From positions 62,001 to 126,000 of the forward strand of contig JACRCV010000064.1 in the NCBI GenBank assembly GCA_016218825.1: DNA of 64,000 nucleotides, in the 5' to 3' direction. The notes beneath the pieces are model-generated. The model was not told where the DNA came from, did no database searches, and saw nothing but the letters and a program-made list of their open reading frames with translations. The DNA comes from Deltaproteobacteria bacterium. Lineage in GTDB: Bacteria > Myxococcota > XYA12-FULL-58-9. Positions 1-64,000 of the stretch are shown here, piece after piece (position 1 is the first letter of the stretch; each line of letters starts with the position of its first letter). A program made the position numbers and the translations under genes.

Positions 1-2
1 GG

Positions 3-326
3 CTCGCCGAGCGTATCCTGCGGAGCGCAGGCTACAAGGTGCTGGCGGCAGCAAGCGGTGGCGATGCTCTGCTGCTCTGGGAGAAGCATCGCGGTGAAAT
101 CGATCTCCTGCTCACCGACGTTGTCATGCCGCAGATGAGCGGCAGGGAACTGGCGGAGCGGTTGGGCAAGCCCTGTCCGACGCTCAAGGTGCTCTACATG
201 TCCGGCTATACGGACAACGCGATCGTCCATCACGGCGTGCTCGACCCGGGCACGCGATTCATAGGCAAGCCGTTCTCGACGACTGAGCTGACCCGCAAGG
301 TGCGCGAGGCACTCGACGAGCGGTAG
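3..326 (+). CDS. Receiver domain protein, C-terminal part (5' end outside window)
   Basis: Only the C-terminal end is in the window; the frame is already open at base 3 and stops at TAG 326. The visible part is a response-regulator receiver domain. The phospho-acceptor Asp lies in [13 protein letters not shown] (Asp codon at 117), the switch region reads LYMSGYT, and the conserved Lys is in IGKPFS. The run around [16 protein letters not shown] is typical of receivers at the end of PAS-containing hybrid histidine kinases, so the missing part is probably a sensor kinase. A stand-alone response regulator is the alternative. The domain family is secure; the whole protein is unknown. Confidence 0.85.
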
Positions 327-376
327 GGCGGAGGACTGGCGATGAACACTGCGCGGCCGGGCGTCGCTCACGTCGA

Positions 377-420
377 TTCGCGCCGCCTCTGGTTATGCCG
401 AGCTCGGCATAAGGCGCGAA
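377..420. promoter_or_regulatory. Nested inverted repeat: perfect 20-bp palindrome inside an 8-bp outer stem
   Basis: Bases 393-412 form a perfect palindrome with half-site TTATGCCGAG. It is flanked by TTCGCGCC (377-384) and its exact complement GGCGCGAA (413-420), with eight unpaired bases on the left side only. It lies in the 133-base gap between the receiver gene and the small membrane protein gene, about 40 bases before the latter's start. It could be an operator for a dimeric repressor or a transcript hairpin ending the upstream gene; no T-run follows it, so I lean to an operator. Confidence 0.55.
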
Positions 421-459
421 ATCCGGAGTCTGATGGACTACCAAGACAAGGAGAACCTC

Positions 460-882
460 ATGTTCGCTACGATCCTGTTGTGGGGCGCCGTTGCTGGGGT
501 CGTGCACTTCGTTCTAATCGGGATGTTGTACGGAAATCCCGTGGTCGGCCGAATGTACGGGGCGGCGGCCACGGAGAGCCCGGCCATGAAACACTGGACT
601 TCGAAACCCAAGTACATGGTGACGCAGTTCCTGGGCACGCAGGTCGAAGTCTACCTCCTGACCATCGCGTTCCTCTGGCTGCGCCCACTCGTTGCGGTGC
701 CTGCGTATTCTGGCGCACTGCTCATCGGAGCACTGCTGGCTGCCATCCGTGTCTACCCGCGATATTGGAACATGTGGATTCAGACCACCTACCCCAACAG
801 GTTGCTGGCGACCGAGGCGATCAATGGTTCAATCGGCACCCTTGCTATTGCGCTGTTCCTCCAGGCGGTGACCCAGCCGTGA
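460..882 (+). CDS. Small multi-pass membrane protein of unknown function
   Basis: The protein has 140 residues and about four hydrophobic segments: residues 2-24 (FATILLWGAVAGVVHFVLIG), about 58-75, about 80-98 (YSGALLIGALLAAIRVY) and the C-terminal 20 residues. I chose ATG 460, not the in-frame ATG at 433, because AAGGAG lies six bases before 460. The pattern of a short polar loop with a GMLYGNPVVGRMYG motif after the first helix faintly resembles DUF1761-type small membrane proteins, but I cannot confirm the family. A large palindrome just upstream suggests its own regulation. Function unknown. Confidence 0.7.
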   Translation: MFATILLWGAVAGVVHFVLIGMLYGNPVVGRMYGAAATESPAMKHWTSKPKYMVTQFLGTQVEVYLLTIAFLWLRPLVAVPAYSGALLIGALLAAIRVYPRYWNMWIQTTYPNRLLATEAINGSIGTLAIALFLQAVTQP

Positions 883-1055
883 CCGAGGAGGGACTTCCGG
901 ACTCCGCTTTCCTTGTGCTGGCACTGCTGTGCTGGTGGCCTGAGACACGTGTCCCATTCGAAGTTGATGAGCCCGCAATGGTCGACGGGTGACGGCGATA
1001 ACCTCGGAAGGAAGCCGGAAGTCCGTACCAACGAGACAACACAAGGAGCGCTGCC

Positions 1056-1424
1056 ATGGAGATCACCGTTCGGTCAACCTCATCCGTTTCCGCGCCCACC
1101 CCTCGCAACCTCTGCGCGGCACCGGGGCCGAGCTACAAGAGCGCCCGCGCCGAAGGCGTGCTCGACGCCGCCTTTGTTCGAATGGTGGACGGAATGGCCT
1201 TTCCGGCGGTGATGAGTATTCCGAGCCCCGTCGACAAGTTCTTCCGCAAGCAGTCCGTCAAGGTCCTCAAGGGCGTCGGGGTCGCTCTCGAGGCCCAGCT
1301 GGCGAAGAAGGGCATCAAGACTGTCGCCGATCTGGCCTGGACCAAGGTCGACCTGCGCGCCGAGCTCCCCAGATACGGCGCGAAGCTCGACGAGCTGAGC
1401 GTGCTGTTGCGCGGTTCCTACTGA
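1056..1424 (+). CDS. Small protein with a helix-hairpin-helix-like C-terminal segment
   Basis: The protein has 122 residues and starts at ATG 1056 behind AAGGAG, eight bases upstream. The first 60 residues are rich in Ser, Pro and Ala and show no recognisable domain. Residues about 70-95 (VKVLKGVGVALEAQLAKKGI, then KTVADLAW) match the helix-hairpin-helix pattern of DNA-binding repeats and DUF4332-like proteins, in which a GVG hairpin joins two helices. This suggests nucleic-acid contact or a protein docking role, but nothing nearby supports either. The gene stands alone; 173 bases before it hold no gene and only a short GACACGTGTC palindrome at 944-953. Confidence 0.6.
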   Translation: MEITVRSTSSVSAPTPRNLCAAPGPSYKSARAEGVLDAAFVRMVDGMAFPAVMSIPSPVDKFFRKQSVKVLKGVGVALEAQLAKKGIKTVADLAWTKVDLRAELPRYGAKLDELSVLLRGSY

Positions 1425-1509
1425 CCGGCGACCGCAGCAACGCGGGCTGGATTCCGGTGGATCTCGTGCCCGTTGGATGAAGCCCAGGTCGGACTTGGTC
1501 ATGCGAGCG

Positions 1510-1941
1510 TCACTCCGCGGGTGTGACAGCTAGGCCGACACCGATGGCGTTCTGGCGGAGAGCGTTGTCGGCGGACAAGACCGAAGGCGGTGCGATCTCC
1601 GCCGCGTACAACGCCGCGGTCGCGATGTGGATCGCGTCGAGCGTGCGCACGGGCTCAGCAGGGAAAGGATCGAGGGTCCGAGAGAGAACCGCATCGGTTA
1701 CTCCGTACACGTTCCAGTGCGCCAAGGCGGACGTGTATCGGACCCAGATCTTGTCGCGGGCCTCGGGAGAGAGCTGGCGGGTTCCAACGAGTCGCCGGAG
1801 AGCGCGGCCGACCTCCGCGGAGGTGATGGCCGAGGTTACGACACGCTCGGCTTTCGCCAGGACGCCGGCGATGGCGTCGGCGTCAGGCGCTCCCAGGAGC
1901 CATCGCCGTTTGATGAAGGGTCGGCTGGCGGAGCTCAGCAA
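1510..1941 (-). CDS. PIN-domain (VapC-like) toxin remnant, N-terminally damaged
   Basis: The 143-residue frame matches a PIN-domain ribonuclease of the VapC toxin family. Three of the four metal-binding acidic positions can be seen: Glu in TSAEVGRAL, Asp in TLDAIHIATAA and Asp in VLSADNALRQ. The first, normally in a D-[ST]-S-A motif near residue 5-8, is absent: the start reads LLSSASRPFIKRR, with Leu where Asp is expected. The only usable start is TTG 1941, because the frame is closed by TGA further upstream and holds no ATG or GTG. The frame overlaps the preceding antitoxin gene by 59 bases, far more than usual. I infer that the junction was damaged and the toxin is probably inactive. Confidence 0.7.
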   Translation of the reverse strand: MLSSASRPFIKRRWLLGAPDADAIAGVLAKAERVVTSAITSAEVGRALRRLVGTRQLSPEARDKIWVRYTSALAHWNVYGVTDAVLSRTLDPFPAEPVRTLDAIHIATAALYAAEIAPPSVLSADNALRQNAIGVGLAVTPAE

Positions 1942-2041
1942 CGACGGTGCCCCTGTCCGAGACGAGGACGACGTCCCCCCGCTCCACGAGCCGGAGATAC
2001 GCGCTCAGCTTGTCTTTCAACGCTCGGATGCACACCGGCAC
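1883..2041 (-). CDS. Phd/YefM-type antitoxin, short (52 residues)
   Basis: This small minus-strand frame reads from GTG 2041 to TGA 1883 and overlaps the toxin frame in the +1 register. Its sequence has the hallmarks of a Phd/YefM (VapB-partner) antitoxin: CIRALKDKLSAYLRLVERGD followed by VVLVSDRGTVVAELRQP, that is, the ALK.KLS.YL..V..G..V.V.DRG.PVA.L core. Family members usually continue 20-40 residues after this core with a toxin-neutralising tail; here only TLHQTAMAPGSA follows, so the tail is lost or replaced. A second in-frame GTG at 2035 is possible. No clear ribosome site is seen. Together with the damaged toxin it forms a decayed module. Confidence 0.7.
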   Translation of the reverse strand: MPVCIRALKDKLSAYLRLVERGDVVLVSDRGTVVAELRQPTLHQTAMAPGSA

Positions 2042-2104
2042 ACGCGCCCAAACGTGCGCGGCCGCGGCCGGCGGCTGGGAGCACGAGACCGCTGCCGGCC
2101 CGAC

Positions 2105-2410
2105 CTAGCAGGGCATTATGCGGCCGAACGGCGAGATCACCACCTCGACGCCGTCGAAGCTGTAGACATCGCGGATCCCGGTGTTCTGCTTCTTCACCCC
2201 GGCCTTGCAGAGCAGCGCCTCGACCTCGCGCTCCCTGACCGCCTCCATCCGGAACACGATGCGCTCCTCGACGTCGACGTGAAAGTCGAGCGCCTTGCCC
2301 GCCTTGCCGAGCGCCTTCAAGAGCTTCGTCCCGGCCCGCGCGGTGCGCGACGGCGCCGATTCGAATCGGGGGTGGATCTTCATTCCAGCATCAGCACTGA
2401 TCTTCGGCAT
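2105..2410 (-). CDS. Conserved-looking small protein, function unknown
   Basis: The protein has 101 residues and starts at ATG 2410 behind GAGGTGAAGA, a good ribosome site. It is basic at the N-terminus (AGTKLLKALGKAGKAL) and then forms an alpha/beta-like stretch ending in VYSFDGVEVVISPFGRIMPC. No signal peptide, membrane segment or family motif is recognised. It precedes the toxin-antitoxin remnant on the same strand with a 63-base gap, but nothing ties it to that module. Coding status rests on the ribosome site and a protein-like composition. Confidence 0.55.
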   Translation of the reverse strand: MPKISADAGMKIHPRFESAPSRTARAGTKLLKALGKAGKALDFHVDVEERIVFRMEAVREREVEALLCKAGVKKQNTGIRDVYSFDGVEVVISPFGRIMPC

Positions 2411-2517
2411 TCTTCACCTCGTCGCCAGTGGATGCAGACCGCGTGCCAACCGCGCGCCGGTTTCCGCATCCAGAATGTGGCGATTCTACTCGGCCGTTGT
2501 CCCGGGGCAAGCCTCGT

Positions 2518-2547
2518 TGAGAACCGGTGGGATGCCAGAGGTTCTCA
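2518..2547 (-). terminator. Hairpin downstream of the acyltransferase gene
   Basis: TGAGAACC at 2518-2525 pairs perfectly with GGTTCTCA at 2540-2547 across a 14-base loop; one G-T and one G-C pair extend the stem to ten. It lies 57 bases past the stop of the minus-strand acyltransferase gene and before the next minus-strand gene, so a transcription end is the simplest reading. No T-run follows, so it is not a textbook intrinsic terminator. Confidence 0.4.
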
Positions 2548-2603
2548 GCGGCTCGCGGGTGTGGCCGAATCGTCTCGGCGGCGCCGCGAGAGCCAACGCT
2601 GCC

Positions 2604-3689
2604 TCAGCGCTTCGCCCCGACACACGGCCGCTCGACGACGCGGTAGAACAGCGCCCCGACCCCAACGCTCACCAGGTAGGCCGCCACCATCCCCGCCAGC
2701 GCCGCGCCCGGGGACAACGTGAAGCGGGACAAGAAGGCGTTGATCACCAGGCACACCGGGAAGTGGACCAGAAACAAGCTGTAGGAGATGCGGCCCATGT
2801 AGCTGCTGAGTCGGCTGTTGGGCCAGCGCTCCCAGAAACCGCGCCGGGCGGCAATGTAGATCACGACCGCGGTGCCCACAGCGACCAGGAGTCGGGGCCG
2901 ACCGTCGAAGAGCCCGACGAGCGCGACGAGGCCGGCATACGCGAACAGCGCCGTGCTCGAGACTTTCTCCTGCAGGCTCCAATAGAGGACCATGCCCAGG
3001 AAGTAGGCGGCGAAGAAGTAGACCGCGAGGCTGTCGTAGCGCGCGTCGCGGTTGAAGAAGAACAGCGACGCCAGCGCCAACCCCGCCATCGTGATCGCAC
3101 AAAGCACGAAGCCTTGATCGACGGGCGCGGCGGGCCGGAGGCGCAGCGCCTGGCCACACAGGGCGCCGAGCACCAGGGTCAGGATGACGAGCTGGAAGTC
3201 GACGGCGATGTACCAGATGCCGGCCGTCAGGTGCTCGTACCCGAGGAGGTCTTGCAGGAAGACGACGTGGGCGAGGAGCTGATCGAGGCTGGGCGCCGCC
3301 GAGATCGACTCGTGGTCCATCCACCGGTCGGCGAGGGTGTTGGCGAGGATCGCGACCCACAGCGCCGCGAGGTAGGGGAAGCCGACGCGGCGGTAACGCA
3401 GGGCGATCAGCTTGCCGAGGATGCGCAGGTCGAGACGCGCGACCCCGGCGAGCGCCCGGGCGGTGAAGAAGCCGCCGATGACGAAGAAGATCTGCACCGC
3501 CATCCGCGCGTAGGCGTAAAGAAAGTCGATGACACCCGGTAGCAACGGATAGGCGGTGTCCGACAGCGGCCCGTAGAACGCCAGGTGGTGCCAGACGATG
3601 GCGTGAGACGCCAGCGCCCGCACCAAGTCGATGAACGGCAGCCGCTGCGGCACGGCGCCCGGGGTGGAAGTGATGCGCACCCGAGTCAC
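2604..3689 (-). CDS. Acyltransferase 3 family membrane protein
   Basis: The 361-residue polytopic protein belongs to the acyltransferase 3 (OafA/YrhL-like) family, which moves acetyl or other acyl groups onto sugars of surface polysaccharides at the inner membrane. The N-terminal signature is visible: PFIDLVRALASHAIVWHH (family Arg and His) and, at about residue 60, QIFFVIGGFFTARAL, the usual Q.FFV.SGF motif with Gly for Ser. About ten hydrophobic segments follow, with FLVHFPV near residue 305. The length fits the transmembrane domain alone, with no SGNH hydrolase. The acceptor is unknown. It follows glpK on the same strand with a 37-base gap. Confidence 0.85.
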   Translation of the reverse strand: MTRVRITSTPGAVPQRLPFIDLVRALASHAIVWHHLAFYGPLSDTAYPLLPGVIDFLYAYARMAVQIFFVIGGFFTARALAGVARLDLRILGKLIALRYRRVGFPYLAALWVAILANTLADRWMDHESISAAPSLDQLLAHVVFLQDLLGYEHLTAGIWYIAVDFQLVILTLVLGALCGQALRLRPAAPVDQGFVLCAITMAGLALASLFFFNRDARYDSLAVYFFAAYFLGMVLYWSLQEKVSSTALFAYAGLVALVGLFDGRPRLLVAVGTAVVIYIAARRGFWERWPNSRLSSYMGRISYSLFLVHFPVCLVINAFLSRFTLSPGAALAGMVAAYLVSVGVGALFYRVVERPCVGAKR

Positions 3690-3726
3690 CCGACGGCGAC
3701 GGCGTCTGTGAATCGGTCCGACAAAC

Positions 3727-5220
3727 CTACGCCTTGGCCACCGCCGCGTGCCAGCGCGCGACGTGCTCCTTGACGCCGGCGTCGCTCATCGTCGGGGTGT
3801 AGGTCTTGTCGAGCTTCCACACCTTGGCGATGTCCTGGGTGTCGGCGAACAAGCCGACGCCGAGGGCCGCGAGGAAGGCGGCGCCGAGCGCGGTGGTGTC
3901 GAGCACCGTCGGCCGGTGGATCTCGACCCCCAGCAGGTCGGCCTGCAGCTGCATCAACAGATCGTTCGCCGAGGCGCCGCCGTCGACGCGCAGCACTCTG
4001 AGGGCGCTGCCGGTGTCTTGGCGCATGGCGTCGAAGAGATCGTAGATCTGGAGCGCTATCCCCTCGAGCGCGGCGCGCGCGATGTGCGCCCGCGTCGTGC
4101 CGCGGGTGAGCCCGGCGATGAGCCCGCGCGCCTCGGGCCTCCAGTACGGCGCCCCGAGCCCGGTCAGGGCCGGCACCAACACCACGCCGGCGGTGTCTTG
4201 CACCTGCCGGGCGAGCGCCTCGATCTCGGCGCTGGAGGTGAAGAACTGCAGGCCGTCGCGCAGCCATTGGACGACGGCGCCGGCGATGAAGGTGCTGCCC
4301 TCGACGGCGTAGGTGTTGTGGGTGCCGAGGCGCCAGGCGATGGTCGTCAACAGCCCGCGGTGACTGGTCACCGGCTTGCCGCCGGTGTTGACGAGCGCGA
4401 ACGCACCGGTGCCGTAGGTGCACTTGGCCATCCCGGGCTCGAAGCACGCCTGGCCGAAGAGCGCCGCCTGCTGGTCCCCGGCGATGCCGGCGATCGGAAT
4501 GCCGTCGGGCAAGATGCCGACCCCTTTGGTCTTGCCGTAGACCTCGGACGACGAGCGCACCTCGGGGAGCATCGCGCGTGGGATCTGGCCGATGATGCCG
4601 CAGAGCTCGTCATCCCAAGCGGTGCGGCGGATGTCGAACAGCAGGGTCCGGGCGGCGTTGGTGGCGTCGGTGACGTGCACCGCGCCGCCGGTGAGCCTGT
4701 AGGTCAGCCAGGTGTCGATGGTGCCGAACTTGATCTCGCCTTCATCCGCCCGCTGCCGCAAGAGCGGCACCTCGTCGAGCAACCACGCGAGCTTGGTCCC
4801 GGAGAAGTACGGATCGAGCACCAGCCCGGTGCGGCTGCGGACCAGCTCTTCGTGCCCGGCCTCCTTGAGCGCCAGGCAGCGCGACGCGGTGCGCCGGTCC
4901 TGCCAGACGATGGCGCGGCACAACGGCTGACCGCGGGCGTCCCAGACGCCGCTGGTCTCGCGCTGGTTGGTGATGCCGATGGCGCAGAGGTCGGCGCCGC
5001 GGACCTTGGCCGCCGCGAGCGCGCCCGCGATCGCGGTGCCGGTCGACGTCCAGATCTCTTCGAGGTCGTGCTCCACCCACCCGGGCTCTGGGAAGTGCTG
5101 CGGAAACTCGGCGTAGCCGCGGCCGAGCACGGTGGCGCCGGGCGCCGCCTTTCCCATCCGCACCACCAGGCAGGTCGTGCCGGTCGTGCCTTGATCGATC
5201 GCCAGGATGCAGTCACTCAT
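3727..5220 (-). CDS. glpK: Glycerol kinase
   Basis: Glycerol kinase phosphorylates glycerol with ATP to sn-glycerol 3-phosphate in the cytoplasm. The 497-residue product has the full family length. The N-terminal phosphate-binding loop AIDQGTTGTTCLVV, the ITNQRETSGVWD segment, TIDTWLTYRLTGG, GIAGDQQAALFGQ, the KCTYGTGAFALVNTG adenosine region and RVDGGASANDLLMQ are all intact. I chose ATG 5220 because GAGGAGG lies nine bases before it and residues start MSDCILAID; the longer upstream frame has no family similarity. A sigma-70-like promoter at 5249-5277 serves it. No glycerol facilitator or GlpD is adjacent. An OPA-type MFS transporter at 50.3 kb might import glycerol 3-phosphate, but the link is speculative. 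Confidence 0.95.
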   Translation of the reverse strand: MSDCILAIDQGTTGTTCLVVRMGKAAPGATVLGRGYAEFPQHFPEPGWVEHDLEEIWTSTGTAIAGALAAAKVRGADLCAIGITNQRETSGVWDARGQPLCRAIVWQDRRTASRCLALKEAGHEELVRSRTGLVLDPYFSGTKLAWLLDEVPLLRQRADEGEIKFGTIDTWLTYRLTGGAVHVTDATNAARTLLFDIRRTAWDDELCGIIGQIPRAMLPEVRSSSEVYGKTKGVGILPDGIPIAGIAGDQQAALFGQACFEPGMAKCTYGTGAFALVNTGGKPVTSHRGLLTTIAWRLGTHNTYAVEGSTFIAGAVVQWLRDGLQFFTSSAEIEALARQVQDTAGVVLVPALTGLGAPYWRPEARGLIAGLTRGTTRAHIARAALEGIALQIYDLFDAMRQDTGSALRVLRVDGGASANDLLMQLQADLLGVEIHRPTVLDTTALGAAFLAALGVGLFADTQDIAKVWKLDKTYTPTMSDAGVKEHVARWHAAVAKA

Positions 5221-5248
5221 GGGCGCTACCTCCTCACTGCTGCCGCGG

Positions 5249-5277
5249 ACTATTGGGCGCGAGCCGGCGACGGTCAA
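5249..5277 (-). promoter_or_regulatory. Candidate sigma-70 promoter for glpK
   Basis: On the minus strand, -35 TTGACC (5277-5272, five of six consensus) and -10 AATAGT (5254-5249, four of six) are separated by exactly 17 bases. Transcription would start near 5242, giving a leader of about 22 bases that contains the GAGGAGG ribosome site of glpK. Confidence 0.5.
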
Positions 5278-5344
5278 GGTGCAGGACCTCGCCGCCGGTG
5301 CTCGTCCCTTGCGCCGTGAGGCCAACAGACCCTAGCATGGCCGC

Positions 5345-7213
5345 ATGGCGTCTCCCGTGGGGCTCGAGCCCGACGCGGCCGTATGGGTCGTCCTGGTCTT
5401 GAGCACCGACACGCGCTTTGCGGAAACGCTGGCGGTCGAGCTGGCGCGCCGGGGCCCCGGGTTCGAGATCCACATCGTCCGTGACGTCGCGAAGCTGCAG
5501 GACCACCTGCGCCGCGTCAACCCCGACGCCGTCGTCCTCGAGGTCGACGGCTTGTCGACCGAGGAGCGCGAGCAGCTGCGGCGCCGCTGGCGGCGCGCCT
5601 GGATCCCCACCCTCCTGGTCACCGCCGCCGACCCGGAGCCGACCGCCTGGCTCGGGGTCGACGCCGGCCCGGTCGACGTGTTGCGCCGCGACGACGGCCA
5701 CGAGCCGTTGTGCCGCCTGTTGCTGCAGACCCGCGAGTACGTCGACGCCACCGGTCGGCTCCAAGAAACCGTCCGCCACTACAGCGACCTGCTGGACGCG
5801 ATGGGTGACGGCATCTTCGTGCTCTGCCGCGGGGTGTTCTGTGAGGTCAACGCCGCGTTCGCGGCCGCCTTGGGCTGCAACCGCGCCGAGCTCGTCGGTC
5901 GCGCCCGCCTCACCGATTTTCTCCCCGACCAGGATCGGCTGGTGATCGCCGAGCGCCTGGCGCGCGTCGAGGTCGGCGGGGGCGAGCGCGAGCTCATCGA
6001 GATCGCGCTCGTGACCCGGGACCAGAGCCGGCGGCAGTACGAGCTCGTCTGTCGGGCCTCGGTGGTCGGCGGCCGGCGGGCGGTGGTCGGCGTCGCCCGC
6101 GACGTCACCGCGATGCGCGATCGCCAGGACGAGATTGACCGGGCAAGGCAGCGCGCCGCCCAGATCGAGCGCCTCCGCGCTCTGGGCGAGCTCGCCGCCG
6201 GGGTGGCGCACGACTTCAACAACGTCCTCGAGACCGTGCTCGGTCGGGTGCAGCTGGCGATCGAGAAGCGCCGCCGCGGCGTCGAGTGCACCGACGACCT
6301 CCTGGTCATCGAGGGCGCGGCGAAGACCGCCGCCCAAACCGTCAGGCGGATCCACGAGTTCGCGCGGCCCTCAGGGATGGACTCGTGGCACGACGTCGAC
6401 CTGGTCGCGGTCGCCAAGGACGCGGTCGAGTACGTTCGCGCCCAGGTGCCGCCGCGCATCGCCCTGCACGTCGACGTTCAGCCGCTGCCGCGGGTCCGCG
6501 GCAACGGCGCCGAGCTCCGCGAGGTGATGCTGAACCTGCTCGCCAACGCGGTCGACGCCATCGACGGCGACGGCGAGGTCCACGTCCGCGCCAAGACCGA
6601 GCGCGGCCGGGCGGTGCTCGAGGTCGAGGACACCGGCTGCGGCATGACGCCGGCGGTGCAGCGGCGGATCTTCGAGCCGTTCTTCTCCACCAAGGCCGAG
6701 GCCGGCACCGGCCTGGGGCTGAGCGTCAGCCACGGCATCCTGCGGCGCCACGACGCCGAGATTCAGATCAGCAGCGTCCCCGGCAAGGGCACGCTGTTCC
6801 GCCTGGTGTTTCAAGGCATCGAGCACCGCGCTCTGACGCCGCCGGCGGCGGTCCAGGAGACGCTGCGGGTCGCGGTCCTCGACGACGACACCACGGTCGC
6901 GGAGCTGATGCGTGACCTGTTGAAGGAGCTCGGCCACGAGGTCGTGATCGTCAACGACGTCAAGAGCCTGCTGTACGCGGTCGGCGAGCGCGGCCTCGAC
7001 CTGGTGATCACCGACCTCGATCTCCCGGAGCTCTCCGGCTGGCAGGTCGCGCGCCACGTCCGCCAGGTGCGCCCCACCACCCGGGTCGGCCTGGTGACCG
7101 GCTGGCCGCTCGCGGTCACCCACGACGAGCTCAAGGCCCGCGGCGTCGACTTCGTCCTCGCCAAGCCGTTCTCGATCGACTCGCTCACCCGGGCGCTGAC
7201 GCTCACCGGTTGA
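5345..7213 (+). CDS. Hybrid sensor histidine kinase: pseudo-receiver, PAS, HisKA, HATPase, receiver
   Basis: The 622-residue soluble protein has five parts. Residues 12-115 form a receiver-like fold without a proper phospho-Asp. Residues about 140-265 are a PAS sensor domain (LLDAMGDGIFVLCRGVFCEV). The kinase dimerisation helix carries His289 in AAGVAHDFNNVLETV. The ATPase domain follows with N box LLNLLANAVDAI and G boxes VEDTGCGM and GTGLGLSVSHG. A C-terminal receiver has Asp557 in ITDLDLPELSG and Lys in LAKPFS. No membrane segment is present, so it senses a cytoplasmic signal. It is divergent from glpK. No ribosome site precedes ATG 5345; a weak promoter (TTGCGC 5309, TAGCAT 5333-5338) would give a leaderless transcript. 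Confidence 0.9.
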   Translation: MASPVGLEPDAAVWVVLVLSTDTRFAETLAVELARRGPGFEIHIVRDVAKLQDHLRRVNPDAVVLEVDGLSTEEREQLRRRWRRAWIPTLLVTAADPEPTAWLGVDAGPVDVLRRDDGHEPLCRLLLQTREYVDATGRLQETVRHYSDLLDAMGDGIFVLCRGVFCEVNAAFAAALGCNRAELVGRARLTDFLPDQDRLVIAERLARVEVGGGERELIEIALVTRDQSRRQYELVCRASVVGGRRAVVGVARDVTAMRDRQDEIDRARQRAAQIERLRALGELAAGVAHDFNNVLETVLGRVQLAIEKRRRGVECTDDLLVIEGAAKTAAQTVRRIHEFARPSGMDSWHDVDLVAVAKDAVEYVRAQVPPRIALHVDVQPLPRVRGNGAELREVMLNLLANAVDAIDGDGEVHVRAKTERGRAVLEVEDTGCGMTPAVQRRIFEPFFSTKAEAGTGLGLSVSHGILRRHDAEIQISSVPGKGTLFRLVFQGIEHRALTPPAAVQETLRVAVLDDDTTVAELMRDLLKELGHEVVIVNDVKSLLYAVGERGLDLVITDLDLPELSGWQVARHVRQVRPTTRVGLVTGWPLAVTHDELKARGVDFVLAKPFSIDSLTRALTLTG

Positions 7214-7231
7214 GCCGCGAAGGGCGGCCGC

Positions 7232-9256
7232 TCAGCCCAACAGCTTCTGCGCGACCTCGAGCGCCTTGCGAGTGCGCTGCAAGACCTCGGCGGTCCGAGT
7301 GCGATCGTTGCCGACCACGAGCTGCGCCTCGTGCGCCTGTTGCCGGGCTTCTTCCGCGGCGGCCTCGAGCTCGTGCACCCGGGTCTTGCTGTTCTCGAGC
7401 GCGCTCTTCAGCTTCTCGATCGCCTCGTCGCGCACCTTCACGTTGTGGCTGAGCTCGGCGGTGGTCTCTTGCAGATTGCCCTCGACCGAGCCGAGCTCTT
7501 CCTTCAGCTTGTCGAGCTCCGCCTGCACGGCGCCGGCGCGCTCGGTCTCGGCGGTCAGCTGACTCGTCAAGTCGTTGATCTTGATGCCGCGCTCGTCGGC
7601 CTGCTGCTGCATGGTCCCGAGGCGGCTCTCGAGATCGGCCTTCACCGCGGCCGCCTCCTCGTTGAGCTTGGTGATCTCGGCGCCGAGGCTCTCGATCTGC
7701 TGGTCGCGCTCGCGGATGCCTTCCTTCTGGCTCTCGATCGCGGCCTTCAAGCGCTCGATCGCCTGGTCGCGGATCTCGACGTCGTGGTTCGCCTGATCAC
7801 GGGCGGCGATGACCTCCTCGCACTCGGTGCTCTTCGCCTGAATGGTCTCGTGCGCGGCGGCGAGCTCGCCTTCCTTGGTGCGGAGCTGCTCGTCCTTCGT
7901 CGCCACCTGCTCGTCGCGCTCGGCGATCGCGGCCCGCTGGCGCTCGATCGCGTCCTTGAGCTTGGAGATCGCCTCGTCGCGGATACGGACGTCGTGCTCC
8001 GCCTGCTCGCGCAGCGCCACCTTCTCGGCCTCGAGCTGATCGCGCAGGGCCTGCTTGTCGCTCTCGGCCTGCTCGCGCAGCGCCTGCTTCTCGCCCTCCG
8101 CCTGGTCGTTGAGCGCCGCCTTCTCGCTCGCGAACTCCTGCCGCAGGCGCTCGGCCTCGGCGCTGCCGGTCTGGGTGGTGTTCTCGAGCTCCTGCTGCAG
8201 CTCGGCGAGGCGCGCCTCCCCCTGCATCTGGTTGCGGGTCGCCTCGTCGGTGGCCTGCGCCAGCTGGGTCGACAGGCCGTCGATCTGCTGGTCGCGCTCG
8301 TTGATCGCCGTGCGCTGCGCGTCGATGGCGGCCTTGAGCTTCTCGATCGCCTCGTTGCGCACCGCCAGATCGCGCTCGAAGGCGTCCTTGGTCTCGAGCA
8401 TCTCAGAGCGCGCCGCCTCGAGCTCCTGGCTGACGTCACCGGCGCGGGTCTCGAGCTCGCTCACCTTGCGATCGCGCTCCTCCACCTGCTGGTTGAGGTT
8501 GGCGCTGTCTTGCTGGTGGATGCGCTTCTCTTGCTCCAGCTCGCCCTGCAGCATCTCGATCTGATTCTTCAGACCTGAGATCTCGGCGTCCTTCTCGGCG
8601 GCGAACTGCTCCAGATTGGCCGCCGCCTCCTCGGTCTGGCGCCGGAGAACCTTCTCCTGCTCCTCCTTCTGCGCGAACGCTTGCGCCACCTTCTGGCCGT
8701 AGGCCTCGAACTCCTTCTTCTTCTGGTCGAGGAAGGTCTCGTGCGCCTGCAGCTTCTGCGTGAGGTCGTTGGCGCGCGCCGTCTGCTCGTCGCCGCGAGC
8801 CTTCTCGTGCTCGACGAAGTGCTCCAGGGTGTCGAGCTCGCGCTCGCGGACCTGCCACGCCTCGCGGAAGCGCGCGGTCTGCGCCTCGGAGCGCTTCAGC
8901 TTCTCGCGAAAGTACTCGACCTTCTCTTCCAAGCCCCCGCGCGCCGACGGCAGCGGCGCACTGTCGGTCACGAAGAGCTCGTCGAACGCGGTCCGCCCGG
9001 TCCACTGACCGGGGGCGATCGGCGCCTCCTGTTTCACCGTGGGGCGGCGCGGTCGAACCGGGGGCGGCTGCAGCGGCGGTGGACCCGCACGCGACGCGCC
9101 CGCGCCAGGACCAGGAGGAGGACCAGGGGCCGGTGACGGCGGCGCTACCACGGCACCCCGGGGCGCCTCCGCGGCGGCTTCCTCGCTGGCCTTCTTCTGG
9201 GCCAGACCATCCAGCGCCGCATCAAGGTCGTCGAGGTTGAGGCCATCGCCTCCCAT
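7232..9256 (-). CDS. Long coiled-coil protein
   Basis: The protein has 674 residues. It starts at ATG 9256 with GGGAG six bases upstream. The first 110 residues are acidic then Pro/Ala-rich (GLNLDDLDAALDGLAQKK, poly-Pro stretches), and the remaining 560 are almost uninterrupted heptad-repeat coiled coil rich in Glu, Gln, Lys and Ala. Internal repeats such as RDEAIEKLKSAIE and ERDQQIESLG recur at least five times about 55-110 residues apart, which points to expansion by duplication. No membrane or signal segment is seen, so it is probably a cytoplasmic scaffold. Its layout recalls filament-forming or polarity coiled-coil proteins of myxobacteria, but I cannot assign an orthologue. It is convergent with the histidine kinase gene. 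Confidence 0.85.
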   Translation of the reverse strand: MGGDGLNLDDLDAALDGLAQKKASEEAAAEAPRGAVVAPPSPAPGPPPGPGAGASRAGPPPLQPPPVRPRRPTVKQEAPIAPGQWTGRTAFDELFVTDSAPLPSARGGLEEKVEYFREKLKRSEAQTARFREAWQVRERELDTLEHFVEHEKARGDEQTARANDLTQKLQAHETFLDQKKKEFEAYGQKVAQAFAQKEEQEKVLRRQTEEAAANLEQFAAEKDAEISGLKNQIEMLQGELEQEKRIHQQDSANLNQQVEERDRKVSELETRAGDVSQELEAARSEMLETKDAFERDLAVRNEAIEKLKAAIDAQRTAINERDQQIDGLSTQLAQATDEATRNQMQGEARLAELQQELENTTQTGSAEAERLRQEFASEKAALNDQAEGEKQALREQAESDKQALRDQLEAEKVALREQAEHDVRIRDEAISKLKDAIERQRAAIAERDEQVATKDEQLRTKEGELAAAHETIQAKSTECEEVIAARDQANHDVEIRDQAIERLKAAIESQKEGIRERDQQIESLGAEITKLNEEAAAVKADLESRLGTMQQQADERGIKINDLTSQLTAETERAGAVQAELDKLKEELGSVEGNLQETTAELSHNVKVRDEAIEKLKSALENSKTRVHELEAAAEEARQQAHEAQLVVGNDRTRTAEVLQRTRKALEVAQKLLG

Positions 9257-9335
9257 GATCGCTCCCGGCAGAAATTCCCCAGCAATTCCGGGACGAGTCT
9301 ATCAGTCCTCGGGGTCCTGTCAACAAACACGCCCG

Positions 9336-10139
9336 CTACTTGCGGAGCGGGTCCAGGTGCTCCGGCGCGAGTCCGCGCGGCAGGTCGAGGACGAAGACCG
9401 CGGGGTCGAGCGCCGGGTCGTGGGTCACCTCGCGCAGCTTGATCTCGACGTCGTCGCCGGTCTTCGGCACCCGCAGGTGCAGGGCCTCCGGGAGCCCGCG
9501 CCCGTCCCACGCCCCGACCTCGGCTTCGCTCAGAACTTCGGCGCCGCGGCTGATCACGATCTTTACGACCCGAAACGTCGCGGCGTCCACCTCCACCCGC
9601 CGCGTCTGACCGCCCTCCTCCCAACCCACGACATAGCGCTCACCCTCCGGGTCGCGGCTGAGCGCCGCGCCTTCCGGGACGGTGATCTGACCGAACAGCA
9701 GGCTCACCCACCCCGCCGCGTCCAGGTGCATCGGCGCGATCCCGAAGAGCTGGTCGAGGTTCTCGACCGTCGCCGGCCCGTAGACGAAGCGCGACGCGGC
9801 AAAGTCCGCCGCCTGCAGCTCCCGGCCGTTGGTGGCAAAGGCCGCGACCACGCCGCCGTGCGGCCCAAACACCTCGTAGCGCAGACTGCTCGGACGCCGC
9901 ACCGCCAGGCTCGCCGTACCCCGCAGTCGGCCCTTGGCCCCGAAGTAGGTCAGACGGACGTCGGCGGTGTAGGCGTCGACGCGCGTCCGAGCCCGCTCGA
10001 GGTTGCTGGCGAGCTCGGCCGTCGAGGCGACCGGGACCGCGACCCGGGCGCCGTGCGCGCAAACCGCAAGACCAATGAAGAGCGACGCGAGCCCGGCGCG
10101 CCGGACGACCCGCTGCGAATGGACGACGGGAGCGCTCAT
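9336..10139 (-). CDS. LolA/LolB-like (DUF4292-like) exported protein
   Basis: The protein has 267 residues. An N-terminal basic/hydrophobic stretch (RRAGLASLFIGLAVCAHGA) looks like a signal peptide. The rest resembles the LolA/LolB lipoprotein-carrier fold: an early helix (ELASNLERARTRVDAYTADV), then an antiparallel sheet of the type GTASLAVRRPSSLRYEVFGP, and a hydrophobic segment DQLFGIAPMHLDAAGW. Such proteins bind acyl chains and shuttle lipoproteins or lipids across the periplasm. ATG 10139 overlaps the stop of the upstream TPR lipoprotein gene (ATGA), with GGAGGTGATG as ribosome site, so the two are translationally coupled. A role in outer-membrane assembly is inferred. Confidence 0.75.
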   Translation of the reverse strand: MSAPVVHSQRVVRRAGLASLFIGLAVCAHGARVAVPVASTAELASNLERARTRVDAYTADVRLTYFGAKGRLRGTASLAVRRPSSLRYEVFGPHGGVVAAFATNGRELQAADFAASRFVYGPATVENLDQLFGIAPMHLDAAGWVSLLFGQITVPEGAALSRDPEGERYVVGWEEGGQTRRVEVDAATFRVVKIVISRGAEVLSEAEVGAWDGRGLPEALHLRVPKTGDDVEIKLREVTHDPALDPAVFVLDLPRGLAPEHLDPLRK

Positions 10140-11962
10140 GGTGGCATCACCTCCTGGAGTCGGGCCTCGATGACGCGGCGAAGCACCGGGCTCGGGCCGG
10201 CCTTGTTGGCGGCTTCGAGGGCAAGACGAGCCGGCGCGCGCTGTCCCGCCGCCAGGTAGGCCTCGCCGAGGTGGCGCAAGATCTCGGGGTCCGCGGGACT
10301 GGCGCGGCTGGCGAGCAACAACAGCTCGACGGCGGCGGCGGCCTTGCCCTGGCGGTACAGCAGCCAACCGAGGCTGTCGATGATGAAGCCCTCGTCGGGG
10401 GCCAGGCGGTGCGCGCGCCGCAGCCAGACGTTCGCGGCGTCGAGCTCCACCCCGGCGTCCGCGAGCGTGAAGCCGAGGGCGTTCAAGCGGACCGGGTCGT
10501 CGGGGCGCTCGCGCACCATCGTCGCGAGGGTCGCGATCGCCGAATCGAGCGCGCCGTGCCGCGCCTCGAGGTCGGTGAGCTTCAACGCCAGGTCCGGGTC
10601 CTGCCGGGCGTCGGCGGGCATCGCCTGCAGCGCCGCCCGCACCTCGTCCTGTTGCCCGAACAGATCGGCGAGCGTCGTCTGGGCGAGCGCGACGTCGACC
10701 GGTGACAGCCGCTCAGCGACGCGTGCCAGGAGCGCGGCGAGCCGGGTGCGGGCGGCCGGGAGCGCTGCGTGCGCAGCGATGATCCGCACCCCGTCGAGGA
10801 GAGGCTCCACCGGCCGGGGCGTCGCGAGGACCGCCCAGACGATCTGCGCCAACGCCGGCTCGAGGTCGCCCGCCGCGGCGTAGCACAACGCTCGCGGTCG
10901 AAAGAGACGCGGGTCCGCCCCCGACCCCGGGAGCACGAGCGCCTCCAGACAGCCGCGGTGATCGCCGGCGGCGAGCAGCACCTCCGCGAGGTACAGCCGG
11001 ATCTCGAGGATCTCCGGAAACTCGGCGGCCGTCTGCCGCAGCAGCGCCACGCCCTCGGCGACCCGGCCTTCCACCAGATCGCCGGCGGCGACGACGCCGC
11101 GGCCGAAGGGATCGCCCGCGGTCTGCCGCAGCGCCTCGGCGCGATAGGCCTCGCCGTCGGCGCGGCCGGCGCGGGCGAGGAGACGCGCGATCTGAACGTA
11201 GAGCCCGACCTCGTCGGGATAGAACGCGAACAACGGCACCAGCGCGTCCCCGGCCTCGCTCGGGCGCCCCAAGAGCGACAACACCCGCATCTCGCCGACG
11301 GTCGCCGGCCGGCTGCTCGGGCTCTGCTGGCGCGCCGCGCGGTAGCTCGAGAGCGCGGCGTCGAGCTGACCGTGGTCCTCGAAGCACTCGGCGAGCTCCA
11401 GGGCGAGATCGGCATCCGCCGGCCGCCGGGCCTGCAGCGCCGCGGCCCGCGCCACCGCGACCGCGCTCTGCCCCTGCCACAACAGCGCGTCGACCAACCG
11501 CGGCCCGGCCTGCAACAACAGGGCGTCCTCGCGGCTCGCGATCTCGAGGTGGGCCGCCGCCGCCCGATAGTCGTAACGCTCCAGGTCGAGCTCGCCGGCG
11601 AGCCAGCTCAACCACGGGTCGTCGGGGTGGAGCTCGAGCCCACGCGCCAGGGCGCTCTCGGCGCGCTCTCGTTCCCCGGCAGCCCCCCAGGCCCGACTCA
11701 GGCGCTCGTAGATGAAGGCCGAGTCCGGCGCGTAGAGCAGCGCCAACCGCAGGTCGGGCACCGCGGCGCCCGGGTTGTCGCTGTTCAAGAAGTACAGGCC
11801 GCGCAACAGGTGCGTCAGAGCCGCGGGGTCCACGGCAAGGTCCGCGTCTTCCGCCTTCGGCAACAGCCAGGCGGTGGCGGGCGGTGGCACACCGGGGCGC
11901 GGGTGGGCGCAGGCCGACACGGCGAGCGGCAGCCACAACCAGAATCGCCGGCGCGTCGTCAT
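10136..11962 (-). CDS. TPR-repeat lipoprotein
   Basis: The 608-residue protein starts at ATG 11962 with a lipoprotein signal: MTTRRRFWLWLPLAVSAC, cleavage before Cys18. The mature part is almost all tetratricopeptide-like repeats, clearest at residues about 60-135 and 490-600 (NALGFTLADAGVELDAANVW; HLGEAYLAAGQRAPARLALE). TPR arrays mediate protein-protein contacts, so it is probably an outer-membrane or periplasmic assembly scaffold. The downstream LolA/B-like gene overlaps it by four bases. The frame stays open far upstream of 11962, but that part is antisense-frame shadow of the zinc-ribbon gene and was left out. Confidence 0.85.
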   Translation of the reverse strand: MTTRRRFWLWLPLAVSACAHPRPGVPPPATAWLLPKAEDADLAVDPAALTHLLRGLYFLNSDNPGAAVPDLRLALLYAPDSAFIYERLSRAWGAAGERERAESALARGLELHPDDPWLSWLAGELDLERYDYRAAAAHLEIASREDALLLQAGPRLVDALLWQGQSAVAVARAAALQARRPADADLALELAECFEDHGQLDAALSSYRAARQQSPSSRPATVGEMRVLSLLGRPSEAGDALVPLFAFYPDEVGLYVQIARLLARAGRADGEAYRAEALRQTAGDPFGRGVVAAGDLVEGRVAEGVALLRQTAAEFPEILEIRLYLAEVLLAAGDHRGCLEALVLPGSGADPRLFRPRALCYAAAGDLEPALAQIVWAVLATPRPVEPLLDGVRIIAAHAALPAARTRLAALLARVAERLSPVDVALAQTTLADLFGQQDEVRAALQAMPADARQDPDLALKLTDLEARHGALDSAIATLATMVRERPDDPVRLNALGFTLADAGVELDAANVWLRRAHRLAPDEGFIIDSLGWLLYRQGKAAAAVELLLLASRASPADPEILRHLGEAYLAAGQRAPARLALEAANKAGPSPVLRRVIEARLQEVMPP

Positions 11963-12000
11963 CGCGACCGCCGCGGGGCGGGTAAGGAGGCGCCCCGCAT

Positions 12001-13623
12001 CTAGCGCTTGCGCTTGTTCTTGGCCTTCTTGCCCTTCGCCGGGGCGGGCTCGGCCGGCGGCTTGTCTTGCGGCGCGGGGGGCGCCACCGCGACCGCCGGC
12101 GCTGCCGGCCGGCGCTCCAGGTAGTTCTTGGTCTTGGTGTGACCCGGCATCTGCGTCAAGATCTCGGCGGCGACCTTCTTGACGTCCTCGGTCTTGCCCT
12201 GACGGTCGAAGAGCTGCAGCAGCTCGTAGCGCGCCCGCAGCAGCCGGGGCTCCTTGGTCACCGCGGCGGCAAACGCGGCGCGCGCCTCGTCCTCGCCGCC
12301 CTTGCCGGCCGCCTTCACCAGGCCCTGCAACAACGGCGTCCAAACGTCGGGCGGGTGGCCGAGGTCGAGCGCGGTGTTGGCGCCCGACCGGAGCTCGATC
12401 GCCATCCGCAACATCTCCGCCGCCCGACCGACGCTGTCGGGATCGGTGGCGTAGTAGATACCGGCGGCGGCATGAATCAGCGGCGAGTCTTTGTAGGCGG
12501 CGAGCGCCGGCCGCAGCAGCTCCAACGCCGCGCTCATCTCGGCGCCACCCGCCTCGAACAGGCGGGTAGACTCGGCGGCGGCCTTGCCCCCTTGGGTGCG
12601 CAACACCTCGACGCGCTTCGCGGCGTCGGCGGGCTTGTCCTTGGCGCTGAGCGCCTCGAGGGCCTTGAGCTCCGCGGTGGCCTTGGCGCCGCTCTCGTAG
12701 CTCTCCTTGCCCTGCGCCTGCAGGTCGGCACCGCGGAACACGTGCGCCAGCGCCGCGAGCGCCACGGCGTCGGGGTACTTGGGGTCGATCGTCAGGGCCT
12801 GCTCGAGGTCCTTGATCGCCTCGACGTAGCCGCCGTCGGTGTCGGCGAGCATGTGCGCGAGACCGCGCTCCATCGGCGCCACCGCTTCGGGGTTGATGGT
12901 CAGCTTGATGCCGAGCAGACGGCCGAGGGTCAGATCGAAGACCCGCGGCACGAGGAAGTAGGTCACCGCGACGTAGCCGACCACGGCGCCGAGCACCGCG
13001 ACGACGGCGATGCGCCGCGTGCGGCGCCGCGCCATGATCTTCTCGAAGTCTTCCTCGGTCGACGCCGCGCTCGGATCCGGCGCCGGATCGCCGAGCTCCT
13101 GCGACAACTGGATCATGTCGGCGGCGTCCTCCGCGCCGTCCTCGAGCCCCGCGACCTCGGCCGCGTTGGCCCGCGCCCCTTGTGGTGCCATGTTCGGCGT
13201 CGCCTTCGGCGTCGCGACCACCGGCACCTCGGCCGACGGCTTCTTGGCCGCCAGCACCACCGGCTCGGTGTTGAGCACCGCCGGCGCTGGGATCGTAGGC
13301 GCCGCGGCCACCGGCGCGCTCGCCGGCGCGGTCACGGCGACGATCGGCGGTTGCGGCGCGCCGCCGCCCGCGGAGACGAAGAAGACCTTGTTGCACTGGG
13401 TGCACTGGGCGTCATAGCCCTCGGCCGGGATCGCGGAGGCCTCGAACTGATAGACCGCGCCGCAGTGCACGCACGCGACGCTGACCGGCGGTGCCGCGGC
13501 GGCGGCCGGGGCGACGAAGAACACCCCGCCACAGCTCGTACACTGGGCGTCGTAGCCGGCGGCAGGAATCGCCGAGCTGTCAAACTGATACTTGGCACCA
13601 CACTGTTTGCAGCCGACTTCCAT
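12001..13623 (-). CDS. Membrane protein with two MJ0042-type zinc ribbons and TPR-like repeats
   Basis: The 540-residue protein starts at ATG 13623 behind GAGG. Residues 1-38 and about 50-86 are tandem MJ0042-type zinc ribbons: CKQCGAKYQF...CTSCGGVFFV and CVHCGAVYQF...CTQCNKVFFV, four Cys each. A Pro/Ala-rich linker and an acidic stretch (GLEDGAEDAADMIQLSQELG) lead to one membrane helix at about 200-225 (RRIAVVAVLGAVVGYVAVTY). The C-terminal 310 residues carry TPR-like repeats and end in a Lys-rich tail. Zinc ribbons inside and TPR outside is the likely topology. It is followed on the same strand by the TPR lipoprotein gene with a 38-base gap. Its function is unknown; such proteins are common in Myxococcota. 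Confidence 0.85.
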   Translation of the reverse strand: MEVGCKQCGAKYQFDSSAIPAAGYDAQCTSCGGVFFVAPAAAAAPPVSVACVHCGAVYQFEASAIPAEGYDAQCTQCNKVFFVSAGGGAPQPPIVAVTAPASAPVAAAPTIPAPAVLNTEPVVLAAKKPSAEVPVVATPKATPNMAPQGARANAAEVAGLEDGAEDAADMIQLSQELGDPAPDPSAASTEEDFEKIMARRRTRRIAVVAVLGAVVGYVAVTYFLVPRVFDLTLGRLLGIKLTINPEAVAPMERGLAHMLADTDGGYVEAIKDLEQALTIDPKYPDAVALAALAHVFRGADLQAQGKESYESGAKATAELKALEALSAKDKPADAAKRVEVLRTQGGKAAAESTRLFEAGGAEMSAALELLRPALAAYKDSPLIHAAAGIYYATDPDSVGRAAEMLRMAIELRSGANTALDLGHPPDVWTPLLQGLVKAAGKGGEDEARAAFAAAVTKEPRLLRARYELLQLFDRQGKTEDVKKVAAEILTQMPGHTKTKNYLERRPAAPAVAVAPPAPQDKPPAEPAPAKGKKAKNKRKR

Positions 13624-13635
13624 GAACCTCGCCGA

Positions 13636-13662
13636 GCCTGCCGCGCAATCGCGCGGGCAGGC
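13636..13662 (-). promoter_or_regulatory. Strong GC hairpin just before the zinc-ribbon gene
   Basis: GCCTGCC-GCGC and its complement GCGC-G-GGCAGGC form an 11-pair stem with one bulged base and a loop of about four. On the minus strand it ends 12 bases before ATG 13623, next to the GAGG ribosome site, and 50 bases after the tlyA stop. It may end the tlyA transcript or control translation of the zinc-ribbon gene; no T-run follows. Confidence 0.4.
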
Positions 13663-13712
13663 AACTCATAGCACACAAAGGCCGGCGCAAACCAAGGGCC
13701 AACACCGGAGGG

Positions 13713-14459
13713 CTACGCCGCGCCGCCCTGCTGTCCCGCCATCAAGAACTCGCGGTTGCCGTCGGCGCCGGTGATCGGCGACGGGCACACCTGCACCCGA
13801 TGCAGCCCGAGGCTCGCGAACAACGCTTCGATCTCTCGCACCACCCGCGCGTGCGCCGCTGGATCCCGGACGATGCCGCCCTTGCCGATCGCGTCTCTGC
13901 CGGCCTCGAACTGTGGCTTGACCAAGGCCACGACCCAGGCGTCGGCGGTGAGGTACTGCAAGGCCTTGGGCAGCACCAGCTTCAAGGAGATGAACGACAC
14001 GTCCACCACCAGGACGTCGGCCGGCTCGGCGATGAGGTCGTCGGGCGCGGTGCGGATGTTGCAGCGTTCCTTGAGCACCACCCGCGGATCTTGGCGCAAC
14101 GCCCACGCCATCTGGCCGTAGCCGACGTCGACGGCGTAGACCTTGCGGGCGCCGCGCTGCAGCAGACAGTCGGTGAAGCCGCCGGTCGACGCGCCGACGT
14201 CCAGGCAGACGCGGTCCTGCACCTCGACGCCGAAGGTCTGGAGCGCGGCCTCGAGCTTGAGGCCGCCGCGCGACACGTACTTCTGGGGCGCGCCCTTGAT
14301 CCGCAGCTCCACCGCGTCGGCGAGCAGCATGCCGGGCTTGTCGATGCGCCGGCCGTCCTGGTCGACGACCGCGCCGGCCATGATCATCGCCTGCGCCCGG
14401 CTGCGCGACGGCGCCTGGCCACGCAGGACGAGCAGCACGTCGGCGCGCTCTTTGGCCAT
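13713..14459 (-). CDS. tlyA: TlyA-family rRNA (cytidine-2'-O)-methyltransferase
   Basis: The 248-residue protein has an N-terminal S4 RNA-binding domain (residues 1-62: RADVLLVLRGQAPSRSRAQA, then AGAVV and KPGMLL) and an FtsJ-like Rossmann methyltransferase domain. The S-adenosylmethionine loop is LDVGASTGGFTDCLLQRGA at about residue 85; DVSFISLKLVLP and VKPQFEAGRD contribute catalytic Asp and Lys positions. TlyA enzymes methylate ribose 2'-OH of 16S and/or 23S rRNA cytidines. The gene follows xseB with a two-base gap, a pairing often seen with xseA/xseB in bacteria, so all three are probably one operon. Confidence 0.92.
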   Translation of the reverse strand: MAKERADVLLVLRGQAPSRSRAQAMIMAGAVVDQDGRRIDKPGMLLADAVELRIKGAPQKYVSRGGLKLEAALQTFGVEVQDRVCLDVGASTGGFTDCLLQRGARKVYAVDVGYGQMAWALRQDPRVVLKERCNIRTAPDDLIAEPADVLVVDVSFISLKLVLPKALQYLTADAWVVALVKPQFEAGRDAIGKGGIVRDPAAHARVVREIEALFASLGLHRVQVCPSPITGADGNREFLMAGQQGGAA

Positions 14460-14461
14460 GC

Positions 14462-14704
14462 TCAGGGTTCGCGGTCGGCCTTGTCGGCGGCGAAGGGCTC
14501 GGTCGCGTCGCCCTCCTTCAGGATCTCGAGCTTCTTCTCGGCCTCGTCGAGGCGCGCCTTGCCGACCTTGCTGAGCGCGACGCCCTCCTCGAACAGCGCC
14601 ACCGCGTCTTCGAGCTTGGTGTCACCCGACTCGAGCGCCTTGGCGATCGCCTCCAGGCGTTGGACGATCTCTTCGAAGCTCGCGTCCTTGCGCTTCTCGG
14701 CCAT
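14462..14704 (-). CDS. xseB: Exodeoxyribonuclease VII small subunit
   Basis: The 80-residue protein starts at ATG 14704 (MAEKRKDASFEEIVQRLEAI). The family core, FEE.V.RLE.I...LE.G...LE.A...FE.G..L...C...L, is present as LEAIAKALESGDTKLEDAVA and LFEEGVALSKVGKARLDEAE. It forms the small alpha-helical subunit that binds several copies per XseA to make exonuclease VII, which degrades single-stranded DNA. It lies ten bases after the xseA stop. The longer in-frame extension upstream overlaps xseA and lacks family similarity, so it was not used. Confidence 0.93.
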   Translation of the reverse strand: MAEKRKDASFEEIVQRLEAIAKALESGDTKLEDAVALFEEGVALSKVGKARLDEAEKKLEILKEGDATEPFAADKADREP

Positions 14705-14714
14705 GGCCACGACC

Positions 14715-16154
14715 TTAGGAGCGCCTGACATCAGCGTCAAGCGGCGCGCCGTCCGCGCTCTCGCGCCGCTCGATGATCGCGCCGAGCTTGCCGCGCGCGA
14801 CTCGGATCTGGAGCCGGTCGCCTCTCTGCACCGCGGCGGCGTCGCGCACCGCGACCCCATCCGGCCCGATGACGATACCGTAGCCGCGCTCGAGCACGCC
14901 GAGCGGCGACAGCGCCTGCAACCGCTCGCCGAGCGCGTGCAGACGATCCCGACGCCGCGTCAGCTGCTGTCCGGCGAACAGCCGGATGCGGGTCTCGGCG
15001 TGGGCGAGGCCGGCGTGCATTTGCCGCAGGCGCACGCGCGGGTGGCGATGCGCCAGCGTCGTCCCGAGCGCTGCCAGGCGCAGCCGGCGGCGCGCCAGCT
15101 GTTTGTGCGCGGCGCGCTCGATCGCCAGGGTCGCGAAGCTCAGGCGCTGGGTCTTGGCGCCCAAGAGCGCGCGCCCATCACCGATCGCCCGTAGCGCGCC
15201 CTGCAAGCGCAGGCGCCAGTGCTCGAGGTCCCGCAGCAGCGCGCGCTCGGCGCGGGCGCGGTGCCGATCCAAGAGCGCCACGAGCTCGTCGTAGCGCGGG
15301 AAGACGATCTCGGCGGCGGCCGACGGGGTCGGGGCGCGCCGATCGGCGACGAAGTCGGCGATGGTGTAGTCGGTCTCGTGGCCGACGGCGCTCACCACCG
15401 GGATCGACGCGGCGCCGATCGCCCGGGCGACGCGCTCGTCGTTGAACCCCCACAGGTCCTCCATCGAGCCGCCGCCGCGGGCGACGATCATGACGTCCAG
15501 CCCCAACGCCGGCGCGAGGTCGCTGGTGTGCCGAATTGCGGCCGCGATGGCCGGCGCCGACTCCGCGCCTTGCACCCGCGTCGGCACCACCAGGATCTGG
15601 GCATTCGGAAAGCGCCGTCCGGCGACCTGGACGATGTCACGAATCACCGCGCCGGTCGGGCTCGTGACCACCGCGACCCGCCGCGGCACGAGAGGCAGCG
15701 GCCGCTTGCGCTGCTCGGCGAACAGCCCTTCGCCGGCCAGCTGCCGCTTCAGCTGCTCGAACGCCACCTGCAACGCGCCGGCGCCCTCGGGCTCGAGGCG
15801 CTCGACGACGATCTGATAGCGTCCATAGGGCGCGTACAGCGTCAGCCGACCGGTGGCGACCACCTGCATGCCGTCCTTGAGCGCGAACTTGAGGAGCACC
15901 GCCTCGCGCTTGAACAACACCGCCGGCAGCTGCGCGGCTTCGTCTTTGAGGCTGAAGTAGTGATGCCCGGAGACGACCTTGGCGTTCCCGATCTCGCCGC
16001 TGACCGTCACCTTGCCGTAGCTCCTCTCGAGCAGCAGCCGGACACGTTGGTTCACCTCGCTGACGCTCAGCACCTCTCGGGGGGACAGACCGGAGCCGTC
16101 GCTGTCGAACAGCCCGGGTGATCGCGGCGGCGCACGTCCGGCGGGGTCGCCCAC
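14715..16154 (-). CDS. xseA: Exodeoxyribonuclease VII large subunit
   Basis: The 479-residue product contains the N-terminal OB fold (VSGEIGNAKVVSGHHYFSLK), the catalytic core (AVVTSPTGAVIRDI, then IVARGGGSMEDLWGFNDE and PVVSAVGHETDYTIADFVAD), and the long Arg/Leu-rich coiled-coil region before the C-terminal barrel (LSPLGVLERGYGIV). With XseB it forms exonuclease VII, which cuts single-stranded DNA into oligonucleotides during repair. I chose GTG 16154, five bases after the stop of the double-FHA gene; the frame extends upstream but there only overlaps that gene. The length agrees with the family (450-480). Confidence 0.93.
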   Translation of the reverse strand: MGDPAGRAPPRSPGLFDSDGSGLSPREVLSVSEVNQRVRLLLERSYGKVTVSGEIGNAKVVSGHHYFSLKDEAAQLPAVLFKREAVLLKFALKDGMQVVATGRLTLYAPYGRYQIVVERLEPEGAGALQVAFEQLKRQLAGEGLFAEQRKRPLPLVPRRVAVVTSPTGAVIRDIVQVAGRRFPNAQILVVPTRVQGAESAPAIAAAIRHTSDLAPALGLDVMIVARGGGSMEDLWGFNDERVARAIGAASIPVVSAVGHETDYTIADFVADRRAPTPSAAAEIVFPRYDELVALLDRHRARAERALLRDLEHWRLRLQGALRAIGDGRALLGAKTQRLSFATLAIERAAHKQLARRRLRLAALGTTLAHRHPRVRLRQMHAGLAHAETRIRLFAGQQLTRRRDRLHALGERLQALSPLGVLERGYGIVIGPDGVAVRDAAAVQRGDRLQIRVARGKLGAIIERRESADGAPLDADVRRS

Positions 16155-16159
16155 GGGAG

Positions 16160-18091
16160 CTACTGCGCTTGCTCGTATTGCTTGAGGAGCTGCTCGACCT
16201 GCGGCGCGTCGGCGGCGGTCGGGCAGGTCTTCAAGTACTGTTTGTAGTAGCGGTAGGCCTTCGGGCCGTTGCCGGACTTGGCGTAGCTGATGCCGAGGGC
16301 GCGGTAGCACAGACAGAACTTGGGGTCGGCGCGGGTGCAGCGGTTGAAGAGGTCGATCGCCTTCTGGTAGTTGCCGCCGGTGAGCGCCTTGGTGCCTTCG
16401 GTGTAGATCGGCTTCGGGTCTTCGCCGGTCGCGCCGCCGCCGTTGGCCTCCGGGGGCTTGATCGCCGGCGTCGTGCCGCCGCCCGGCGACAGGCCACCCT
16501 TGGCCTTCTCCTTGGCCTTGCCACGAGCCTTGGTGATCGTGTGGCTCTGGGCCTCGGCGCGGGCCTTCGTGATCGCCGCCTGCAGCCGCGCGACGTCGGC
16601 GCGCCCGGGCTCGAGCGCGCCGATCTCGGCGGTGAGCTGCTCCGCGGTCTCGACCTCGCCGTTCGCGACCGCGCGGTCGGCGTCGGTGACCTTCTCGGTG
16701 ACCAGCGCGCCTTTCACCTGCGGCATGAGCAGCGCCGCCTGCGGCGCGAACACGCTCTTATCCGGGATCTCCTGCAGCCGGCTCCAGGCCAACGACCAGT
16801 TGTTGCTGTTGATCGCCGCCACCGCGGCGTCGTAGGCCTGCTGGGCCTCGGCCTCGGCGTCGGCGCGGCTGACGGTCTCCTGCGCCGGCGCGTTCTCGGG
16901 CTCCATCGCCAGCGCCGCCCGGGCCAGGGTCGCGGCCTGTTGGAAGTTGCGTTGCACCATCGCGGCGTTGGCGCGCGCCACGAGCTTCTCGACCTCGGAG
17001 GTCGGCGCCGGGACCGGCCCGATCGGCGGCGTCGGGCCGGGCGGGGCCTTGGCCTGGTCGTCACCGCCGGTGGCGAGCAGCCACACGATCATCACCAAGA
17101 TGGCCACTGCGAGCGCGCCGATGGCGATGACCAGGAGCTGGTTGGAGCGGAACAGATCGACGAGCGAGGTCTCGCGCCTAGCGCCGCCGGCACCAGGGGT
17201 GGCGGCGCCACCGCTGTCGCGCCCGCCTTTCTGGATCGCGGCCGCCTCTTCCGGGGTGAAGGCGTAGTCCTCGCCGGGAGGGACGAAGCGGAACTTCACG
17301 TGCCCGAACTCGATCAGGTCACCGCGCTTCAGGTCGACCTGGGCGTACTCCTCGCCGTTGACCAGCGTGCCGTTGGCGCTCTTCAGGTCGATGACCTTGT
17401 AGCTCTTGCCCATCACCACGATCTTCGCGTGGTGCCGCGACACCGAGCGGTGGTCGATGGCGATGTCGTTGTCGGGGGTCCGGCCGATCACCATCTCGGT
17501 CTTGCCGATCTCGAAGTCGCGCCCGGCGTACTGCGTGCTGACACAGGCGATCTTCGCCTTCTGGCCGGCGATGATCGCCTTGTTGTCGCGGCGCGCCGCC
17601 TCGACGTCCTCGAGGTGCGAGGTGCGGATGATCGCGGTGGGCTCGGGCCGCGGCTCGGGGTTCTCTTCGGACGCCGGCTTGGCGGGCGACGCGGGCGCAC
17701 CGCCGGTCACGCGGATGTCGGGTTGGGTGGCCTCGGCGTCGGGGGCGTTGGTGCGCTGCGTGGTCTCGTTGGTGCGGCTCGGCAAGCCTTCGCCGCGCAG
17801 CTCGAGCTGGAAGTCGCCGATGCGCAGCACGTCGCCGTCGCGCACCTCGCGCCGGCCTTTGACGCGGTCACCGTTGATGTAGACGCCGTTGTAGGAGTCG
17901 AGATCTTCGGCGACGACGTTGCTGGCCTCCTTGAACAGCCGCGCGTGACGCCGCGAGACGTTGCGCTCGTTCAGGCGAATGGTGTTGCCGTCCAACCGGC
18001 CGATGCTCACCTCGCCGAGGTCGACCGGGACGACGCTGCGCCGGCCTTCGTCGTCCTCGATGATGAGCTTGAAGCTGCTCGTCTCAGTCAC
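16160..18091 (-). CDS. Double-FHA membrane protein with periplasmic TPR domain
   Basis: The protein has 643 residues from GTG 18091 (GAGG eight bases upstream); the frame runs further up to 18211 but without a good ribosome site. Two FHA phospho-threonine-binding domains are seen: residues about 4-95 (VSIGRLDGNTIRLNERNVSR, then RRHARL and NGVYING) and about 160-265 (MVIGRTPDNDIAIDHRSVSR, then HHAKI and NGTLVNG). A single membrane helix at about 316-340 (LLVIAIGALAVAILVMIVWL) follows. The rest is helical/TPR with a Lys-rich linker. The FHA part is presumably cytoplasmic and reads Ser/Thr kinase signals. No Ser/Thr kinase gene is in the window. xseA follows directly. Confidence 0.88.
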   Translation of the reverse strand: MTETSSFKLIIEDDEGRRSVVPVDLGEVSIGRLDGNTIRLNERNVSRRHARLFKEASNVVAEDLDSYNGVYINGDRVKGRREVRDGDVLRIGDFQLELRGEGLPSRTNETTQRTNAPDAEATQPDIRVTGGAPASPAKPASEENPEPRPEPTAIIRTSHLEDVEAARRDNKAIIAGQKAKIACVSTQYAGRDFEIGKTEMVIGRTPDNDIAIDHRSVSRHHAKIVVMGKSYKVIDLKSANGTLVNGEEYAQVDLKRGDLIEFGHVKFRFVPPGEDYAFTPEEAAAIQKGGRDSGGAATPGAGGARRETSLVDLFRSNQLLVIAIGALAVAILVMIVWLLATGGDDQAKAPPGPTPPIGPVPAPTSEVEKLVARANAAMVQRNFQQAATLARAALAMEPENAPAQETVSRADAEAEAQQAYDAAVAAINSNNWSLAWSRLQEIPDKSVFAPQAALLMPQVKGALVTEKVTDADRAVANGEVETAEQLTAEIGALEPGRADVARLQAAITKARAEAQSHTITKARGKAKEKAKGGLSPGGGTTPAIKPPEANGGGATGEDPKPIYTEGTKALTGGNYQKAIDLFNRCTRADPKFCLCYRALGISYAKSGNGPKAYRYYKQYLKTCPTAADAPQVEQLLKQYEQAQ

Positions 18092-18246
18092 GCTGCAGAC
18101 CTCACCGGCATCCTGGCCCTCTCGTTGGCCTCCCAACGCTACCATAGGCCCGACGGCGGCCTCAACTGACGCCGCCGGCCGAGGCGGCGATTCAGCGCTC
18201 GCCGCTGCCATTTACAGCTGCCGCCGCCCTCGGATAGAAGCCTGCC

Positions 18247-19365
18247 ATGGCGCTGGAGCGGCTAGAAGACCTGGGCTTGACCGAGAATGAGCGCCGCCTG
18301 GTGTCGCTGCATGGTTTTGATTTCGCTACTTTTCTCCGCCTCAAACACCAGCTGTCGAGCGGCCACTTCCCACCGGAACAAAACGTCTGCCAGCACACGC
18401 TGACGGCGCCCAAAGCGTCGGACTTCGTGCCGCTCGCGGCCGCCGGCAGCGAACGCGCCGCCGAGCTCGAGGCACTCGGCAACGACGCACTGCGCCACGG
18501 CAAGGTCGCGGTCGTGGTGTTGAACGGCGGCATGGCGACCCGCTTCGGCGGCCGGGTCAAAGGCGTCGTCGAGGTGGTCGACGGCAAGAGCTTCATCGCG
18601 CTGCGGCTGTTCGACGTCGCGCACCTGCCGGGCGTCCCGGTCTTCCTGATGAACTCGTTCGCGACCGAGGACGAGACCCGGCATCATCTCACCGCCAACG
18701 CCTGGTGGGGCCTGGACCCGGCGCGCGTGGCGCTGCTCACCCAACGCATCTCGGTGCGCTTGACCCCGAAGGGCGACGTCTACCGCGACAAGCACGGCGG
18801 CGTCGGCTTCTATGCCCCGGGCCACGGCGACGTGTTCGAGGTCCTCGCCGGCGCCCCGGCGTTTCACCGCTTCCGCGACCGCGGCGGCCACCTGGTGATG
18901 GTGAGCAACGTCGACAACCTCGGCGCGACGCTCGCCCCCCGGGTCGTCGGCGCCCACATCGACTCCGGCAAGGCGGTGACCGTCGAGGTCGCGCCGCGCC
19001 TCGCGGGTGACAAAGGGGGCGCGCCGGTGCGGGTCGACGGCCACCTCGAGGTCCTCGAGGGCTTCCGCTTCCCGCCGACCTTCGGCCTCGACCAGATCCC
19101 GGTCTTCAACACCAACACGATGTGGGTCGACGTCGCCGCGATCAAGCCCGACTACCCGTTCACCTGGTTCCGCGCCGACAAGGACGTCGACGGTCAAGCC
19201 GTGGTACAATTCGAGCGGCTCATGGGCGAAGTCACGACCTACGTCGACGCCAGCTACCTCGCGGTGCCGCGGGACGGCCCCGAGGGCCGTTTCCTGCCGG
19301 TCAAGACGCCCCAGGACCTCATCGCCATGCAACCCGTCGTGCGCGAGCGCTTCGCGCACCGCTAG
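18247..19365 (+). CDS. UTP--glucose-1-phosphate uridylyltransferase family protein
   Basis: The 372-residue protein matches the UDPGP family (UGP2/UDP-sugar pyrophosphorylase type), which makes UDP-glucose or UDP-N-acetylhexosamine from UTP and the sugar 1-phosphate. The nucleotide loop is VVVLNGGMATRFGGRVKGVV (family L.GG.GTR.G...K), followed by PGHGDVFEVL, VSNVDNLGATL and PVFNTNTMWVD with the metal-binding Asp in NVDN. The protein is shorter than eukaryotic UGPs and lacks the C-terminal beta-helix. Exact substrate cannot be told. No ribosome site precedes ATG 18247; TTTACA at 18211 and GATAGA at 18233 form a weak promoter that would give a nearly leaderless message. A small exported-protein gene follows 13 bases after the stop. 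Confidence 0.85.
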   Translation: MALERLEDLGLTENERRLVSLHGFDFATFLRLKHQLSSGHFPPEQNVCQHTLTAPKASDFVPLAAAGSERAAELEALGNDALRHGKVAVVVLNGGMATRFGGRVKGVVEVVDGKSFIALRLFDVAHLPGVPVFLMNSFATEDETRHHLTANAWWGLDPARVALLTQRISVRLTPKGDVYRDKHGGVGFYAPGHGDVFEVLAGAPAFHRFRDRGGHLVMVSNVDNLGATLAPRVVGAHIDSGKAVTVEVAPRLAGDKGGAPVRVDGHLEVLEGFRFPPTFGLDQIPVFNTNTMWVDVAAIKPDYPFTWFRADKDVDGQAVVQFERLMGEVTTYVDASYLAVPRDGPEGRFLPVKTPQDLIAMQPVVRERFAHR

Positions 19366-19378
19366 TCAGGAGCTCTCC

Positions 19379-19813
19379 ATGCGTCTCTGGTTGCCCTCGT
19401 TCTTGGTGTTCGTCAGCGTCGGTCTGAGCTGCTTCGCGCACGCCGAAGACGACAAGCAGCCCGCCGACAAGCCCTACGTCATCACCCCGGCCGCGCAGCC
19501 GTCGCCGATCGGCGTCGGCAAGCCTTGCGAGTACCAGCTGACCATCGCCCCGAAGGCGCCGTGGGCCCTGAAGACGTCGACGCCGCTCAAGGTCGCGCTC
19601 AGGCCCAGCGACGGCCTCAAGCTCGCGAAGGCGACGCTGTCGGCGGCCGACGTCGTCGATCCCAAGCCCGAGGCCAAGACCCTGCGCACCGACTGCGAGG
19701 TCGTGAAGGGCGGCACCCAGGCGGTCAGCGCCGACCTCAGCTTCTTCTTGTGCACCGATCAGATCTGCCAGCGCTACATCGACAAGGCCAACCTGCAGAT
19801 GCAGGTGCCGTGA
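19379..19813 (+). CDS. Small exported protein with a CTDQIC motif, DsbD-N-like
   Basis: The 144-residue protein starts at ATG 19379 with AGGAG six bases upstream. A signal peptide (LWLPSFLVFVSVGLSCFAHA) is cleaved near residue 22. The mature part is mostly beta strands (YQLTIAPKAPWALKTSTPLK) and ends with SFFLCTDQICQRYIDKANL. The CTDxxC motif near the end of a small immunoglobulin-like domain resembles the N-terminal domain of DsbD-type thiol-disulfide proteins, in which two Cys exchange disulfides; the spacing here, C-T-D-Q-I-C, fits. Redox function is a guess. It is probably co-transcribed with the uridylyltransferase-family gene. Confidence 0.7.
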   Translation: MRLWLPSFLVFVSVGLSCFAHAEDDKQPADKPYVITPAAQPSPIGVGKPCEYQLTIAPKAPWALKTSTPLKVALRPSDGLKLAKATLSAADVVDPKPEAKTLRTDCEVVKGGTQAVSADLSFFLCTDQICQRYIDKANLQMQVP

Positions 19814-19816
19814 GCG

Positions 19817-19838
19817 TCGCGACACCGTCTGGTCGCGA
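19817..19838. terminator. Hairpin in the convergent gap after the small exported protein gene
   Basis: TCGCGAC at 19817-19823 pairs perfectly with GTCGCGA at 19832-19838 around an eight-base loop. It lies in the 32-base gap between two convergent genes (stops at 19813 and 19846), where a bidirectional terminator would be expected. There is no T-run on either side. Confidence 0.4.
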
Positions 19839-19845
19839 AAGCGGT

Positions 19846-21453
19846 CTAGCCGCGCTCGAGCGCGGCGGTGTCGATCTTGAACTCTTCGATGCGGCGGTGA
19901 ATCGTCGAGCGTGACACCCCGAGCGCCGCCGCCGCCTCGGTGCGATTGCCGCGGTGCCGGCGCAGCTCGGCGACGATCGCCTCGCGCTCGATCTCCGCGA
20001 GCGTCTTCTGACTGGTGGCGCTCTGGGTCTGGACCCGGGTCGCGAGCGTGCTCGGCGTGAAGGTGATCAGATCGGCGTCGATGCGCTCTCCCTGCCGCAA
20101 CAGCACCGCCCGCTGCACCACGTTGCGGAGCTCGCGGACGTTCCCCGGCCAGGCGTGCGCCGTGAGCCGCTCGACCGCCGCCGCCGTCAGCTCCAAGGTC
20201 GCCGCCGCCGGCGCGAAGCCGGTGACGAAGTGGCGCGCCAACACCTCGACGTCGTCGGGGCGCTCCCTCAAGGTCGGGAGCTCGAGGCTCAAGACGTGCA
20301 GCCGGTGGAAGAGGTCTTCACGGAACCGGCCGGCGCCGACCTCGACCGCCAGATCGCGATTGGTGGCGGCGATGACGCGCACCGACACCGCGAACGGCGC
20401 GCTCGACCCCACCCGGCGGACCTCGCCGGTCTCCAGCACCCGCAACAGCTGCGGCTGCAGCGCCAGCGGCAGCTCGCCGACCTCGTCCAAGAACAGGGTG
20501 CCGCGATGCGCGGCCTCGAAGGCCCCGACCTTCTTCTGCGCCGCGCCGGTGAACGCGCCCTTCTCGTGCCCGAAGAGCTCCGACTCGACGACGCCGGCGC
20601 TCAGCGAGCCGCAGTTGATGGCGACGAAGGGCCCGGCGGCGCGCGGGCTCTGCTCGTGCAGCACCCGGGTCACGACCTCCTTGCCGGTCCCGGTCTCGCC
20701 GAGCACCAACACCGGGGCGTCGCTTTGCGCCAACCGCGGCAGCACCGCCCGCACCCGGGCGATCGCCGCAGACACCCCGACCAGCCGCGCTGCGATCGGG
20801 TCCGGGCCGAGCGCCTGAGCGTCGGCCACCTCGATCCCGATCGTCGTCTTCCCCAGACGGATGGCCGTGCCCGCACGCACCTCGGCCTCGCGGATCTTCT
20901 GCTCGCCGATGAAGACGCCGTTGCGGCTGCCGAGATCGCGGACCATGCAGCGGCCGTGCTCGAGTGTGATGCGCGCGTGAAAGGACGACACGAAGGGATC
21001 CGCGATGACGACGTCGTTCTTGGCGTCGCCGCCGAGGGTCACCCCCGAGGCCGAGATCTGCCAATGCCGCCCCGGATGACTGGCGGGCGCCACGAGCCGC
21101 AGCGTCGCCGCCGGCGCCGCCCCGACCTCGAGCGTCAGGGTCCGGTTGCCGGAGGCCGGCTCGCCCTGGAACACGATGCGGGCGCTCACCGGCCCGAGGC
21201 GCAAACAGTCACCGGCCGCGAGCTGCAACGAATCGCTGCGCCGCTGCCCGTTGACCTCGGTGCCCGCGGCGCTGCGGTTCGTGAGGTGGAGCGCCGCGCC
21301 CTCTCGCCACAACAGACACTGCACCGGGGCGACGCCGTCGACGGGGACCGAGAGATCACACTCGGGGTTGGCGCCCACCAGCAGCTCCCGGCCTTCGATC
21401 GACCGCCACAGCATCGGCCGGTCGGCGACCGTGAGCTCGAGCCCGATGCGCAT
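19846..21453 (-). CDS. Sigma-54-dependent transcriptional activator with N-terminal FHA domains
   Basis: The 535-residue protein has an N-terminal FHA-like domain (1-100; degenerate: LLVGANPECDLSVP), a clear FHA domain (about 125-215: SFHARITLEHGRCMVRDLGS, then RNGVFIG), an AAA+ domain and a Fis-type helix-turn-helix (ALGVSRSTIHRRIEEF). The AAA+ domain has Walker A GETGTGKE, the sigma-54 contact loop GAFTGA, Walker B TLFLDEVGEL and Arg fingers in RVIAATNRDL...FREDLFHRL. It should use ATP to open sigma-54 promoters when its FHA domain binds a phosphoprotein, in place of a receiver domain. It lies ten bases beyond the gspN stop on the same strand, so it may belong to or control the T2SS operon. 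Confidence 0.93.
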   Translation of the reverse strand: MRIGLELTVADRPMLWRSIEGRELLVGANPECDLSVPVDGVAPVQCLLWREGAALHLTNRSAAGTEVNGQRRSDSLQLAAGDCLRLGPVSARIVFQGEPASGNRTLTLEVGAAPAATLRLVAPASHPGRHWQISASGVTLGGDAKNDVVIADPFVSSFHARITLEHGRCMVRDLGSRNGVFIGEQKIREAEVRAGTAIRLGKTTIGIEVADAQALGPDPIAARLVGVSAAIARVRAVLPRLAQSDAPVLVLGETGTGKEVVTRVLHEQSPRAAGPFVAINCGSLSAGVVESELFGHEKGAFTGAAQKKVGAFEAAHRGTLFLDEVGELPLALQPQLLRVLETGEVRRVGSSAPFAVSVRVIAATNRDLAVEVGAGRFREDLFHRLHVLSLELPTLRERPDDVEVLARHFVTGFAPAAATLELTAAAVERLTAHAWPGNVRELRNVVQRAVLLRQGERIDADLITFTPSTLATRVQTQSATSQKTLAEIEREAIVAELRRHRGNRTEAAAALGVSRSTIHRRIEEFKIDTAALERG

Positions 21454-21463
21454 GGGCGCTAGA

Positions 21464-22438
21464 CTAGGGCTTTGTGCCGCTTCGACACAAGCCGGCCTGG
21501 CGCCGCACGCTCGCGAACGTGCCCCCGAGCTTGAGGTGCAGGTAGCCCTCGGGGTCCTTCTTCAGCTGCACCGCGGCGAGCTGCAGCGCCGTGCTCACCT
21601 TGGGGTTCTTCGTCAGATAGGCCTCGTCGGTCACCTTGAACTTGAGGCAAGCGTCGAGGGTGCTCGCAAAGACCGCGGCGCGCAGGCTCGATGACCCCGA
21701 CAGGTCGACGGCGACCTGACCGCCCTTCTGCTTGAAGGCCGCCACCCGCAGCCGCCCCTTCTTCATGTCGAGCGCCAGGTCGAGCTGGCCGAAGTCCAAC
21801 CCCTCGGGGATGGTGAAACCGGCCACCGTCCCCGGACCGAAGCTGGCCTTGGAGATGGTCAAAGACGCCTCGCCGTCGGCCTGGTCGGGAATCAGCCCGC
21901 GCTTGCCGGGCTCGGGGCCCTTGGCCCGCTTGTCGCCGCCGAACCCGATCTTGGCCCGCACCGAACCGTCGAGCGTGCCTTGAATCGGCAGGCCGGTGAG
22001 CTTGGCGATGATGGCCGGCGCCGCGAAGTCGACCTCGTCCGCTTCGAGCGCGATGTCGAAGCCGTCGTCGCTCTTCGACAGCTGCGCCTCGAGAGTGCCG
22101 TCGCCCAGGTCGACGCCGGCGTTGACCGACAACGAGAACCACAGCAACGGCAACAGCCGCAGCCGCAACCCGTCGACCTCGAGCTCCAGCGGCGGGCCGC
22201 TGTCGGAGTTGCTGCGGATCTTCACGTGCCGCGCCGCGATCCCCGAGAAGCGATACAGCGACACGTCGGTGAACATCACGTTCACCGAGCCCCCGGTCGC
22301 CTTCTGGATCTCGGTCGCCACCCGCTGTCCGACCGCTTGCGCCGGGAAGGTGAAGTAGAAGAAGAACACCAGCGACGCCATCCCGAAGAGGACGTAGCCC
22401 GCAAGGCGCACCCAGCGTTTCTGCAAGAAGGCGCGCAT
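21464..22438 (-). CDS. gspN: Type II secretion system protein GspN
   Basis: The 324-residue protein has one N-terminal membrane helix (residues 10-32: LAGYVLFGMASLVFFFYFTF) and a long periplasmic region of mostly beta strands, matching GspN of delta-proteobacterial type, an AsmA-like protein in T2SS operons. Segments VNVMFTDVSLYRFSGIAARH and LEVDGLRLRLLPLLWFSLSV are typical of these lipid-transfer-like folds. GspN is an accessory inner-membrane component, not essential in all systems. Its ATG shares one base with the gspM stop (TGATG). The assignment rests on position at the operon end and fold pattern. Confidence 0.85.
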   Translation of the reverse strand: MRAFLQKRWVRLAGYVLFGMASLVFFFYFTFPAQAVGQRVATEIQKATGGSVNVMFTDVSLYRFSGIAARHVKIRSNSDSGPPLELEVDGLRLRLLPLLWFSLSVNAGVDLGDGTLEAQLSKSDDGFDIALEADEVDFAAPAIIAKLTGLPIQGTLDGSVRAKIGFGGDKRAKGPEPGKRGLIPDQADGEASLTISKASFGPGTVAGFTIPEGLDFGQLDLALDMKKGRLRVAAFKQKGGQVAVDLSGSSSLRAAVFASTLDACLKFKVTDEAYLTKNPKVSTALQLAAVQLKKDPEGYLHLKLGGTFASVRRQAGLCRSGTKP

Positions 22439-23010
22439 CAGGAGGCCTTGAGCTTGAAGGTGGTCACCGTCATCTCCACGTCGACGGTATCCTTCTTATA
22501 AGGCTTGCTGAGCTTCAAGCGCCGCACCACCACCACCCCGGGCCCCTTCTCGATGCGACTCAGGAAGTCCTGCAAGCGGTCCGCCGACAGGTTCGAGGCT
22601 TTGAGATCGACCCGCGACTCGATGATGCCGTCGGGGCTCGGCTCGCCGTCCTCGGGCTTCAGCTGGCCGATCTCCACCCCCGCCTGGCGCGCCACGTCCT
22701 CGACCAGCGACACCAGACGGACGTTGGAGCGCCCGAGCTCCTTCAGCCGCGCCTCGCGCTCCGTGGTGCGGGTCTTGTACTCGCCCTGCAGCTGCAGCAC
22801 CTGCGTCAGCTGGTCGGTCTTCACCGTCACCCGATGCTCGGCGCGGTCGATGGCGCTCGACACCCCGAGGCTCAGACCGACGAGGATGATGATCACCACG
22901 CCGCTCGCAGCGGCGATCACCATCAGCTGCTCCTGCTGCGTCAGCCGCCCGAACGCCGCTTGCACCGGCTCCAGGCGCGATCGCAGACTGCTCAAGCTGA
23001 ATGAGGCCAT
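22438..23010 (-). CDS. gspM: Type II secretion system protein GspM
   Basis: The 190-residue protein has a short cytoplasmic N-terminus, one membrane helix at about 28-50 (LMVIAAASGVVIIILVGLSL) and a periplasmic ferredoxin-like domain preceded by a coiled coil. That is the layout of GspM/PilO proteins, which pair with GspL in the inner-membrane platform. The gene lies between gspL (three-base gap) and gspN (one-base overlap), the standard position. The signature LTQQEQLMV before the helix (R...R...ER.L..) is typical. Confidence 0.9.
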   Translation of the reverse strand: MASFSLSSLRSRLEPVQAAFGRLTQQEQLMVIAAASGVVIIILVGLSLGVSSAIDRAEHRVTVKTDQLTQVLQLQGEYKTRTTEREARLKELGRSNVRLVSLVEDVARQAGVEIGQLKPEDGEPSPDGIIESRVDLKASNLSADRLQDFLSRIEKGPGVVVVRRLKLSKPYKKDTVDVEMTVTTFKLKAS

Positions 23011-23013
23011 GGC

Positions 23014-24681
23014 TTACGGCTCCTCGCTGGCGCCCGGAGACTCCGGCGGTGGGGCCTCCGGGGGTGTGCCGGGCGCGCCCGGGTTCAGGGCGTTGTCGGC
23101 GGCGACGACCGGGTTGACGCCGGCCGGGCACGCCACCTTGGCCGAGAAGCTGAACTCGACCCGGTTGGTGTTGCGGGTCTTGCGCTGCTTCGAGGCCTCG
23201 GCGTCCTGGATGCAGGGGTGCTTCTTCAGGCTGACCACGATCTGCTCGGTGGCCTCGAAGGTCGCGGCCTCGCCCTTGCCGGTGATCCGATCCGGATCAT
23301 CGAGCCGCCCGGTCACCCGAAACTCGAGGTCGTCGAACGACACGTCGGTGTCCTTGCCGATCATCTTCGACATCGCCTCGTAGAGATCGGTCGCCGAGTA
23401 CGGCGGCAAGTTCACGCCCTCACCGGTGCCCGACGAGTGCTTCAGGGTCGCGAGCGCCGCCATCGGGTCGCAGATCTCGCGGCCGACGATCTTCTGCGTC
23501 ACCTTGCAGAAGCCTTGATCGATCTGGGCCTCCTCGGCGGAGATCAACGTATAGCGCGCGATCGAGCCGACGATCGCCAGCACGAACACCGCCGCCAGCC
23601 CGGCGCCGATGCGCAACATCTCGCTGCGATACACCTGGATGTCGCCCCTGTACGCCAGCTCGCCGCGCCGCAGGTTCAGCGGCACCCCTTGGCCGCGCCG
23701 CAAGAGCGCCAACCCCAACGCCAAGGCGTTGGCATACTCGGGCGCCAGCGCCCCGACCTTGACGCTCAGGCCCTTGGCGGCGACCGCGAGGTCGATGAGC
23801 TCGACCGCGATCCCGAGGCGCTGCGCCAACAGCTCCTTGAGACCGGGCAGCCGCGACAGCCCGCCGGTGATGAAGAGCTTCTTCGGCTGGTGCTCGGCCG
23901 GCAACGCCTTCAAGGTCGCGGTGAGCTGGCGCAAGAGCGGCGCCAACCCCTCTACGATGCACGCCGAGGCCTCGCGGACGTCATCGCCGGCGGCCGCCCC
24001 GTCGGCGAGCACCTGACCCTCGCGCTCCTTGGCCGCGCGCGCCTCGTCGAGGTCGAGGTTGTAGCGCTTGGCGAGCACCCGATCGATGCTGAGACTCCCG
24101 GCGCGGATCGTGCGGGCGACGACGAGCTTGTCGTTGATGACGCTGACGTGCGCCTGACTCTCGCCCAAGACCGCGACCGCGAAGGGCTCGGGCTGCGGCT
24201 CGGTGACGAGCTCGCCGAGCACCGCGGCCGGGAAGGTCATCACCCGGGGCTCGAGGCCGACCGCGGCGCACTGTTGGATCTGCGCCGCCAGCCCTTCTTT
24301 GGGGGTCACCGCCGCCAGCACCTGGGTGACGTTGCCGGCGCGCTTCGCGACGCTCGAGGTCAGGGCGACCGCGTCCAGGGCGTAGGGGATCTGACTCTCG
24401 AGCTCGAAGCTCAACGCCGAGTCGACCTTGCGCACGTCGTCGAAGGGGAAGGTCAAGAGGCGCGTCGACACCGCGGCCGGATCGGCGCTGACGATCACCG
24501 AGTCGATCTGCGACGGCAACAGCGCCCGGATCTTGGGCCACAAGGTCGCCGGGGTGTCGACCCCGGCCTCGATGCCGACGGTGTGCGCCGCGACGATCTC
24601 GGTGCTGCGAAACGTGGCCTCGAAGAGCAGCACCCGGACCCGCTTCGGGCTCACGTCTATGGCGACGAGCTGTTGGGCCAT
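23014..24681 (-). CDS. gspL: Type II secretion system protein GspL (PilM/PilN-like)
   Basis: The 555-residue protein has an N-terminal actin-like (PilM) fold: LVAIDVSPKRVRVLLFEATF, SALSFELESQIPYALD and LFITGGLSRLPGLKELLAQR. A single membrane helix lies at about 360-380 (IGAGLAAVFVLAIVGSIARY), followed by a periplasmic PilN-like domain (VSFDDLEFRVTGRL) and a Pro-rich tail. GspL anchors the ATPase GspE to the inner-membrane platform. At 555 residues it is longer than classical GspL (about 400), with an insertion before the PilN domain and about 30 extra Pro/Glu residues at the end. It sits in the operon between gspK and gspM. Confidence 0.9.
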   Translation of the reverse strand: MAQQLVAIDVSPKRVRVLLFEATFRSTEIVAAHTVGIEAGVDTPATLWPKIRALLPSQIDSVIVSADPAAVSTRLLTFPFDDVRKVDSALSFELESQIPYALDAVALTSSVAKRAGNVTQVLAAVTPKEGLAAQIQQCAAVGLEPRVMTFPAAVLGELVTEPQPEPFAVAVLGESQAHVSVINDKLVVARTIRAGSLSIDRVLAKRYNLDLDEARAAKEREGQVLADGAAAGDDVREASACIVEGLAPLLRQLTATLKALPAEHQPKKLFITGGLSRLPGLKELLAQRLGIAVELIDLAVAAKGLSVKVGALAPEYANALALGLALLRRGQGVPLNLRRGELAYRGDIQVYRSEMLRIGAGLAAVFVLAIVGSIARYTLISAEEAQIDQGFCKVTQKIVGREICDPMAALATLKHSSGTGEGVNLPPYSATDLYEAMSKMIGKDTDVSFDDLEFRVTGRLDDPDRITGKGEAATFEATEQIVVSLKKHPCIQDAEASKQRKTRNTNRVEFSFSAKVACPAGVNPVVAADNALNPGAPGTPPEAPPPESPGASEEP

Positions 24682-24684
24682 CGG

Positions 24685-25875
24685 TCACTCCATCCTGAAG
24701 TAATAGAACGGCTGGTCGCGTTCGTCGGCCTGGAAGACCGCCCGGATCCGGCGGGTGGCGTTCCCCACCCGCCCCTCGGCCTCGAGGCGATACCAGGTCG
24801 TGTCCTGGTTGTCGGTGAACACCTGACGCACCATCGCCGGATCAATCAGCGGCTCCAGACCGCTGCCGCTGATGAGACCGATGAGGGTCGCGACCTTCAG
24901 GACCGAGAAGGTGGCGGCCCCGAGCATGCGCATCTCCGCGATCGAGCGGAACAGCAACCCGGTGCCCGGGTGGTTGAAGAAGTCGACGAAGCTCACCCCG
25001 GGTCGGAAGCTCGCGATCAAGCCGATCACCAGCTCGTTGTCGGGCGCGGTCGCGAGCTCGATCTGCGTCGAGTTGGCGTACACCGTCACCAGGTCTTTCA
25101 AGACGTCGTACATCTCGTCGTCGACGCCGTGCACCATCTGCAACTCCGCCAGCGAGTCGAAGGGCGCGTTCTTGGCGTGGTACGCGTGCTTCAAGAAGGT
25201 GTAGTAGCGATCCTCGTCGCCTACCTGGTTGCCGGCCTGGATCTTGTCGCGGTCAATCCAGTCGGCGATGGCGCCGACGAGCTCGATCGGGTTCTCGGCG
25301 TGGGTGCCGTTCTTGTCGTCCTCTTGAAAGTGGCGCTCGAACGCCGGATTGCTCAACAGGCCGACGATCAAGGCGCTGACCGCCTTGTTGCCGGCGGGGT
25401 TCGCGAAGGCGTTCAGCGAGATCTTGGTGTGCTCGCTGTGGCTGCTCGCCGAGCACTCGCCGTTGAAGACGTTGCCCTCCTCGTCGCCGCCGCCCTTGGT
25501 GTCGCCGGCGTCGCTCGCTGCGACCTTGGTGATCGCGGACAACACCCCGCAGTCGATCGGCACCATCTCCAGCATCTGGCCCATCGACGGCAGCATCGCG
25601 GCGTCCATACCGAGGGCGCCCAGCATGCCGCCGATGGCGCTCGTCACCTGGCGGCCCTGGCGCAACAACATCGCCCGCAGCCGCAGAGCCGACAAGGCGT
25701 TGTACTCGGCCTGCAGGCTGTCGCGAGCGTTGATGGCCAGCTCCAGATCGACGCGGCTGTTGAACTGGAAGTCGGCGACCGTCGCCGTGACCAACGTCAG
25801 GGTCGACAGCACCACGAGGAGCGCGATGCCCCGCTCCCGCCGCGACCGCAAGGTGCGTGTGCCTAGTCGAGGCAT
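24685..25875 (-). CDS. gspK: Type II secretion system minor pseudopilin GspK
   Basis: The 396-residue protein starts at ATG 25875, overlapping the gspJ stop by 13 bases. A short basic leader ends RRERG and is followed by IALLVVLSTLTLVTATV, the hydrophobic pseudopilin helix; the Glu at +5 is absent, as is usual for GspK. The large periplasmic domain includes the helical core (GVDDEMYDVLKDLVTVY) and Cys/Asp-rich segments (SDAGDTKGGGDEEGN) that may bind calcium. GspK caps the pseudopilus tip with GspI and GspJ. The leader would be cut by the prepilin peptidase, whose gene is not in the window. Confidence 0.92.
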   Translation of the reverse strand: MPRLGTRTLRSRRERGIALLVVLSTLTLVTATVADFQFNSRVDLELAINARDSLQAEYNALSALRLRAMLLRQGRQVTSAIGGMLGALGMDAAMLPSMGQMLEMVPIDCGVLSAITKVAASDAGDTKGGGDEEGNVFNGECSASSHSEHTKISLNAFANPAGNKAVSALIVGLLSNPAFERHFQEDDKNGTHAENPIELVGAIADWIDRDKIQAGNQVGDEDRYYTFLKHAYHAKNAPFDSLAELQMVHGVDDEMYDVLKDLVTVYANSTQIELATAPDNELVIGLIASFRPGVSFVDFFNHPGTGLLFRSIAEMRMLGAATFSVLKVATLIGLISGSGLEPLIDPAMVRQVFTDNQDTTWYRLEAEGRVGNATRRIRAVFQADERDQPFYYFRME

Positions 25876-26567
25876 CGTGCAAACCCCGAGCCGGAGATCT
25901 GGAACCGCCTGCCCATGAAGACGCGCGTCTTGGTCACGAAGGTCTCGTCTTTGCCGTTCGGGTCGGCGGCCACCATCTTGATCGACACGAACATCGGCAG
26001 GCGGTCCCTCTTGTCGGAGCCGTCGGCGTCCCACTCGTCTTCCCAGCGGTCTTCCTTGGGATCGTAGAACTCGAACTCGATGCTCTTGACGTCTTCGGCG
26101 AGCACCTGCTCGACGCCGCCCTCGTCGGGCTCGTCGTCGATCGGCGCCTGCTCGCGGCGGATCAGGGCGTTCTTCTGCGGATCCTCGGGATCGCGCTCGA
26201 CGAAGTACGACAGCTCGTTCTGGTCCGACTCGTTGGCGTCGGCCCTGAGCTTGGTGTGGCCGAAGCTGGTGAAGTCGAGGCGGCCGCCGTTGCCGCCGCG
26301 TTTGCCCGCGAACATCGTCACGCTGTGCGCGTCCTCGCAGTCTTTGTGGTAGCTGACGAAGGCCATCGAGATCTCGGTGCTCATCCGCTGCAGCGCCTGC
26401 CGGATCTGATGGTAGCGGCCGGTGATGTGCATCGCGCGCTCGCGCGCGTCCACCGCTCGGGCGAAGGTGCCGTAGGCGACCGCGCCGATGAACCCGAGGA
26501 TGGTCACCGAGATCAACGCCTCCACCAACGTGAAGCCGGCGCTCGAGATCGTAGGCCCGCGGCTCAT
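25863..26567 (-). CDS. gspJ: Type II secretion system minor pseudopilin GspJ
   Basis: The 234-residue protein starts at ATG 26567 in an ATGA overlap with the gspI stop. The leader MSRGPTISSAG is followed by FTLVEALISVTILGFIGAVA, a perfect type III signal (Gly before Phe, Glu at +5). The globular domain contains the family's FYDPKEDRWEDEWDADG segment and a charged insertion (DANESDQNELSYFVERDPED). GspJ forms the tip complex of the pseudopilus with GspI and GspK. Confidence 0.92.
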   Translation of the reverse strand: MSRGPTISSAGFTLVEALISVTILGFIGAVAYGTFARAVDARERAMHITGRYHQIRQALQRMSTEISMAFVSYHKDCEDAHSVTMFAGKRGGNGGRLDFTSFGHTKLRADANESDQNELSYFVERDPEDPQKNALIRREQAPIDDEPDEGGVEQVLAEDVKSIEFEFYDPKEDRWEDEWDADGSDKRDRLPMFVSIKMVAADPNGKDETFVTKTRVFMGRRFQISGSGFARCLD

Positions 26568-27127
26568 GGGGGCGGCGCCTTGCCGGGGTTGAAGGGATCG
26601 ACCGCCTGCACCCCCAGGTCCTCGCGGGTCAAGAGGGCGCGCACCGTCATCGACTCGTGGAACTTGCCGTCCGGCCAGGTGACGGTGAGCTCGGCCAGGC
26701 GCAGCGACTTGCTGATCTGATCGAGCAGCGACTCGATCGGTCCACCCAAGCCCGAGAGCATGTCCTCGCAGCCGGCGCCCGCCGCTTCCTTGTCGCCCTT
26801 GTCGTCGCCGAAGCCGGAGCACAGGGAGCTGAGCGCCGACAGGTCGAGCTCGACCTCGCTGAGCCGGTACTTCCACTTGTAGTCGGCGTGGCCCTCCTCG
26901 GTGAAGTCGCCGTCCTCGTTGACCTCGTTCAACGTGAAGCCCTCGTCGAAGAGCTTCCGCTCGATGTCGACCATCTTGGCGCGCGCCAGGATCGAGGCGA
27001 CGGTCAGGCCGCGCGCCTTGTCGGCGTTGTGCAGGCTCGACACCTGGGCCTCGAGCAGCACCGCGATGCTCATCGCGAAGATCGTCAGCGCGATCGCGAC
27101 CTCGATCAGCGTGAAGCCACGGCTCAC
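26564..27127 (-). CDS. gspI: Type II secretion system minor pseudopilin GspI
   Basis: The 187-residue protein starts at GTG 27127, overlapping the gspH stop (GTGA). The leader is only four residues (MSRG) before FTLIEVAIALTIFAMSIAVL, with Glu at +5. A Cys-containing acidic insertion (SGFGDDKGDKEAAGAGCEDM) lies in the middle of the globular domain, making it longer than classical GspI (about 120-130). LRLAELTVTWPDGKFHESMT near the C-terminus matches the family's final strands. Confidence 0.92.
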   Translation of the reverse strand: MSRGFTLIEVAIALTIFAMSIAVLLEAQVSSLHNADKARGLTVASILARAKMVDIERKLFDEGFTLNEVNEDGDFTEEGHADYKWKYRLSEVELDLSALSSLCSGFGDDKGDKEAAGAGCEDMLSGLGGPIESLLDQISKSLRLAELTVTWPDGKFHESMTVRALLTREDLGVQAVDPFNPGKAPPP

Positions 27128-27861
27128 TTGGGCGGCTCCAGGTATTCGGGCACCACCGCGGTGCTGCCGGTCAAGGCGTGCACCCGCACCGAGAACACCG
27201 CGCCGTCGGCGTTGGTCAGGTGAATCACGGCGTCCTGGGTGTAGCCGCTCGGAAAGAAGTAGAGGTAGGCGGTGCCCTCTTTGATCGGGTCACCCATGCC
27301 CCGGATCCAGACGTCCAAGAGCCGGACCTCCTCGCCGAGCGGCAGATCGTGCTCCGCCGACGAGAAGGTGGCCGCCGCCTCATGATCGATCTGCTTCGAC
27401 AAGCCCATCAACGCCTGCAACGCCGACGGCGGTCCGTCGTCGGCCGGCTCGTCGTCGTGGTCCCGGTCGTCGGCCTCGGGCTTGGCGCCGGCACCCAGCA
27501 GCAGCCCGCTGAGGCTCGGCCCGACACCGTTCGCCGCTCCGGCGAGCGCGGCGCCGCGCTGCAACGGCTTCTGGTCGTCGTCGAAGCTCAACAACGCCGC
27601 GGTCTTTTCGACTTGAATGACCGGCTTGTCGAAGGACAGCACCAGGCGGTAGGTCTGGCCGGAGAGCGCCGCGCCGTCGTACGAGGCGCGCACCGTGCCG
27701 GCGAGCTGCCCGGCGACGCGGCGGAGCTCGGCGCCCGCCGAGCCCCAGTTCACGAGGACGACGCCGACCGCGAGCGCGAGCACCGCGACCGTGATCGCCG
27801 CTTCGACGAGGGTGAAGCCGGCGGCCTTGGAGTGACCGCTATCGCGCGTCCGACCGCTCAT
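27124..27861 (-). CDS. gspH: Type II secretion system minor pseudopilin GspH
   Basis: The 245-residue protein starts at ATG 27861. The leader MSGRTRDSGHSKAAG is followed by FTLVEAAITVAVLALAVGVV with Glu at +5. The globular part has a long hydrophilic insertion (KPEADDRDHDDEPADDGPPS), so it exceeds classical GspH (150-190). It shares the position of gspH between gspG and gspI. GspH is a minor pseudopilin, thought to link the tip complex to the GspG shaft. The longer upstream frame overlaps gspG and was not used. Confidence 0.88.
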   Translation of the reverse strand: MSGRTRDSGHSKAAGFTLVEAAITVAVLALAVGVVLVNWGSAGAELRRVAGQLAGTVRASYDGAALSGQTYRLVLSFDKPVIQVEKTAALLSFDDDQKPLQRGAALAGAANGVGPSLSGLLLGAGAKPEADDRDHDDEPADDGPPSALQALMGLSKQIDHEAAATFSSAEHDLPLGEEVRLLDVWIRGMGDPIKEGTAYLYFFPSGYTQDAVIHLTNADGAVFSVRVHALTGSTAVVPEYLEPPK

Positions 27862-27878
27862 GCGTGACTTTCGCCTCT

Positions 27879-28370
27879 TCACTGCTCCTGTTTGTTGGCG
27901 TCGAGGGACTGCCAGCTGGTGACGTCGTCGCCGCCGCCCTGGACCCCGTCCGGGCCGTAGCTCATCAGGTCGAACGCGCTCGGGGTGTTGCTGCCGGGGT
28001 AGATGTAGACGTAGTCGTTGCCCCACGGGTCTTGCGGGATCGAGTTCATGAACGGTCGCTCGTTGCCGCGCGGCGACACCAGCGCCTGCAGCCCTTCACC
28101 GGTGGTCGGGTAATGGCGCAGCGACAGCTTGTAGAGCTCGAGGGCTTCGCCGATCTGCTTGATCTGGGTGAAGGCGAGCTTCTTGCGCGCCTCCTCCAGA
28201 CGGTTCAAGACCGCCACCGACACCACGCTCGCGACCAGCGAGATGATGACCACCACGACCATGACCTCGACGAGGGTCATGCCGCGCTCGACGACGCCGC
28301 GCGCCGGCCGGCGCTCCCGGGTCAGCAGGCGGTGGAGTAGCTGTTGCAGATGATGGTTGAACATTCGCAT
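27879..28370 (-). CDS. gspG: Type II secretion system major pseudopilin GspG
   Basis: The 163-residue protein is the main shaft pseudopilin. After the cleavage site (VVERG, then MTLVEVMVVVVIISLVASVV, Glu at +5) come the family motifs KLAFTQIKQIGEALELYKLS, YPTTGEGLQALVSP and QDPWGNDYVY with the calcium-site segment SAFDLMSYGPDG. I chose ATG 28370 because AAGGAG lies seven bases upstream. This gives a leader of 30 residues before cleavage, much longer than the usual 6-10; ATG 28364 is the only other start near. Confidence 0.95.
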   Translation of the reverse strand: MRMFNHHLQQLLHRLLTRERRPARGVVERGMTLVEVMVVVVIISLVASVVSVAVLNRLEEARKKLAFTQIKQIGEALELYKLSLRHYPTTGEGLQALVSPRGNERPFMNSIPQDPWGNDYVYIYPGSNTPSAFDLMSYGPDGVQGGGDDVTSWQSLDANKQEQ

Positions 28371-28386
28371 CGGCGGGCTCCTTGAT

Positions 28387-29616
28387 TCACGCAAACGAGC
28401 TGATTTGCAGCATCGGTAGAAGGATGGAAAAGACGATGAACGCGACGACGACACCCAAGAAGATGATCATGACCGGCTCGAGGATGCTGGTGAGCGCCCG
28501 GAGGCGCGCGTCGACCTGCACCTCGTAGGCGTGCGCGACGTTGTTGAGCATCTCTTCGAGCTGCCCCGACTTCTCGCCCACCGCGATCATGTGGACGACG
28601 ATCGGCGGAAACTCGCCGGAGCGCTTGAAGGGCGCGGCGATGGTCTCGCCCTCTTTGACGCAGTCGCGCGCGGTGTCGATGACACCAGCGAGCACGGTGT
28701 TCTGCACCACGTTCTTGACGATGTCGAAGGCGGTGAGCACCGGCACCCCGGCGCCGAGCAGGGTCGCGAGGGTCTTCGAGAACCGGGTCACCGCGATCAT
28801 CCGCACCAGCGAGCCGAACACCGGCACCTTGAGCACGAACCGGTCCCACCACGGCCGGCCGCGCTCGCTGTGGATGAAGCGGTTGAAGCCGACGATGGCG
28901 AGGATGAAGGTCGGCAGGGCGACGAACCAGTAGTCCTTGGCGAAGGCGCTGATGAGGATCAACGCCTGGGTCGGCAGCGGCAACACCGCGTTCTTCTGCG
29001 CCTCGAAGATCTTGGTGATCTTCGGGATCACGAAGGTGAACAACACCCCGGTCACCGCCGCCGCCATGCACATCATGATGATCGGATAGAACATGGTCGC
29101 GAAGATCTTGGAGCGCAGCTCCGCCTGGCTCTCGGTGAAGTCGGCGAGGCGGTTCAAGACGATGTCGAGCGCCCCCGAGGTCTCGCCGGCGCGCACCATG
29201 TTGACGAACAGGCCGGAGAAGATCTTGGGGTAGGTGCCGAGCGAATCGCCGAAGCCGGCGCCCTCGTTGACCCGCTGCTTGACGTCGGACCACACCGCCC
29301 GGAAGTGCTCGTGCTCGAGCTGCTCGACGAGCGCCCCCAAGGCGTCGACCAGCGGGATGCCGGCGCCGACCAAGGTCGCGAGCTGCCGGGTCGCGACCGC
29401 GAGCTCCTGCGACGACACCCGCTCGGCGAACAGCTTGATCTCGAGCTTCTTGCTGCCGGTGTCCTTCTTGGTCGCCGGACCGGTCTCCCGGAGCTCGGTG
29501 ACGAAGACGCCGTCGCGGCGCAGCACCAGCTTGATGGCCTTGTCGTTGTCGGCGTCCTTGGTGCCCGACACCACCCGCCCTTGGGCGTTGTAACCTTTGT
29601 AGGCAAAGACCGGCAT
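28387..29616 (-). CDS. gspF: Type II secretion system inner-membrane protein GspF
   Basis: The 409-residue protein has the two repeated cytoplasmic GspF domains and three membrane helices: about 170-195 (FYPIIMMCMAAAVTGVLFTF), 220-245 and 375-400 (EPVMIIFLGVVVAFIVFSIL). Motifs include MPVFAYKGYNAQGRVVSGTK at the start, RQLATLVGAGIPLVDALGAL and the repeat TLATLLGAGVPVLTAFDIVK. GspF is the central platform protein that passes ATPase motion to the pseudopilus. ATG 29616 shares one base with the gspE stop (TGATG). Confidence 0.95.
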   Translation of the reverse strand: MPVFAYKGYNAQGRVVSGTKDADNDKAIKLVLRRDGVFVTELRETGPATKKDTGSKKLEIKLFAERVSSQELAVATRQLATLVGAGIPLVDALGALVEQLEHEHFRAVWSDVKQRVNEGAGFGDSLGTYPKIFSGLFVNMVRAGETSGALDIVLNRLADFTESQAELRSKIFATMFYPIIMMCMAAAVTGVLFTFVIPKITKIFEAQKNAVLPLPTQALILISAFAKDYWFVALPTFILAIVGFNRFIHSERGRPWWDRFVLKVPVFGSLVRMIAVTRFSKTLATLLGAGVPVLTAFDIVKNVVQNTVLAGVIDTARDCVKEGETIAAPFKRSGEFPPIVVHMIAVGEKSGQLEEMLNNVAHAYEVQVDARLRALTSILEPVMIIFLGVVVAFIVFSILLPMLQISSFA

Positions 29617-31352
29617 CAGGCCGCGTCCTCGGAGGTCACGCGCAGCACCTCGGCGCTCGAGGTGATACCGGCCAGCACCTTGCGGGCCCCGTCCTCGCGC
29701 AAGGTCCGCATCCCCTGCGCCTGCGCCTTGCGCTTGATCGTCGTCGAGTCGACGTTTTGCAGGATCAGCTGCCGGATGTCGTCCGACGGCAGCATCATCT
29801 CGTAGATCCCGGTGCGCCCGAGGTAGCCGGTGTTGAAGCACGACGCGCAGCCGCGACCGCGCCACAGCTTTGGCATCGGCCCGACCATCTCCGGGCTCAG
29901 GCCGAGGTTGCGGATCTCCTCGGTGGTCGCGGTGTAGGACTCCTTGCAGTCCGAGCACAAGGTGCGCACCAGGCGCTGCGCCAGAATGCCGATGATCGAC
30001 GACGCGACGAGGAAAGGCTCGACCCCCATGTCGACCAGACGGGTGATGGCGCCGGGGGCGTCGTTGGTGTGCACGGTCGACAGCACCAGGTGGCCGGTGA
30101 GCGCCGCCTGGATCGCGATCTCGGCGGTCTCGACGTCGCGGACCTCGCCGACCATGATGACGTCCGGATCGTGGCGCAAGAACGAGCGCAGGCCGCTCGC
30201 GAAGGTCAGCTGGATCTTCGGGCTGATCTGCGTCTGGCTGATGCCCTCGAGCTGGTACTCCACCGGATCCTCGATCGTCAGGATGTTCAAGTCCGGGCGG
30301 TTGATGACCGAGAGCGCCGCATACAGCGTCGTGGTCTTGCCGGAGCCGGTCGGCCCGGTGACCAGGATGATGCCGTGGCTGCGCTCGATCAGCTGGTTCA
30401 TCGTCACCAGATGGTCGGGCGAGAACCCGAGGTCGGTGAGATCGAGGATGACGTTGGAGCGGTCGAGCAAGCGCATCGTGATCCGCTCGCCGTAGGTGGT
30501 CGGGGCGCTGGCGACGCGGATGTCGATGTCCTTGCCGGCGATGCGGATGCGGATGCGGCCGTCCTGCGGCAGACGCTTCTCGGCGATGTTCAGCCCCGCC
30601 TGGATCTTGACGCGGCTGATGATCGACGCCTGCAGCTTCTTCGGCGGCCGGATCTTTTCGTAGAGGATGCCGTCGATGCGGAAGCGCACCACCAGATCGC
30701 GCTCCCCGGGCTCGATGTGGATGTCGGAGGCGTGCTCCTTGACCGCTTGCGAGATCAAGGAGTTCACCAGGCGGATGATCGGCGCCTCGTCCTCGGCGTC
30801 GAGCAGGTCGACCGCCTCCTCGATGTCCTGCGCGAAGCTGTCGAGGTTCTCGTCGGCGAGCTCGTCCATCGCCGCGGCGGCGTGCGCCGAGCCGCGGTCG
30901 TAGGCCTTGTTGATCGCGTTGATGACGGTGTCGCTGGTCGCGAGCTCGAGCTCGACCGGGGCGCTCAAGAGCACGCCGATGTCGTCCACCGGGCCGACCT
31001 GTAGCGGATCGGCGCAGGCGACCCGCACCACGCCGTCGTCCCGCTGCCCGAGCGGCACCAGGCGATACTGCTTGGCGAAGTTGATCGGCACCTTGGTGAT
31101 CAGCTCGTCGGGGATCGCGCGGTCGTCGATCTTGTCGATCAGCGGCAGGTCGAGCTGCTCCGCGAGCGCCTTGACCAGATCCTCTTCGGAGAGCAGCTTC
31201 TGGCCGACCAACACTTCGCCCAAGCGGCCGCCGCGCTCGCTCTGGGTCGCGAGCGCCGCCGCCAACGACTCGGGGGTGACGCTGCCGCGGCGGAGCAAGA
31301 TCTCGCCGAGCTTCTCGTCACCGAACTGCGCCTGTGCGCTGCTCGCCACCAT
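29616..31352 (-). CDS. gspE: Type II secretion system ATPase GspE
   Basis: The 578-residue ATPase drives pseudopilus assembly from the cytoplasmic side. The N-terminal region has two MshEN-type motifs (KLGEILLRRGSVTPESLAAA and RLGEVLVGQKLLSEEDLVKA), a known cyclic-di-GMP-binding pattern. The C-terminal motor has Walker A GPTGSGKTTTLYA, Asp box LTIEDPVEYQLEG, Walker B DPDVIMVGEVRD, His box LSTVHTNDA and a zinc site of paired CxxC (CSDC and CASC). gspE overlaps gspF by one base and follows gspD after three bases. Cyclic-di-GMP control is inferred from the motifs only. Confidence 0.95.
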   Translation of the reverse strand: MVASSAQAQFGDEKLGEILLRRGSVTPESLAAALATQSERGGRLGEVLVGQKLLSEEDLVKALAEQLDLPLIDKIDDRAIPDELITKVPINFAKQYRLVPLGQRDDGVVRVACADPLQVGPVDDIGVLLSAPVELELATSDTVINAINKAYDRGSAHAAAAMDELADENLDSFAQDIEEAVDLLDAEDEAPIIRLVNSLISQAVKEHASDIHIEPGERDLVVRFRIDGILYEKIRPPKKLQASIISRVKIQAGLNIAEKRLPQDGRIRIRIAGKDIDIRVASAPTTYGERITMRLLDRSNVILDLTDLGFSPDHLVTMNQLIERSHGIILVTGPTGSGKTTTLYAALSVINRPDLNILTIEDPVEYQLEGISQTQISPKIQLTFASGLRSFLRHDPDVIMVGEVRDVETAEIAIQAALTGHLVLSTVHTNDAPGAITRLVDMGVEPFLVASSIIGILAQRLVRTLCSDCKESYTATTEEIRNLGLSPEMVGPMPKLWRGRGCASCFNTGYLGRTGIYEMMLPSDDIRQLILQNVDSTTIKRKAQAQGMRTLREDGARKVLAGITSSAEVLRVTSEDAA

Positions 31353-31355
31353 GGC

Positions 31356-34178
31356 TCAATCGGCTCCCTCGGGCTGCACCGGCGGCGGCTCGATGTCCGT
31401 CGGCGGCAAGACCGGTGCCGGCGCCGGCGTCACCTCGGGCGGCACGACGATCGAGTCGGGCTCCGCCTCCGTGGCCGGCGCGAGCTCGTCCGCCGCGACC
31501 CCGTCGGGTTGGATCAAGATCTCGCCGGCGTCGCCGCTGCCGCCGTTCTCCACCTTGGACTGCTCGCGTTTCAGCGCCGTGGCGAGCCGCGCCAACGGCC
31601 CGCTCTTGCGGTTGAAGTCGACGTAGGCCCGATACTCGGGGCGGTTGCCGTAGAACTCGGCGGCAAACTCGTCGTACTCGGCCATCTTGCGCTCGAAGAT
31701 CCGCTGGAAGTCCGAGCGGTCGTGAATGATGTAGGGGGTCAACACCAAGAGGAGATTGACCTTCTCGATGTCGGTGGAGCGCTGCTTGAAGAGCCAGCCG
31801 ATGAGCGGCAGGTCGCCCAAGATCGGGATCTTGCTCTCGGAGTCGCGCACCCGGTCGCGCATCAAGCCGGAGAGCACCACGGTCTCCTGGTCGTCGACGA
31901 CCACGGTGGTCTTGGTCGAGCGGTTCGCGGTGATCGGGGTGTCGGTGCTCTCGTCCTTGCCGACCACGTCCTCCACCTGCTGATCGATCTTCAGGCGCAC
32001 CTTGTCGCGCTCGTTGATCTGCGGGGTCAAGGTCAGCTTCAACGACACGTCGATGCGGTCGACCGAGGAGAACATGTTCCCGAGCAGCTGGGACGCCGCG
32101 CCGGCATTGAAGCCGCCGAGATTGCCGCCGACGCCGCCGGCGCCGCCGACCCCACCGACCGCCGGGAAGCCGCCGAGGCCGGGCATGCTGGTGCCGCGAC
32201 GAAACGGGATCTTCTGCCCGACCTCGATCGACGCCTCTTCGTTGTCGGTGGTGAGCACGTGCGGCGTCGACAAGATCTGGGCCGTCGACGACGACTGCAG
32301 CGCCTTCAAGATCACGCCGAAGCTCGGGATGCTGACGTTCTCGTCGCCGATCTTGAAGCTGATCCCCTTGCCGATGATCCCGGCCACCGAGCCGCCCGCG
32401 ACCCCGAGCAGCGCCGCCGGGCTGGCGAGCGCCCCGAGCGTCGGGCTGGTGCCGTTCGAGCTCTGCGCGCTCTGCAAGAAGCCCAAGGTGCCGTCACCGC
32501 CCAATTTGCTCCCGAGGTCGTTCTCCGAGAAGCGCATCGGCGTGTGCCAGTTGAGGCCGAACTTGTCGGAGTCGGTGACCGTCACCTCGAGGATCGCGGC
32601 CTCGACGTAGACCTGACGCCGTGGCACGTCGAGCTTCTCGATGATCTTGCGCAACGCGGTGAAGTCCCGGCCGCTCGACATGATGAGCAACGAGTTCGTC
32701 GACTTGTCCGCGGTGACCTTCACCTCGCCCTCGAACAACGACGCCGACTCGGCGCCCTTCGCGGCCGGCTGACCACCGGGGGCCCCGGGAGCGCCGCCGG
32801 CGCGGCCGGCCTTCTTGTTCGGCTGGCCCTGCGCCAGAGACGACAACGTGCTCGACAGCTCCTCGGCGTCGGCGTTCTCGAGATAGTAGACGTGCACCCG
32901 GCCGGTGCCGTCGCCGGTCGGGACGTCGAGCTTGGCGATCAGGCGCTTGATGGCGTCGAAGCTGCGGCGGTTCGCCTTGATGATGAGCTGGTTGGTGCGA
33001 TCGTCGGGCACGATCTTCGAGATGCTGACGTCGGCGGTCTCGTCGCTGCCGGGCGGCGCGCCGCCGGGCATGTCGGGTTGCGGCGGCTCGCCGGCCTTGC
33101 CGGTCGGTCTCGGCGGTCGCATCGGTCCGGGCCCGCCGGGCTTGGCGGCGCCCGCGGCGCCACCGGCCTTGACGTCGAACACCTGGGTGAGCTTGTCGGC
33201 GATCTCGGTCGCCACCGCGTACTTGATCTGCACGATCTGGAGCTCGTCCTCGAACCCGGGCACGTCGAGGGCGTCGATGATCCGCCGCACCCGCGCCAGG
33301 TTCGGCGCGTACTCGCTGATGATCAAGGCGTTCGAGGGCTGAAAGACGGTGATCTCGCCCTCTTTGCTGATCAGCGACTTCAACACCGGGTTCAGCACGT
33401 TCGAATCCACGTACTTCAGGTGCAAGAGCAGCGTCACCATCTGGTCGGCGTACTTCGGACACTCCTCGTCGTCGTCGCCGATGCAGGTGGGGATCGGGGA
33501 CTTGATGCCGTCCTTGGACTCGACCAGCTTGTAGAACTTGCCGGAGCGCACGATGGTGATGCCGTTGACCTCGAGGGCGACCAGAAACACCTGGTAGGCC
33601 TCGGCCGCCGTGATCTTGGTCGGCGACAAGATCGTGATCCGCTGGCCCTTGATCTTCTCCGGGATGATGAAGTTTCGCTGCGTCAGGTTGGAGATCGCCT
33701 TCACCACGTCGGCGATCTCGGCCTTCGAGAACTCGAAGCTGAACTTGCCCTTCTTGGCGCGGGCCGCAAAGTCGATCTCGCTCTCGGGCTTCTCGGCAGC
33801 AGCGGCGCCTTGCGGCAGGCTCGGGGGCTGACCGGGAGACGGCGGCACCGGCAACGGCGGCCGGGGCGTCGGGTTCGGGGCCGGGCTCGGCGTCGGGCTC
33901 GGGGGAGGACGTTCACCCGGCTTGCCCTCCGAACCGCCGCTCTGGGCTTCTTCTTCCGCGGCCTGCCCGGCCAGCGGATGACGCTTCAGCGACGCCTTCA
34001 TCGCGTCGCGCGCCATGAAGCGACGCGGCCCGGGAGGCGGCGGTCGCGCCTCGCCCTCTTCCTGGGCCAGGTACCATCTCGAGCTCGAGGCCTCGTCCAC
34101 GAGCACCGGCGGCCGCGCGCCCGACGACGGTGGCGACGAGGCGGCGAGCAACGACAGCACAGCGGACGCGAACACCAT
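31356..34178 (-). CDS. gspD: Type II secretion system secretin GspD
   Basis: The 940-residue outer-membrane channel protein has a signal peptide (FASAVLSLLAASSPPSSGA), a Pro/Glu-rich linker of about 120 residues not typical of the family, N0 (about 140-220: SFEFSKAEIADVVKAISNLT), N1-N3 repeats (about 230-530, with Gly/Pro-rich loops) and the secretin core (VEVGQKIPFRRGT and VVDDQETVVLSGLMRDRV). The tail is Pro-rich and acidic. GspD forms a ring of about 15 subunits through which folded proteins leave. It lacks a lipobox, and no pilotin gene is recognised nearby. Confidence 0.95.
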   Translation of the reverse strand: MVFASAVLSLLAASSPPSSGARPPVLVDEASSSRWYLAQEEGEARPPPPGPRRFMARDAMKASLKRHPLAGQAAEEEAQSGGSEGKPGERPPPSPTPSPAPNPTPRPPLPVPPSPGQPPSLPQGAAAAEKPESEIDFAARAKKGKFSFEFSKAEIADVVKAISNLTQRNFIIPEKIKGQRITILSPTKITAAEAYQVFLVALEVNGITIVRSGKFYKLVESKDGIKSPIPTCIGDDDEECPKYADQMVTLLLHLKYVDSNVLNPVLKSLISKEGEITVFQPSNALIISEYAPNLARVRRIIDALDVPGFEDELQIVQIKYAVATEIADKLTQVFDVKAGGAAGAAKPGGPGPMRPPRPTGKAGEPPQPDMPGGAPPGSDETADVSISKIVPDDRTNQLIIKANRRSFDAIKRLIAKLDVPTGDGTGRVHVYYLENADAEELSSTLSSLAQGQPNKKAGRAGGAPGAPGGQPAAKGAESASLFEGEVKVTADKSTNSLLIMSSGRDFTALRKIIEKLDVPRRQVYVEAAILEVTVTDSDKFGLNWHTPMRFSENDLGSKLGGDGTLGFLQSAQSSNGTSPTLGALASPAALLGVAGGSVAGIIGKGISFKIGDENVSIPSFGVILKALQSSSTAQILSTPHVLTTDNEEASIEVGQKIPFRRGTSMPGLGGFPAVGGVGGAGGVGGNLGGFNAGAASQLLGNMFSSVDRIDVSLKLTLTPQINERDKVRLKIDQQVEDVVGKDESTDTPITANRSTKTTVVVDDQETVVLSGLMRDRVRDSESKIPILGDLPLIGWLFKQRSTDIEKVNLLLVLTPYIIHDRSDFQRIFERKMAEYDEFAAEFYGNRPEYRAYVDFNRKSGPLARLATALKREQSKVENGGSGDAGEILIQPDGVAADELAPATEAEPDSIVVPPEVTPAPAPVLPPTDIEPPPVQPEGAD

Positions 34179-34182
34179 GAGC

Positions 34183-34641
34183 TTACCTCACAGGCTCCCC
34201 GGCGCCCTGCAGGGCATCGCCCGCCGCAGCGCCGAGGTAGCAGTCAAAAGCTTCGTCCCCTTTGCGCACCACGACGCGCGCCTTGTCGATCGCCGAGATC
34301 GCGACCCAGCCCGCTGCGGTCCGCACTCCCTGCCCCACCTTCAACAGCGCGCTCGCCTCCCCGACCGCCACCACCGCGAAGGTCTCGGCAGCGGCGTCGC
34401 CGGTGATGATGGCGCGCACCTCGACCGGACACTCGGGCCCCACCGGCGTCGACCTGCCGACCACGTCGGGCGGCGGCGGCGGCACCTCGACCACCCCGAG
34501 CCCGACGCGCGCCGGCAACGCCGCCGAAGCCCCGACCGCATAGAGCGGCTGCGACACTGCCGGCAGCAACCGCCCACCGGGCAACGAGCCCAACGTCGGG
34601 ACGGTGAGCAGCAGCCGCAACGCGAGGCTCTTGGCGTCCAC
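34183..34641 (-). CDS. Extra HR-domain protein in the T2SS operon, between gspC and gspD
   Basis: The 152-residue protein starts at GTG 34641 with GGGAG upstream; nine bases separate the gspC stop from it and four bases separate it from gspD. A weakly hydrophobic N-terminus (SLALRLLLTVPTLGSLPGGR) precedes a Pro-rich patch and a beta-rich domain: VEVRAIITGDAAAETFAVVA, then LLKVGQGVR and ISAIDKARVVVRKGDEAFDC. This has the strand pattern of the homology region (HR) of GspC and the PilP family, which docks onto the secretin N0 domain. I infer a GspC-HR paralogue or split second copy. It is not part of the standard T2SS gene set, so its role is open. Confidence 0.7.
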   Translation of the reverse strand: MDAKSLALRLLLTVPTLGSLPGGRLLPAVSQPLYAVGASAALPARVGLGVVEVPPPPPDVVGRSTPVGPECPVEVRAIITGDAAAETFAVVAVGEASALLKVGQGVRTAAGWVAISAIDKARVVVRKGDEAFDCYLGAAAGDALQGAGEPVR

Positions 34642-34650
34642 CCGTGCTCC

Positions 34651-35637
34651 CTACTGGATGTTGTAGTTGACGTTCATGGTTTGACCGCGGCGCTGGAGCT
34701 CGATCGCCACCGACGACGCGTCCTTGAGCTTCTGATAGAGCTCCAACGCCTTGTCGGGGCTGTTGATCTCGTAGCCGTTGATCTTCTGGATGACGTCGCC
34801 GTTCTTCATCCCGATCTTCGAGTAGATGCTGCCGGGCTTGATCGAGAACATCTTGAAGCCGTTGGGCTTGCCGTTCTTGAAGCTCGGCACGATGCGCGCC
34901 TGGGTCGCGATCTCACTGAGGTTCGACAACGCGTTGTCGACCTCCTTGCGCTCCACGGTGTACTGGGTCTCCGAGACCTTCGTGACCCCCGGGCCACCGC
35001 CCCCCTCGTCACCGCCCTCGGCCGGGGCCACGATCGGCGGGGTCGCCGACGCCAGCGTGGTCGGCGCCGGATTTGCGCCCTCGCCCTCGACGGCGCAGAG
35101 CTCGACGTGGTCGCGGCGCTGCACCACGATCGCGCGGCTGCGCACCTGGCAGAGAAACGCGTCGTCGGCGATCTTGTTGGTGCCCTCGTTGATGTTGAAG
35201 ACTTCGGGCTCGTGCGTGGTGTTGTCGAGGATGACCGCCATCGACCACTCCGGCAAGTCGTCGGCCACCAGCGTGCCCCGCACCGTCGCGGCGAGCGTGC
35301 ACGGCTTCAGCTGCTCTTCGCGAAAATCTTTGCAGCCGGCGTTGCCCGCCGCGATCTGGTCCGGCGCCGCCGTCACCGGCTGCAGCTGCTCGCGCTTCAC
35401 CCCCAGCAGGTTGCGCTCCGCCATCGCCTGAAAGCTCGCCGACCGACTCACCCGCCCCACCGACCCGACCTTGCTCGCCGCCTGCGGCATGCTCTCCAAG
35501 CTCGGCATCACCCGAATGCTTCGCGCCACCACCGCGTTCGCCGCCCCGGCGACGAAATACGCACCGATGAGGATGAACAGCAGGTTCAACAACCAGCCAT
35601 GTTCCTTGAGAAAAGCCGCGATGCGCGCCGTCAACAT
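34651..35637 (-). CDS. gspC: Type II secretion system protein GspC
   Basis: The 328-residue protein has a short cytoplasmic tail, one membrane helix (about 15-38: WLLNLLFILIGAYFVAGAAN), an HR domain (about 105-190: CTLAATVRGTLVADDLPEWS, then AVILDNTTHEPEVFNINEG) and a C-terminal PDZ domain (about 245-325: PNGFKMFSIKPGSIYSKIGM, KNGDVIQKINGYEINSPDKA). GspC links the inner platform to GspD. I chose ATG 35637 because GAGGG lies seven bases upstream; TTG 35652 is an alternative. It is the first gene of the operon and has a sigma-54-like promoter just upstream. Confidence 0.92.
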   Translation of the reverse strand: MLTARIAAFLKEHGWLLNLLFILIGAYFVAGAANAVVARSIRVMPSLESMPQAASKVGSVGRVSRSASFQAMAERNLLGVKREQLQPVTAAPDQIAAGNAGCKDFREEQLKPCTLAATVRGTLVADDLPEWSMAVILDNTTHEPEVFNINEGTNKIADDAFLCQVRSRAIVVQRRDHVELCAVEGEGANPAPTTLASATPPIVAPAEGGDEGGGGPGVTKVSETQYTVERKEVDNALSNLSEIATQARIVPSFKNGKPNGFKMFSIKPGSIYSKIGMKNGDVIQKINGYEINSPDKALELYQKLKDASSVAIELQRRGQTMNVNYNIQ

Positions 35638-35663
35638 GAGAAACCCTCGCAAGGATCCCGGCG

Positions 35664-35679
35664 AGCAAGATCCGCACCA
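35664..35679 (-). promoter_or_regulatory. Candidate sigma-54 promoter for the T2SS operon
   Basis: On the minus strand the bases read TGGTGCG-GATC-TTGCT, against the sigma-54 consensus TGGCACG-N4-TTGC(A/T). Spacing is exact, the invariant GG and GC pairs are present, and two of the other positions differ. Transcription would start near 35653, leaving a 16-base leader that just contains the gspC ribosome site. A sigma-54 activator gene lies at the other end of the operon. In GC-rich DNA chance matches occur, so this is only a candidate. Confidence 0.4.
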
Positions 35680-35865
35680 CCGGCCACGTCACGTTCCCCG
35701 TCATAACATCTGGAAACGAATACACTATTTCATGACGACCCCAGTCGAGCGGCGGACAGTTTGTCACCCCCGAAGGCGCAAGACCGCGGGCCGGTGACAA
35801 AGTGTCCTTGCGGTGGCTCGCTCTCGAGGCTTGTGCTTGGCGGCGCGGCTGACTATACGGTGCGC

Positions 35866-36552
35866 ATGCGACTGAAGTGCATGATCGTCGCTGACCCCAC
35901 GGCCGGTGACGCCGAGCTGTTGGCGGGTCAATGCGAGCGCCTCGCAGAGACGCGGCACATCGCGACGTCGGTGCGTGAGGTCGAAGAGCTCCTCGCCCGC
36001 CAGCAGCCGGAGCTGCTGGTGTTGTCCTTGGAGCTCAAAGGGGCCGCGCTCGAGGCGTTCATCGCCAAGCTGCAGAAGACGACCGACGGCCCGCTGGTGA
36101 TCGTGACCTACCGCGAGCTCTCGGTGCCGCGGATGGAGGAGCTCGCCGGGCTCGGGCTCGAGGACTTCGTCCCGCATCCGGCCGATGCCCTGCAGATCTT
36201 CCGCGCCGCCAGTCGCCGCTTCCACATGCCGTTCCGCCGCCACGATCGCTTCTCGGTCACGATGGACGTGAGCCGCGCCGACGGCGTCGCCGTCGGCCGC
36301 AGCATCGACATCTCCGAAGGCGGCCTGTGCATGAGCGCCCAACACCCGCTCGTCGAGGGCGAATCGATCCTCGTCGACCTGCCGCTCCCCGACGCCGTGA
36401 AGCCCTTGCGGGTGCGCTGCAACATCCTCCGCGTCGAAGGGCAGGCGCCGACGCCGGTCACGGTGCGGATGCAGTTCGCGCGCCTCCGGGGCCGGGAGCA
36501 CCGCCGCCTGGTGACCTACCTGGCCGAGCTCGCGAAGACGACGAAGCCGTGA
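35866..36552 (+). CDS. Degenerate receiver-PilZ protein
   Basis: The 228-residue protein has two parts. Residues 1-120 look like a receiver fold (KCMIVADPTAGDAELLAGQC ... LEDFVPHPADALQIFRAA), but the phospho-Asp position reads LLVLSLELKG, so it is probably not phosphorylated. Residues about 122-225 are a PilZ domain with both cyclic-di-GMP motifs: RxxxR in FRRHDRFSV and DxSxxG in SIDISEGGLCM. It should bind cyclic-di-GMP and pass the signal to a partner. It is divergent from the T2SS operon, 228 bases away. GTG 35860 is an alternative start; no ribosome site is evident for either. Confidence 0.85.
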   Translation: MRLKCMIVADPTAGDAELLAGQCERLAETRHIATSVREVEELLARQQPELLVLSLELKGAALEAFIAKLQKTTDGPLVIVTYRELSVPRMEELAGLGLEDFVPHPADALQIFRAASRRFHMPFRRHDRFSVTMDVSRADGVAVGRSIDISEGGLCMSAQHPLVEGESILVDLPLPDAVKPLRVRCNILRVEGQAPTPVTVRMQFARLRGREHRRLVTYLAELAKTTKP

Positions 36553-36606
36553 GCCTGCGTCAGAGCCGGGGCGATGCTGCCCGCCGGGAACCAAAGAAGC
36601 GTTCCG

Positions 36607-39132
<2,526 letters not shown>

Positions 39133-39135
39133 ACC

Positions 39136-39366
39136 CTACTCCTCGAATACCGCCCGCACGATGCGCGCCCGAAACGAGCGCATCCGGTTCACCAGGCTGC
39201 GAATGTCGATCTCCTGGCGATCGTAGATGTAGACGCTGCCGGCTTTGGTCGTCTGGCCCTTGATCAGACGGTCGTCGAAGTCGACGCGGGTCGGACCACG
39301 ATAGGTCTGGGCGAGCGCGGCCGTCGCCGCCAACGTCAGAGCCAAGGCTAGCCACCACTTGGTCAC
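39136..39366 (-). CDS. Small exported protein upstream of the FHA/AgmX-PglI gene
   Basis: The 76-residue protein has a signal peptide (WWLALALTLAATAALAQ) with cleavage near residue 20. The mature 56 residues are charged: TRVDFDDRLIKGQTTKAGSV, YIYDRQEIDIRSLVNRMRSF. Short proteins of this kind sit next to AgmX/PglI-type genes in other Myxococcota, as I recall them, but no function is known to me. The stop is three bases before the downstream start at 39132, so the two are surely co-transcribed. I infer a periplasmic partner of the envelope protein. Confidence 0.75.
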   Translation of the reverse strand: MTKWWLALALTLAATAALAQTYRGPTRVDFDDRLIKGQTTKAGSVYIYDRQEIDIRSLVNRMRSFRARIVRAVFEE

Positions 39367-39476
39367 GACTCACTCCGATCAAGAGACGCACGCGGCAATC
39401 GGTGCCGAATCGCCGGACCCAATGACTGTAGCGTACCTTCGGCGCGGCGAACAAGGGCGTTGCCCTTTGGCGCCGA

Positions 39477-39890
39477 ATGCCGATAGATGTTTTCATGGCC
39501 TGGACCTACGACGCCCAGCAGGGCCCCGACGCCGACCTCTGGCGCATCCTCGAGGAAGAAGAGCGGCTTCGCGCGGTGGTCGAGCATCACCGGCAGCTGA
39601 AGGGCGCGCACGCCCGGCTCGAGAGCATCCAGGCGCACGCGGCGATGCACGTGGCGGTCGAGAACCAGCTGGCCGACGATCAGCCGCTCGCCGTCCGGGT
39701 GACGATGCGCCGCCTGGTCGACGGTGGCCTCAACCGCCACGAGGCAGTCCACGCGGTCGGCGCGGTCACCGCCCGCCACCTGCTCGCGATCCTGCAGAAG
39801 AAGGGCACCTGGGACGAGGCGGCCTACATCCGCGATCTGAACGCGCTCGCCGCCGAGAGCGCGATGAGCTCGGTGCGCGACAAGCACTGA
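39477..39890 (+). CDS. DUF1841 family protein
   Basis: The 137-residue soluble protein matches DUF1841: HARLESIQAHAAMHVAVENQ (His and Glu-Asn-Gln of the family), LADDQPLAVRVTMRRLVDGG and LNRHEAVHAVGAVTARHLL. The two His-rich helices (AMHVAVENQ and RHEAVHAVG) recall metal-dependent folds, but no activity is established. ATG 39477 is the first start; ATG 39495 (MAWTYDAQQG) is equally likely, and neither has a clear ribosome site. It is divergent from the small exported protein gene and convergent with exbD. Confidence 0.85.
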   Translation: MPIDVFMAWTYDAQQGPDADLWRILEEEERLRAVVEHHRQLKGAHARLESIQAHAAMHVAVENQLADDQPLAVRVTMRRLVDGGLNRHEAVHAVGAVTARHLLAILQKKGTWDEAAYIRDLNALAAESAMSSVRDKH

Positions 39891-39901
39891 CGCGGCGAGT
39901 C

Positions 39902-40360
39902 CTACGGCTGCGACCCCGGCATCACGCCGATGCCGACGTCGGTGAACCCCGCCTGGCGCGCGACGTCGATGACGTGCACCACCTTGCGATGCGCGAGGTC
40001 GCCGTCGGCGTCGATGACCAGCGCCAGCTTCGGGTTCTTCTCGATCCGAACCTTCAAGGTATCGAGGAGCTGATCGTCGGCGGTGACCTCGCCCGCCACC
40101 GCCACCCGTCCGTCTTTGAGGATGCTCACCACCAGCGCCTCCGGGATCGGGGTGCTGGTGACCGCGGCCCCGGCGGTGGGCAGATCGACCTCGAGCTGGC
40201 CTTCGCGCGCCGCGTCGACCATCGCCGACGACGACACCATGAAGATGATCAGCAGCACCAGGATGACGTCGGTGAGCGGGGTGATGTTGACCTCGGCGAA
40301 GAAGGCCTCGCCGCCGTCCTCTTCCGCTTCATCGGTCGGCAGCGGTCCCCGTAACGCCAC
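39902..40360 (-). CDS. exbD: ExbD/TolR-family proton-channel protein
   Basis: The 152-residue protein has one membrane helix with the essential channel Asp (NITPLTDVILVLLIIFMVSS) and a periplasmic domain (PEALVVSILKDGRVAVAGEV). ExbD/TolR proteins pair with ExbB/TolQ to form a proton-driven motor. GTG 40360 is preceded by GAGGTGAAAC and overlaps the end of exbB by 32 bases. The motor could energise the AgmX/PglI proteins at 36.6 and 54.4 kb, as AglQ/AglS do for Glt proteins in Myxococcus; TonB- or Tol-type use is also possible. Confidence 0.9.
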   Translation of the reverse strand: MALRGPLPTDEAEEDGGEAFFAEVNITPLTDVILVLLIIFMVSSSAMVDAAREGQLEVDLPTAGAAVTSTPIPEALVVSILKDGRVAVAGEVTADDQLLDTLKVRIEKNPKLALVIDADGDLAHRKVVHVIDVARQAGFTDVGIGVMPGSQP

Positions 40361-40979
40361 GTTTCACCTCGGTCCCGCGCACCGCCAGCTCTTCGACGAT
40401 CTCTTCGGTCGCGTCCTTGAGCTCGGCCGCGAAGCTTCCGGCCTGGGATTGCAGGTAGTTGAAGAAGATCATCGCCTCGACGCCGACGAAGATGCCGGCG
40501 GCGGTGGTGATCAACGCCTCGCTGATGCCGCCCGACACCACCTGAAAACCCCCGGTCCCGGTCTCGGAGATGCGGCGGAACGCGTCCATGATGCCGAGCA
40601 CGGTGCCGAACAGGCCGATGAACGGCGAGGTCGCGCCGATCGTCGCCAGGATCCAGAGGCGCACCCGGGAGCCGCGGACGATGCGCTGCTGCACGCGCCG
40701 CACGTGATTGGGCCGCGCGAGGTCGTCGCTCAAGATCAGCTCGAACAACGGTGCGCCGGGATGCGCCGGCATCGTCGAGTTGACCGCCCGCGCCATCGTC
40801 AGGTTGCCCTCTTTGAGGTGCTGCAGGATGCGGTCGGCGGCGCCCTCCATCCGCTTGCGGAAGGTCAACATCGCTGTGATCCGCTCCAGACCGATCCCCA
40901 ACGCCAACACCGACATGATGATCAGCGCCACCAGCGTCGGCCCGCCGTGCTCCAAGTAGGTCTGAATACCGTCAGGCAT
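40329..40979 (-). CDS. exbB: ExbB/TolQ/MotA-family proton-channel protein
   Basis: The 216-residue protein has three membrane segments: about 14-34 (GPTLVALIIMSVLALGIGLE), about 110-135 (LWILATIGATSPFIGLFGTV) and about 150-175 (ISEALITTAAGIFVGVEAMI). The family signature GATSPFIGLFGTVLGIMDAF followed by GISEALITTAAG is intact. With ExbD it forms an inner-membrane stator that uses proton flow. It is 30 bases from the start of the propeller-like lipoprotein gene's stop and transcribed in the same direction. Confidence 0.92.
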   Translation of the reverse strand: MPDGIQTYLEHGGPTLVALIIMSVLALGIGLERITAMLTFRKRMEGAADRILQHLKEGNLTMARAVNSTMPAHPGAPLFELILSDDLARPNHVRRVQQRIVRGSRVRLWILATIGATSPFIGLFGTVLGIMDAFRRISETGTGGFQVVSGGISEALITTAAGIFVGVEAMIFFNYLQSQAGSFAAELKDATEEIVEELAVRGTEVKRGVTGTAADR

Positions 40980-41009
40980 GTGACCCCAATATACGCCGCG
41001 GCGAACGGA

Positions 41010-42836
41010 TTAGTAGTAGCCGGCGCGGACCAAGACGCCGGTCGCCCCCACGAACCAGACCCGCTCGGTGCCCTGCACCCGGGTCACCCACAGGCCGTTC
41101 AAGTTTTGCAGCAAGTCGGTCGCCACCAGCTCCACCGGCGTCCGGTTCGGCGTGCAGGCGGAGCCGAGCTGGCCGTTGATGATGATGAACACCCCGGCGT
41201 CGCCGATCGCGTAGGCGCGCGACCCCGACAACGGAAAGATGTCCGCCATGAAGGCCTGCGGCGCCCCGCAGCTGGCGTCGAGCGTCGTCAGGCCGCACGA
41301 CGCGGCGCTGGCATCGACGCGCGCGAAGACGCCGGCGGCGCCGACCACGTGCGCGACGCTGCCGGCCATCGCCACCCGGGTCAACACCGGCCGCTCGTCG
41401 AGCGGCTTCGGCATCGGCGTGCAGTCGGGCCGGGTCCAGGTGGCGAGCAGGGTCGCCGGCGTCGCGGGGTCGATGCTGAGCTTGACCACCGTGCCCGCCG
41501 CACCGACCGCGATGACGTTGGTGCCGTCCGAGGTCACGCTGCGCAGCGTCGTGTCGAGACGCCGGAAGCACCCGGGGCAGATGGCGCTGCAGCTGCCCGC
41601 CGTCGGCGTGCCGCAGGCGTTGACCACCGGGGTGCAGCTGTTGTTCTCGCAGCCGGTCGGCGCGCCGGCGTCGCAGCACTGGCCCTGGTCCACCGGGCAG
41701 TCGCAGTTGGTCCGATACGGGTGACACTGCGCCGGGCAGGACGGCGGCAGGCGCCCCGAGCCGCCGCACACGGTGCCGACCGGCGTCGCGCCGCTGCAAT
41801 CGTTGTCGAAGCGATAGGACAGGCCGTCTTGCGCGAACCACGCCGCAGGATCGGTGACCACGGTGGTCGGCGCCGGCGTCGCCGGAGCCGCGTCCGCTCC
41901 GGCGTAGGTGATGAGCGCGCCCTGCTCGCCCACCGCGACCACCACCAGCTGGCCGTTCTGCGCCGAGGCCCAGACGTCGAGGAGCGCCGGCCGGAACGGC
42001 GCCGGGGTCGACGCCGCCTGGTCGTCGTCGTCACAATCGCGGCCGATGCCGTCGCCGTCGGCGTCCACCTGGTTGCGGGTCGTCGCCCCGGAGGCCGGAT
42101 ACGGCCCGTCGCCGTCGGCCGGGTTCAGGCAGCCATCCGGGAGGCCGCCGGTGCCGCCACCGACGTCGCGGATCGGACGCTGCGGCCCATTGGCGGTGGA
42201 TCGGCAGTTGTCGTCGCAGCTGGCTGCCGTGCCGCTGCGGCAGGTCTGGTCCGGGCTCCACCAACCGTCGCCGCCGCCACCCGTCGGGGCGCCACCGCCG
42301 TCGTCGGCGATGCCGTCGCCGTCGAAGTCGGGGCAGTAGGGATCGACCTTGGTCTTCGGGACGAGCTCGTGGCCCGGTCCGGACACCAGCTGCCAGACGC
42401 CGTCCTCCGGCACCGGCGTCGGTTTGGCGTCGGGGTTCGGGTGATAATGGAGGATCGTGCCGTGCCAACCGACCGCGAACATCTCGCCGTCGACGCCGCG
42501 CTGGCGGAAGCGGCCGCCGTTCTCGACCCCCCAGATCGCGGTCAGGTGCTCGTTGGTGCCCGACGCCATCCGCGTCCAGAGGCCCTCGGGGTTCGCGGCG
42601 GTCACGCGGTTGCTGAAGATCGTGCCGTACCAGCCGACCACGAACACCGCGCCGTCGCTGCGCCCCCACACGTCGGTCAGCGTCATGTCGCCCTGGCGAT
42701 GATCGATCGGCTCGAAGTGCCACATCGGCGGCTCGAGGTCGGCGTCCCCCAGGGTCGCGGTCTCGGCTTTCTTTTCACTGCAGCCGGCGACGAGCGCGAG
42801 CATGGCCGCGACCGCCAGCAAACGCCAAGGCTTCAT
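41010..42836 (-). CDS. Lipoprotein with propeller-like repeats and a Cys/Asp-rich insert
   Basis: The 608-residue protein starts at ATG 42836 with a lipobox signal (LLAVAAMLALVAGC, Cys17). Repeats of the form WG..G.VF.VG..G.I (TDVWGRSDGAVFVVGWYGTI, GEMFAVGWHGTILHY, NVIAVGAAGTVVKL, RAYAIGDAGVFIIING, RVWFVGATGVLVR) suggest a YCF48-like beta-propeller. The middle holds a Gly/Asp-rich region with DFDGDGIADD and DADGDGIGRD calcium-loop motifs and a Cys-rich stretch (CDCPVDQGQCCDAGAPTGCE). The export and surface location are inferred from the signal. It is divergent from the VWA lipoprotein gene across 95 bases. Confidence 0.8.
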   Translation of the reverse strand: MKPWRLLAVAAMLALVAGCSEKKAETATLGDADLEPPMWHFEPIDHRQGDMTLTDVWGRSDGAVFVVGWYGTIFSNRVTAANPEGLWTRMASGTNEHLTAIWGVENGGRFRQRGVDGEMFAVGWHGTILHYHPNPDAKPTPVPEDGVWQLVSGPGHELVPKTKVDPYCPDFDGDGIADDGGGAPTGGGGDGWWSPDQTCRSGTAASCDDNCRSTANGPQRPIRDVGGGTGGLPDGCLNPADGDGPYPASGATTRNQVDADGDGIGRDCDDDDQAASTPAPFRPALLDVWASAQNGQLVVVAVGEQGALITYAGADAAPATPAPTTVVTDPAAWFAQDGLSYRFDNDCSGATPVGTVCGGSGRLPPSCPAQCHPYRTNCDCPVDQGQCCDAGAPTGCENNSCTPVVNACGTPTAGSCSAICPGCFRRLDTTLRSVTSDGTNVIAVGAAGTVVKLSIDPATPATLLATWTRPDCTPMPKPLDERPVLTRVAMAGSVAHVVGAAGVFARVDASAASCGLTTLDASCGAPQAFMADIFPLSGSRAYAIGDAGVFIIINGQLGSACTPNRTPVELVATDLLQNLNGLWVTRVQGTERVWFVGATGVLVRAGYY

Positions 42837-42931
42837 CAGCGGGAACGTAGCCCAAAGGGGGCGGGCCCGCCAGCGGTGGCGGCGTGAGATCTTGGGTGTT
42901 GGCGGCGACCGTATGCTACGATGGAAGCTCC

Positions 42932-44941
42932 ATGACACGCACGGTCGCCGTACTGCTGCTCTTAGGGATCGGGATCGGCTGCACCAACGCCGATGTCTAC
43001 TCGGCGAGCGGCAACGAGCCGCTGCGCCCCGATCGGATCGCGATCACCGGCCGGGTCTGCACCGACGACGCCACCGGCACCAACTTCCCGATGAAGGGGT
43101 TGGTGATGTTCGACGCCACCGCCAGCATGTTCAACGCCGACCTCGGAAACTACCGCTTCTGCGGCAGCGGCGGCCTCTGCGCCCCCGGCAGCGTCAGCGC
43201 CCTGATCGACCGCCTGAGCCGGCAGAAGAACGCCTATCTCGGCTTCGCGCGGGTCGGCGGCATCAGCGTCGGCGTCGTGCCGGTGCTGCCCGGCACCTGC
43301 GGCCCGAACCCCTGCGACGCCCAGCAATTCTTCTCGGCGCGCAACGTCGACACCGGCGCGGTGCAGGCCGGTCTGAGCACCCTCCAAGGCGGCTTGCGCG
43401 AGGTCACCAACGCCATCTCGCTGGCGCAGAGCTTCATCGCCGCGGACCTCGCCCGGGCGTCCGCCGGCGAGGTGCTGCGCTCGCGCTACCTCATCTTCAT
43501 GCTGTTCGCCGGGCCGCCGCAGGGCGCGCCGGTGCCCGACGCCGCCGAGCTGGCGGACCAGGTCGAGGCGCTCAAGCGCTTCGTCTACGCGAGAGGCGCG
43601 CTCGAGTTTCGCCTCAACGTCGGCCTGTTGTCGGCGGGCTTGACCGACCGCCAGGCGGCCATCGATCGCTACGCCGCGATGGCATTCGCCGGTGACGGCC
43701 TCTTCCACGAGTTCGCGGCGCCGTCGAACATCGACTGCCAGCTCGACTCGGCCGCGACCACCATCCGCCTGGTGCGCAAGGACATCGCGGTCTACAACCT
43801 CAACGCCCGCCTCGGCCCGGACGGCTCGGCGCTGGACTCCGACGGCGACGGCCTGACCGACAGCGAAGAGCTCGCGGCGCAGATCCCGACCGACCCGACC
43901 CTGTGGGACACCGACAACGACGGCATCGGCGATCGGCTCGAGTTCCGCGCCTTCCCGCGCCAGAACCCCCTCGATCCGAACGACCGCCCCGGCGCCTGCC
44001 TCGACCCGCTGCTCTACGACATCAGCGACAAGGACCTCGACTTGTTGAACGACTGCGAAGAAGGCTTGTTGCAGAGCAGCGCCACCATCCCCGACAGCGA
44101 CGGCGACGGGCTCACCGACTACCTGGAGTTCATGAGCGGCACCGTGCCGACGTCGCCCGACGACCGTCTGCTCGACTTCGACGGCGACGGCCTCGCCAAC
44201 GCCCAAGAGGTCCTCGAGCACACCAACCCGCGCGCCAACGAAGGACACCGACGCGGCGCCGAAGGTTACCGCAACACCATCGTCGACCTCGGCGAGCGCG
44301 AGATCGCGACGATGGAGGACGCCGTCGAGCTGCGCGCCGTGACCTTCCGGGCCGCCAGCGCCGGCGTCAAAGGCGGCGCCGGCCTGCTGCGCTGGACCGT
44401 CACCGCGAAGACGATGGCCGCGGACCTGCGCGACGCCCCGGCGCGCTCGCTCGAATGGAGCGACGCCCGCTGGCAGCAAGTCGGGGAGCGCTATGACCCC
44501 ATCCCGGTGGCGATCGACCAGGGCACCGGCGTCTACACCTTGAGCGCCCAGAACCTCGCGACCCGCGAGCGGGTCTCGATCGACGTCTTCGTCGTCGAGG
44601 AGTGGCTGCCGGCGACCGACGTCGAGGTGAACCCCTCGATCCTGGTCTCGGAGCGCGACTGCTATGACGTGCGCTTCAGCAACATCAAGCTGATGCAGAC
44701 CGCCGAGGCCGTGGACTCGCTCCACCCCGGGCGGCTGCACGAGCAGGGCACCAACCACATCTTGATCTTCTTCACGCAGGCGCCGTCGAATCGCCTGGCC
44801 TCGCCGGGGATCGCCAAGGTCGCCGAGATCCCGGTGCGCTTCCTGTGCGCGGACATCAACAACCCCGAGACCTGCGCCCGCAAGCCCGAAGGCGGCTTCG
44901 TCACCCTCGACGACAGCCAGTTCTCGGCCTCGGTGCAGTGA
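42932..44941 (+). CDS. Lipoprotein with VWA-like domain and TSP3-type calcium repeats
   Basis: The 669-residue protein starts at ATG 42932 with a lipoprotein signal (VAVLLLLGIGIGC, Cys17). Residues about 60-290 resemble a von Willebrand factor A domain: the metal site begins FDATASMFNADLG (D-x-T/S-x-S with changes) and a later RYLIFMLFAG strand. Residues about 305-450 contain DSDGDGLTD, DTDNDGIGD and DFDGDGLAN loops, the thrombospondin type 3 calcium pattern. The C-terminal 200 residues are a beta-rich domain of unknown type. The next lipoprotein gene overlaps by one base (TGATG), so the two are coupled. A surface adhesin-like or structural role is inferred. Confidence 0.82.
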   Translation: MTRTVAVLLLLGIGIGCTNADVYSASGNEPLRPDRIAITGRVCTDDATGTNFPMKGLVMFDATASMFNADLGNYRFCGSGGLCAPGSVSALIDRLSRQKNAYLGFARVGGISVGVVPVLPGTCGPNPCDAQQFFSARNVDTGAVQAGLSTLQGGLREVTNAISLAQSFIAADLARASAGEVLRSRYLIFMLFAGPPQGAPVPDAAELADQVEALKRFVYARGALEFRLNVGLLSAGLTDRQAAIDRYAAMAFAGDGLFHEFAAPSNIDCQLDSAATTIRLVRKDIAVYNLNARLGPDGSALDSDGDGLTDSEELAAQIPTDPTLWDTDNDGIGDRLEFRAFPRQNPLDPNDRPGACLDPLLYDISDKDLDLLNDCEEGLLQSSATIPDSDGDGLTDYLEFMSGTVPTSPDDRLLDFDGDGLANAQEVLEHTNPRANEGHRRGAEGYRNTIVDLGEREIATMEDAVELRAVTFRAASAGVKGGAGLLRWTVTAKTMAADLRDAPARSLEWSDARWQQVGERYDPIPVAIDQGTGVYTLSAQNLATRERVSIDVFVVEEWLPATDVEVNPSILVSERDCYDVRFSNIKLMQTAEAVDSLHPGRLHEQGTNHILIFFTQAPSNRLASPGIAKVAEIPVRFLCADINNPETCARKPEGGFVTLDDSQFSASVQ

Positions 44942-45438
44942 TGCAACGCCGGACCGCCGTCCTCCTCGCCAGTCTCACGCTCTCTTGCGCCGCCTGCGAC
45001 CCCGGCTCCGAGGCGGCCTTCACCCGCGGTCGGTCGCTGGTCCCCTGCGACCAGAACATCCCCAGCTGTCCGGGGTTGTTCGCCACCTGCAGCTTGAACA
45101 GCACCACCTACGCCCGCCTGACCTTCCCGCAGGGCTCGCCGTTCCGCTTCCTGGTCGCGGCGCTGCCGCAGGAGAGCATCGAGCTGACGTTGTTCTTCGT
45201 GACGCAGCAAGACGTCGGCCTCGACACCCGCATCTTGTGGTACGAGCCCGGCTGCGCCGACGTCTTCACCTACGAGAGCGAGGGCGCCGACCTGTTCGCC
45301 GAAGCGGAAGAGACCAACACCATCAGCCGCAAGCAGACGGTCTACTCGGGCGGCGACCACCTGATCGAGGTGTTCACCGACATGCAGGCGGAGGTGGACA
45401 TCGGCGTCGAGGTGTTGGTGCCGCTGCGCTCCCAGTAG
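44941..45438 (+). CDS. Small lipoprotein, function unknown
   Basis: The 165-residue protein starts at ATG 44941, one base into the stop of the VWA lipoprotein gene. The signal RRTAVLLASLTLSCAAC offers Cys at 16 or 19 as lipid sites; the second, in LSCAAC, fits the lipobox better. The mature part has six more Cys-containing or acidic segments (CDQNIPSCPGLFATC; YEPGCADVFTYESEG) and looks beta-rich. No family is recognised. Coupling to the VWA gene suggests a partner at the cell surface. Confidence 0.75.
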   Translation: MQRRTAVLLASLTLSCAACDPGSEAAFTRGRSLVPCDQNIPSCPGLFATCSLNSTTYARLTFPQGSPFRFLVAALPQESIELTLFFVTQQDVGLDTRILWYEPGCADVFTYESEGADLFAEAEETNTISRKQTVYSGGDHLIEVFTDMQAEVDIGVEVLVPLRSQ

Positions 45439-45441
45439 CGC

Positions 45442-46053
45442 TCACCGCGGCCGGCTGCTCTCGGTGGCGAGCGCGGCGTCGATGCGGATCTCGGTCCCGG
45501 GGTAGCAGGGCGCGTCCTGGGCCCAAGGCTCGAAGCCCGGCTTCTGCACCGTCAGGTGCAGACGGCGCTCCTTGCACTCGAGCTCCAACACCGCCGGCGT
45601 CACGCCGCGCTCGCGACCGTCGACTTTGACCGTGCCACCATCGGGCATCGAGCGGATGACGACGGTCATCGAGTCGCGTCCGAGCGGGTCGGTGAGCATC
45701 GGCACCGTGAGCTTGACGCCGACGCCGTGGGCCCATTCGCTGGCCGTCGGCGCCAGGTAGCGCGCGAACACGTCGATATAGGGCCGCGAGAACACCGCCA
45801 GCACCGCGACCACGGCACCGCAGCGCGCCAACAGCTGCAGCAGATCTACCGCGCGCTCGCCGACCCGCACGAACATCGGCTCGAGCGCTTCGGCGACGCC
45901 GCCGCTCGGCGTCACCACGGCCGGCGCCGGCGAGGCGTTCGCGATCGCCGCCGGGGTCGCCGCCCTCGGCATGGTGTTGACGTAGACGATCTCCTCGGCG
46001 CGCGGCATCGCCAGGGGCTCGTCTTCTTGGTCTGGGCGTTTCGGTGGCGTCAT
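45442..46053 (-). CDS. PEGA-domain membrane protein
   Basis: The 203-residue protein starts at ATG 46053 in an ATGA overlap with the GspE-like gene's stop. After a low-complexity N-terminus it has one probable membrane segment (LLQLLARCGAVVAVLAVFSR, about 85-105) and a C-terminal PEGA domain (about 140-190: SMTVVIRSMPDGGTVKVDGR, ERGVTPAVLEL, LHLTVQKPGFEPW). PEGA domains are short beta folds found outside the cytoplasm in surface-layer or envelope proteins. The tight coupling with a secretion-type ATPase suggests that both act in one envelope complex. The stop is three bases from the convergent lipoprotein gene. Confidence 0.85.
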   Translation of the reverse strand: MTPPKRPDQEDEPLAMPRAEEIVYVNTMPRAATPAAIANASPAPAVVTPSGGVAEALEPMFVRVGERAVDLLQLLARCGAVVAVLAVFSRPYIDVFARYLAPTASEWAHGVGVKLTVPMLTDPLGRDSMTVVIRSMPDGGTVKVDGRERGVTPAVLELECKERRLHLTVQKPGFEPWAQDAPCYPGTEIRIDAALATESSRPR

Positions 46054-47555
46054 CCGACGACCCTCAACACCTCGCGCAGCGAGGTGATCCCGGCGATGGC
46101 GCAGCCGAGCCCGTCTTCGAGCAGCGGCGGCATCCCACCTTGAACCGCGGCCTCGTGGATCCGGCCGGTCGGAACCTTGGAGATGATGAGATCGCGGATC
46201 GAGGGGTCGACCTCGAGGATCTCGACGAGCGGCCGCCGGCCGACGTACCCCTGCCCGTCGCAGCGCGGACAACCGATGGGCTTGTAGACCCGGCCGAGGT
46301 CACGGGCCCCGAGCTGCTCCAGGCGCGCGGCCTCGTCGGCGGTCGGCTCGGTGGGCACGCGGCAGTCGGGGCACAGCGCTCGCACCAGCCGCTGGGCGAC
46401 CGAGGCCACCGACGCCGAGGCGACCAGGAACGGCTCGATCTGCATGTCAATCAGGCGGTTGAAGACCCCGGCCGCCGACTCGGCGTGGATCGTCGTCAAG
46501 ATCAGGTGACCGGAGAGCCCGGCCTGCACCGCGATGCGCGCGGTCTCCGGGTCGCGGATCTCGCCGACCAGCATCACGTTCGGATCTTGGCGCAAGATCG
46601 AGCGCAACCCGGCGGCGAACGACAGGCCGACGTCGGGCTGCACCTGGGTCTGGGTCAAGAACGGCAGGTCGGACTCGATCGGGTCTTCGATGCTGGCCAG
46701 GTGCACCGCCTGCCCGCGCCGGCTCTTGATGTGGCCGAGGGCGGCGTAGATCGTGCGCGTCTTGCCGCTGCCGGTCGGCCCGGTGACGTAGATCAAGCCC
46801 TGCGGATGGTCGAGCGCCCGCTGCAGCCGGGTGGCGGCGGCGCTCGAGATGCCGAGCGACGCGAACCCGGGCAGCTCGCCGGTCGCGGCCGCGAGGCGCA
46901 GCACCGCCTTCTCGCCGTGGTTGGTGGGCAAGATCGAGACTCGCACATCGGCGGTGCCGCGCGGCCCGAGCCCCAAGAACCGCCCGTCCTGGGGTCGATC
47001 GCTGACGAATGACACCAGCCGGGTCAGGACCTTCAGGCGGTTGAGGATCGGGCGATGCAGCTCGGTCGCGAGCGTCAACACCGGGGTGATGAGGCCGTGC
47101 AGGCGATACGAGATCTGAACCCCGTCGGTGACCGGCTCGACGTGAATGTCGCTGGCCCCGAGCGCCAGGCCGCCGTAGACCACCTGGTCGACGAGCTCGA
47201 TGAGGTCGGGCGGTGGCCCGAGGTGACGCTTCAGTCGAACCGTCAGGGCGAGCAGCCGGTCGCGCAAGCCCGCCGAGGCCTCCGCGGCCTGGGCGACCGC
47301 CTCCTGCGCCGCGACCGTCTTTGCCGCCACGCGCGCCAGGATGCGCCGCAGCCCGAGCGCGGCGACGGTGCCCAAGGCCCAGATCCCACCGCCGCCCCAC
47401 ACCAGCGGCTTCTGCGCCGCGTCGCGCGCCAGATTCAACGCGCCGCTCAGACCGTCGGCGAAGGTCCCCGGGCGGTAGTACACCCACCACGCCAGGATCC
47501 CGACGACGACGGCGAGCCAGAAGAGTCGCCCGAGCAGCCGCTGCAGCGCATGCAT
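46050..47555 (-). CDS. GspE/PilB-type ATPase with N-terminal membrane helices
   Basis: The 501-residue ATPase carries the full secretion-ATPase core: GASDIHVEPV and YRLHGLI, Walker A GPTGSGKTRTIYA, Asp box ASIEDPIESDLPFL, Walker B QDPNVMLVGEIRDPE, LILTTIHAES, and a zinc site (CPDC and CPRC). The usual MshEN N-terminal domain is missing. Instead residues 9-27 (LFWLAVVVGILAWWVYYRPG) and about 50-70 (LVWGGGGIWALGTVAALGLR) are hydrophobic, which would anchor it in the inner membrane. I chose ATG 47555 with AGGAGAG upstream. The PEGA gene overlaps its stop. No GspF-like partner is adjacent, so how its force would be used is unknown. Confidence 0.88.
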   Translation of the reverse strand: MHALQRLLGRLFWLAVVVGILAWWVYYRPGTFADGLSGALNLARDAAQKPLVWGGGGIWALGTVAALGLRRILARVAAKTVAAQEAVAQAAEASAGLRDRLLALTVRLKRHLGPPPDLIELVDQVVYGGLALGASDIHVEPVTDGVQISYRLHGLITPVLTLATELHRPILNRLKVLTRLVSFVSDRPQDGRFLGLGPRGTADVRVSILPTNHGEKAVLRLAAATGELPGFASLGISSAAATRLQRALDHPQGLIYVTGPTGSGKTRTIYAALGHIKSRRGQAVHLASIEDPIESDLPFLTQTQVQPDVGLSFAAGLRSILRQDPNVMLVGEIRDPETARIAVQAGLSGHLILTTIHAESAAGVFNRLIDMQIEPFLVASASVASVAQRLVRALCPDCRVPTEPTADEAARLEQLGARDLGRVYKPIGCPRCDGQGYVGRRPLVEILEVDPSIRDLIISKVPTGRIHEAAVQGGMPPLLEDGLGCAIAGITSLREVLRVVG

Positions 47556-47702
47556 CAACCACTCTCCTGGCACGAACAGCCACCGACGGGCAAGAGGCGA
47601 GAATGGCCGGGGTGTCAGCGGTAGCGTGAAACGGTGGCCCGAATGACCGGACGCCGCCGGCCGATAACTTGCGCAAGGCCACAGCGCGGGTGAAGATGCG
47701 CC

Positions 47703-48524
47703 GTGGGCCTCTACGACCACATCCAGGAGGCGGTGGCCGGCATCCGCAGCCGCGCCGCGATTCAGCCGGCGGTCGGGGTCATCCTCGGCTCGGGGCTCGG
47801 GGCGTTCGCGGCGAAGGTCGAGCGGCCGGTCAAGATCTCGTACCAGGACATCCCCCACTTCCCGACCTCGAGCGTCGTCGGCCACGCCGGCGAGCTCATC
47901 CTCGGCACCATCCGCAAGGTGCCGACCGCCATCATGAGCGGCCGGGTCCACTACTACGAAGGCTATCCGCTCGAGACCGTCGGCTTTCCGGTACGCGTCC
48001 TCGCCGGCCTCGGCGTCAAGAGCCTGGTGGTGACCAACGCCGCCGGCGCCGTCAACCCGACCTTCGCGCCCGGCGACTTCATGGTCATCGTCGACCACAT
48101 CAACCTCACCGGGGCGAACCCGCTGCGCGGTGTGAACGACGAGCGCCTGGGGCCCCGCTTCCCCGACATGTCGTCGACCTACTTCGAAGCGGGCCGGAAG
48201 GCCTGGCACGACGCGTCGCGGGAGGTCGGCATCGCGCTGCGCGAAGGCGTCTACTGCGGCCTCGCCGGGCCGTCGTACGAGACCCCCGCCGAGATCCGCA
48301 TGCTGCAACGCATCGGCGCCGACACCGTCGGCATGTCGACGGTCGCCGAGGCCATCGTCGCCGCGCATGCCGGCATCAAGGTCGCGGGCCTGTCGGTCGT
48401 CACCAACCGCGCCGCCGGCTTGTCGAGCTCGCCGTTGTCGCACGACGAGGTCAAAGAGGTCGGGGCGCGGGTGCAGGGGGCGTTGTGCGACCTGCTCTCC
48501 GGCGTGATCGGACGGCTCGGATGA
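47703..48524 (+). CDS. punA: Purine-nucleoside phosphorylase (class II, trimeric type)
   Basis: The 273-residue enzyme splits purine nucleosides with phosphate into base and ribose 1-phosphate. Family motifs are intact: VILGSGLGAFAAKVE, SSVVGHAGELILGTI, SGRVHYYEGYPLE, LVVTNAAGAVNPTF, GPSYETPAEIRML (with Glu for purine binding), MSTVAEAIVAAHAG and VVTNRAAGL (Asn that recognises 6-oxopurines). The length fits the low-molecular-mass class. GTG 47703 is the start; the ribosome site is weak. It begins a salvage operon: the cdd start overlaps its stop (ATGA). Confidence 0.93.
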   Translation: MGLYDHIQEAVAGIRSRAAIQPAVGVILGSGLGAFAAKVERPVKISYQDIPHFPTSSVVGHAGELILGTIRKVPTAIMSGRVHYYEGYPLETVGFPVRVLAGLGVKSLVVTNAAGAVNPTFAPGDFMVIVDHINLTGANPLRGVNDERLGPRFPDMSSTYFEAGRKAWHDASREVGIALREGVYCGLAGPSYETPAEIRMLQRIGADTVGMSTVAEAIVAAHAGIKVAGLSVVTNRAAGLSSSPLSHDEVKEVGARVQGALCDLLSGVIGRLG

Positions 48525-48943
48525 AGCTCAGACCGGGAGAGGCGGCGCTGGTGGCGGCGGCGCGCGAGGCCCGACGCCTGGCGTACGCCCCGTATTCGCG
48601 CTTCAAGGTGGGCGTGGCGCTGCTGCTCAATGACGGCCGGGTGATCACCGGCGTCAACGTCGAGAACTGCTCCTACGGCCTGACGGTGTGCGCCGAGCGC
48701 AACGCCATCGCCGCGGCGGTGAGCGCCGGCGCCAAGCCGGGCGACGTCCTCGCGGTGGCGATCGTCACCAAGGCCACCGCGGCCACCTCGCCGTGCGGCG
48801 CCTGTCGCCAGGTCCTCGCCGAGTTTTGCCGCCCCACGACCCGCATCGTGCTGCACAACGTCGCCGACGGCGCCACCGCCCCGGTGACGCTCGCGAGCCT
48901 CTTGCCGCGCGCCTTCACACCAGACAACATGCCCGACCGATGA
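48521..48943 (+). CDS. cdd: Cytidine deaminase
   Basis: The 140-residue protein is a small tetrameric-type cytidine deaminase, converting cytidine and deoxycytidine to uridine forms. The active site is complete: NVENCSYGLTVCAERNA provides the zinc Cys and catalytic Glu, and SPCGACRQVLAEFC provides the two other zinc Cys. YAPYSRFKVGVALL at the N-terminus is the nucleoside loop. ATG 48521 overlaps the punA stop, and its own stop overlaps the next start (ATGA), so the three genes are translationally coupled. Confidence 0.95.
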   Translation: MKLRPGEAALVAAAREARRLAYAPYSRFKVGVALLLNDGRVITGVNVENCSYGLTVCAERNAIAAAVSAGAKPGDVLAVAIVTKATAATSPCGACRQVLAEFCRPTTRIVLHNVADGATAPVTLASLLPRAFTPDNMPDR

Positions 48944-50310
48944 CCCCGTCAGCCGGGCGCCGCCGTCCTGTCAGCGTCGCCAAGCCCGATCGCAGCGTCC
49001 TGATTCGCGGCGCGACCCTCGTGACGATGGACGCCGACCACCGCGTCGGACCCCTGGATCTGCAGATCGACGCCGGCGAGATCGCGGCCATCGGCGCCAA
49101 CCTCCCGCGACCGAAGGGCGCTCGGATCATCGACGCCCGCGGCATGGCGGCCCTCCCGGGCCTGGTGCAAGCCCACGTGCACCTGTGTCACGCGCTCGGG
49201 CGCGGCGGCGGCGAGGGCCTGGACCTGCTCACCTGGCAGCGCGAGCGCGCTCTGCCCCTCGAAGGCGCGCTCGGCGCCGAAGATCTGCGCGCCGCGGCCC
49301 GCCTCGCGATGGTCGAGCTGCTGCTCGGCGGCACGACCACGGTCCTCGACTACGGCACCGTGTTGCACACCGACGTGCTGTTCGAAGAGGCGGCGGCGTT
49401 GGGGCTGCGCTACACCGGCGGCAAGGCGATCATGGACCAAGGCCAGGGCTATCCGGCGGCGCTCCGCGAGGCCACGGCGGCGGCCATCGCCGAGAGCGTC
49501 CGCCTCTGCCGGCGCTGGCACAACAGTCACGGCGGCAGGCTGCGCTACGCGTTCGGCCCCCGCTCGGCGCTGATGGCGAGCGACGCCGCGTATCGCGCCG
49601 CGGTCGAAGAGGCCCGCCGCGCCGGGGCGCTCCTCCACACCCACGCGGCCGAGAGCGCCGAAGAGGTGACGCTCACCCGCGAGCGCGTGCAGAAAAGCAC
49701 CGTCGACCACCTGCGAACCCTGGGCGCCGTCGGCGGCGACGTCTGCCTGGCGCACGGCAACTGGTTGACGTCGGAGGAGCGCCGCGTGGTGCGGGAGAGC
49801 GGCACCCACGTCGTGCACTGCCCGTCGGCCGGCCTGCGGCTCGGCAGCGGCGTCGCGCGCCTGACCGAGCTCATCGCCGACGGCATCGAGCCGGCCCTCG
49901 GCACCAGCAGCGCCGCCGCGGTCGATCACCACGACGCGTTTGCGGAGATGCGGCTCTGCGCCTTGATCCACAAGGCCAAAGACGGCGCCGGCGCCGTGCC
50001 CGCAGAGATCGCGCTGCGGCTGGCCACCCGCTTTGGAGCTTCGGCCCTCGGCCTCGCGGACACCGGCACCCTCGAGGTGGGGAAGCGCGCCGATGTCGTG
50101 CTGCTCGACCTCCGCCGCCCGCACCTCGTGCCCGACACCGGCGACCTCGAGGCGCGTATCGTGTTCGCGGCGCGCGCCGCCGACGTCCACACCGTGATCG
50201 TCGACGGCGTCGTCCGCGTCGACGCCGGCACCCTGGTCGGCGTGAACCTCGACGCGGTGCTACGAAACGCCCAAGCCGCGGCGACGCGGGTCGCCGCGCG
50301 CCTCGGCTGA
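48940..50310 (+). CDS. Amidohydrolase (chlorohydrolase/nucleobase deaminase type) with an altered metal ligand
   Basis: The 456-residue protein fits the ATZ/TRZ/SsnA group of the amidohydrolase superfamily, which deaminate purines or related rings. It has the outer beta domain (VLIRGATLVTMDADHRVGPL, LEVGKRADVVLLDL) and TIM-barrel metal sites: HVH in VQAHVHLCHALG, HTHAAES and LAHGNWLTSEE. The last ligand, normally Asp in LGTD, is Ser323 here (ALGTSSAAAVDHHDAF). Its place in a purine/pyrimidine salvage operon suggests guanine or adenosine deamination, but the missing Asp leaves activity doubtful. The start is in an ATGA overlap with cdd. Confidence 0.85.
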   Translation: MTPSAGRRRPVSVAKPDRSVLIRGATLVTMDADHRVGPLDLQIDAGEIAAIGANLPRPKGARIIDARGMAALPGLVQAHVHLCHALGRGGGEGLDLLTWQRERALPLEGALGAEDLRAAARLAMVELLLGGTTTVLDYGTVLHTDVLFEEAAALGLRYTGGKAIMDQGQGYPAALREATAAAIAESVRLCRRWHNSHGGRLRYAFGPRSALMASDAAYRAAVEEARRAGALLHTHAAESAEEVTLTRERVQKSTVDHLRTLGAVGGDVCLAHGNWLTSEERRVVRESGTHVVHCPSAGLRLGSGVARLTELIADGIEPALGTSSAAAVDHHDAFAEMRLCALIHKAKDGAGAVPAEIALRLATRFGASALGLADTGTLEVGKRADVVLLDLRRPHLVPDTGDLEARIVFAARAADVHTVIVDGVVRVDAGTLVGVNLDAVLRNAQAAATRVAARLG

Positions 50311-50324
50311 GCGCGACCACCCAG

Positions 50325-51698
50325 ATGCTCGCCCTGGTCACCCTGCGCCGCGTTGGCCGATGGTCGCGCGACTGGTACCGGACGCGGCCGGACAGGCCGC
50401 CCGTCGACGCCCCGGCCGACGAAGTTCGCCGGCGCTACGAGCGCCTGCGCTGGGGGGTGTTCGCCGGCACGACCTTCGGCTACGGCGTCTTCTACGTCTG
50501 TCGCCTGGCGCTGTCGGTGGCGAAGAAACCGCTGATCGACGCCGGGATCCTGGACGCCGAAGAGCTCGGGCTCATCGGCTCGGCGCTGTTGTTCACCTAC
50601 GCGATCGGCAAGTTCGCGAACGGCTTGATCGCCGACCGCAGCCACATCGGCCGCCTGATGGCGACCGGGCTCGCGGTCTCGGCGCTCACCAACCTCGCCG
50701 CCGGCCTGCAGGCGTCGTTTCTGGTCTTCGTCGTCCTGTGGGCGGCGAACGGCTGGGCGCAGTCGACCGGCGCCGCGCCGAGCGTCGTGGCGCTGTCGCA
50801 CTGGTTCTCGAACCGCGAGCGCGGCACCCGCTACGGCATCTGGAGCGTCGCCCACGGCCTCGGCGAGGGCTTCACCTTCGTCGCCACCGCCGCGGTGGTG
50901 GCGGCGTTCGGCTGGCGTTGGGGGTTCTTCTGCTCCGGGGCGCTCGGCTTGCTCGCCGCGGTCGCGATCTTGCGCCTGGTCGCCGACCGGCCACAGAGCT
51001 ACGGCCTGCCGGCGGTGGCCGAGTTCAAGAACGACCACGCGCCGCTCCCCGAGGCGCACAGCTCGGTCGGCGCGCTGCAGCTCGAGGTGTTGCAGAACCC
51101 CGCGATCTGGGTGCTCGGCGTGTCCGCGGCGTTGATGTCGGTGGCGCGCTACGCGATCAACAACTGGGGCATCTTCTACCTCCAGGTATTCAAGGGCTAC
51201 GAGCTCGTCGACGCCGGCACGGTGCTGGCGTCGTTCCCGATCATCGGTATGGTGGGCGCGGCGTCGGCGGGGCTGGTCTCCGACCGCGTGTTCGGCTCGC
51301 GCCGCAACGTGCCGACGCTCCTCTTTGGCCTGCTGCAAATCGCCGGCCTGGCGGCGTTCTTGCGCATCCCGGCCGGGCACATGCTGTGGGACGCCGTGGC
51401 GCTCGCGGTGTTCGGCTTTGCGCTGAACGGCCTGCTGGTGTTCCTCGGCGGGCTGACCGCGGTCGACATCGCGCCGAAGCGCGCCGCGGGCGCGGCGATG
51501 GGCTTCATCGGTCTGTGGAGCTACGTCGGCGCCGCGATCCAGGACTGGCTGTCCGGCGCCCTCATCGAGCACGGCCACCGCCACGCCGGCGCGGCGCTGG
51601 CTTATGATTTCTCGACCGTCACCAACGTGTGGCTCGGCGCCGCGATCGCCGCCGTCGTTCTGAGCCTGACGATCTGGAACGTGAAGGCGCGCGACTAG
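50325..51698 (+). CDS. OPA-family MFS transporter (organophosphate antiporter type)
   Basis: The 457-residue protein has twelve predicted membrane segments with a central polar loop at about 225-250. It matches the organophosphate:phosphate antiporter group (GlpT, UhpT, PgtP): an N-terminal RYERLRWGVFAGTTFGYGVF, YVCRLALSVAKKPL, AANGWAQSTGAAPSVVALSH (family NGW.QG.G.P) and GTRYGIWSVAHGLGEG. Such carriers exchange glycerol 3-phosphate or sugar phosphates for phosphate. The substrate is not certain. It follows the amidohydrolase after 14 bases, so it may be part of the salvage operon, and would then handle a ribose- or nucleoside-derived phosphate. Confidence 0.88.
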   Translation: MLALVTLRRVGRWSRDWYRTRPDRPPVDAPADEVRRRYERLRWGVFAGTTFGYGVFYVCRLALSVAKKPLIDAGILDAEELGLIGSALLFTYAIGKFANGLIADRSHIGRLMATGLAVSALTNLAAGLQASFLVFVVLWAANGWAQSTGAAPSVVALSHWFSNRERGTRYGIWSVAHGLGEGFTFVATAAVVAAFGWRWGFFCSGALGLLAAVAILRLVADRPQSYGLPAVAEFKNDHAPLPEAHSSVGALQLEVLQNPAIWVLGVSAALMSVARYAINNWGIFYLQVFKGYELVDAGTVLASFPIIGMVGAASAGLVSDRVFGSRRNVPTLLFGLLQIAGLAAFLRIPAGHMLWDAVALAVFGFALNGLLVFLGGLTAVDIAPKRAAGAAMGFIGLWSYVGAAIQDWLSGALIEHGHRHAGAALAYDFSTVTNVWLGAAIAAVVLSLTIWNVKARD

Positions 51699-51746
51699 CC
51701 GCTCCGGCGACCAGCGATCTTCGCCCCCGCCCACCCGGTCCGGCTC

Positions 51747-54377
51747 TCACGCCAACGGCGCTGCTGGACGGCGATCGGTCTCGGGCTCGGGCGTGGCACC
51801 GGAGTCGGTCTGCTCGACGTGACCGGTGAGGAGCTGCAGCTCGCGGGTCGCGATCTTCTTCACCACCGGGTCGTCGTGCCGGGTGCCGTCGGTGAGCCAC
51901 GACTCGCGCGGCTTGTTGAAGTGCGACTGCCACCACTCCGCCCAGCGCGCCACGTCGGCGCCGAAGTTCTGACCGCAGATCACGGTGAGCGCCGAGCTCG
52001 CGGCGCGCGCCAACCCTTGCCGCGGCGACACCACCAGCGGGATGAGCGACGGCACCGCGGAGGGCTCGCGCAATTGCCCCAACACCTGGACGGTCGCCAC
52101 CTGGGCCTCGAACACCGGCACCTTCAAGTGGTCGCGCAGCCCCTGGACGATGCGGCGATAGCTCGGCTCCGAGCGGTAGACCCGCAGGGCGTCGGCGGCG
52201 AGGAAGCGATTGCGCGGTTCGGCGTCGTAGAGTCGCCGCGACAGCATCTCGATCGCCGGCGGGTAGGCGACCGCGTAGAGGTAGTAGATCGCGAAGAAGC
52301 GCCGCAGGCGGTCGTCGCTCTCGAAGTTCGGCAGCACCAGCTCGGCGGCACCGGCGCCGCGCGCCGCGAGCAGCGCCGTGATCCCCGAGCAGCGCGAGAA
52401 CGGCGGCAAGCGCAAGTCGGAGGCGAACGGATCGACCGCGACCCGCCCCGGAAAGCGCCGCGCCAGCTCCTCGTCGGCGCTGCTGCCGACCGCGAGGAGC
52501 TTCTCGATCGCGCGCCGCCAGACCTCCGGATCGTTGGCGTCGAGGCTGTCGAGCAACATCGCGGTCTCGTCCATGCGGGTGCCGGCGATCTCGACGCTGC
52601 GCGACGCGGCCGCGGCCATGATGTCCGGCGCGGCGTCGGCCTCGGCGATGACGTGCTCCCAGGTCACCGAGGGCGGCGGCGCCTTGGCGGCGGCCGGCGC
52701 CACGACCGCGCCCCGCTCCAACCCCGCGGTCTCGACCAGCACGTCCTCCCAGTCGCCCACCGACTCCTCCGGGGAGGCGGTGATGTCGGCGAACGCGACG
52801 TACTCGCCGTCGGTGCCCGCGGCCTCCTCGGCGGTCTCCACCGAGACGCAGAGCTCCCCGCCGCCGTCGTCCGCCGGCGGCGGCGCCACCGACGCCACGC
52901 CCTCGATCCCCTTGCGGAAGTCGGCGGTCGCGGCCTCGGGCGAGGTGTCGACGGCGAACGCGCCCGAGAACGGCGAGTCGTTGATGGAGTCGACCTGCAC
53001 CGACTCCCACGGGTCGGGGTCGCGGGCGGTCGCCGTGGTCGTCGCGTCGCCCTCCATGCCCGGCAGCAACTCGACCTCGGGGGCGGCGTGCTCGGCGGTC
53101 GCGGCGGCCGGGTCGGCGAACGGGGTCGACGGCGCGGGCCCGATCTCCGAAATCTCGGGGAGGAGCTCGTACTCCTCGTCCTCGAGGACCGTGACCTCGG
53201 CGTCGGTCGCGATCGGCGCGGACAGCGCCAGCTCGACGGCGGCGGCGTCCGGTGCTTCGGGGGCCTCCGGGGTCGCGGCGACCGGGGCCGCGGCGCCGGC
53301 GATCATCTTGCCGGTGGCGCTCTTCTTGCGGCGGATCAGCGCCTCCAGACACATGCCGGCGCGGTGGGTGACGAGCAACAGCGACGCCACCCGCTTCGAC
53401 GACACCGGCTTGGCGCCGTTGTCGGCGTAGACGATCGCGGCGAGCTTGCCGCCGACGAGGATCGGGGCCAAGAACGCGGCGCGCGGCGCGGTGCGGCCCA
53501 GATCTTCGATGAGCTGGGCGTTGACGCTGTTGGACGGCAACGGCCCGAGGTAGTGGCCGCTCGTGGCATAGATGGTCTGGAACACGCTCGGCAGGCTCAC
53601 CGGCAAGGTCACCCGGGCGATGCGTGCCGAGCTCTCGGGATCGATGCCGCGCCAACCGTTCACCTGCTCGCCGTGAATGACGAACATCGCGACGAACTCG
53701 AAGGTCGTCGCCATCACCTCGAGGAGAATGTCGACGATGGCGTCGCGATCCTGGGCCGCGACCAGGCGCGACAACAGGCCGCCCTTCTGGCGCACGTCTT
53801 CTTTGCGCCGCGCCGGGGTCTGGCGCACGGTCGACAACCCCCACGACAGCACGTGCTGCGTCCCGGCGCCGTCGACGTGGCTCACGAGCGCGTCGAGCGC
53901 GGCGTCACCGTCGAGCTTGGCGAGCAGGGTCCGGAAGCGCGGCAACAGTTGGGTGCCGTAGAGGCGACACATCGCGTGGTGCAGCCGCACCTCGGTGGTG
54001 ACGCTCGGCTGCACGTTCAAGCTCAGGCGCTCGCGGATGCGGGCGTAGAGCTGCGGATCGGCCGGGCGGTTGACGAGCACCCCGAGGTCCTGGCCCTCGA
54101 GACGAAACGGCACCAGGTGATAGGTCTCGGCGAACAGCAGCGGGAACAGGCGCGGGATATAGGGCGCGACCGCCTCGATCTCGTTTCGGCCGGCGCTCGG
54201 CATCTGGTAGGCCTCGGAGAGGGCGCCGAGCACGAAGGGCTCGGTGATCGCGCCATTCTCGAGGAGCACGGTGTCGAGGCTGCCGCCCTCGACGACCTGC
54301 CGCTGAACGGCGTCCTCCACCGCGGCGGCGCGGATGATGTGGTTCTTGATCAGGCTCTGCGCGAGGAGATCGACCAT
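51747..54377 (-). CDS. MshEN-like, GAF-like and HEAT-repeat protein without ATPase domain
   Basis: The 876-residue soluble protein starts at ATG 54377. Residues 1-150 resemble the MshEN/GspE-N fold (SLDTVLLENGAITEPFVLGA; PRLFPLLFAETYHLVPFRLE), though the cyclic-di-GMP motifs are degenerate. Residues about 215-370 look like a GAF domain (ILLEVMATTFEFVAMFVIHG; FLAPILVGGKLAAIVYADNG). A 270-residue acidic, low-complexity linker follows. The C-terminus (about 650-840) has HEAT-like repeats (VFEAQVATVQVLGQLREPSA, VPSLIPLVVSPRQGLARAAS). No motor domain is present. It lies eight bases after the AgmX-type gene and is probably a cytoplasmic regulator or scaffold of the same complex. Confidence 0.8.
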   Translation of the reverse strand: MVDLLAQSLIKNHIIRAAAVEDAVQRQVVEGGSLDTVLLENGAITEPFVLGALSEAYQMPSAGRNEIEAVAPYIPRLFPLLFAETYHLVPFRLEGQDLGVLVNRPADPQLYARIRERLSLNVQPSVTTEVRLHHAMCRLYGTQLLPRFRTLLAKLDGDAALDALVSHVDGAGTQHVLSWGLSTVRQTPARRKEDVRQKGGLLSRLVAAQDRDAIVDILLEVMATTFEFVAMFVIHGEQVNGWRGIDPESSARIARVTLPVSLPSVFQTIYATSGHYLGPLPSNSVNAQLIEDLGRTAPRAAFLAPILVGGKLAAIVYADNGAKPVSSKRVASLLLVTHRAGMCLEALIRRKKSATGKMIAGAAAPVAATPEAPEAPDAAAVELALSAPIATDAEVTVLEDEEYELLPEISEIGPAPSTPFADPAAATAEHAAPEVELLPGMEGDATTTATARDPDPWESVQVDSINDSPFSGAFAVDTSPEAATADFRKGIEGVASVAPPPADDGGGELCVSVETAEEAAGTDGEYVAFADITASPEESVGDWEDVLVETAGLERGAVVAPAAAKAPPPSVTWEHVIAEADAAPDIMAAAASRSVEIAGTRMDETAMLLDSLDANDPEVWRRAIEKLLAVGSSADEELARRFPGRVAVDPFASDLRLPPFSRCSGITALLAARGAGAAELVLPNFESDDRLRRFFAIYYLYAVAYPPAIEMLSRRLYDAEPRNRFLAADALRVYRSEPSYRRIVQGLRDHLKVPVFEAQVATVQVLGQLREPSAVPSLIPLVVSPRQGLARAASSALTVICGQNFGADVARWAEWWQSHFNKPRESWLTDGTRHDDPVVKKIATRELQLLTGHVEQTDSGATPEPETDRRPAAPLA

Positions 54378-54385
54378 GGCGCGCT

Positions 54386-56383
54386 CTAGAATCCCATCTG
54401 CAACAGGTAAGGGTAGCTGACCGTCACCGGCTCGCCGTTGAATCGCGGAAACTTCCAGCTCTTGATGCGGCGCACCGCGCAGCCGGCCATCTGCGTGCTC
54501 CTGAACTCCGGCGCCTCGATCTTCACCTCCGGGACGCTGCCGTCGGGCGCGATCGTCAGAAAGATCTCCATCTTGCCGGAGAGCTTCTCGCCTTTGCGCA
54601 TCGACTCGGTCAGGCAGAGGTTCATCGAACGGCTGTTGTCGGTGATGACCTTGAAGATGGTCTCCTGCGTCAAGCCGCTCGGCAGATTCACCGCCGCGAC
54701 CTCGGTGGGCTCGGCGAGGTTCACCTGGGTCTCGCGCTTGTTGGTGTCGGCGAACACCGAGGTCGCGAGCTTGCGCTGCTCTTCGTCCATCGCCCCGGCT
54801 TCCTTGACCCCTTCGCCGGCGGCGACCGTCTCGGTGCCGGCGCCCGCGTGTTGCGCTTGGCCGCCGCTGGCGCGCGGCTTGGCGCCGTGGCTCACCTGGC
54901 CCAAGAGCTTGCGCCGCATCTGTTCGAGCTCGCCGCGCTTCGAGGGATCGAGCCCCTCGTCCGAGAGCCGCTCCTCGACGCGCTTGACGGCGCGGTCCTT
55001 GTTGGGGTCGACGAGGCCGGTGACGTCGTACAGCATCCCCATGCCTGGGATCTGGATGGTGCCGACGATATCGAGAGACACCACCCCCACCAAGGTCACC
55101 GAGACCAGGATGCCGACCGCCGCCGCGACCCGATGCGTCCGGCGCCGGCGATAAAGGCCCGCGGTCGCCATGAAGACCCGGGTCGACTCACCCGGCGGCG
55201 CGTTGACGTAGGCCTGGTTCACCTCGCTCTGTGGGTCGCTGAAGTACGGCGTTCGGTCGTCGCCGCTGCCGGTGGTCGCGCGGCCAAAGCCGTCGCCGCC
55301 GCCGAGCGCGCCGCCCACCGGCTCCTCGGTGGCCGCCGGAAACTCCGACGGCATCGCCGCATCGTCGTGGTCGGCGGCCGGCGCCGACGTCGGGAACGCG
55401 TCCGGCAAGTCGTCCGCGGTGCGCGGCGACGCGCTTGGCTGCAACCCGGCGGCGCGCGCCGGGTTACGACCCGGCATCGGCCGCGTCAGGCGCTCGCCGG
55501 TGGGGATCCCGGTCAGCGCGCTCAACAGCTCCGGCGTCTGCGCCTCGGGTGGCGGCGTCTGCGCCTCGGGTGGTGCGCCGGTTGCCGTCGGCTCGGACAC
55601 TGCCGGCACGCGATCGTTTCCGGGATCAGTGGTCGGCTCGGGCTCCGCCGCGGACGGCGGCGCGCTGTCGACCGCGGACTTGGACTTCGCCAACGCGCTC
55701 TGCAGCTGGCGGGCGTTCATCGCCACGGTGTTCTCGCCCGATTCGAAGGGATTCGGCCCGGGCGCGGCCACCGGGTCGCAGGTCGGCTGCATCACCCGCC
55801 ACGCCGCCGGCCCGGCGCGCTCCGCCTGGTCCTTGAACTCCGGGACTGTGCCCAGGCGTTGCCACTCCGCCATCCCGTCCTTCCAGATGTAGGAGCGCTT
55901 GTCGACCTCGTTGTGGGCCAGCATCTCGACGAGCGTCGACGCGGCGAGCGGCCCTTTCTGCTTGCCGGCGATGAGTACGTACCACTCTTCGGCGTCGGGA
56001 GCGGCCCGGGGCGGCGCCGACGGCGCGGCCGTGACCGCCCCCGCGGCGGCTCCGAGCTGGCGCTGGGCTTCGACGAGCTTGTTGATCTCCGCCCGCGACG
56101 AGACCCGCGTGGTCTCGTGCTCCGGGGTGAAGTCGCCGGACGCTTCGTGGCGCAGCCGATTGATCTCGTTCAGGTTCGCGACCCGGGTCGAGCCACCGTC
56201 AAAGGACGCCGGCGCCGGGGTGGGCGCCGGTGCGGCGCTCTGGGCGCCGGGCGTCGGCCCCTTGCGGCGCAGGCGAATGACGGTGCCGCACTTCCGACAC
56301 GGGAAGCGCAGCGTCGTCGCCGCCGGCACCTTCTCGTCGCCGATCGAGTAGCGGGTGTTGCATTTGGGACAGGTGAACTTCAC
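54386..56383 (-). CDS. Zinc-ribbon/GYF/AgmX-type envelope protein (GltJ-like)
   Basis: The 665-residue protein starts at GTG 56383, overlapping the upstream stop (GTGA). Residues 1-38 are an MJ0042 zinc ribbon (VKFTCPKCNTRYSIGDEKVP and FPCRKCGTVIRL). A GYF-type domain lies at about 131-180 (WYVLIAGKQKGPLAASTLVE, YIWKDGMAEWQRLG). One membrane helix follows at about 411-438 (AAAVGILVSVTLVGVVSLDI), and the C-terminal 95 residues are the AgmX/PglI domain (TIFKVITDNSRSMNLCLTES, IKSWKFPRFNGEPV). This is the domain order of GltJ/AgmX, the gliding-complex protein of Myxococcus xanthus whose zinc finger and GYF domain contact polarity regulators. No mglA/mglB is in the window, so motility is only a possibility. 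Confidence 0.85.
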   Translation of the reverse strand: MKFTCPKCNTRYSIGDEKVPAATTLRFPCRKCGTVIRLRRKGPTPGAQSAAPAPTPAPASFDGGSTRVANLNEINRLRHEASGDFTPEHETTRVSSRAEINKLVEAQRQLGAAAGAVTAAPSAPPRAAPDAEEWYVLIAGKQKGPLAASTLVEMLAHNEVDKRSYIWKDGMAEWQRLGTVPEFKDQAERAGPAAWRVMQPTCDPVAAPGPNPFESGENTVAMNARQLQSALAKSKSAVDSAPPSAAEPEPTTDPGNDRVPAVSEPTATGAPPEAQTPPPEAQTPELLSALTGIPTGERLTRPMPGRNPARAAGLQPSASPRTADDLPDAFPTSAPAADHDDAAMPSEFPAATEEPVGGALGGGDGFGRATTGSGDDRTPYFSDPQSEVNQAYVNAPPGESTRVFMATAGLYRRRRTHRVAAAVGILVSVTLVGVVSLDIVGTIQIPGMGMLYDVTGLVDPNKDRAVKRVEERLSDEGLDPSKRGELEQMRRKLLGQVSHGAKPRASGGQAQHAGAGTETVAAGEGVKEAGAMDEEQRKLATSVFADTNKRETQVNLAEPTEVAAVNLPSGLTQETIFKVITDNSRSMNLCLTESMRKGEKLSGKMEIFLTIAPDGSVPEVKIEAPEFRSTQMAGCAVRRIKSWKFPRFNGEPVTVSYPYLLQMGF

Positions 56384-57843
56384 AAGATGCTCACCAGGTG
56401 CTGCTTGATCTGTTCCTGAATCTCGGCGGTCGGCGCCGCCTTCAGGCAGCGCTCCCACATCTCGACCGCTTTGTTGCGAAACCCTTTGGCCTGATACAAG
56501 AGCGCCAGGTTCTTGGTCGCCGCGAACAGGCTCTGGTCCAGCTCGATGGCGCGCTCGTAGTGATAGATCGCCTGAAACGCGCGCCCCTGCTGCTCGAGCA
56601 CCCGCCCGAGCATGAATTGGATCTTGGCGGAGAACGGCTCGATGGTCTCCGCGGCGCGCAGCGCCTTGAACGCGGTCGCGTGATCGTTGGCCTGGTAGGC
56701 CTTGACGCCGGCGTCGTACTGACTGACCGCCTCGCGGTTCAGCTGGTCGTCGCTGACCTTCAGCGGCGTCTTGGCGAGGAGCGCCTCGGTCTGCCGCCGG
56801 AGCTCGTTGATGCGGAACGGCTTCTCGAGGAACGAGTCGACGCCGTAGAGCGCCTTGATGTCCTCGGCGATGCGCCAGCCGCGGTAGATCGCCGACACCA
56901 TCAGCACCGGCGTGCTCCCGAAGCGCTTCGACTCTTTCACCTTGCGGCAGATCTCAAAGCCGTGCACCTCGGGGAGCATCGCGTCGAGGATGATCAGATC
57001 CGGGCGCCGGTTCTTCACCAGCTGCAGCGCCTCCGCGCCTCGGGTCGCGGCGACCAACTCGTGGCCGAGGCTCTTCAAGGCCTCGACCACCAACGTCTGG
57101 ATCTCGGGCTCGTCGTCGACGACCAGGATCACCTTCCGACCCACCGTCACCGCTGCCGCGGCCGGCGTGTCCGAAAGACGCGGCGCTGGTGCCGCGGTCG
57201 CCGCCGCGGTCACGGCGGTCGCCGGGCCGTGGCGCGGCGGACTGGCGCCGGAGACGAGCTCGAGGGGCTCGTCGGTGAGGTCGATCTCGAACTCGATCGG
57301 GTCGGAGGCGGAGAGCGCCGCGCTCACCGGCGGCGCTGCCGGCACATCGACCACGAGCACCAACGCTCCGGGTTTCGCGCCCTTGGCCCGCGGGCCCTCG
57401 TAGACCTCGCTGCGGTTGGCGTACGCCTTGGCGATCGCGTCCAACAGCCTGAGGTGCAAGGCCACGTGCGGCCGAACCTTGAGGCCGGTCGCGAACCCGA
57501 TCTCGTCGATGGTCTTCTGGTCGCGGGGATTGGCCATCGCCAACAGCAGGTTGTCGCCGTCTTCCGCCAGCGGCAACACCACGTGCTGCTTGGCGACCGC
57601 GTGCGGCACCTTGTCGAGCGCGGCCCGGGGCACGGCGACCGCCGGCAGATCTACCGCCGGCACCCCGGTCTGATGCGCCAGCACCCGGAGCACGTCAGCC
57701 TCGGGGACCCGGCCGGAGCTGGCGGCGACCGAGCCGAAACGGGTGTTGGCGATCACCGTTTCGACCGCGATGGTCTCGGCGAGCGAGCGGCTGAGCAGCC
57801 CGCGCGTCACCAGACGATCGCCGATTCGTCCCTGTTCCGGCAT
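56380..57843 (-). CDS. MshEN-receiver-TPR protein without ATPase domain
   Basis: The 487-residue protein starts at ATG 57843 with GGGAGG upstream. Residues about 1-145 form an MshEN domain with motifs RIGDRLVTRGLLSRSLAETI and RFGSVAASSGRVPEADVLRV (partly degenerate cyclic-di-GMP sites), followed by LPLAEDGDNLLLAMANPRDQ as in GspE-N. A Pro/Ala linker leads to a receiver domain at about 233-352 (VILVVDDEPEIQTLVVEALK, LIILDAMLPEVHGFEI with phospho-Asp, FLEKPFRINEL). The end (about 375-485) is TPR. It thus joins two signal inputs to a protein-docking module. Its stop overlaps the start of the GltJ-like gene, so both products are made together. Confidence 0.88.
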   Translation of the reverse strand: MPEQGRIGDRLVTRGLLSRSLAETIAVETVIANTRFGSVAASSGRVPEADVLRVLAHQTGVPAVDLPAVAVPRAALDKVPHAVAKQHVVLPLAEDGDNLLLAMANPRDQKTIDEIGFATGLKVRPHVALHLRLLDAIAKAYANRSEVYEGPRAKGAKPGALVLVVDVPAAPPVSAALSASDPIEFEIDLTDEPLELVSGASPPRHGPATAVTAAATAAPAPRLSDTPAAAAVTVGRKVILVVDDEPEIQTLVVEALKSLGHELVAATRGAEALQLVKNRRPDLIILDAMLPEVHGFEICRKVKESKRFGSTPVLMVSAIYRGWRIAEDIKALYGVDSFLEKPFRINELRRQTEALLAKTPLKVSDDQLNREAVSQYDAGVKAYQANDHATAFKALRAAETIEPFSAKIQFMLGRVLEQQGRAFQAIYHYERAIELDQSLFAATKNLALLYQAKGFRNKAVEMWERCLKAAPTAEIQEQIKQHLVSIL

Positions 57844-57925
57844 GCGCCTCCCTGAGTCCCGCGGCAACTTCGATACTAGCCGCGAGCGGTGGGTGGGTCC
57901 ACACCCCGAGGCGCGAGATCCATCA

Positions 57926-58552
57926 TCAAAAGGGGACGGCGTCGGGATCCGGGAGCGTCTCCTCCGGGGCCTTGGGCACGAAGGGTCCGGGCTGCGCCCC
58001 CGTCGGTCGGGGCTGGAACGAGACGTAGAAGCCGTTGACGTCCGCCGCCAGGTTGCCGGCGACCGGCTCGAAGCACTCGAAGTGGAACACGTAGGCGTCG
58101 CTGCCGACGACGACGTAGACCTCCTCGAGCACCAGCGGAAACTGGATGTTGCCCTGGTAGCTGTACGAGCCGGTGATCGCCGCCGCCTTCTGTCCGGCGA
58201 CCGTGGTGTCGCGCCGCGAGGCCACCTTGAAACCCGGGAGCTTCTTCAGCCGCCGGTCGATGGCGTTCAACAGCAGCTGCCGCGGGTGGGCGCCTTTGGG
58301 CACCGGCAGCCGTCGGATCTGAAGGGTCGCGTTGCCGGGCCGCCCGACCCCCTGAAACTCGACGGTGTTCGGGTCGTCGGCCTTCAGCGCCACCCCCCAC
58401 CCCGCCGGGACCTCGACCGAAAACAACCGGCCGGGGGCGGTATAGGGCGTGCCTTTCTGCCCGAACGGCTCGTTCTCCGGGACCGGAATGCCCTCCGGCC
58501 CCGGCACCCAGTTTTGTCCCACCAGCACCGCGAGCAGGGTCGTCGCCAGCAT
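57926..58552 (-). CDS. Exported protein, PsbP/DUF1795-like
   Basis: The 208-residue protein starts at ATG 58552, nine bases after the nadC stop, with AGGAGAG overlapping that stop. The N-terminus (MLATTLLAVLVGQNWVPGPE) could be a short signal peptide or anchor. The domain at about 40-190 (RLFSVEVPAGWGVALKADDP, ATLQIRRLPVPKGAH, KAAAITGSYSYQGN, VVVGSDAYVFHFECFEP) has the strand order of PsbP/DUF1795-type folds. The tail is Pro-rich. Function unknown; co-transcribed with nadC and probably the downstream MshEN gene 82 bases on. Confidence 0.7.
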   Translation of the reverse strand: MLATTLLAVLVGQNWVPGPEGIPVPENEPFGQKGTPYTAPGRLFSVEVPAGWGVALKADDPNTVEFQGVGRPGNATLQIRRLPVPKGAHPRQLLLNAIDRRLKKLPGFKVASRRDTTVAGQKAAAITGSYSYQGNIQFPLVLEEVYVVVGSDAYVFHFECFEPVAGNLAADVNGFYVSFQPRPTGAQPGPFVPKAPEETLPDPDAVPF

Positions 58553-58561
58553 CGAGCTCTC

Positions 58562-59446
58562 CTAGCGGACCATCCTAACACCGTCCGCCCTGATCTCCAG
58601 ACTCAAGTCGGCGGGCACGAGCGTGTGGGTCAACGCACCCATCGAGATCCGATCGACGCCGGTTCGCGCGATGCCGTCGATCCGCGCCAAGGTCACGCCC
58701 CCCGACGCCTCGGTGAGCGCCCGCCCCCGCACCTGCCGCACCGCGCGCTCCATGTCCGCCGCGGTCATGTTGTCGAGCAACACGATGTCGGCGCCGGCGG
58801 CGAGCGCCTCCTCGAGCTGGTCGAGCCGGTCGACCTCGACCTCGATCTTCAGCGCTCCCGCCGCGTGCCGCTTCGCCATCTCCACCGCGCGCGCGACCGA
58901 GCCCGCCGCGGCGACGTGGTTGTCCTTGATGAGGACCGCGTCGTAGAGCCCGAAGCGATGGTTGCACGCGCCGCCGGTCAAAACCGCGGCCTTGTCCAAC
59001 AGCCGCCAGCCGGGGGTGGTCTTGCGGGTGTCGTAGATCTTGGCCTTGCACCCCGCCGGCACCGCGGCCACCGCCGCCGCCGCCGCCGCCGCGACCCCGC
59101 ACAAATGCATCAGGAAATTCAGCGCGGTGCGCTCGGCGGTCAACACCGCCCGCACCTCCGCACCGACCACGCACAACGCCTCGCCGGCGCCGACGACGCT
59201 GCCTTCGTGCTTCTTCTCTTGGACGGTGAGCGTGGGATCGAAGCGGCGCAAGATCGCCTCGAACAGCGGCAAGCCGCAGACGACCGTGCGCCGCCGCGCC
59301 ACCACCGTCGCCACCACCGACTGCGGTGCGCGAAAGATGGCCGCGGTCGTCACGTCGCCCGAGCCGACGTCCTCGGCGACCGCGAGGTCCACGAGCTGCC
59401 GCACCGCGGGCTCGGCGACGAGCGCCGGCCAGTTCACCCCATCCAC
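58562..59446 (-). CDS. nadC: Nicotinate-nucleotide pyrophosphorylase (carboxylating)
   Basis: The 294-residue enzyme converts quinolinate and phosphoribosyl pyrophosphate to nicotinate mononucleotide in NAD synthesis. Motifs present are LAVAEDVGSGDVTTAAIF, the core RTALNFLMHLCGVAAAAAAA, KIYDTRKTTPGWRLLDKAAV (substrate Arg and Lys), GGACNHRFGLYDAVLIKDNH, VEVDRLDQLEEAL and DIVLLDNM, and the C-terminal VTLARIDGIARTGVDRISMG (usual SGGI is changed). The length is typical. nadA and nadB are not nearby. The gene starts 21 bases after the PilZ-Hsp70 gene. Confidence 0.93.
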   Translation of the reverse strand: MDGVNWPALVAEPAVRQLVDLAVAEDVGSGDVTTAAIFRAPQSVVATVVARRRTVVCGLPLFEAILRRFDPTLTVQEKKHEGSVVGAGEALCVVGAEVRAVLTAERTALNFLMHLCGVAAAAAAAVAAVPAGCKAKIYDTRKTTPGWRLLDKAAVLTGGACNHRFGLYDAVLIKDNHVAAAGSVARAVEMAKRHAAGALKIEVEVDRLDQLEEALAAGADIVLLDNMTAADMERAVRQVRGRALTEASGGVTLARIDGIARTGVDRISMGALTHTLVPADLSLEIRADGVRMVR

Positions 59447-59467
59447 GACAACACCTCCACCCCCACG

Positions 59468-61393
59468 TCAGGCATCGGAGAGGAGCAGGTCCAGCTCCTT
59501 GTGCTCGCCGGTCACCGGGTGAACGGCGGTCACTCTCAGGATGCCGTCGCTGGTGATCTGGATCTTCACCCTGGCCCTGGCCGTGATCGCCGCGCTCGAG
59601 GCGATCGGCGGGAACGTGATCGCGCCTAGGAAGGTGTTGTCCGCCGCGAGCGCGTTCTCACCGCGGAACAAGAGGACGCGGATCTCGGCCCGCCCCGGCT
59701 CCGCCGCCACCTCGATCTCTCGCGCCACCGGCAGCCGCACCCCCCGGTGCCAGAGCAAGAGCGTCGTGCCGTCGCTCTGCCCCAGGCGAACGCTCGCCGG
59801 GAGGATGTCGGCGAGGTGCACCGCGAGCTCGGAGTGCAACGCCTCGGCGATCAGCGCCGCCCCGAGCGCCACCGCCTCGGTCGGGTGCACCGCGGCCGAC
59901 GGCCGGCGATTGAAGCGCTCCACGAGCCGGGCGCGCACCATCGGCGTCCGCGACTGGCCGCCGACCAGGAGGACGTCGTCCAGATCGGCGCTCTTGATCT
60001 TCGCCTGGTCGAGCACCGCCTGGACAATCGTCAGGGTGCGGTCCACCAGATCCTGGGTCAAACGCTCGAAGAGCGCGCGCTCCAGCGGCATCCGCAGGTG
60101 CACCGGCCCGTCCGCGGTCTGGGCGATGTACGGCAGGTCGAGATCGACGCGCATCGCCTCCGACAGCTGCCTCTTCGCGAGCTCGACCGCGAAGCGCAAG
60201 CGCTGCACCGCGACCGCGTCCTCTCTCAAGGACACCCGCCGGGTGCGCTCGAAGGTCGACAGCACGTACTCGGTCAGGCGATCGTCGAAGTCGGCGCCGC
60301 CGAGGAAGGGGTCGCCGTCGGTCGCCAGCACCTCGAACGAGTCGTTCTCGATCCGCAGCACCGTGGCGTCGAAGGTGCCGCCGCCCAGGTCGTAGACCAG
60401 GATGGTCTTCTGCATCCGCCGCCCGAAGCCGTAAGCGACCGCGGCCGCGGTGGGCTCGTTGAGGATGCGTTCGACGTTCAGGCCGGCGAGGCGCCCGGCC
60501 TCGCGCACCGCCATCCGTTGGGTCTCGCCGAAGTAGGCCGGCACCGTGACCACCGCCCGGCCGACGCTCCGCCCGAGGGCGTGCTCGGCCATGTCACGCA
60601 TCTTGCGGAGAATGTGGCCGGCGACCTCTTCGAGGCCGATGGTCTTGGCGCCGACCTTGGCCGCGGTGCGGCCGCCGCGCCCGGCGACCAGCTCGTAGTT
60701 GAAGAAGTGGCCGTAGGTCTGGACCTCGCGGGAGATGAACGGCCGTCCCAGGAAGCGCTTCGAGCCGTAGATCGCCGAGGTCGGATCGAGGATCATGCGC
60801 TCCAACGCCTTGTGGCCGACGAAGACGTTGCCGTCGCTAGCGACGAACACCACCGACGGGATGGTGTCGTAGCCCTGCGGGCTCAAGATCACGCGCGGCG
60901 TGCCCTTGTTGACGATCGCGACGCAGCTGTTGACGGTGCCGAGGTCGATGCCGATCACCGGCCCGGACGGCGCGAGCAGCGGCGCCGGCAGCGGCTGCAA
61001 CGAGAACTGGCGCGGCTGCTCGACCGCGGCACCATCGCCGGGGGCGCTCGGTCGGGCCCGCTCGCTGTTCAGTTGTTGGCCGATCTCGGCCGCGACCGCG
61101 TCGAGCTCGACGAAGCGCAGACCCATGCCGGCGGTCTTGTCCCCTTTGACCACGCCCGGCCGGGAGTGCACCACCCGCGCCGCGACCCGCGACAACGGCT
61201 TGCCGTCCGGCAGCACGAACTCGATGAGGATCAGGCTGCCGACCGCGGGCGGATTGTCATCCTGAACGAAGAGGCCGCCCTCGCTGAGGTTGGTGGCGAA
61301 GCGCTCCGAGATCGTCTGCCGGTCGGCGACCACGAAGCGAACCCGTGAGTTGAATTGCTGCCGCTGCGGGCGAGGCGTCTTCGGGTCGTCCAT
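59468..61393 (-). CDS. PilZ-Hsp70 (DnaK-like) fusion protein
   Basis: The 641-residue protein has an N-terminal PilZ domain (about 8-110: NSRVRFVVADRQTISERFAT, NLSEGGLFVQDDNPPAVGSL, GMGLRFVELD) of the Myxococcus type and a DnaK-like domain (about 145-640). The PilZ has the N-x-S-x-x-G motif but no proper RxxxR. The Hsp70 part has the phosphate loop VIGIDLGTVNSCVAIV, AVVTVPAYFGETQRMAVREA, LNEPTAAAVAYGFG, VYDLGGGTFDATVL and VLLVGGQSRTPMVR, so ATP binding looks intact; the substrate domain is short and lacks the C-terminal lid of DnaK. I chose ATG 61393 because a promoter sits just upstream. It may be a chaperone switched by cyclic-di-GMP or by a PilZ partner. Confidence 0.9.
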   Translation of the reverse strand: MDDPKTPRPQRQQFNSRVRFVVADRQTISERFATNLSEGGLFVQDDNPPAVGSLILIEFVLPDGKPLSRVAARVVHSRPGVVKGDKTAGMGLRFVELDAVAAEIGQQLNSERARPSAPGDGAAVEQPRQFSLQPLPAPLLAPSGPVIGIDLGTVNSCVAIVNKGTPRVILSPQGYDTIPSVVFVASDGNVFVGHKALERMILDPTSAIYGSKRFLGRPFISREVQTYGHFFNYELVAGRGGRTAAKVGAKTIGLEEVAGHILRKMRDMAEHALGRSVGRAVVTVPAYFGETQRMAVREAGRLAGLNVERILNEPTAAAVAYGFGRRMQKTILVYDLGGGTFDATVLRIENDSFEVLATDGDPFLGGADFDDRLTEYVLSTFERTRRVSLREDAVAVQRLRFAVELAKRQLSEAMRVDLDLPYIAQTADGPVHLRMPLERALFERLTQDLVDRTLTIVQAVLDQAKIKSADLDDVLLVGGQSRTPMVRARLVERFNRRPSAAVHPTEAVALGAALIAEALHSELAVHLADILPASVRLGQSDGTTLLLWHRGVRLPVAREIEVAAEPGRAEIRVLLFRGENALAADNTFLGAITFPPIASSAAITARARVKIQITSDGILRVTAVHPVTGEHKELDLLLSDA

Positions 61394-61434
61394 GGCCAAC
61401 ACCAGCGGGGCCTCCCCCCCCGATTGTTCCCACC

Positions 61435-61463
61435 ATAACACAGGAATGCGGCGCGGGGGTCTA
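61435..61463 (-). promoter_or_regulatory. Candidate sigma-70 promoter for the PilZ-Hsp70 operon
   Basis: On the minus strand, -35 TAGACC (61463-61458) and -10 TGTTAT (61440-61435) each match four of six consensus bases and are 17 bases apart. Transcription would begin near 61428, giving a leader of about 35 bases before ATG 61393. No heat-shock-type promoter or CIRCE repeat was seen. Confidence 0.4.
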
Positions 61464-61545
61464 GTTCTCGCCGGCCCTTGACCCACAGCGCCAGGTCCGA
61501 TGGTATAGCCGTCGAGAAAGGTGGCGCGTCATCGTCCCTGTTGCC

Positions 61546-62154
61546 GTGGCGCTGAACATCGCGGTCGGCGCGAGCATCGCGCTCGCGGCCCGGTTGTCAT
61601 TGCGCGACCAGCCGCTGTGGCGGGCGTCGGCGTTGTGGGCTCTCGTCATCGTCGAGGGGCTGGTGATGCTGCCGACCGCGGTCTATCTGCTGTGGCGCTT
61701 CCCGGCCTGGTCGTTGATGTACGTGCTCGAGCCCGGCGCCGCCGGGCTGCCGACCACGCTGTGGGCGGCGATGGTGCCGTTCGCCGCGTTCGCCGCGTTC
61801 CTGGGCGTGCGCCGCTTGCTCCTCACCGCGCGCCTGATCGCCGGGGCGGCGGTGGGCGTCGTCGGGCTGGTGCTCGTCGGCCTCGTGGTCTACCACGGCC
61901 GCGCGCAGCTGCTGGTGGTGGGCACGACCGAGGCGTTTCGCACCGACCCGGCGCAGATGCGCTCGATCTTCGACACCCCGCTCTTGTATCTGCTGCCGCC
62001 GATGGCGGTCGCGGGGCTGCTCGCCTGGGGGATGACGCTGTGGCGCCTGGTGTTGCTCGGCTTCACGCGCCGCGCCGCGACCATCGAGGTGTCGCCGTCC
62101 CAGATCCAGCCGCTCACCGGCAAGGGCGCCGGCACCCGCCGCAAGAGTAATTGA
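61546..62154 (+). CDS. Small four-helix membrane protein, function unknown
   Basis: The 202-residue protein has about five hydrophobic segments: residues 1-18, 30-50 (SALWALVIVEGLVMLPTAVY), about 75-92 (LWAAMVPFAAFAAFLGV), about 98-120 (LIAGAAVGVVGLVLVGLVVY) and about 145-172 (YLLPPMAVAGLLAWGMTLWR). The tail is basic (GKGAGTRRKSN). No family is recognised. GTG 61546 is the first start after an in-frame TAG at 61462. A weak promoter, TTGACC at 61478 and TATAGC at 61504, has a 20-base spacer. The gene is divergent from the PilZ-Hsp70 gene. Confidence 0.65.
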   Translation: MALNIAVGASIALAARLSLRDQPLWRASALWALVIVEGLVMLPTAVYLLWRFPAWSLMYVLEPGAAGLPTTLWAAMVPFAAFAAFLGVRRLLLTARLIAGAAVGVVGLVLVGLVVYHGRAQLLVVGTTEAFRTDPAQMRSIFDTPLLYLLPPMAVAGLLAWGMTLWRLVLLGFTRRAATIEVSPSQIQPLTGKGAGTRRKSN

Positions 62155-62173
62155 GCAACAACCAGGCAGAGAG

Positions 62174-62202
62174 TTGACCCTGCCAACCTCCTTTGTTACT
62201 GA
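62174..62202 (+). promoter_or_regulatory. Candidate promoter for the DUF4398/OmpA gene pair
   Basis: In a less GC-rich 139-base gap, -35 TTGACC (62174-62179, five of six) is followed after 17 bases by TACTGA (62197-62202) with a TG at the extended -10 position (62194-62195). Transcription would start near 62209, leaving a leader of about 85 bases that contains a perfect 12-base palindrome CTGCCGCGGCAG (62248-62259). Confidence 0.4.
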
Positions 62203-62293
62203 TTTCAAAGCGATCCGCGAAGAGATCGAGGCTCGCCGGTCGCTCAGCTGCCGCGGCAGATGATTGACGGGTGGGACTCGCGAGGAGCGGTGG

Positions 62294-62659
62294 ATGAAGT
62301 TCCTGGGTCAGCTCGCAGTGGTGGCAGCGCTCGCCGGTGCCGCCGCCTGTAGCCCGATCGTCGGCGGCGTCGGCATCGTCAACGCCAACATCGCCTTGTC
62401 CGCGGCCGAGACCGCCGGGGCCAAGAGGAGCGCGGTCTACGAATACACCGCGGCGCGCGAGTACCTGCAGAAGGCGCGCGAGGAGTACGCCTACTCCGAC
62501 TTCTGGGCGTCACGCATCTACGCCGAGAAGGCCGAGAGCTACGCGGTCGCGGCCCGCAAGAAGGCGGAGGCGGTGTCGAGCACCGACCAACCCGTGATCC
62601 TCCCCGAGTCCTCCCCGCCGGCGGTGAACGCGCCCCCGGTCATCGTGCCGACCCCGTAG
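62294..62659 (+). CDS. DUF4398-type lipoprotein
   Basis: The 121-residue protein starts at ATG 62294 behind GAGGAG. The signal LGQLAVVAALAGAAAC gives a lipidated Cys19. The mature part is a helical hairpin of the DUF4398 kind: IALSAAETAGAKRSAVYEYT, AAREYLQKAREEYAYSDFWA, SRIYAEKAESYAVAARKKAE, ending in a Pro-rich tail. Such lipoproteins sit in the outer membrane near OmpA-like proteins. It precedes the OmpA/TSP3 gene by 15 bases, so they form an operon and probably a complex. Confidence 0.85.
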   Translation: MKFLGQLAVVAALAGAAACSPIVGGVGIVNANIALSAAETAGAKRSAVYEYTAAREYLQKAREEYAYSDFWASRIYAEKAESYAVAARKKAEAVSSTDQPVILPESSPPAVNAPPVIVPTP

Positions 62660-62674
62660 CGCCAGGAGCCGTCG

Positions 62675-64000
62675 ATGATTCTGCACACTTGTGTGAGATG
62701 GGGGACGGCGGCGCTGCTCGTGGCTGCCACCTGCGGCTGTGTCACCGGCGCCAAGCTGCGCGAGGACGCGAGCCTGATCCAGAAGAAGATCGCCAACGCC
62801 CGGGAGCGCGGCGCCTACCGCTGCGCGCCCAAGGAGCTCGCCAAGGCCGAGGCCAACCTCGAGTTCCTCGACTACGAGCTCGAGCAGGGCGACTTCGTGC
62901 GCGCCGGCCGCCACCACCGCGCGGCGCTGGAGAACATCGACCGCGCCCTGACGGTCACCGACCCGAACGAGTGCGCCGAGAAGCGCGTCCTCATCAGCGA
63001 CCAGAAGCCGCTGATCATCACCAAGACCGACCGCGACGGCGACGGCATCATGGACGACGTCGACAAGTGCCCCGACGAGCCCGAGGACATCGACGGCTTC
63101 CAGGATGAGGACGGCTGTCCCGATCCCGACAACGACGGCGACGGCGTGCTCGACAAGGACGACAAGTGCCCGAACGAGCCCGGGCCGGCGACCAACCAGG
63201 GTTGCCCGGTCACCGATCGCGACGGCGACGGCATCGCCGACGACGTCGACAAGTGCCCCGACATCCCCGAGGACATCAACGGCTTCGAGGACGAGGACGG
63301 CTGTCCCGAGGGTGGCCCGAACCGCGACCGCGACGGCGACGGCATCATGGACGACGTCGACAAGTGCCCCGACGTGCCCGAGGACAAGGACAGCTTCCAA
63401 GACGAGGACGGCTGCCCGGATCCCGACAACGACCAGGACGGCGTCCTCGACGTGGTCGACGCCTGCCCGCTGGATCCCGGCCCGGCCGCCAACAACGGCT
63501 GCCCGGCGCGCGATCGCGACGGCGACGGCATCAACGACGACGTCGATCAGTGCCCCGACATCCCCGGGCCGGCGCCCTCCGGCTGTCCGAAGAAGGTGTT
63601 GGTGGTCAAGACCGCCGACAAGATCGAGATCAAGCAGCAGATCAACTTCGCCACCAACAAGGCGAAGATCGTCGGCCAGCTGTCGTTCGACATCCTCGAT
63701 CAGGTGGCGGCGGTGATGAAGTCCAACCCGGCGATCAAGATCGTGATCGAGGGCCACACCGACAGCGTCGGCGACGCCGCCCACAACCTGAAGCTCTCCG
63801 ACGGCCGCGCCAACGCGGTGCGCACCGAGCTGATCGAGCGCGGCGTCGACTCGGGTCGCCTCGAGGCCATCGGCTACGGCGAGTCGAAGCCGATCGCGTC
63901 CAACCGCACCGCGAAGGGTCGCGCCGCCAACCGCCGCTCCGAGTTCAAGATCGTCTCGGGCGGCGACGCGCCGCCGCCCGAGGCGCCGCCGGCGCCGACG
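62675..64000 (+). CDS. OmpA-family lipoprotein with DUF4398-like helix and TSP3 repeats (3' end outside window)
   Basis: The frame starts at ATG 62675 (AGGAG upstream) and is still open at 64000, giving at least 442 residues. The signal WGTAALLVAATCGC carries two candidate lipid Cys (20 and 22). A helical DUF4398-like segment (about 28-98: CAPKELAKAEANLEFLDYEL) precedes five or more thrombospondin-type-3 calcium repeats (about 112-300: DRDGDGIMDDVDKCPD, with EDEDGCP and DNDGDGVLD). The C-terminal OmpA domain (about 315-425: INFATNKAKI, IVIEGHTDSVGD, LSDGRANAVRTELIERGV, RAANRRSEFKIV) binds peptidoglycan. The end is Pro-rich. It should tie the outer membrane to the wall; the calcium repeats form a rigid stalk. 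Confidence 0.92.
   Translation, partial: MILHTCVRWGTAALLVAATCGCVTGAKLREDASLIQKKIANARERGAYRCAPKELAKAEANLEFLDYELEQGDFVRAGRHHRAALENIDRALTVTDPNECAEKRVLISDQKPLIITKTDRDGDGIMDDVDKCPDEPEDIDGFQDEDGCPDPDNDGDGVLDKDDKCPNEPGPATNQGCPVTDRDGDGIADDVDKCPDIPEDINGFEDEDGCPEGGPNRDRDGDGIMDDVDKCPDVPEDKDSFQDEDGCPDPDNDQDGVLDVVDACPLDPGPAANNGCPARDRDGDGINDDVDQCPDIPGPAPSGCPKKVLVVKTADKIEIKQQINFATNKAKIVGQLSFDILDQVAAVMKSNPAIKIVIEGHTDSVGDAAHNLKLSDGRANAVRTELIERGVDSGRLEAIGYGESKPIASNRTAKGRAANRRSEFKIVSGGDAPPPEAPPAPT

Follow-up and report, generated by a model that had tools for sequence, protein, structure and literature searches.

The motor ATPases of the GspE/PilB class are treated as soluble engines that are recruited to a platform built from other proteins. 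PilT and PilU are not known to have the N-terminal GSPII/MshEN domain. According to a recent review, the assembly ATPases carry this domain in addition, and PilB is a cytoplasmic motor that docks in the socket of PilM and engages PilC (PMC11656802). The locus described here encodes a GspE-class ATPase with a membrane hairpin at its N-terminus, followed by the gene for a PEGA-domain membrane protein. The ATPase seems to belong to a new, membrane-tethered subfamily of the GspE/PilB class in which most members would power a two-protein machine of the inner membrane, a reading to which we assign slightly better than even odds (a probability of about 0.55). In the open-access literature neither a GspE-class motor with a membrane anchor nor an ATPase-PEGA pair was found described; subscription papers lay mostly outside the scope of that search, and this negative result is weak evidence for novelty.

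Two overlapping genes for a motor and a PEGA protein

The window is the whole stretch of 64,000 nucleotides that was analysed. Its interval 45442-47555 is filled exactly by two minus-strand genes, one for the ATPase and one for the PEGA protein (Table 1), and the stop codon of the former overlaps the start codon of the latter as ATGA; the first-pass annotation had noted the overlap. Hydropathy profiles contain two peaks before residue 80 of the ATPase and a single one, at residues 66-90, in the PEGA protein.

Membership of the ATPase in the superfamily of GspE, PilB, PilT and VirB11 follows from its Pfam T2SSE match, which scores 311.7 bits over residues 118-498 against a gathering score of 24.9; two generic AAA models match below their cut-offs. 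The Pfam scan gives no MshEN match, and this absence can be taken as real, since the same scan finds MshEN together with T2SSE (491.5 bits) in the GspE of the type II secretion system (T2SS) encoded in the window. The 12 family members that were scanned likewise all match T2SSE, and none of them matches MshEN. Among the NCBIfam models, that of GspE is nearest (394.2 bits, below its cut-off of 630.25), followed by PilB (339.1 bits, below 675.65) and the PilT family (133.8 bits, below 319.1). The Walker A, acidic, Walker B and His boxes are invariant across 23 aligned members, as are the four zinc-type cysteines C395, C398, C429 and C432. With its motifs intact, and judging from what is known of the family, the ATPase is probably an active hexameric motor. 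The first-pass annotation had credited the protein with all motor motifs and the zinc site, and with two N-terminal hydrophobic segments in place of MshEN; both descriptions stand.

The AlphaFold monomer of the ATPase (mean pLDDT 82.7) is helical at residues 2-27 and again at 50-110, the first half of the second helix having low confidence, while the motor part lies mostly at pLDDT 80-97 with weaker stretches. Foldseek places this model closest to the cores of PilF/PilB and EpsE/GspE, with TM scores of about 0.7-0.9 by target length, the best PilB/PilF entries being 5oiu, 5it5 and 5tsh; nothing among the best 50 rows matched the N-terminal helices. The PEGA protein, whose Pfam PEGA match reaches 38.9 bits against a gathering score of 20.8, is modelled by AlphaFold as a disordered tail, a helix at residues 66-99 and a small sandwich, the last with block-mean pLDDT values of 88-97 over residues 131-200. 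A structural search of the PDB with this model returned only weak matches, to transthyretin-like and Ig-like sandwiches in general.

Table 1. Features of the ATPase-PEGA locus and of the T2SS operon, in window coordinates
Feature	Position	Strand	Basis
GspE/PilB-class ATPase, membrane-anchored, 501 aa, ATG start	46050..47555	-	ORF; Pfam T2SSE
AGGAG, ribosome-binding-like site 8 bases 5' of the ATPase ATG (putative function)	47564..47568	-	sequence
ATPase transmembrane segment 1, residues ~7-25	47481..47537	-	hydropathy; AlphaFold helix 2-27; kept in relatives
ATPase transmembrane segment 2, residues ~51-75	47331..47405	-	hydropathy; inside low-confidence AlphaFold helix 50-110; kept in relatives
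Motor domain (N2D + C-terminal ATPase domain), residues 118-498	46062..47204	-	Pfam; AlphaFold; Foldseek
Walker A GPTGSGKT, residues 259-266	46758..46781	-	alignment
Tetracysteine zinc-type site, C395-x2-C398 ... C429-x2-C432	46260..46373	-	invariant in 23 aligned members
Single-pass PEGA protein, 203 aa	45442..46053	-	Pfam PEGA 7.9e-10; partner in 52/61 family loci
PEGA protein transmembrane segment, residues ~66-90	45784..45858	-	hydropathy; AlphaFold helix 66-99
PEGA domain, residues 129-196, predicted periplasmic, with Cys160 and Cys183	45466..45669	-	Pfam; AlphaFold; cysteine counts
T2SS operon	35652 down to ~21464	- (pair's strand)	Pfam; gene names partly by position
T2SS secretin	31356-34178	-	Pfam
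T2SS GspE	29616-31352	-	Pfam
T2SS GspF	within 28387-29958	-	Pfam

A family of anchored motors and its PEGA partner

Relatives of the ATPase were sought in 195 genomes of the window's phylum with a profile built from three orthologues. There are 32 strong full-length matches, the window included, at 715-1057 bits and ten weaker ones at 449-493 bits, and ordinary paralogues score at most 395 bits with this profile. The same 42 genomes came back with a second profile, which added a further one (G036). In a second phylum 17 of 377 genomes hold members, L118 being among its records, and at least one further member, L126, sits in a Fermentibacteria bin, which brings the family to at least 61 loci with the window counted: the first set of 42, G036, the 17 of the second phylum and L126. 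Occurrence is patchy, since no member was found in G001-G007, the searched genomes that share the genus, family or order of the window. Carriers include at least Myxococcus xanthus AM003, M. vastator, Pyxidicoccus fallax and two Archangium species. The records of M. xanthus and M. vastator carry the pair, the M. vastator contig ending inside the partner gene, and the module is thereby open to study in Myxococcus. In one orthologue (L039, in genome G026) the motor gene is interrupted by a TAG in the linker that follows the hairpin, and at another locus (L040, in genome G049) the partner gene is frameshifted before its membrane helix; given this stop and this frameshift, some copies may be decaying or mis-assembled.

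The hairpin is a trait of the family. Over the 125 residues before the N2D domain, 57 of the 60 members measured show two hydrophobic peaks (L126 and L271, and 55 of the other 58), as against one of 95 ordinary GspE-type rows that came from the same searches. Two of the three exceptions are cut by contig ends, and the third, L208, has a weaker second peak. The remaining member, L039, with the stop codon in its linker, lies outside this count; its frame, followed past the stop, encodes the hairpin as well. In eight Myxococcus-type orthologues, substitutions in codons 1-75 number 218, 225 and 500 at the first, second and third codon positions, and because they fall mostly on third positions this part of the ATPase gene looks translated. 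A start downstream of both hydrophobic segments, which the first-pass annotation had named as its possible undoing, is not supported; the relatives keep the hairpin in frame, and the eight Myxococcus-type orthologues show the third-position bias.

The motors also form a group of their own when the hairpin is set aside. In a motor-domain tree of 71 sequences, which excludes the hairpin, includes 23 of the 42 first-set loci and leaves out L271, all 41 sampled family members fall into one clade with support of 100/100. From this tree 22 rows had been removed beforehand (ordinary proteins that formed long branches or nearly duplicated others); in an earlier quick tree of 83 rows that still included them the family is one starred group, with L126 inside it. 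The clade splits into seven members without a partner (100/98) and a branch of 34 (97/89), 33 of which have the partner, the exception being L206. One gain and one later loss would suffice to account for the history of the partner; the mirror image would do so too, as the tree does not settle where the family is rooted.

The partner gene lies directly downstream of the motor gene, with an overlap or a short gap, in 52 of the 61 family loci: in all 42 of the first set, where one contig (L075) ends before the PEGA domain, and in ten of the 17 of the second phylum, mostly with the same four-base overlap. It is absent beside the motors of G036 and L126. At 33 ordinary GspE-type loci the partner profile matched nothing within about 1.5 kb. 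Because that profile is partner-specific, a second control was made in the window's genome, and comparison of coordinates there singled out this ATPase as the only one of ten T2SSE genes with a PEGA match directly downstream. The same 6.5-Mb genome contains 52 PEGA matches, many of them in long open frames.

The partners are weakly conserved, at 20-28% identity to the window copy, and all 23 that were scanned match Pfam PEGA. They share a pair of cysteines in the PEGA domain, found in 51 of 52 partners with a widened pattern (39 of 52 with a narrow one), the remaining partner being cut off by a contig end. None of the 20 other PEGA domains examined among the 52 matches in the window's genome has the pair. 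The two cysteines probably form a periplasmic disulfide.

Around the pair, gene content varies. The first 42 loci lie in many unrelated neighbourhoods, and in a clustering of their neighbours the partner is the sole one to persist across contexts; no third gene is shared across genera, the other clusters being common only to close relatives. This clustering used a crude gene caller, so that some antisense frames are listed, and was confined to the first set, with the second-phylum loci left out. A small secreted cysteine-rich protein encoded upstream in some loci (L040 and L041, of Myxococcus type) was considered as a candidate substrate and rejected, as it occurs in only six of the 42, and neighbouring genes were rejected as a replacement for the platform, there being no third recurring gene in the same 42 loci. 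The first-pass annotation had proposed that a self-anchored motor and a PEGA protein make a new two-gene module, and had tied this proposal to the recurrence of the pair in other genomes. The pair does recur and is conserved, which supports the proposal, and the two proteins probably bind one another.

Nine loci have an anchored motor and no adjacent PEGA gene, so the anchor either predates the pairing or extends beyond it. Eight of them are solo members (L118, L126, L234, L236, L238, L239, L240 and L271), which shows that the motor can act with no PEGA gene beside it. At the ninth, L206 (4703-7461), the place of the partner is taken by a Ser/Thr kinase gene with a four-base overlap and a C-terminal hydrophobic helix in its product. 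Neither a PEGA domain, on reading the sequence, nor a partner-profile match was seen in this kinase, and a link between kinase and PEGA by way of L206 was rejected on these grounds.

Genomic setting and possible modes of action

The first-pass annotation saw no GspF, pilin or secretin gene close to the pair. This has to be corrected: a T2SS operon with secretin, GspE and GspF genes lies about 9.8 kb away (Table 1). The operon also encodes a GspL that resembles PilM and a GspC-like protein with a PDZ domain, the match to which is just below the Pfam cut-off, and it carries its own GspE; the ATPase-PEGA pair lies outside the operon and is not part of it. When the first 42 loci were clustered, none of the genes that recur beside the relatives was recognised as a Gsp gene. 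Across the window's genome there are ten matches to T2SSE and four loci of platform type, two of GspF/PilC type (PilC-type on contig C79 and GspF on C40) and two Tad-like (C70 and C107), the types being judged from neighbours and domain pattern. Contigs C29 and C8 each carry another full-length gene of the GspE class, with no platform gene within the 9-10 kb read, so the lack of a nearby platform gene does not set the pair apart in this genome. What is unusual here is thus the membrane anchor of the motor, not its orphan state.

Several other genes were noted in passing. The orphan ATPase on C8 (L274, 2847-4835, plus strand) has an N-terminus that by eye resembles a cyclic-nucleotide-binding domain. 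Near the MshEN-less motor, the window encodes on its minus strand two proteins with MshEN and without T2SSE, one with weak HEAT-repeat similarity (51747-54377) and one with a response-regulator domain and TPRs (56380-57867). A zinc-ribbon/GYF/TonB-like protein (54386-56458), an FHA protein with a TonB-like tail (36607-39132) and an ExbB/ExbD pair (39902-40979), all on the minus strand, are reminiscent of the myxobacterial Glt/Agl or Nfs machinery.

In the mechanism that we propose, a short membrane hairpin would replace the soluble N-terminal docking domain, and the motor, presumably a hexamer, would sit on the inner membrane by itself. As the hairpin would tether it there, a recruiter of the GspL/PilM type would not be needed. 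In the branch of the window gene the PEGA gene is probably co-translated with that of the ATPase, and its product is predicted to be bitopic: a tail in the cytosol, a single helix and, in the periplasm, a PEGA domain stabilised by a disulfide. The two proteins most likely touch and form one inner-membrane complex, through which ATP-driven motion of the ring could pass by way of the hairpin to the PEGA protein and from there to something in the periplasm or the cell wall. A bolder form of this proposal, distinctly tentative, is that in a ring of six tethered GspE-class ATPases the hairpins and PEGA replace the platform, so that ATP hydrolysis would bring about periplasmic movement or export without pilins, secretin or GspF. 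If that were true, the branch of solo motors would be a simpler form of a platform-free machine.

The main rival explanation is an accessory role, in which the anchored ATPase drives a platform (PilC, GspF or Tad) whose genes lie elsewhere, for alternative extension or retraction, and the PEGA protein positions or regulates it. This is possible but not what we favour. The ATPase is clearly of the GspE/PilB class, the genome does encode platforms on the four contigs named above, and in the review cited above PilT-class motors engage PilC without an N-terminal docking domain (PMC11656802). However, permanent tethering conflicts with the exchange of motors described for the type IV pilus in the same review, and in the first 42 loci, as judged by clustering alone, none of the recurring neighbours was recognised as a gene for a platform, pilin or secretin.

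A rather improbable alternative is that the ring acts as a signalling switch and not as a force generator, its ATP-driven states reporting on the cell or sensing the envelope through PEGA. PilB of M. xanthus has been reported as a signalling protein (PMC5544727), and at L206 a kinase gene overlaps the motor gene where the PEGA gene would be; yet that replacement is a single case, and the catalytic motifs are all strictly kept, as in an active motor. Hardly credible is an artefact, with the hairpin being translated upstream sequence or the pairing due to chance: the ATPase frame does stay open far 5' of its ATG (797 aa from the first GTG), but, as far as sequence allows, this reading is already refuted by the conserved hairpin with its third-position bias and by a pairing frequency of 52/61 against 0/33 in ordinary loci.

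A clade with a self-anchored engine, one branch of which keeps a single dedicated partner predicted to face the periplasm, offers a simple setting for the question of how motors of this class transmit force across the inner membrane.

Comparison with described systems

Among the closest described systems is the GspE of type II secretion (EpsE/XpsE), which has the N2D and ATPase domains and the zinc tetracysteine in common with the window ATPase; identity to the window's own T2SS GspE is about 40%. The window ATPase differs in that it lacks N1D/MshEN, has two N-terminal membrane helices, is encoded outside the gsp operon and falls into a separate clade. PilB/PilF provides the best structural match to the core of the model, and here the differences are the membrane hairpin and the missing N-terminal docking domain. 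With PilT and PilU the ATPase shares precisely that lack of an N-terminal GSPII/MshEN domain, and it is the membrane hairpin that sets it apart from them. The partner, finally, resembles the PEGA surface proteins (PF08308) in possessing one PEGA domain above the Pfam cut-off; unlike these it is a predicted bitopic protein, is tied genetically to an ATPase and bears the cysteine pair that distinguishes it from the 20 other PEGA domains examined in its genome.

Follow-up and report, generated by a model that had tools for sequence, protein, structure and literature searches.

A response regulator and a GltJ-like protein form a conserved gene pair across much of Myxococcota

PorX, a response regulator of type 9 secretion, is a known case in which a receiver protein is coupled to an envelope machine. 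Foldseek pairs its receiver part with that of MRT, the MshEN-receiver-TPR response regulator described here, but PorX has a different effector domain, contains neither MshEN nor TPR, and belongs to a different phylum. A second point of comparison is GltJ, described in work on Myxococcus gliding as an MglA effector (PMC12288465). Its gene cluster in M. xanthus, as listed in PMC3169522, includes no response regulator. The MshEN domain is itself a proven cyclic-di-GMP (c-di-GMP) receptor with a binding site composed of two 24-residue motifs in its MshEN_N part, and MshEN proteins without an ATPase, including fusions to receiver domains, have already been described (PMC5013675). The same study reported that Bd2402 of Bdellovibrio, which like MRT carries MshEN in a response regulator, binds c-di-GMP tightly. 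In the GSPII-A domain of the Thermus thermophilus traffic ATPase PilF, binding disappeared once Ser was put back in place of the second-motif Arg, and an Ala substitution of the second Gly reduced affinity ~30-fold (PMC12002112). Our literature search, in which subscription papers were mostly outside coverage, found no published account of the pair formed by MRT and a GltJ-like protein.

The window, that is, the whole stretch of 64,000 nucleotides analysed here (G000:C40:62001-126000), is part of a 6.5 Mb assembly, and its closest named relatives, among the matches listed in an MRT-alignment search of named genomes, are Myxococcota/Deltaproteobacteria MAGs. Three of its minus-strand open reading frames encode, in 5' to 3' order, MRT, a GltJ-like protein and MGH, an MshEN-GAF-like-HEAT protein (Table 1). 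As originally predicted, these co-directional genes overlap or nearly so: the MRT stop and the GltJ-like GTG start share the letters GTGA, a 4 nt overlap, and 8 nt separate the GltJ-like stop from the MGH start. Three tightly spaced upstream genes run in the same direction, and a plus-strand MFS gene (49185-51698) converges on the trio from the downstream side. A sigma-70 scan of the locus found no promoter, and a terminator scan gave hits no richer than those in shuffles.

Table 1. Features of the trio and its upstream genes in window coordinates
Feature	Position	Strand	Basis or remark
MRT, MshEN-receiver-TPR response regulator (P0003)	56380..57843	-	start ATG at 57843
MshEN_N of MRT	57670..57828	-	two 24-residue motifs, 29 residues apart; RGT/RGQ, 5/6 key residues intact
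MshEN_C of MRT	57409..57666	-	Pfam MshEN match; kept in 52/52 family members
Receiver domain of MRT	56794..57129	-	Pfam
TPR helices, MRT C-terminus	56386..56751	-	Pfam and model; no DNA-binding domain
GltJ-like protein (P0002)	54386..56383	-	GTG start
Zinc ribbon, MJ0042 type	56273..56380	-	Pfam Zn_ribbon_4; four Cys invariant in 41 relatives
GYF_2 domain of GltJ-like protein	55835..55984	-	Pfam
Single hydrophobic (TM) segment of GltJ-like protein	55049..55135	-	sequence
AgmX/PglI C-terminal (TonB_C-like) domain	54401..54670	-	NCBIfam; predicted periplasmic; two invariant Cys
MGH, MshEN-GAF-like-linker-HEAT protein (P0001)	51747..54377	-	Pfam, family profile and low-confidence model
MshEN_N of MGH	54210..54368	-	LAQ/SDA, 1/6 key residues intact; predicted c-di-GMP-blind
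MshEN_C of MGH	53949..54158	-	Pfam MshEN match
Weakly supported GAF-like region (alpha/beta) of MGH	53298..53777	-	low-confidence model
HEAT-repeat region of MGH	51825..52568	-	Pfam sub-threshold and family profile
Small, probably exported protein (upstream gene)	57926..58552	-	sub-threshold weak DcrB similarity; syntenic in lineage
nadC (QRPTase; upstream gene)	58562..59446	-	syntenic
PilZ-DnaK fusion (upstream gene)	59468..61486	-	syntenic in a further family of this order

The original prediction that two ATPase-free MshEN proteins flank the GltJ-like gene holds, as Pfam MshEN (PF05157; cut-off 23.1 bits) scores 72.6 bits in the MRT reading frame (56380-57867) and 34.5 bits in MGH, and Pfam finds no T2SSE or other ATPase domain in any of the three products. 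Both MshEN_N and MshEN_C of the two proteins align to the solved PilB of M. xanthus (3jc8), and the MRT model (47 sequences, pLDDT 86.5) comprises a four-helix bundle, the MshEN_C subdomain, the receiver and TPR helices, with a disordered linker at about residues 180-240. The expected MshEN fold is thus borne out by Pfam, by homology to solved PilB, PilF and MshE, and by the model of MRT. The top 50 Foldseek matches of that model are receivers and TPRs with no MshEN structure among them, so for MRT the MshEN call comes from sequence homology together with the helix arrangement of the model. MshEN proteins without an ATPase are nothing unusual. Five of the nine MshEN proteins in this genome have no ATPase, which, together with the published receiver fusions, speaks against the premise that MshEN is normally the N-terminal part of a GspE/PilB ATPase.

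The receiver of MRT has the acidic pair D251/D252, phospho-acceptor D295 and K349, as befits a response regulator, and D252, D295 and K349 are invariant in an alignment of 52 MRT relatives, every one of which keeps MshEN, receiver and TPR. Judged by these domains, the output of MRT is probably protein-binding rather than DNA-binding. Its gene partner resembles GltJ (AgmX; NF033761) in possessing all the domains by which GltJ is recognized, namely a zinc ribbon, GYF, a membrane segment and an AgmX/PglI tail, in the same order. The ribbon, GYF_2 and tail are kept in all 41 aligned partners at ~20% identity, with the zinc-ribbon Cys, the GYF Trp/Gly/Pro and two tail Cys invariant; all 41 match the NF033761 model, and nearly all full-length partners have the mid-protein hydrophobic segment. 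We therefore predict an envelope-spanning protein with a cytosolic zinc-ribbon/GYF arm, one TM helix and a periplasmic tail. However, P0002 scores 99.8 bits against the NF033761 equivalog, below the cut-off of 450 and hence outside that family, and another protein of the genome (C25) is nearer to GltJ, whether or not it exceeds the cut-off itself. Furthermore, because AgmX tails are common in this genome (22 matches), the tail by itself is no sign of gliding.

The adjacency of the MRT and GltJ-like genes is not chance, because in the named genomes a GltJ-like gene lies directly downstream on the same strand in 72 of 80 MRT loci, a fraction biased upward since these 80 are the best-scoring of 107 confirmed loci; the gaps are mostly <150 nt. 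A sample of the phylum, 193 Myxococcota genomes searched with a single MRT sequence, contained MRT in 63 genomes. Here the GltJ-like neighbour was present in 5 of 20 chosen loci and absent by the same profile from 15, with unpaired MRTs in several families (including f13, f17, f19, f21, f23 and f31); in a few loci scored as unpaired MRT lies near a contig end, so some may be false negatives. Paired members group together in a tree of 101 MRTs, with 9 changes of state versus 21 for shuffled labels, and none of 500 shuffles reached as few changes. The pair is a conserved unit across much of Myxococcota, and its presence in named species (Sorangium cellulosum and Minicystis rosea) opens it to test.

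The surroundings of the pair differ by lineage, so its target may differ as well. In Polyangia it often follows queA-tgt, and in the window it follows PilZ-DnaK and nadC. Housekeeping genes such as these might suggest that the genes share a transcript and nothing more, but the pair stays together while its surroundings change between lineages, and we give this explanation almost no credence. One clade has, downstream of the pair, genes for FliQ/SctS-like (Bac_export_3) and FliR/SctT-like (Bac_export_1) proteins and then for BamA and Skp, which would fit a role at a type III-like export gate or in the assembly of the outer membrane. This arrangement is confined to that clade, elsewhere the pair is often found after queA-tgt, and the Bac_export_3 genes of the window genome sit on other contigs, all of which make such a role very improbable.

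Taken together, the domains and their conservation point to a signalling pair with some function of the cell envelope under its control. From the observed pairing we infer a mechanism whose target would be an envelope machine, and we lean toward a conserved two-part output module in which MRT acts on the cytosolic arm of the GltJ-like protein. The MRT receiver would be phosphorylated by a histidine kinase whose gene lies elsewhere, and the TPR and MshEN_C surfaces would then bind the zinc-ribbon/GYF arm in a phosphorylation-dependent manner. Binding could be relayed from the arm through the single TM helix to the periplasmic AgmX tail, altering the state or assembly of the envelope machine. 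Counting against this module are the families in which MRT has no GltJ-like neighbour and three genomes of the window's lineage, detailed below, in which one of the two genes is missing. The simplest account may be that MRT switches an envelope complex via its GltJ-like protein as MglA does through GltJ. More tentatively, and with rather less confidence than in the module itself, we suggest that widely in Myxococcota a response regulator drives the GltJ-like protein directly, with MshEN converted from a c-di-GMP receptor to a pure docking domain and a non-gliding envelope machine as the target. Such a route could carry a two-component signal into the periplasm with no transcriptional step, and would extend GltJ-type switching beyond gliding.

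Alternatively, both MshEN domains might sense c-di-GMP and feed an envelope machine, as the original prediction proposed. The receptor function proven for MshEN is in favor of this circuit, as are the 5 of 6 key residues retained by the window's MRT, the PilZ-DnaK gene upstream, and the PilZ genes that precede MRT in one other clade. We compared the key Arg, Gly and Gln of each of the two RLGxx...Q motifs, six positions in total. The window's GspE (KGQ/RGQ) departs from the full set only at the first-motif Arg, where it has Lys, and it exceeds the NCBIfam c-di-GMP motif cut-off. MGH, in contrast, has lost five of the six, including the first-motif Arg and Gly, and scores 22.8 bits on NF053729 (c-di-GMP_motif), below the cut-off of 38. 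Among 19 aligned MGH relatives the second Gly is Asp in all, and the second Arg is Ser or Ala in 15. The window's MGH has Ser, as in the altered PilF GSPII-A, and differs from PilF in having no traffic ATPase and in the further changes at the second Gly and in the first motif. In PilF, Ser at the second Arg abolishes binding and Ala at the second Gly strongly lowers it.

The binding motif is also degenerate in the wider MRT family. Five key positions are kept in only 2 of 52 members, most keep four or fewer, and some have no MshEN_N; Gln or Pro most often replaces the first Arg, and Ala mostly replaces the second Gly. This degeneracy, along with the TPR and the GltJ-like gene partner, probably sets MRT apart from Bd2402. 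In addition, we did not see by eye an RxxxR motif in the PilZ-DnaK sequence. With the site largely lost in MGH and degenerate in the MRT family, conserved sensing of c-di-GMP by MGH appears unlikely and by MRT uncertain, the proposal that both domains bind the ligand is not supported, and we regard the circuit as quite unlikely. In both proteins, the Pfam MshEN match covers the C-terminal half, whereas the half that binds the ligand has been altered or is absent. Thus, a Pfam MshEN match alone does not amount to c-di-GMP binding.

Only in the class-level lineage of the window does MGH lie next to the pair. Five of eight genomes there (G000, G038, G030, G034 and G025) keep the trio; a sixth (G011) has MRT and MGH with no detectable GltJ-like gene, G018 has a GltJ-like gene beside an MGH remnant without MRT, and G001 has a GltJ-like gene without either. 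Conservation of the trio is therefore upheld within this lineage, and beyond it the conserved unit is the pair. Residues 1-141 of the MGH family profile align with M. xanthus PilB, similar stretches with PilF and MshE, and the C-terminus with HEAT structures, both designed (HEAT/alphaRep) and natural; Pfam HEAT reaches 22.7 bits, under the cut-off of 27.7. The original labels for the receiver, TPR, zinc ribbon, GYF, AgmX tail and HEAT stand (the last by these structure matches). The GAF-like label is weakly supported: Pfam gives no GAF match in MGH, and the label comes from an alpha/beta pattern predicted for residues 201-360 by a low-confidence model (4 sequences, pLDDT 42.7) that we used for its secondary-structure hint alone.

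Within the two-part module, MGH may serve in the window's lineage as an extra operon scaffold with a degenerate MshEN. MGH relatives are nearly phylum-wide, being present in the majority of the sampled genomes but usually in other neighborhoods, and many of the matches cover the GAF-like part alone. At one such locus (L068) the neighbors are a kinase, an NtrC-type regulator and a zinc-ribbon protein, which we rejected as GltJ-like because it is an RDD protein. A REC-DUF4388 gene directly adjoins MGH in L065 and L081; outside these two loci receiver genes are sporadic, and we rejected them as general MGH neighbors.

The N-terminal domain of GspE docks to GspL. A comparable docking role for MshEN_C, with MRT and MGH acting on the platform of a type II secretion system or a type IV pilus and the GltJ-like protein as trans-envelope accessory, would explain why all MRTs match Pfam MshEN even though some have lost MshEN_N. 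Genes for GspE (29616-31352) and GspD (31356-34178) do lie on the same contig, ~18-25 kb from the trio. Nevertheless, the scored recurrent neighbors of MRT belong neither to type II secretion nor to type IV pili, type IV pilus-like genes being seen by eye at a single locus (L133), and we consider this role unlikely. The window also encodes an ATPase at 46.05-~47.6 kb that, as predicted for a membrane ATPase without MshEN, has T2SSE, no MshEN and, near its N-terminus, two segments judged hydrophobic by eye. It is not part of the trio operon, however, since the plus-strand MFS gene converges between them and places it outside the trio transcript. A fragment matching this ATPase occurs near the trio in one same-genus locus only.

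The MshEN-GAF-like-HEAT protein carries short conserved motifs, WEDVLVET and APPxVTWxDVIAEA, in a linker predicted to be disordered (residues ~540-580), and these may be binding motifs. Similar motifs occur at the outside locus L053, in a genome lacking a match to the MshEN-receiver-TPR regulator. This genome encodes a further MshEN protein without an ATPase, joined to an FHA/YscD-like domain, and at locus L005 an MshEN-bearing T2SSE ATPase has an additional N-terminal cyclic-nucleotide-binding domain.

Homologues of the regulator occur in two MAGs labelled Acidobacteria (L152, L162), with no GltJ-like neighbour detected at either. In one clade, including L130, L166 and related loci, FliQ/SctS-like and FliR/SctT-like genes follow the regulator/GltJ-like pair, and at L130 BamA and Skp/OmpH come next. 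The PilZ-DnaK fusion gene is syntenic at L049 and L090, upstream of the pair; in the window's copy, inspected by eye, NxSxxG is present and RxxxR was not seen. A strong AgmX/PglI tail (116 bits) ends an open frame of ~840 aa lying ~2.4 kb from the T2SS gspD.

Coordinates of the features discussed
Feature	Location	Positions
MshEN-GAF-like-HEAT protein	window	51747-54377 (-)
PilZ-DnaK fusion	window	59468-61486
AgmX/PglI-tailed frame	window	36607-39132
MshEN-FHA/YscD-like protein	L004	1084-2040
MshEN-bearing T2SSE ATPase	L005	922-3027
FliQ/SctS-like and FliR/SctT-like genes	L130	13106-14161
FliQ/SctS-like and FliR/SctT-like genes	L166	10389-11407
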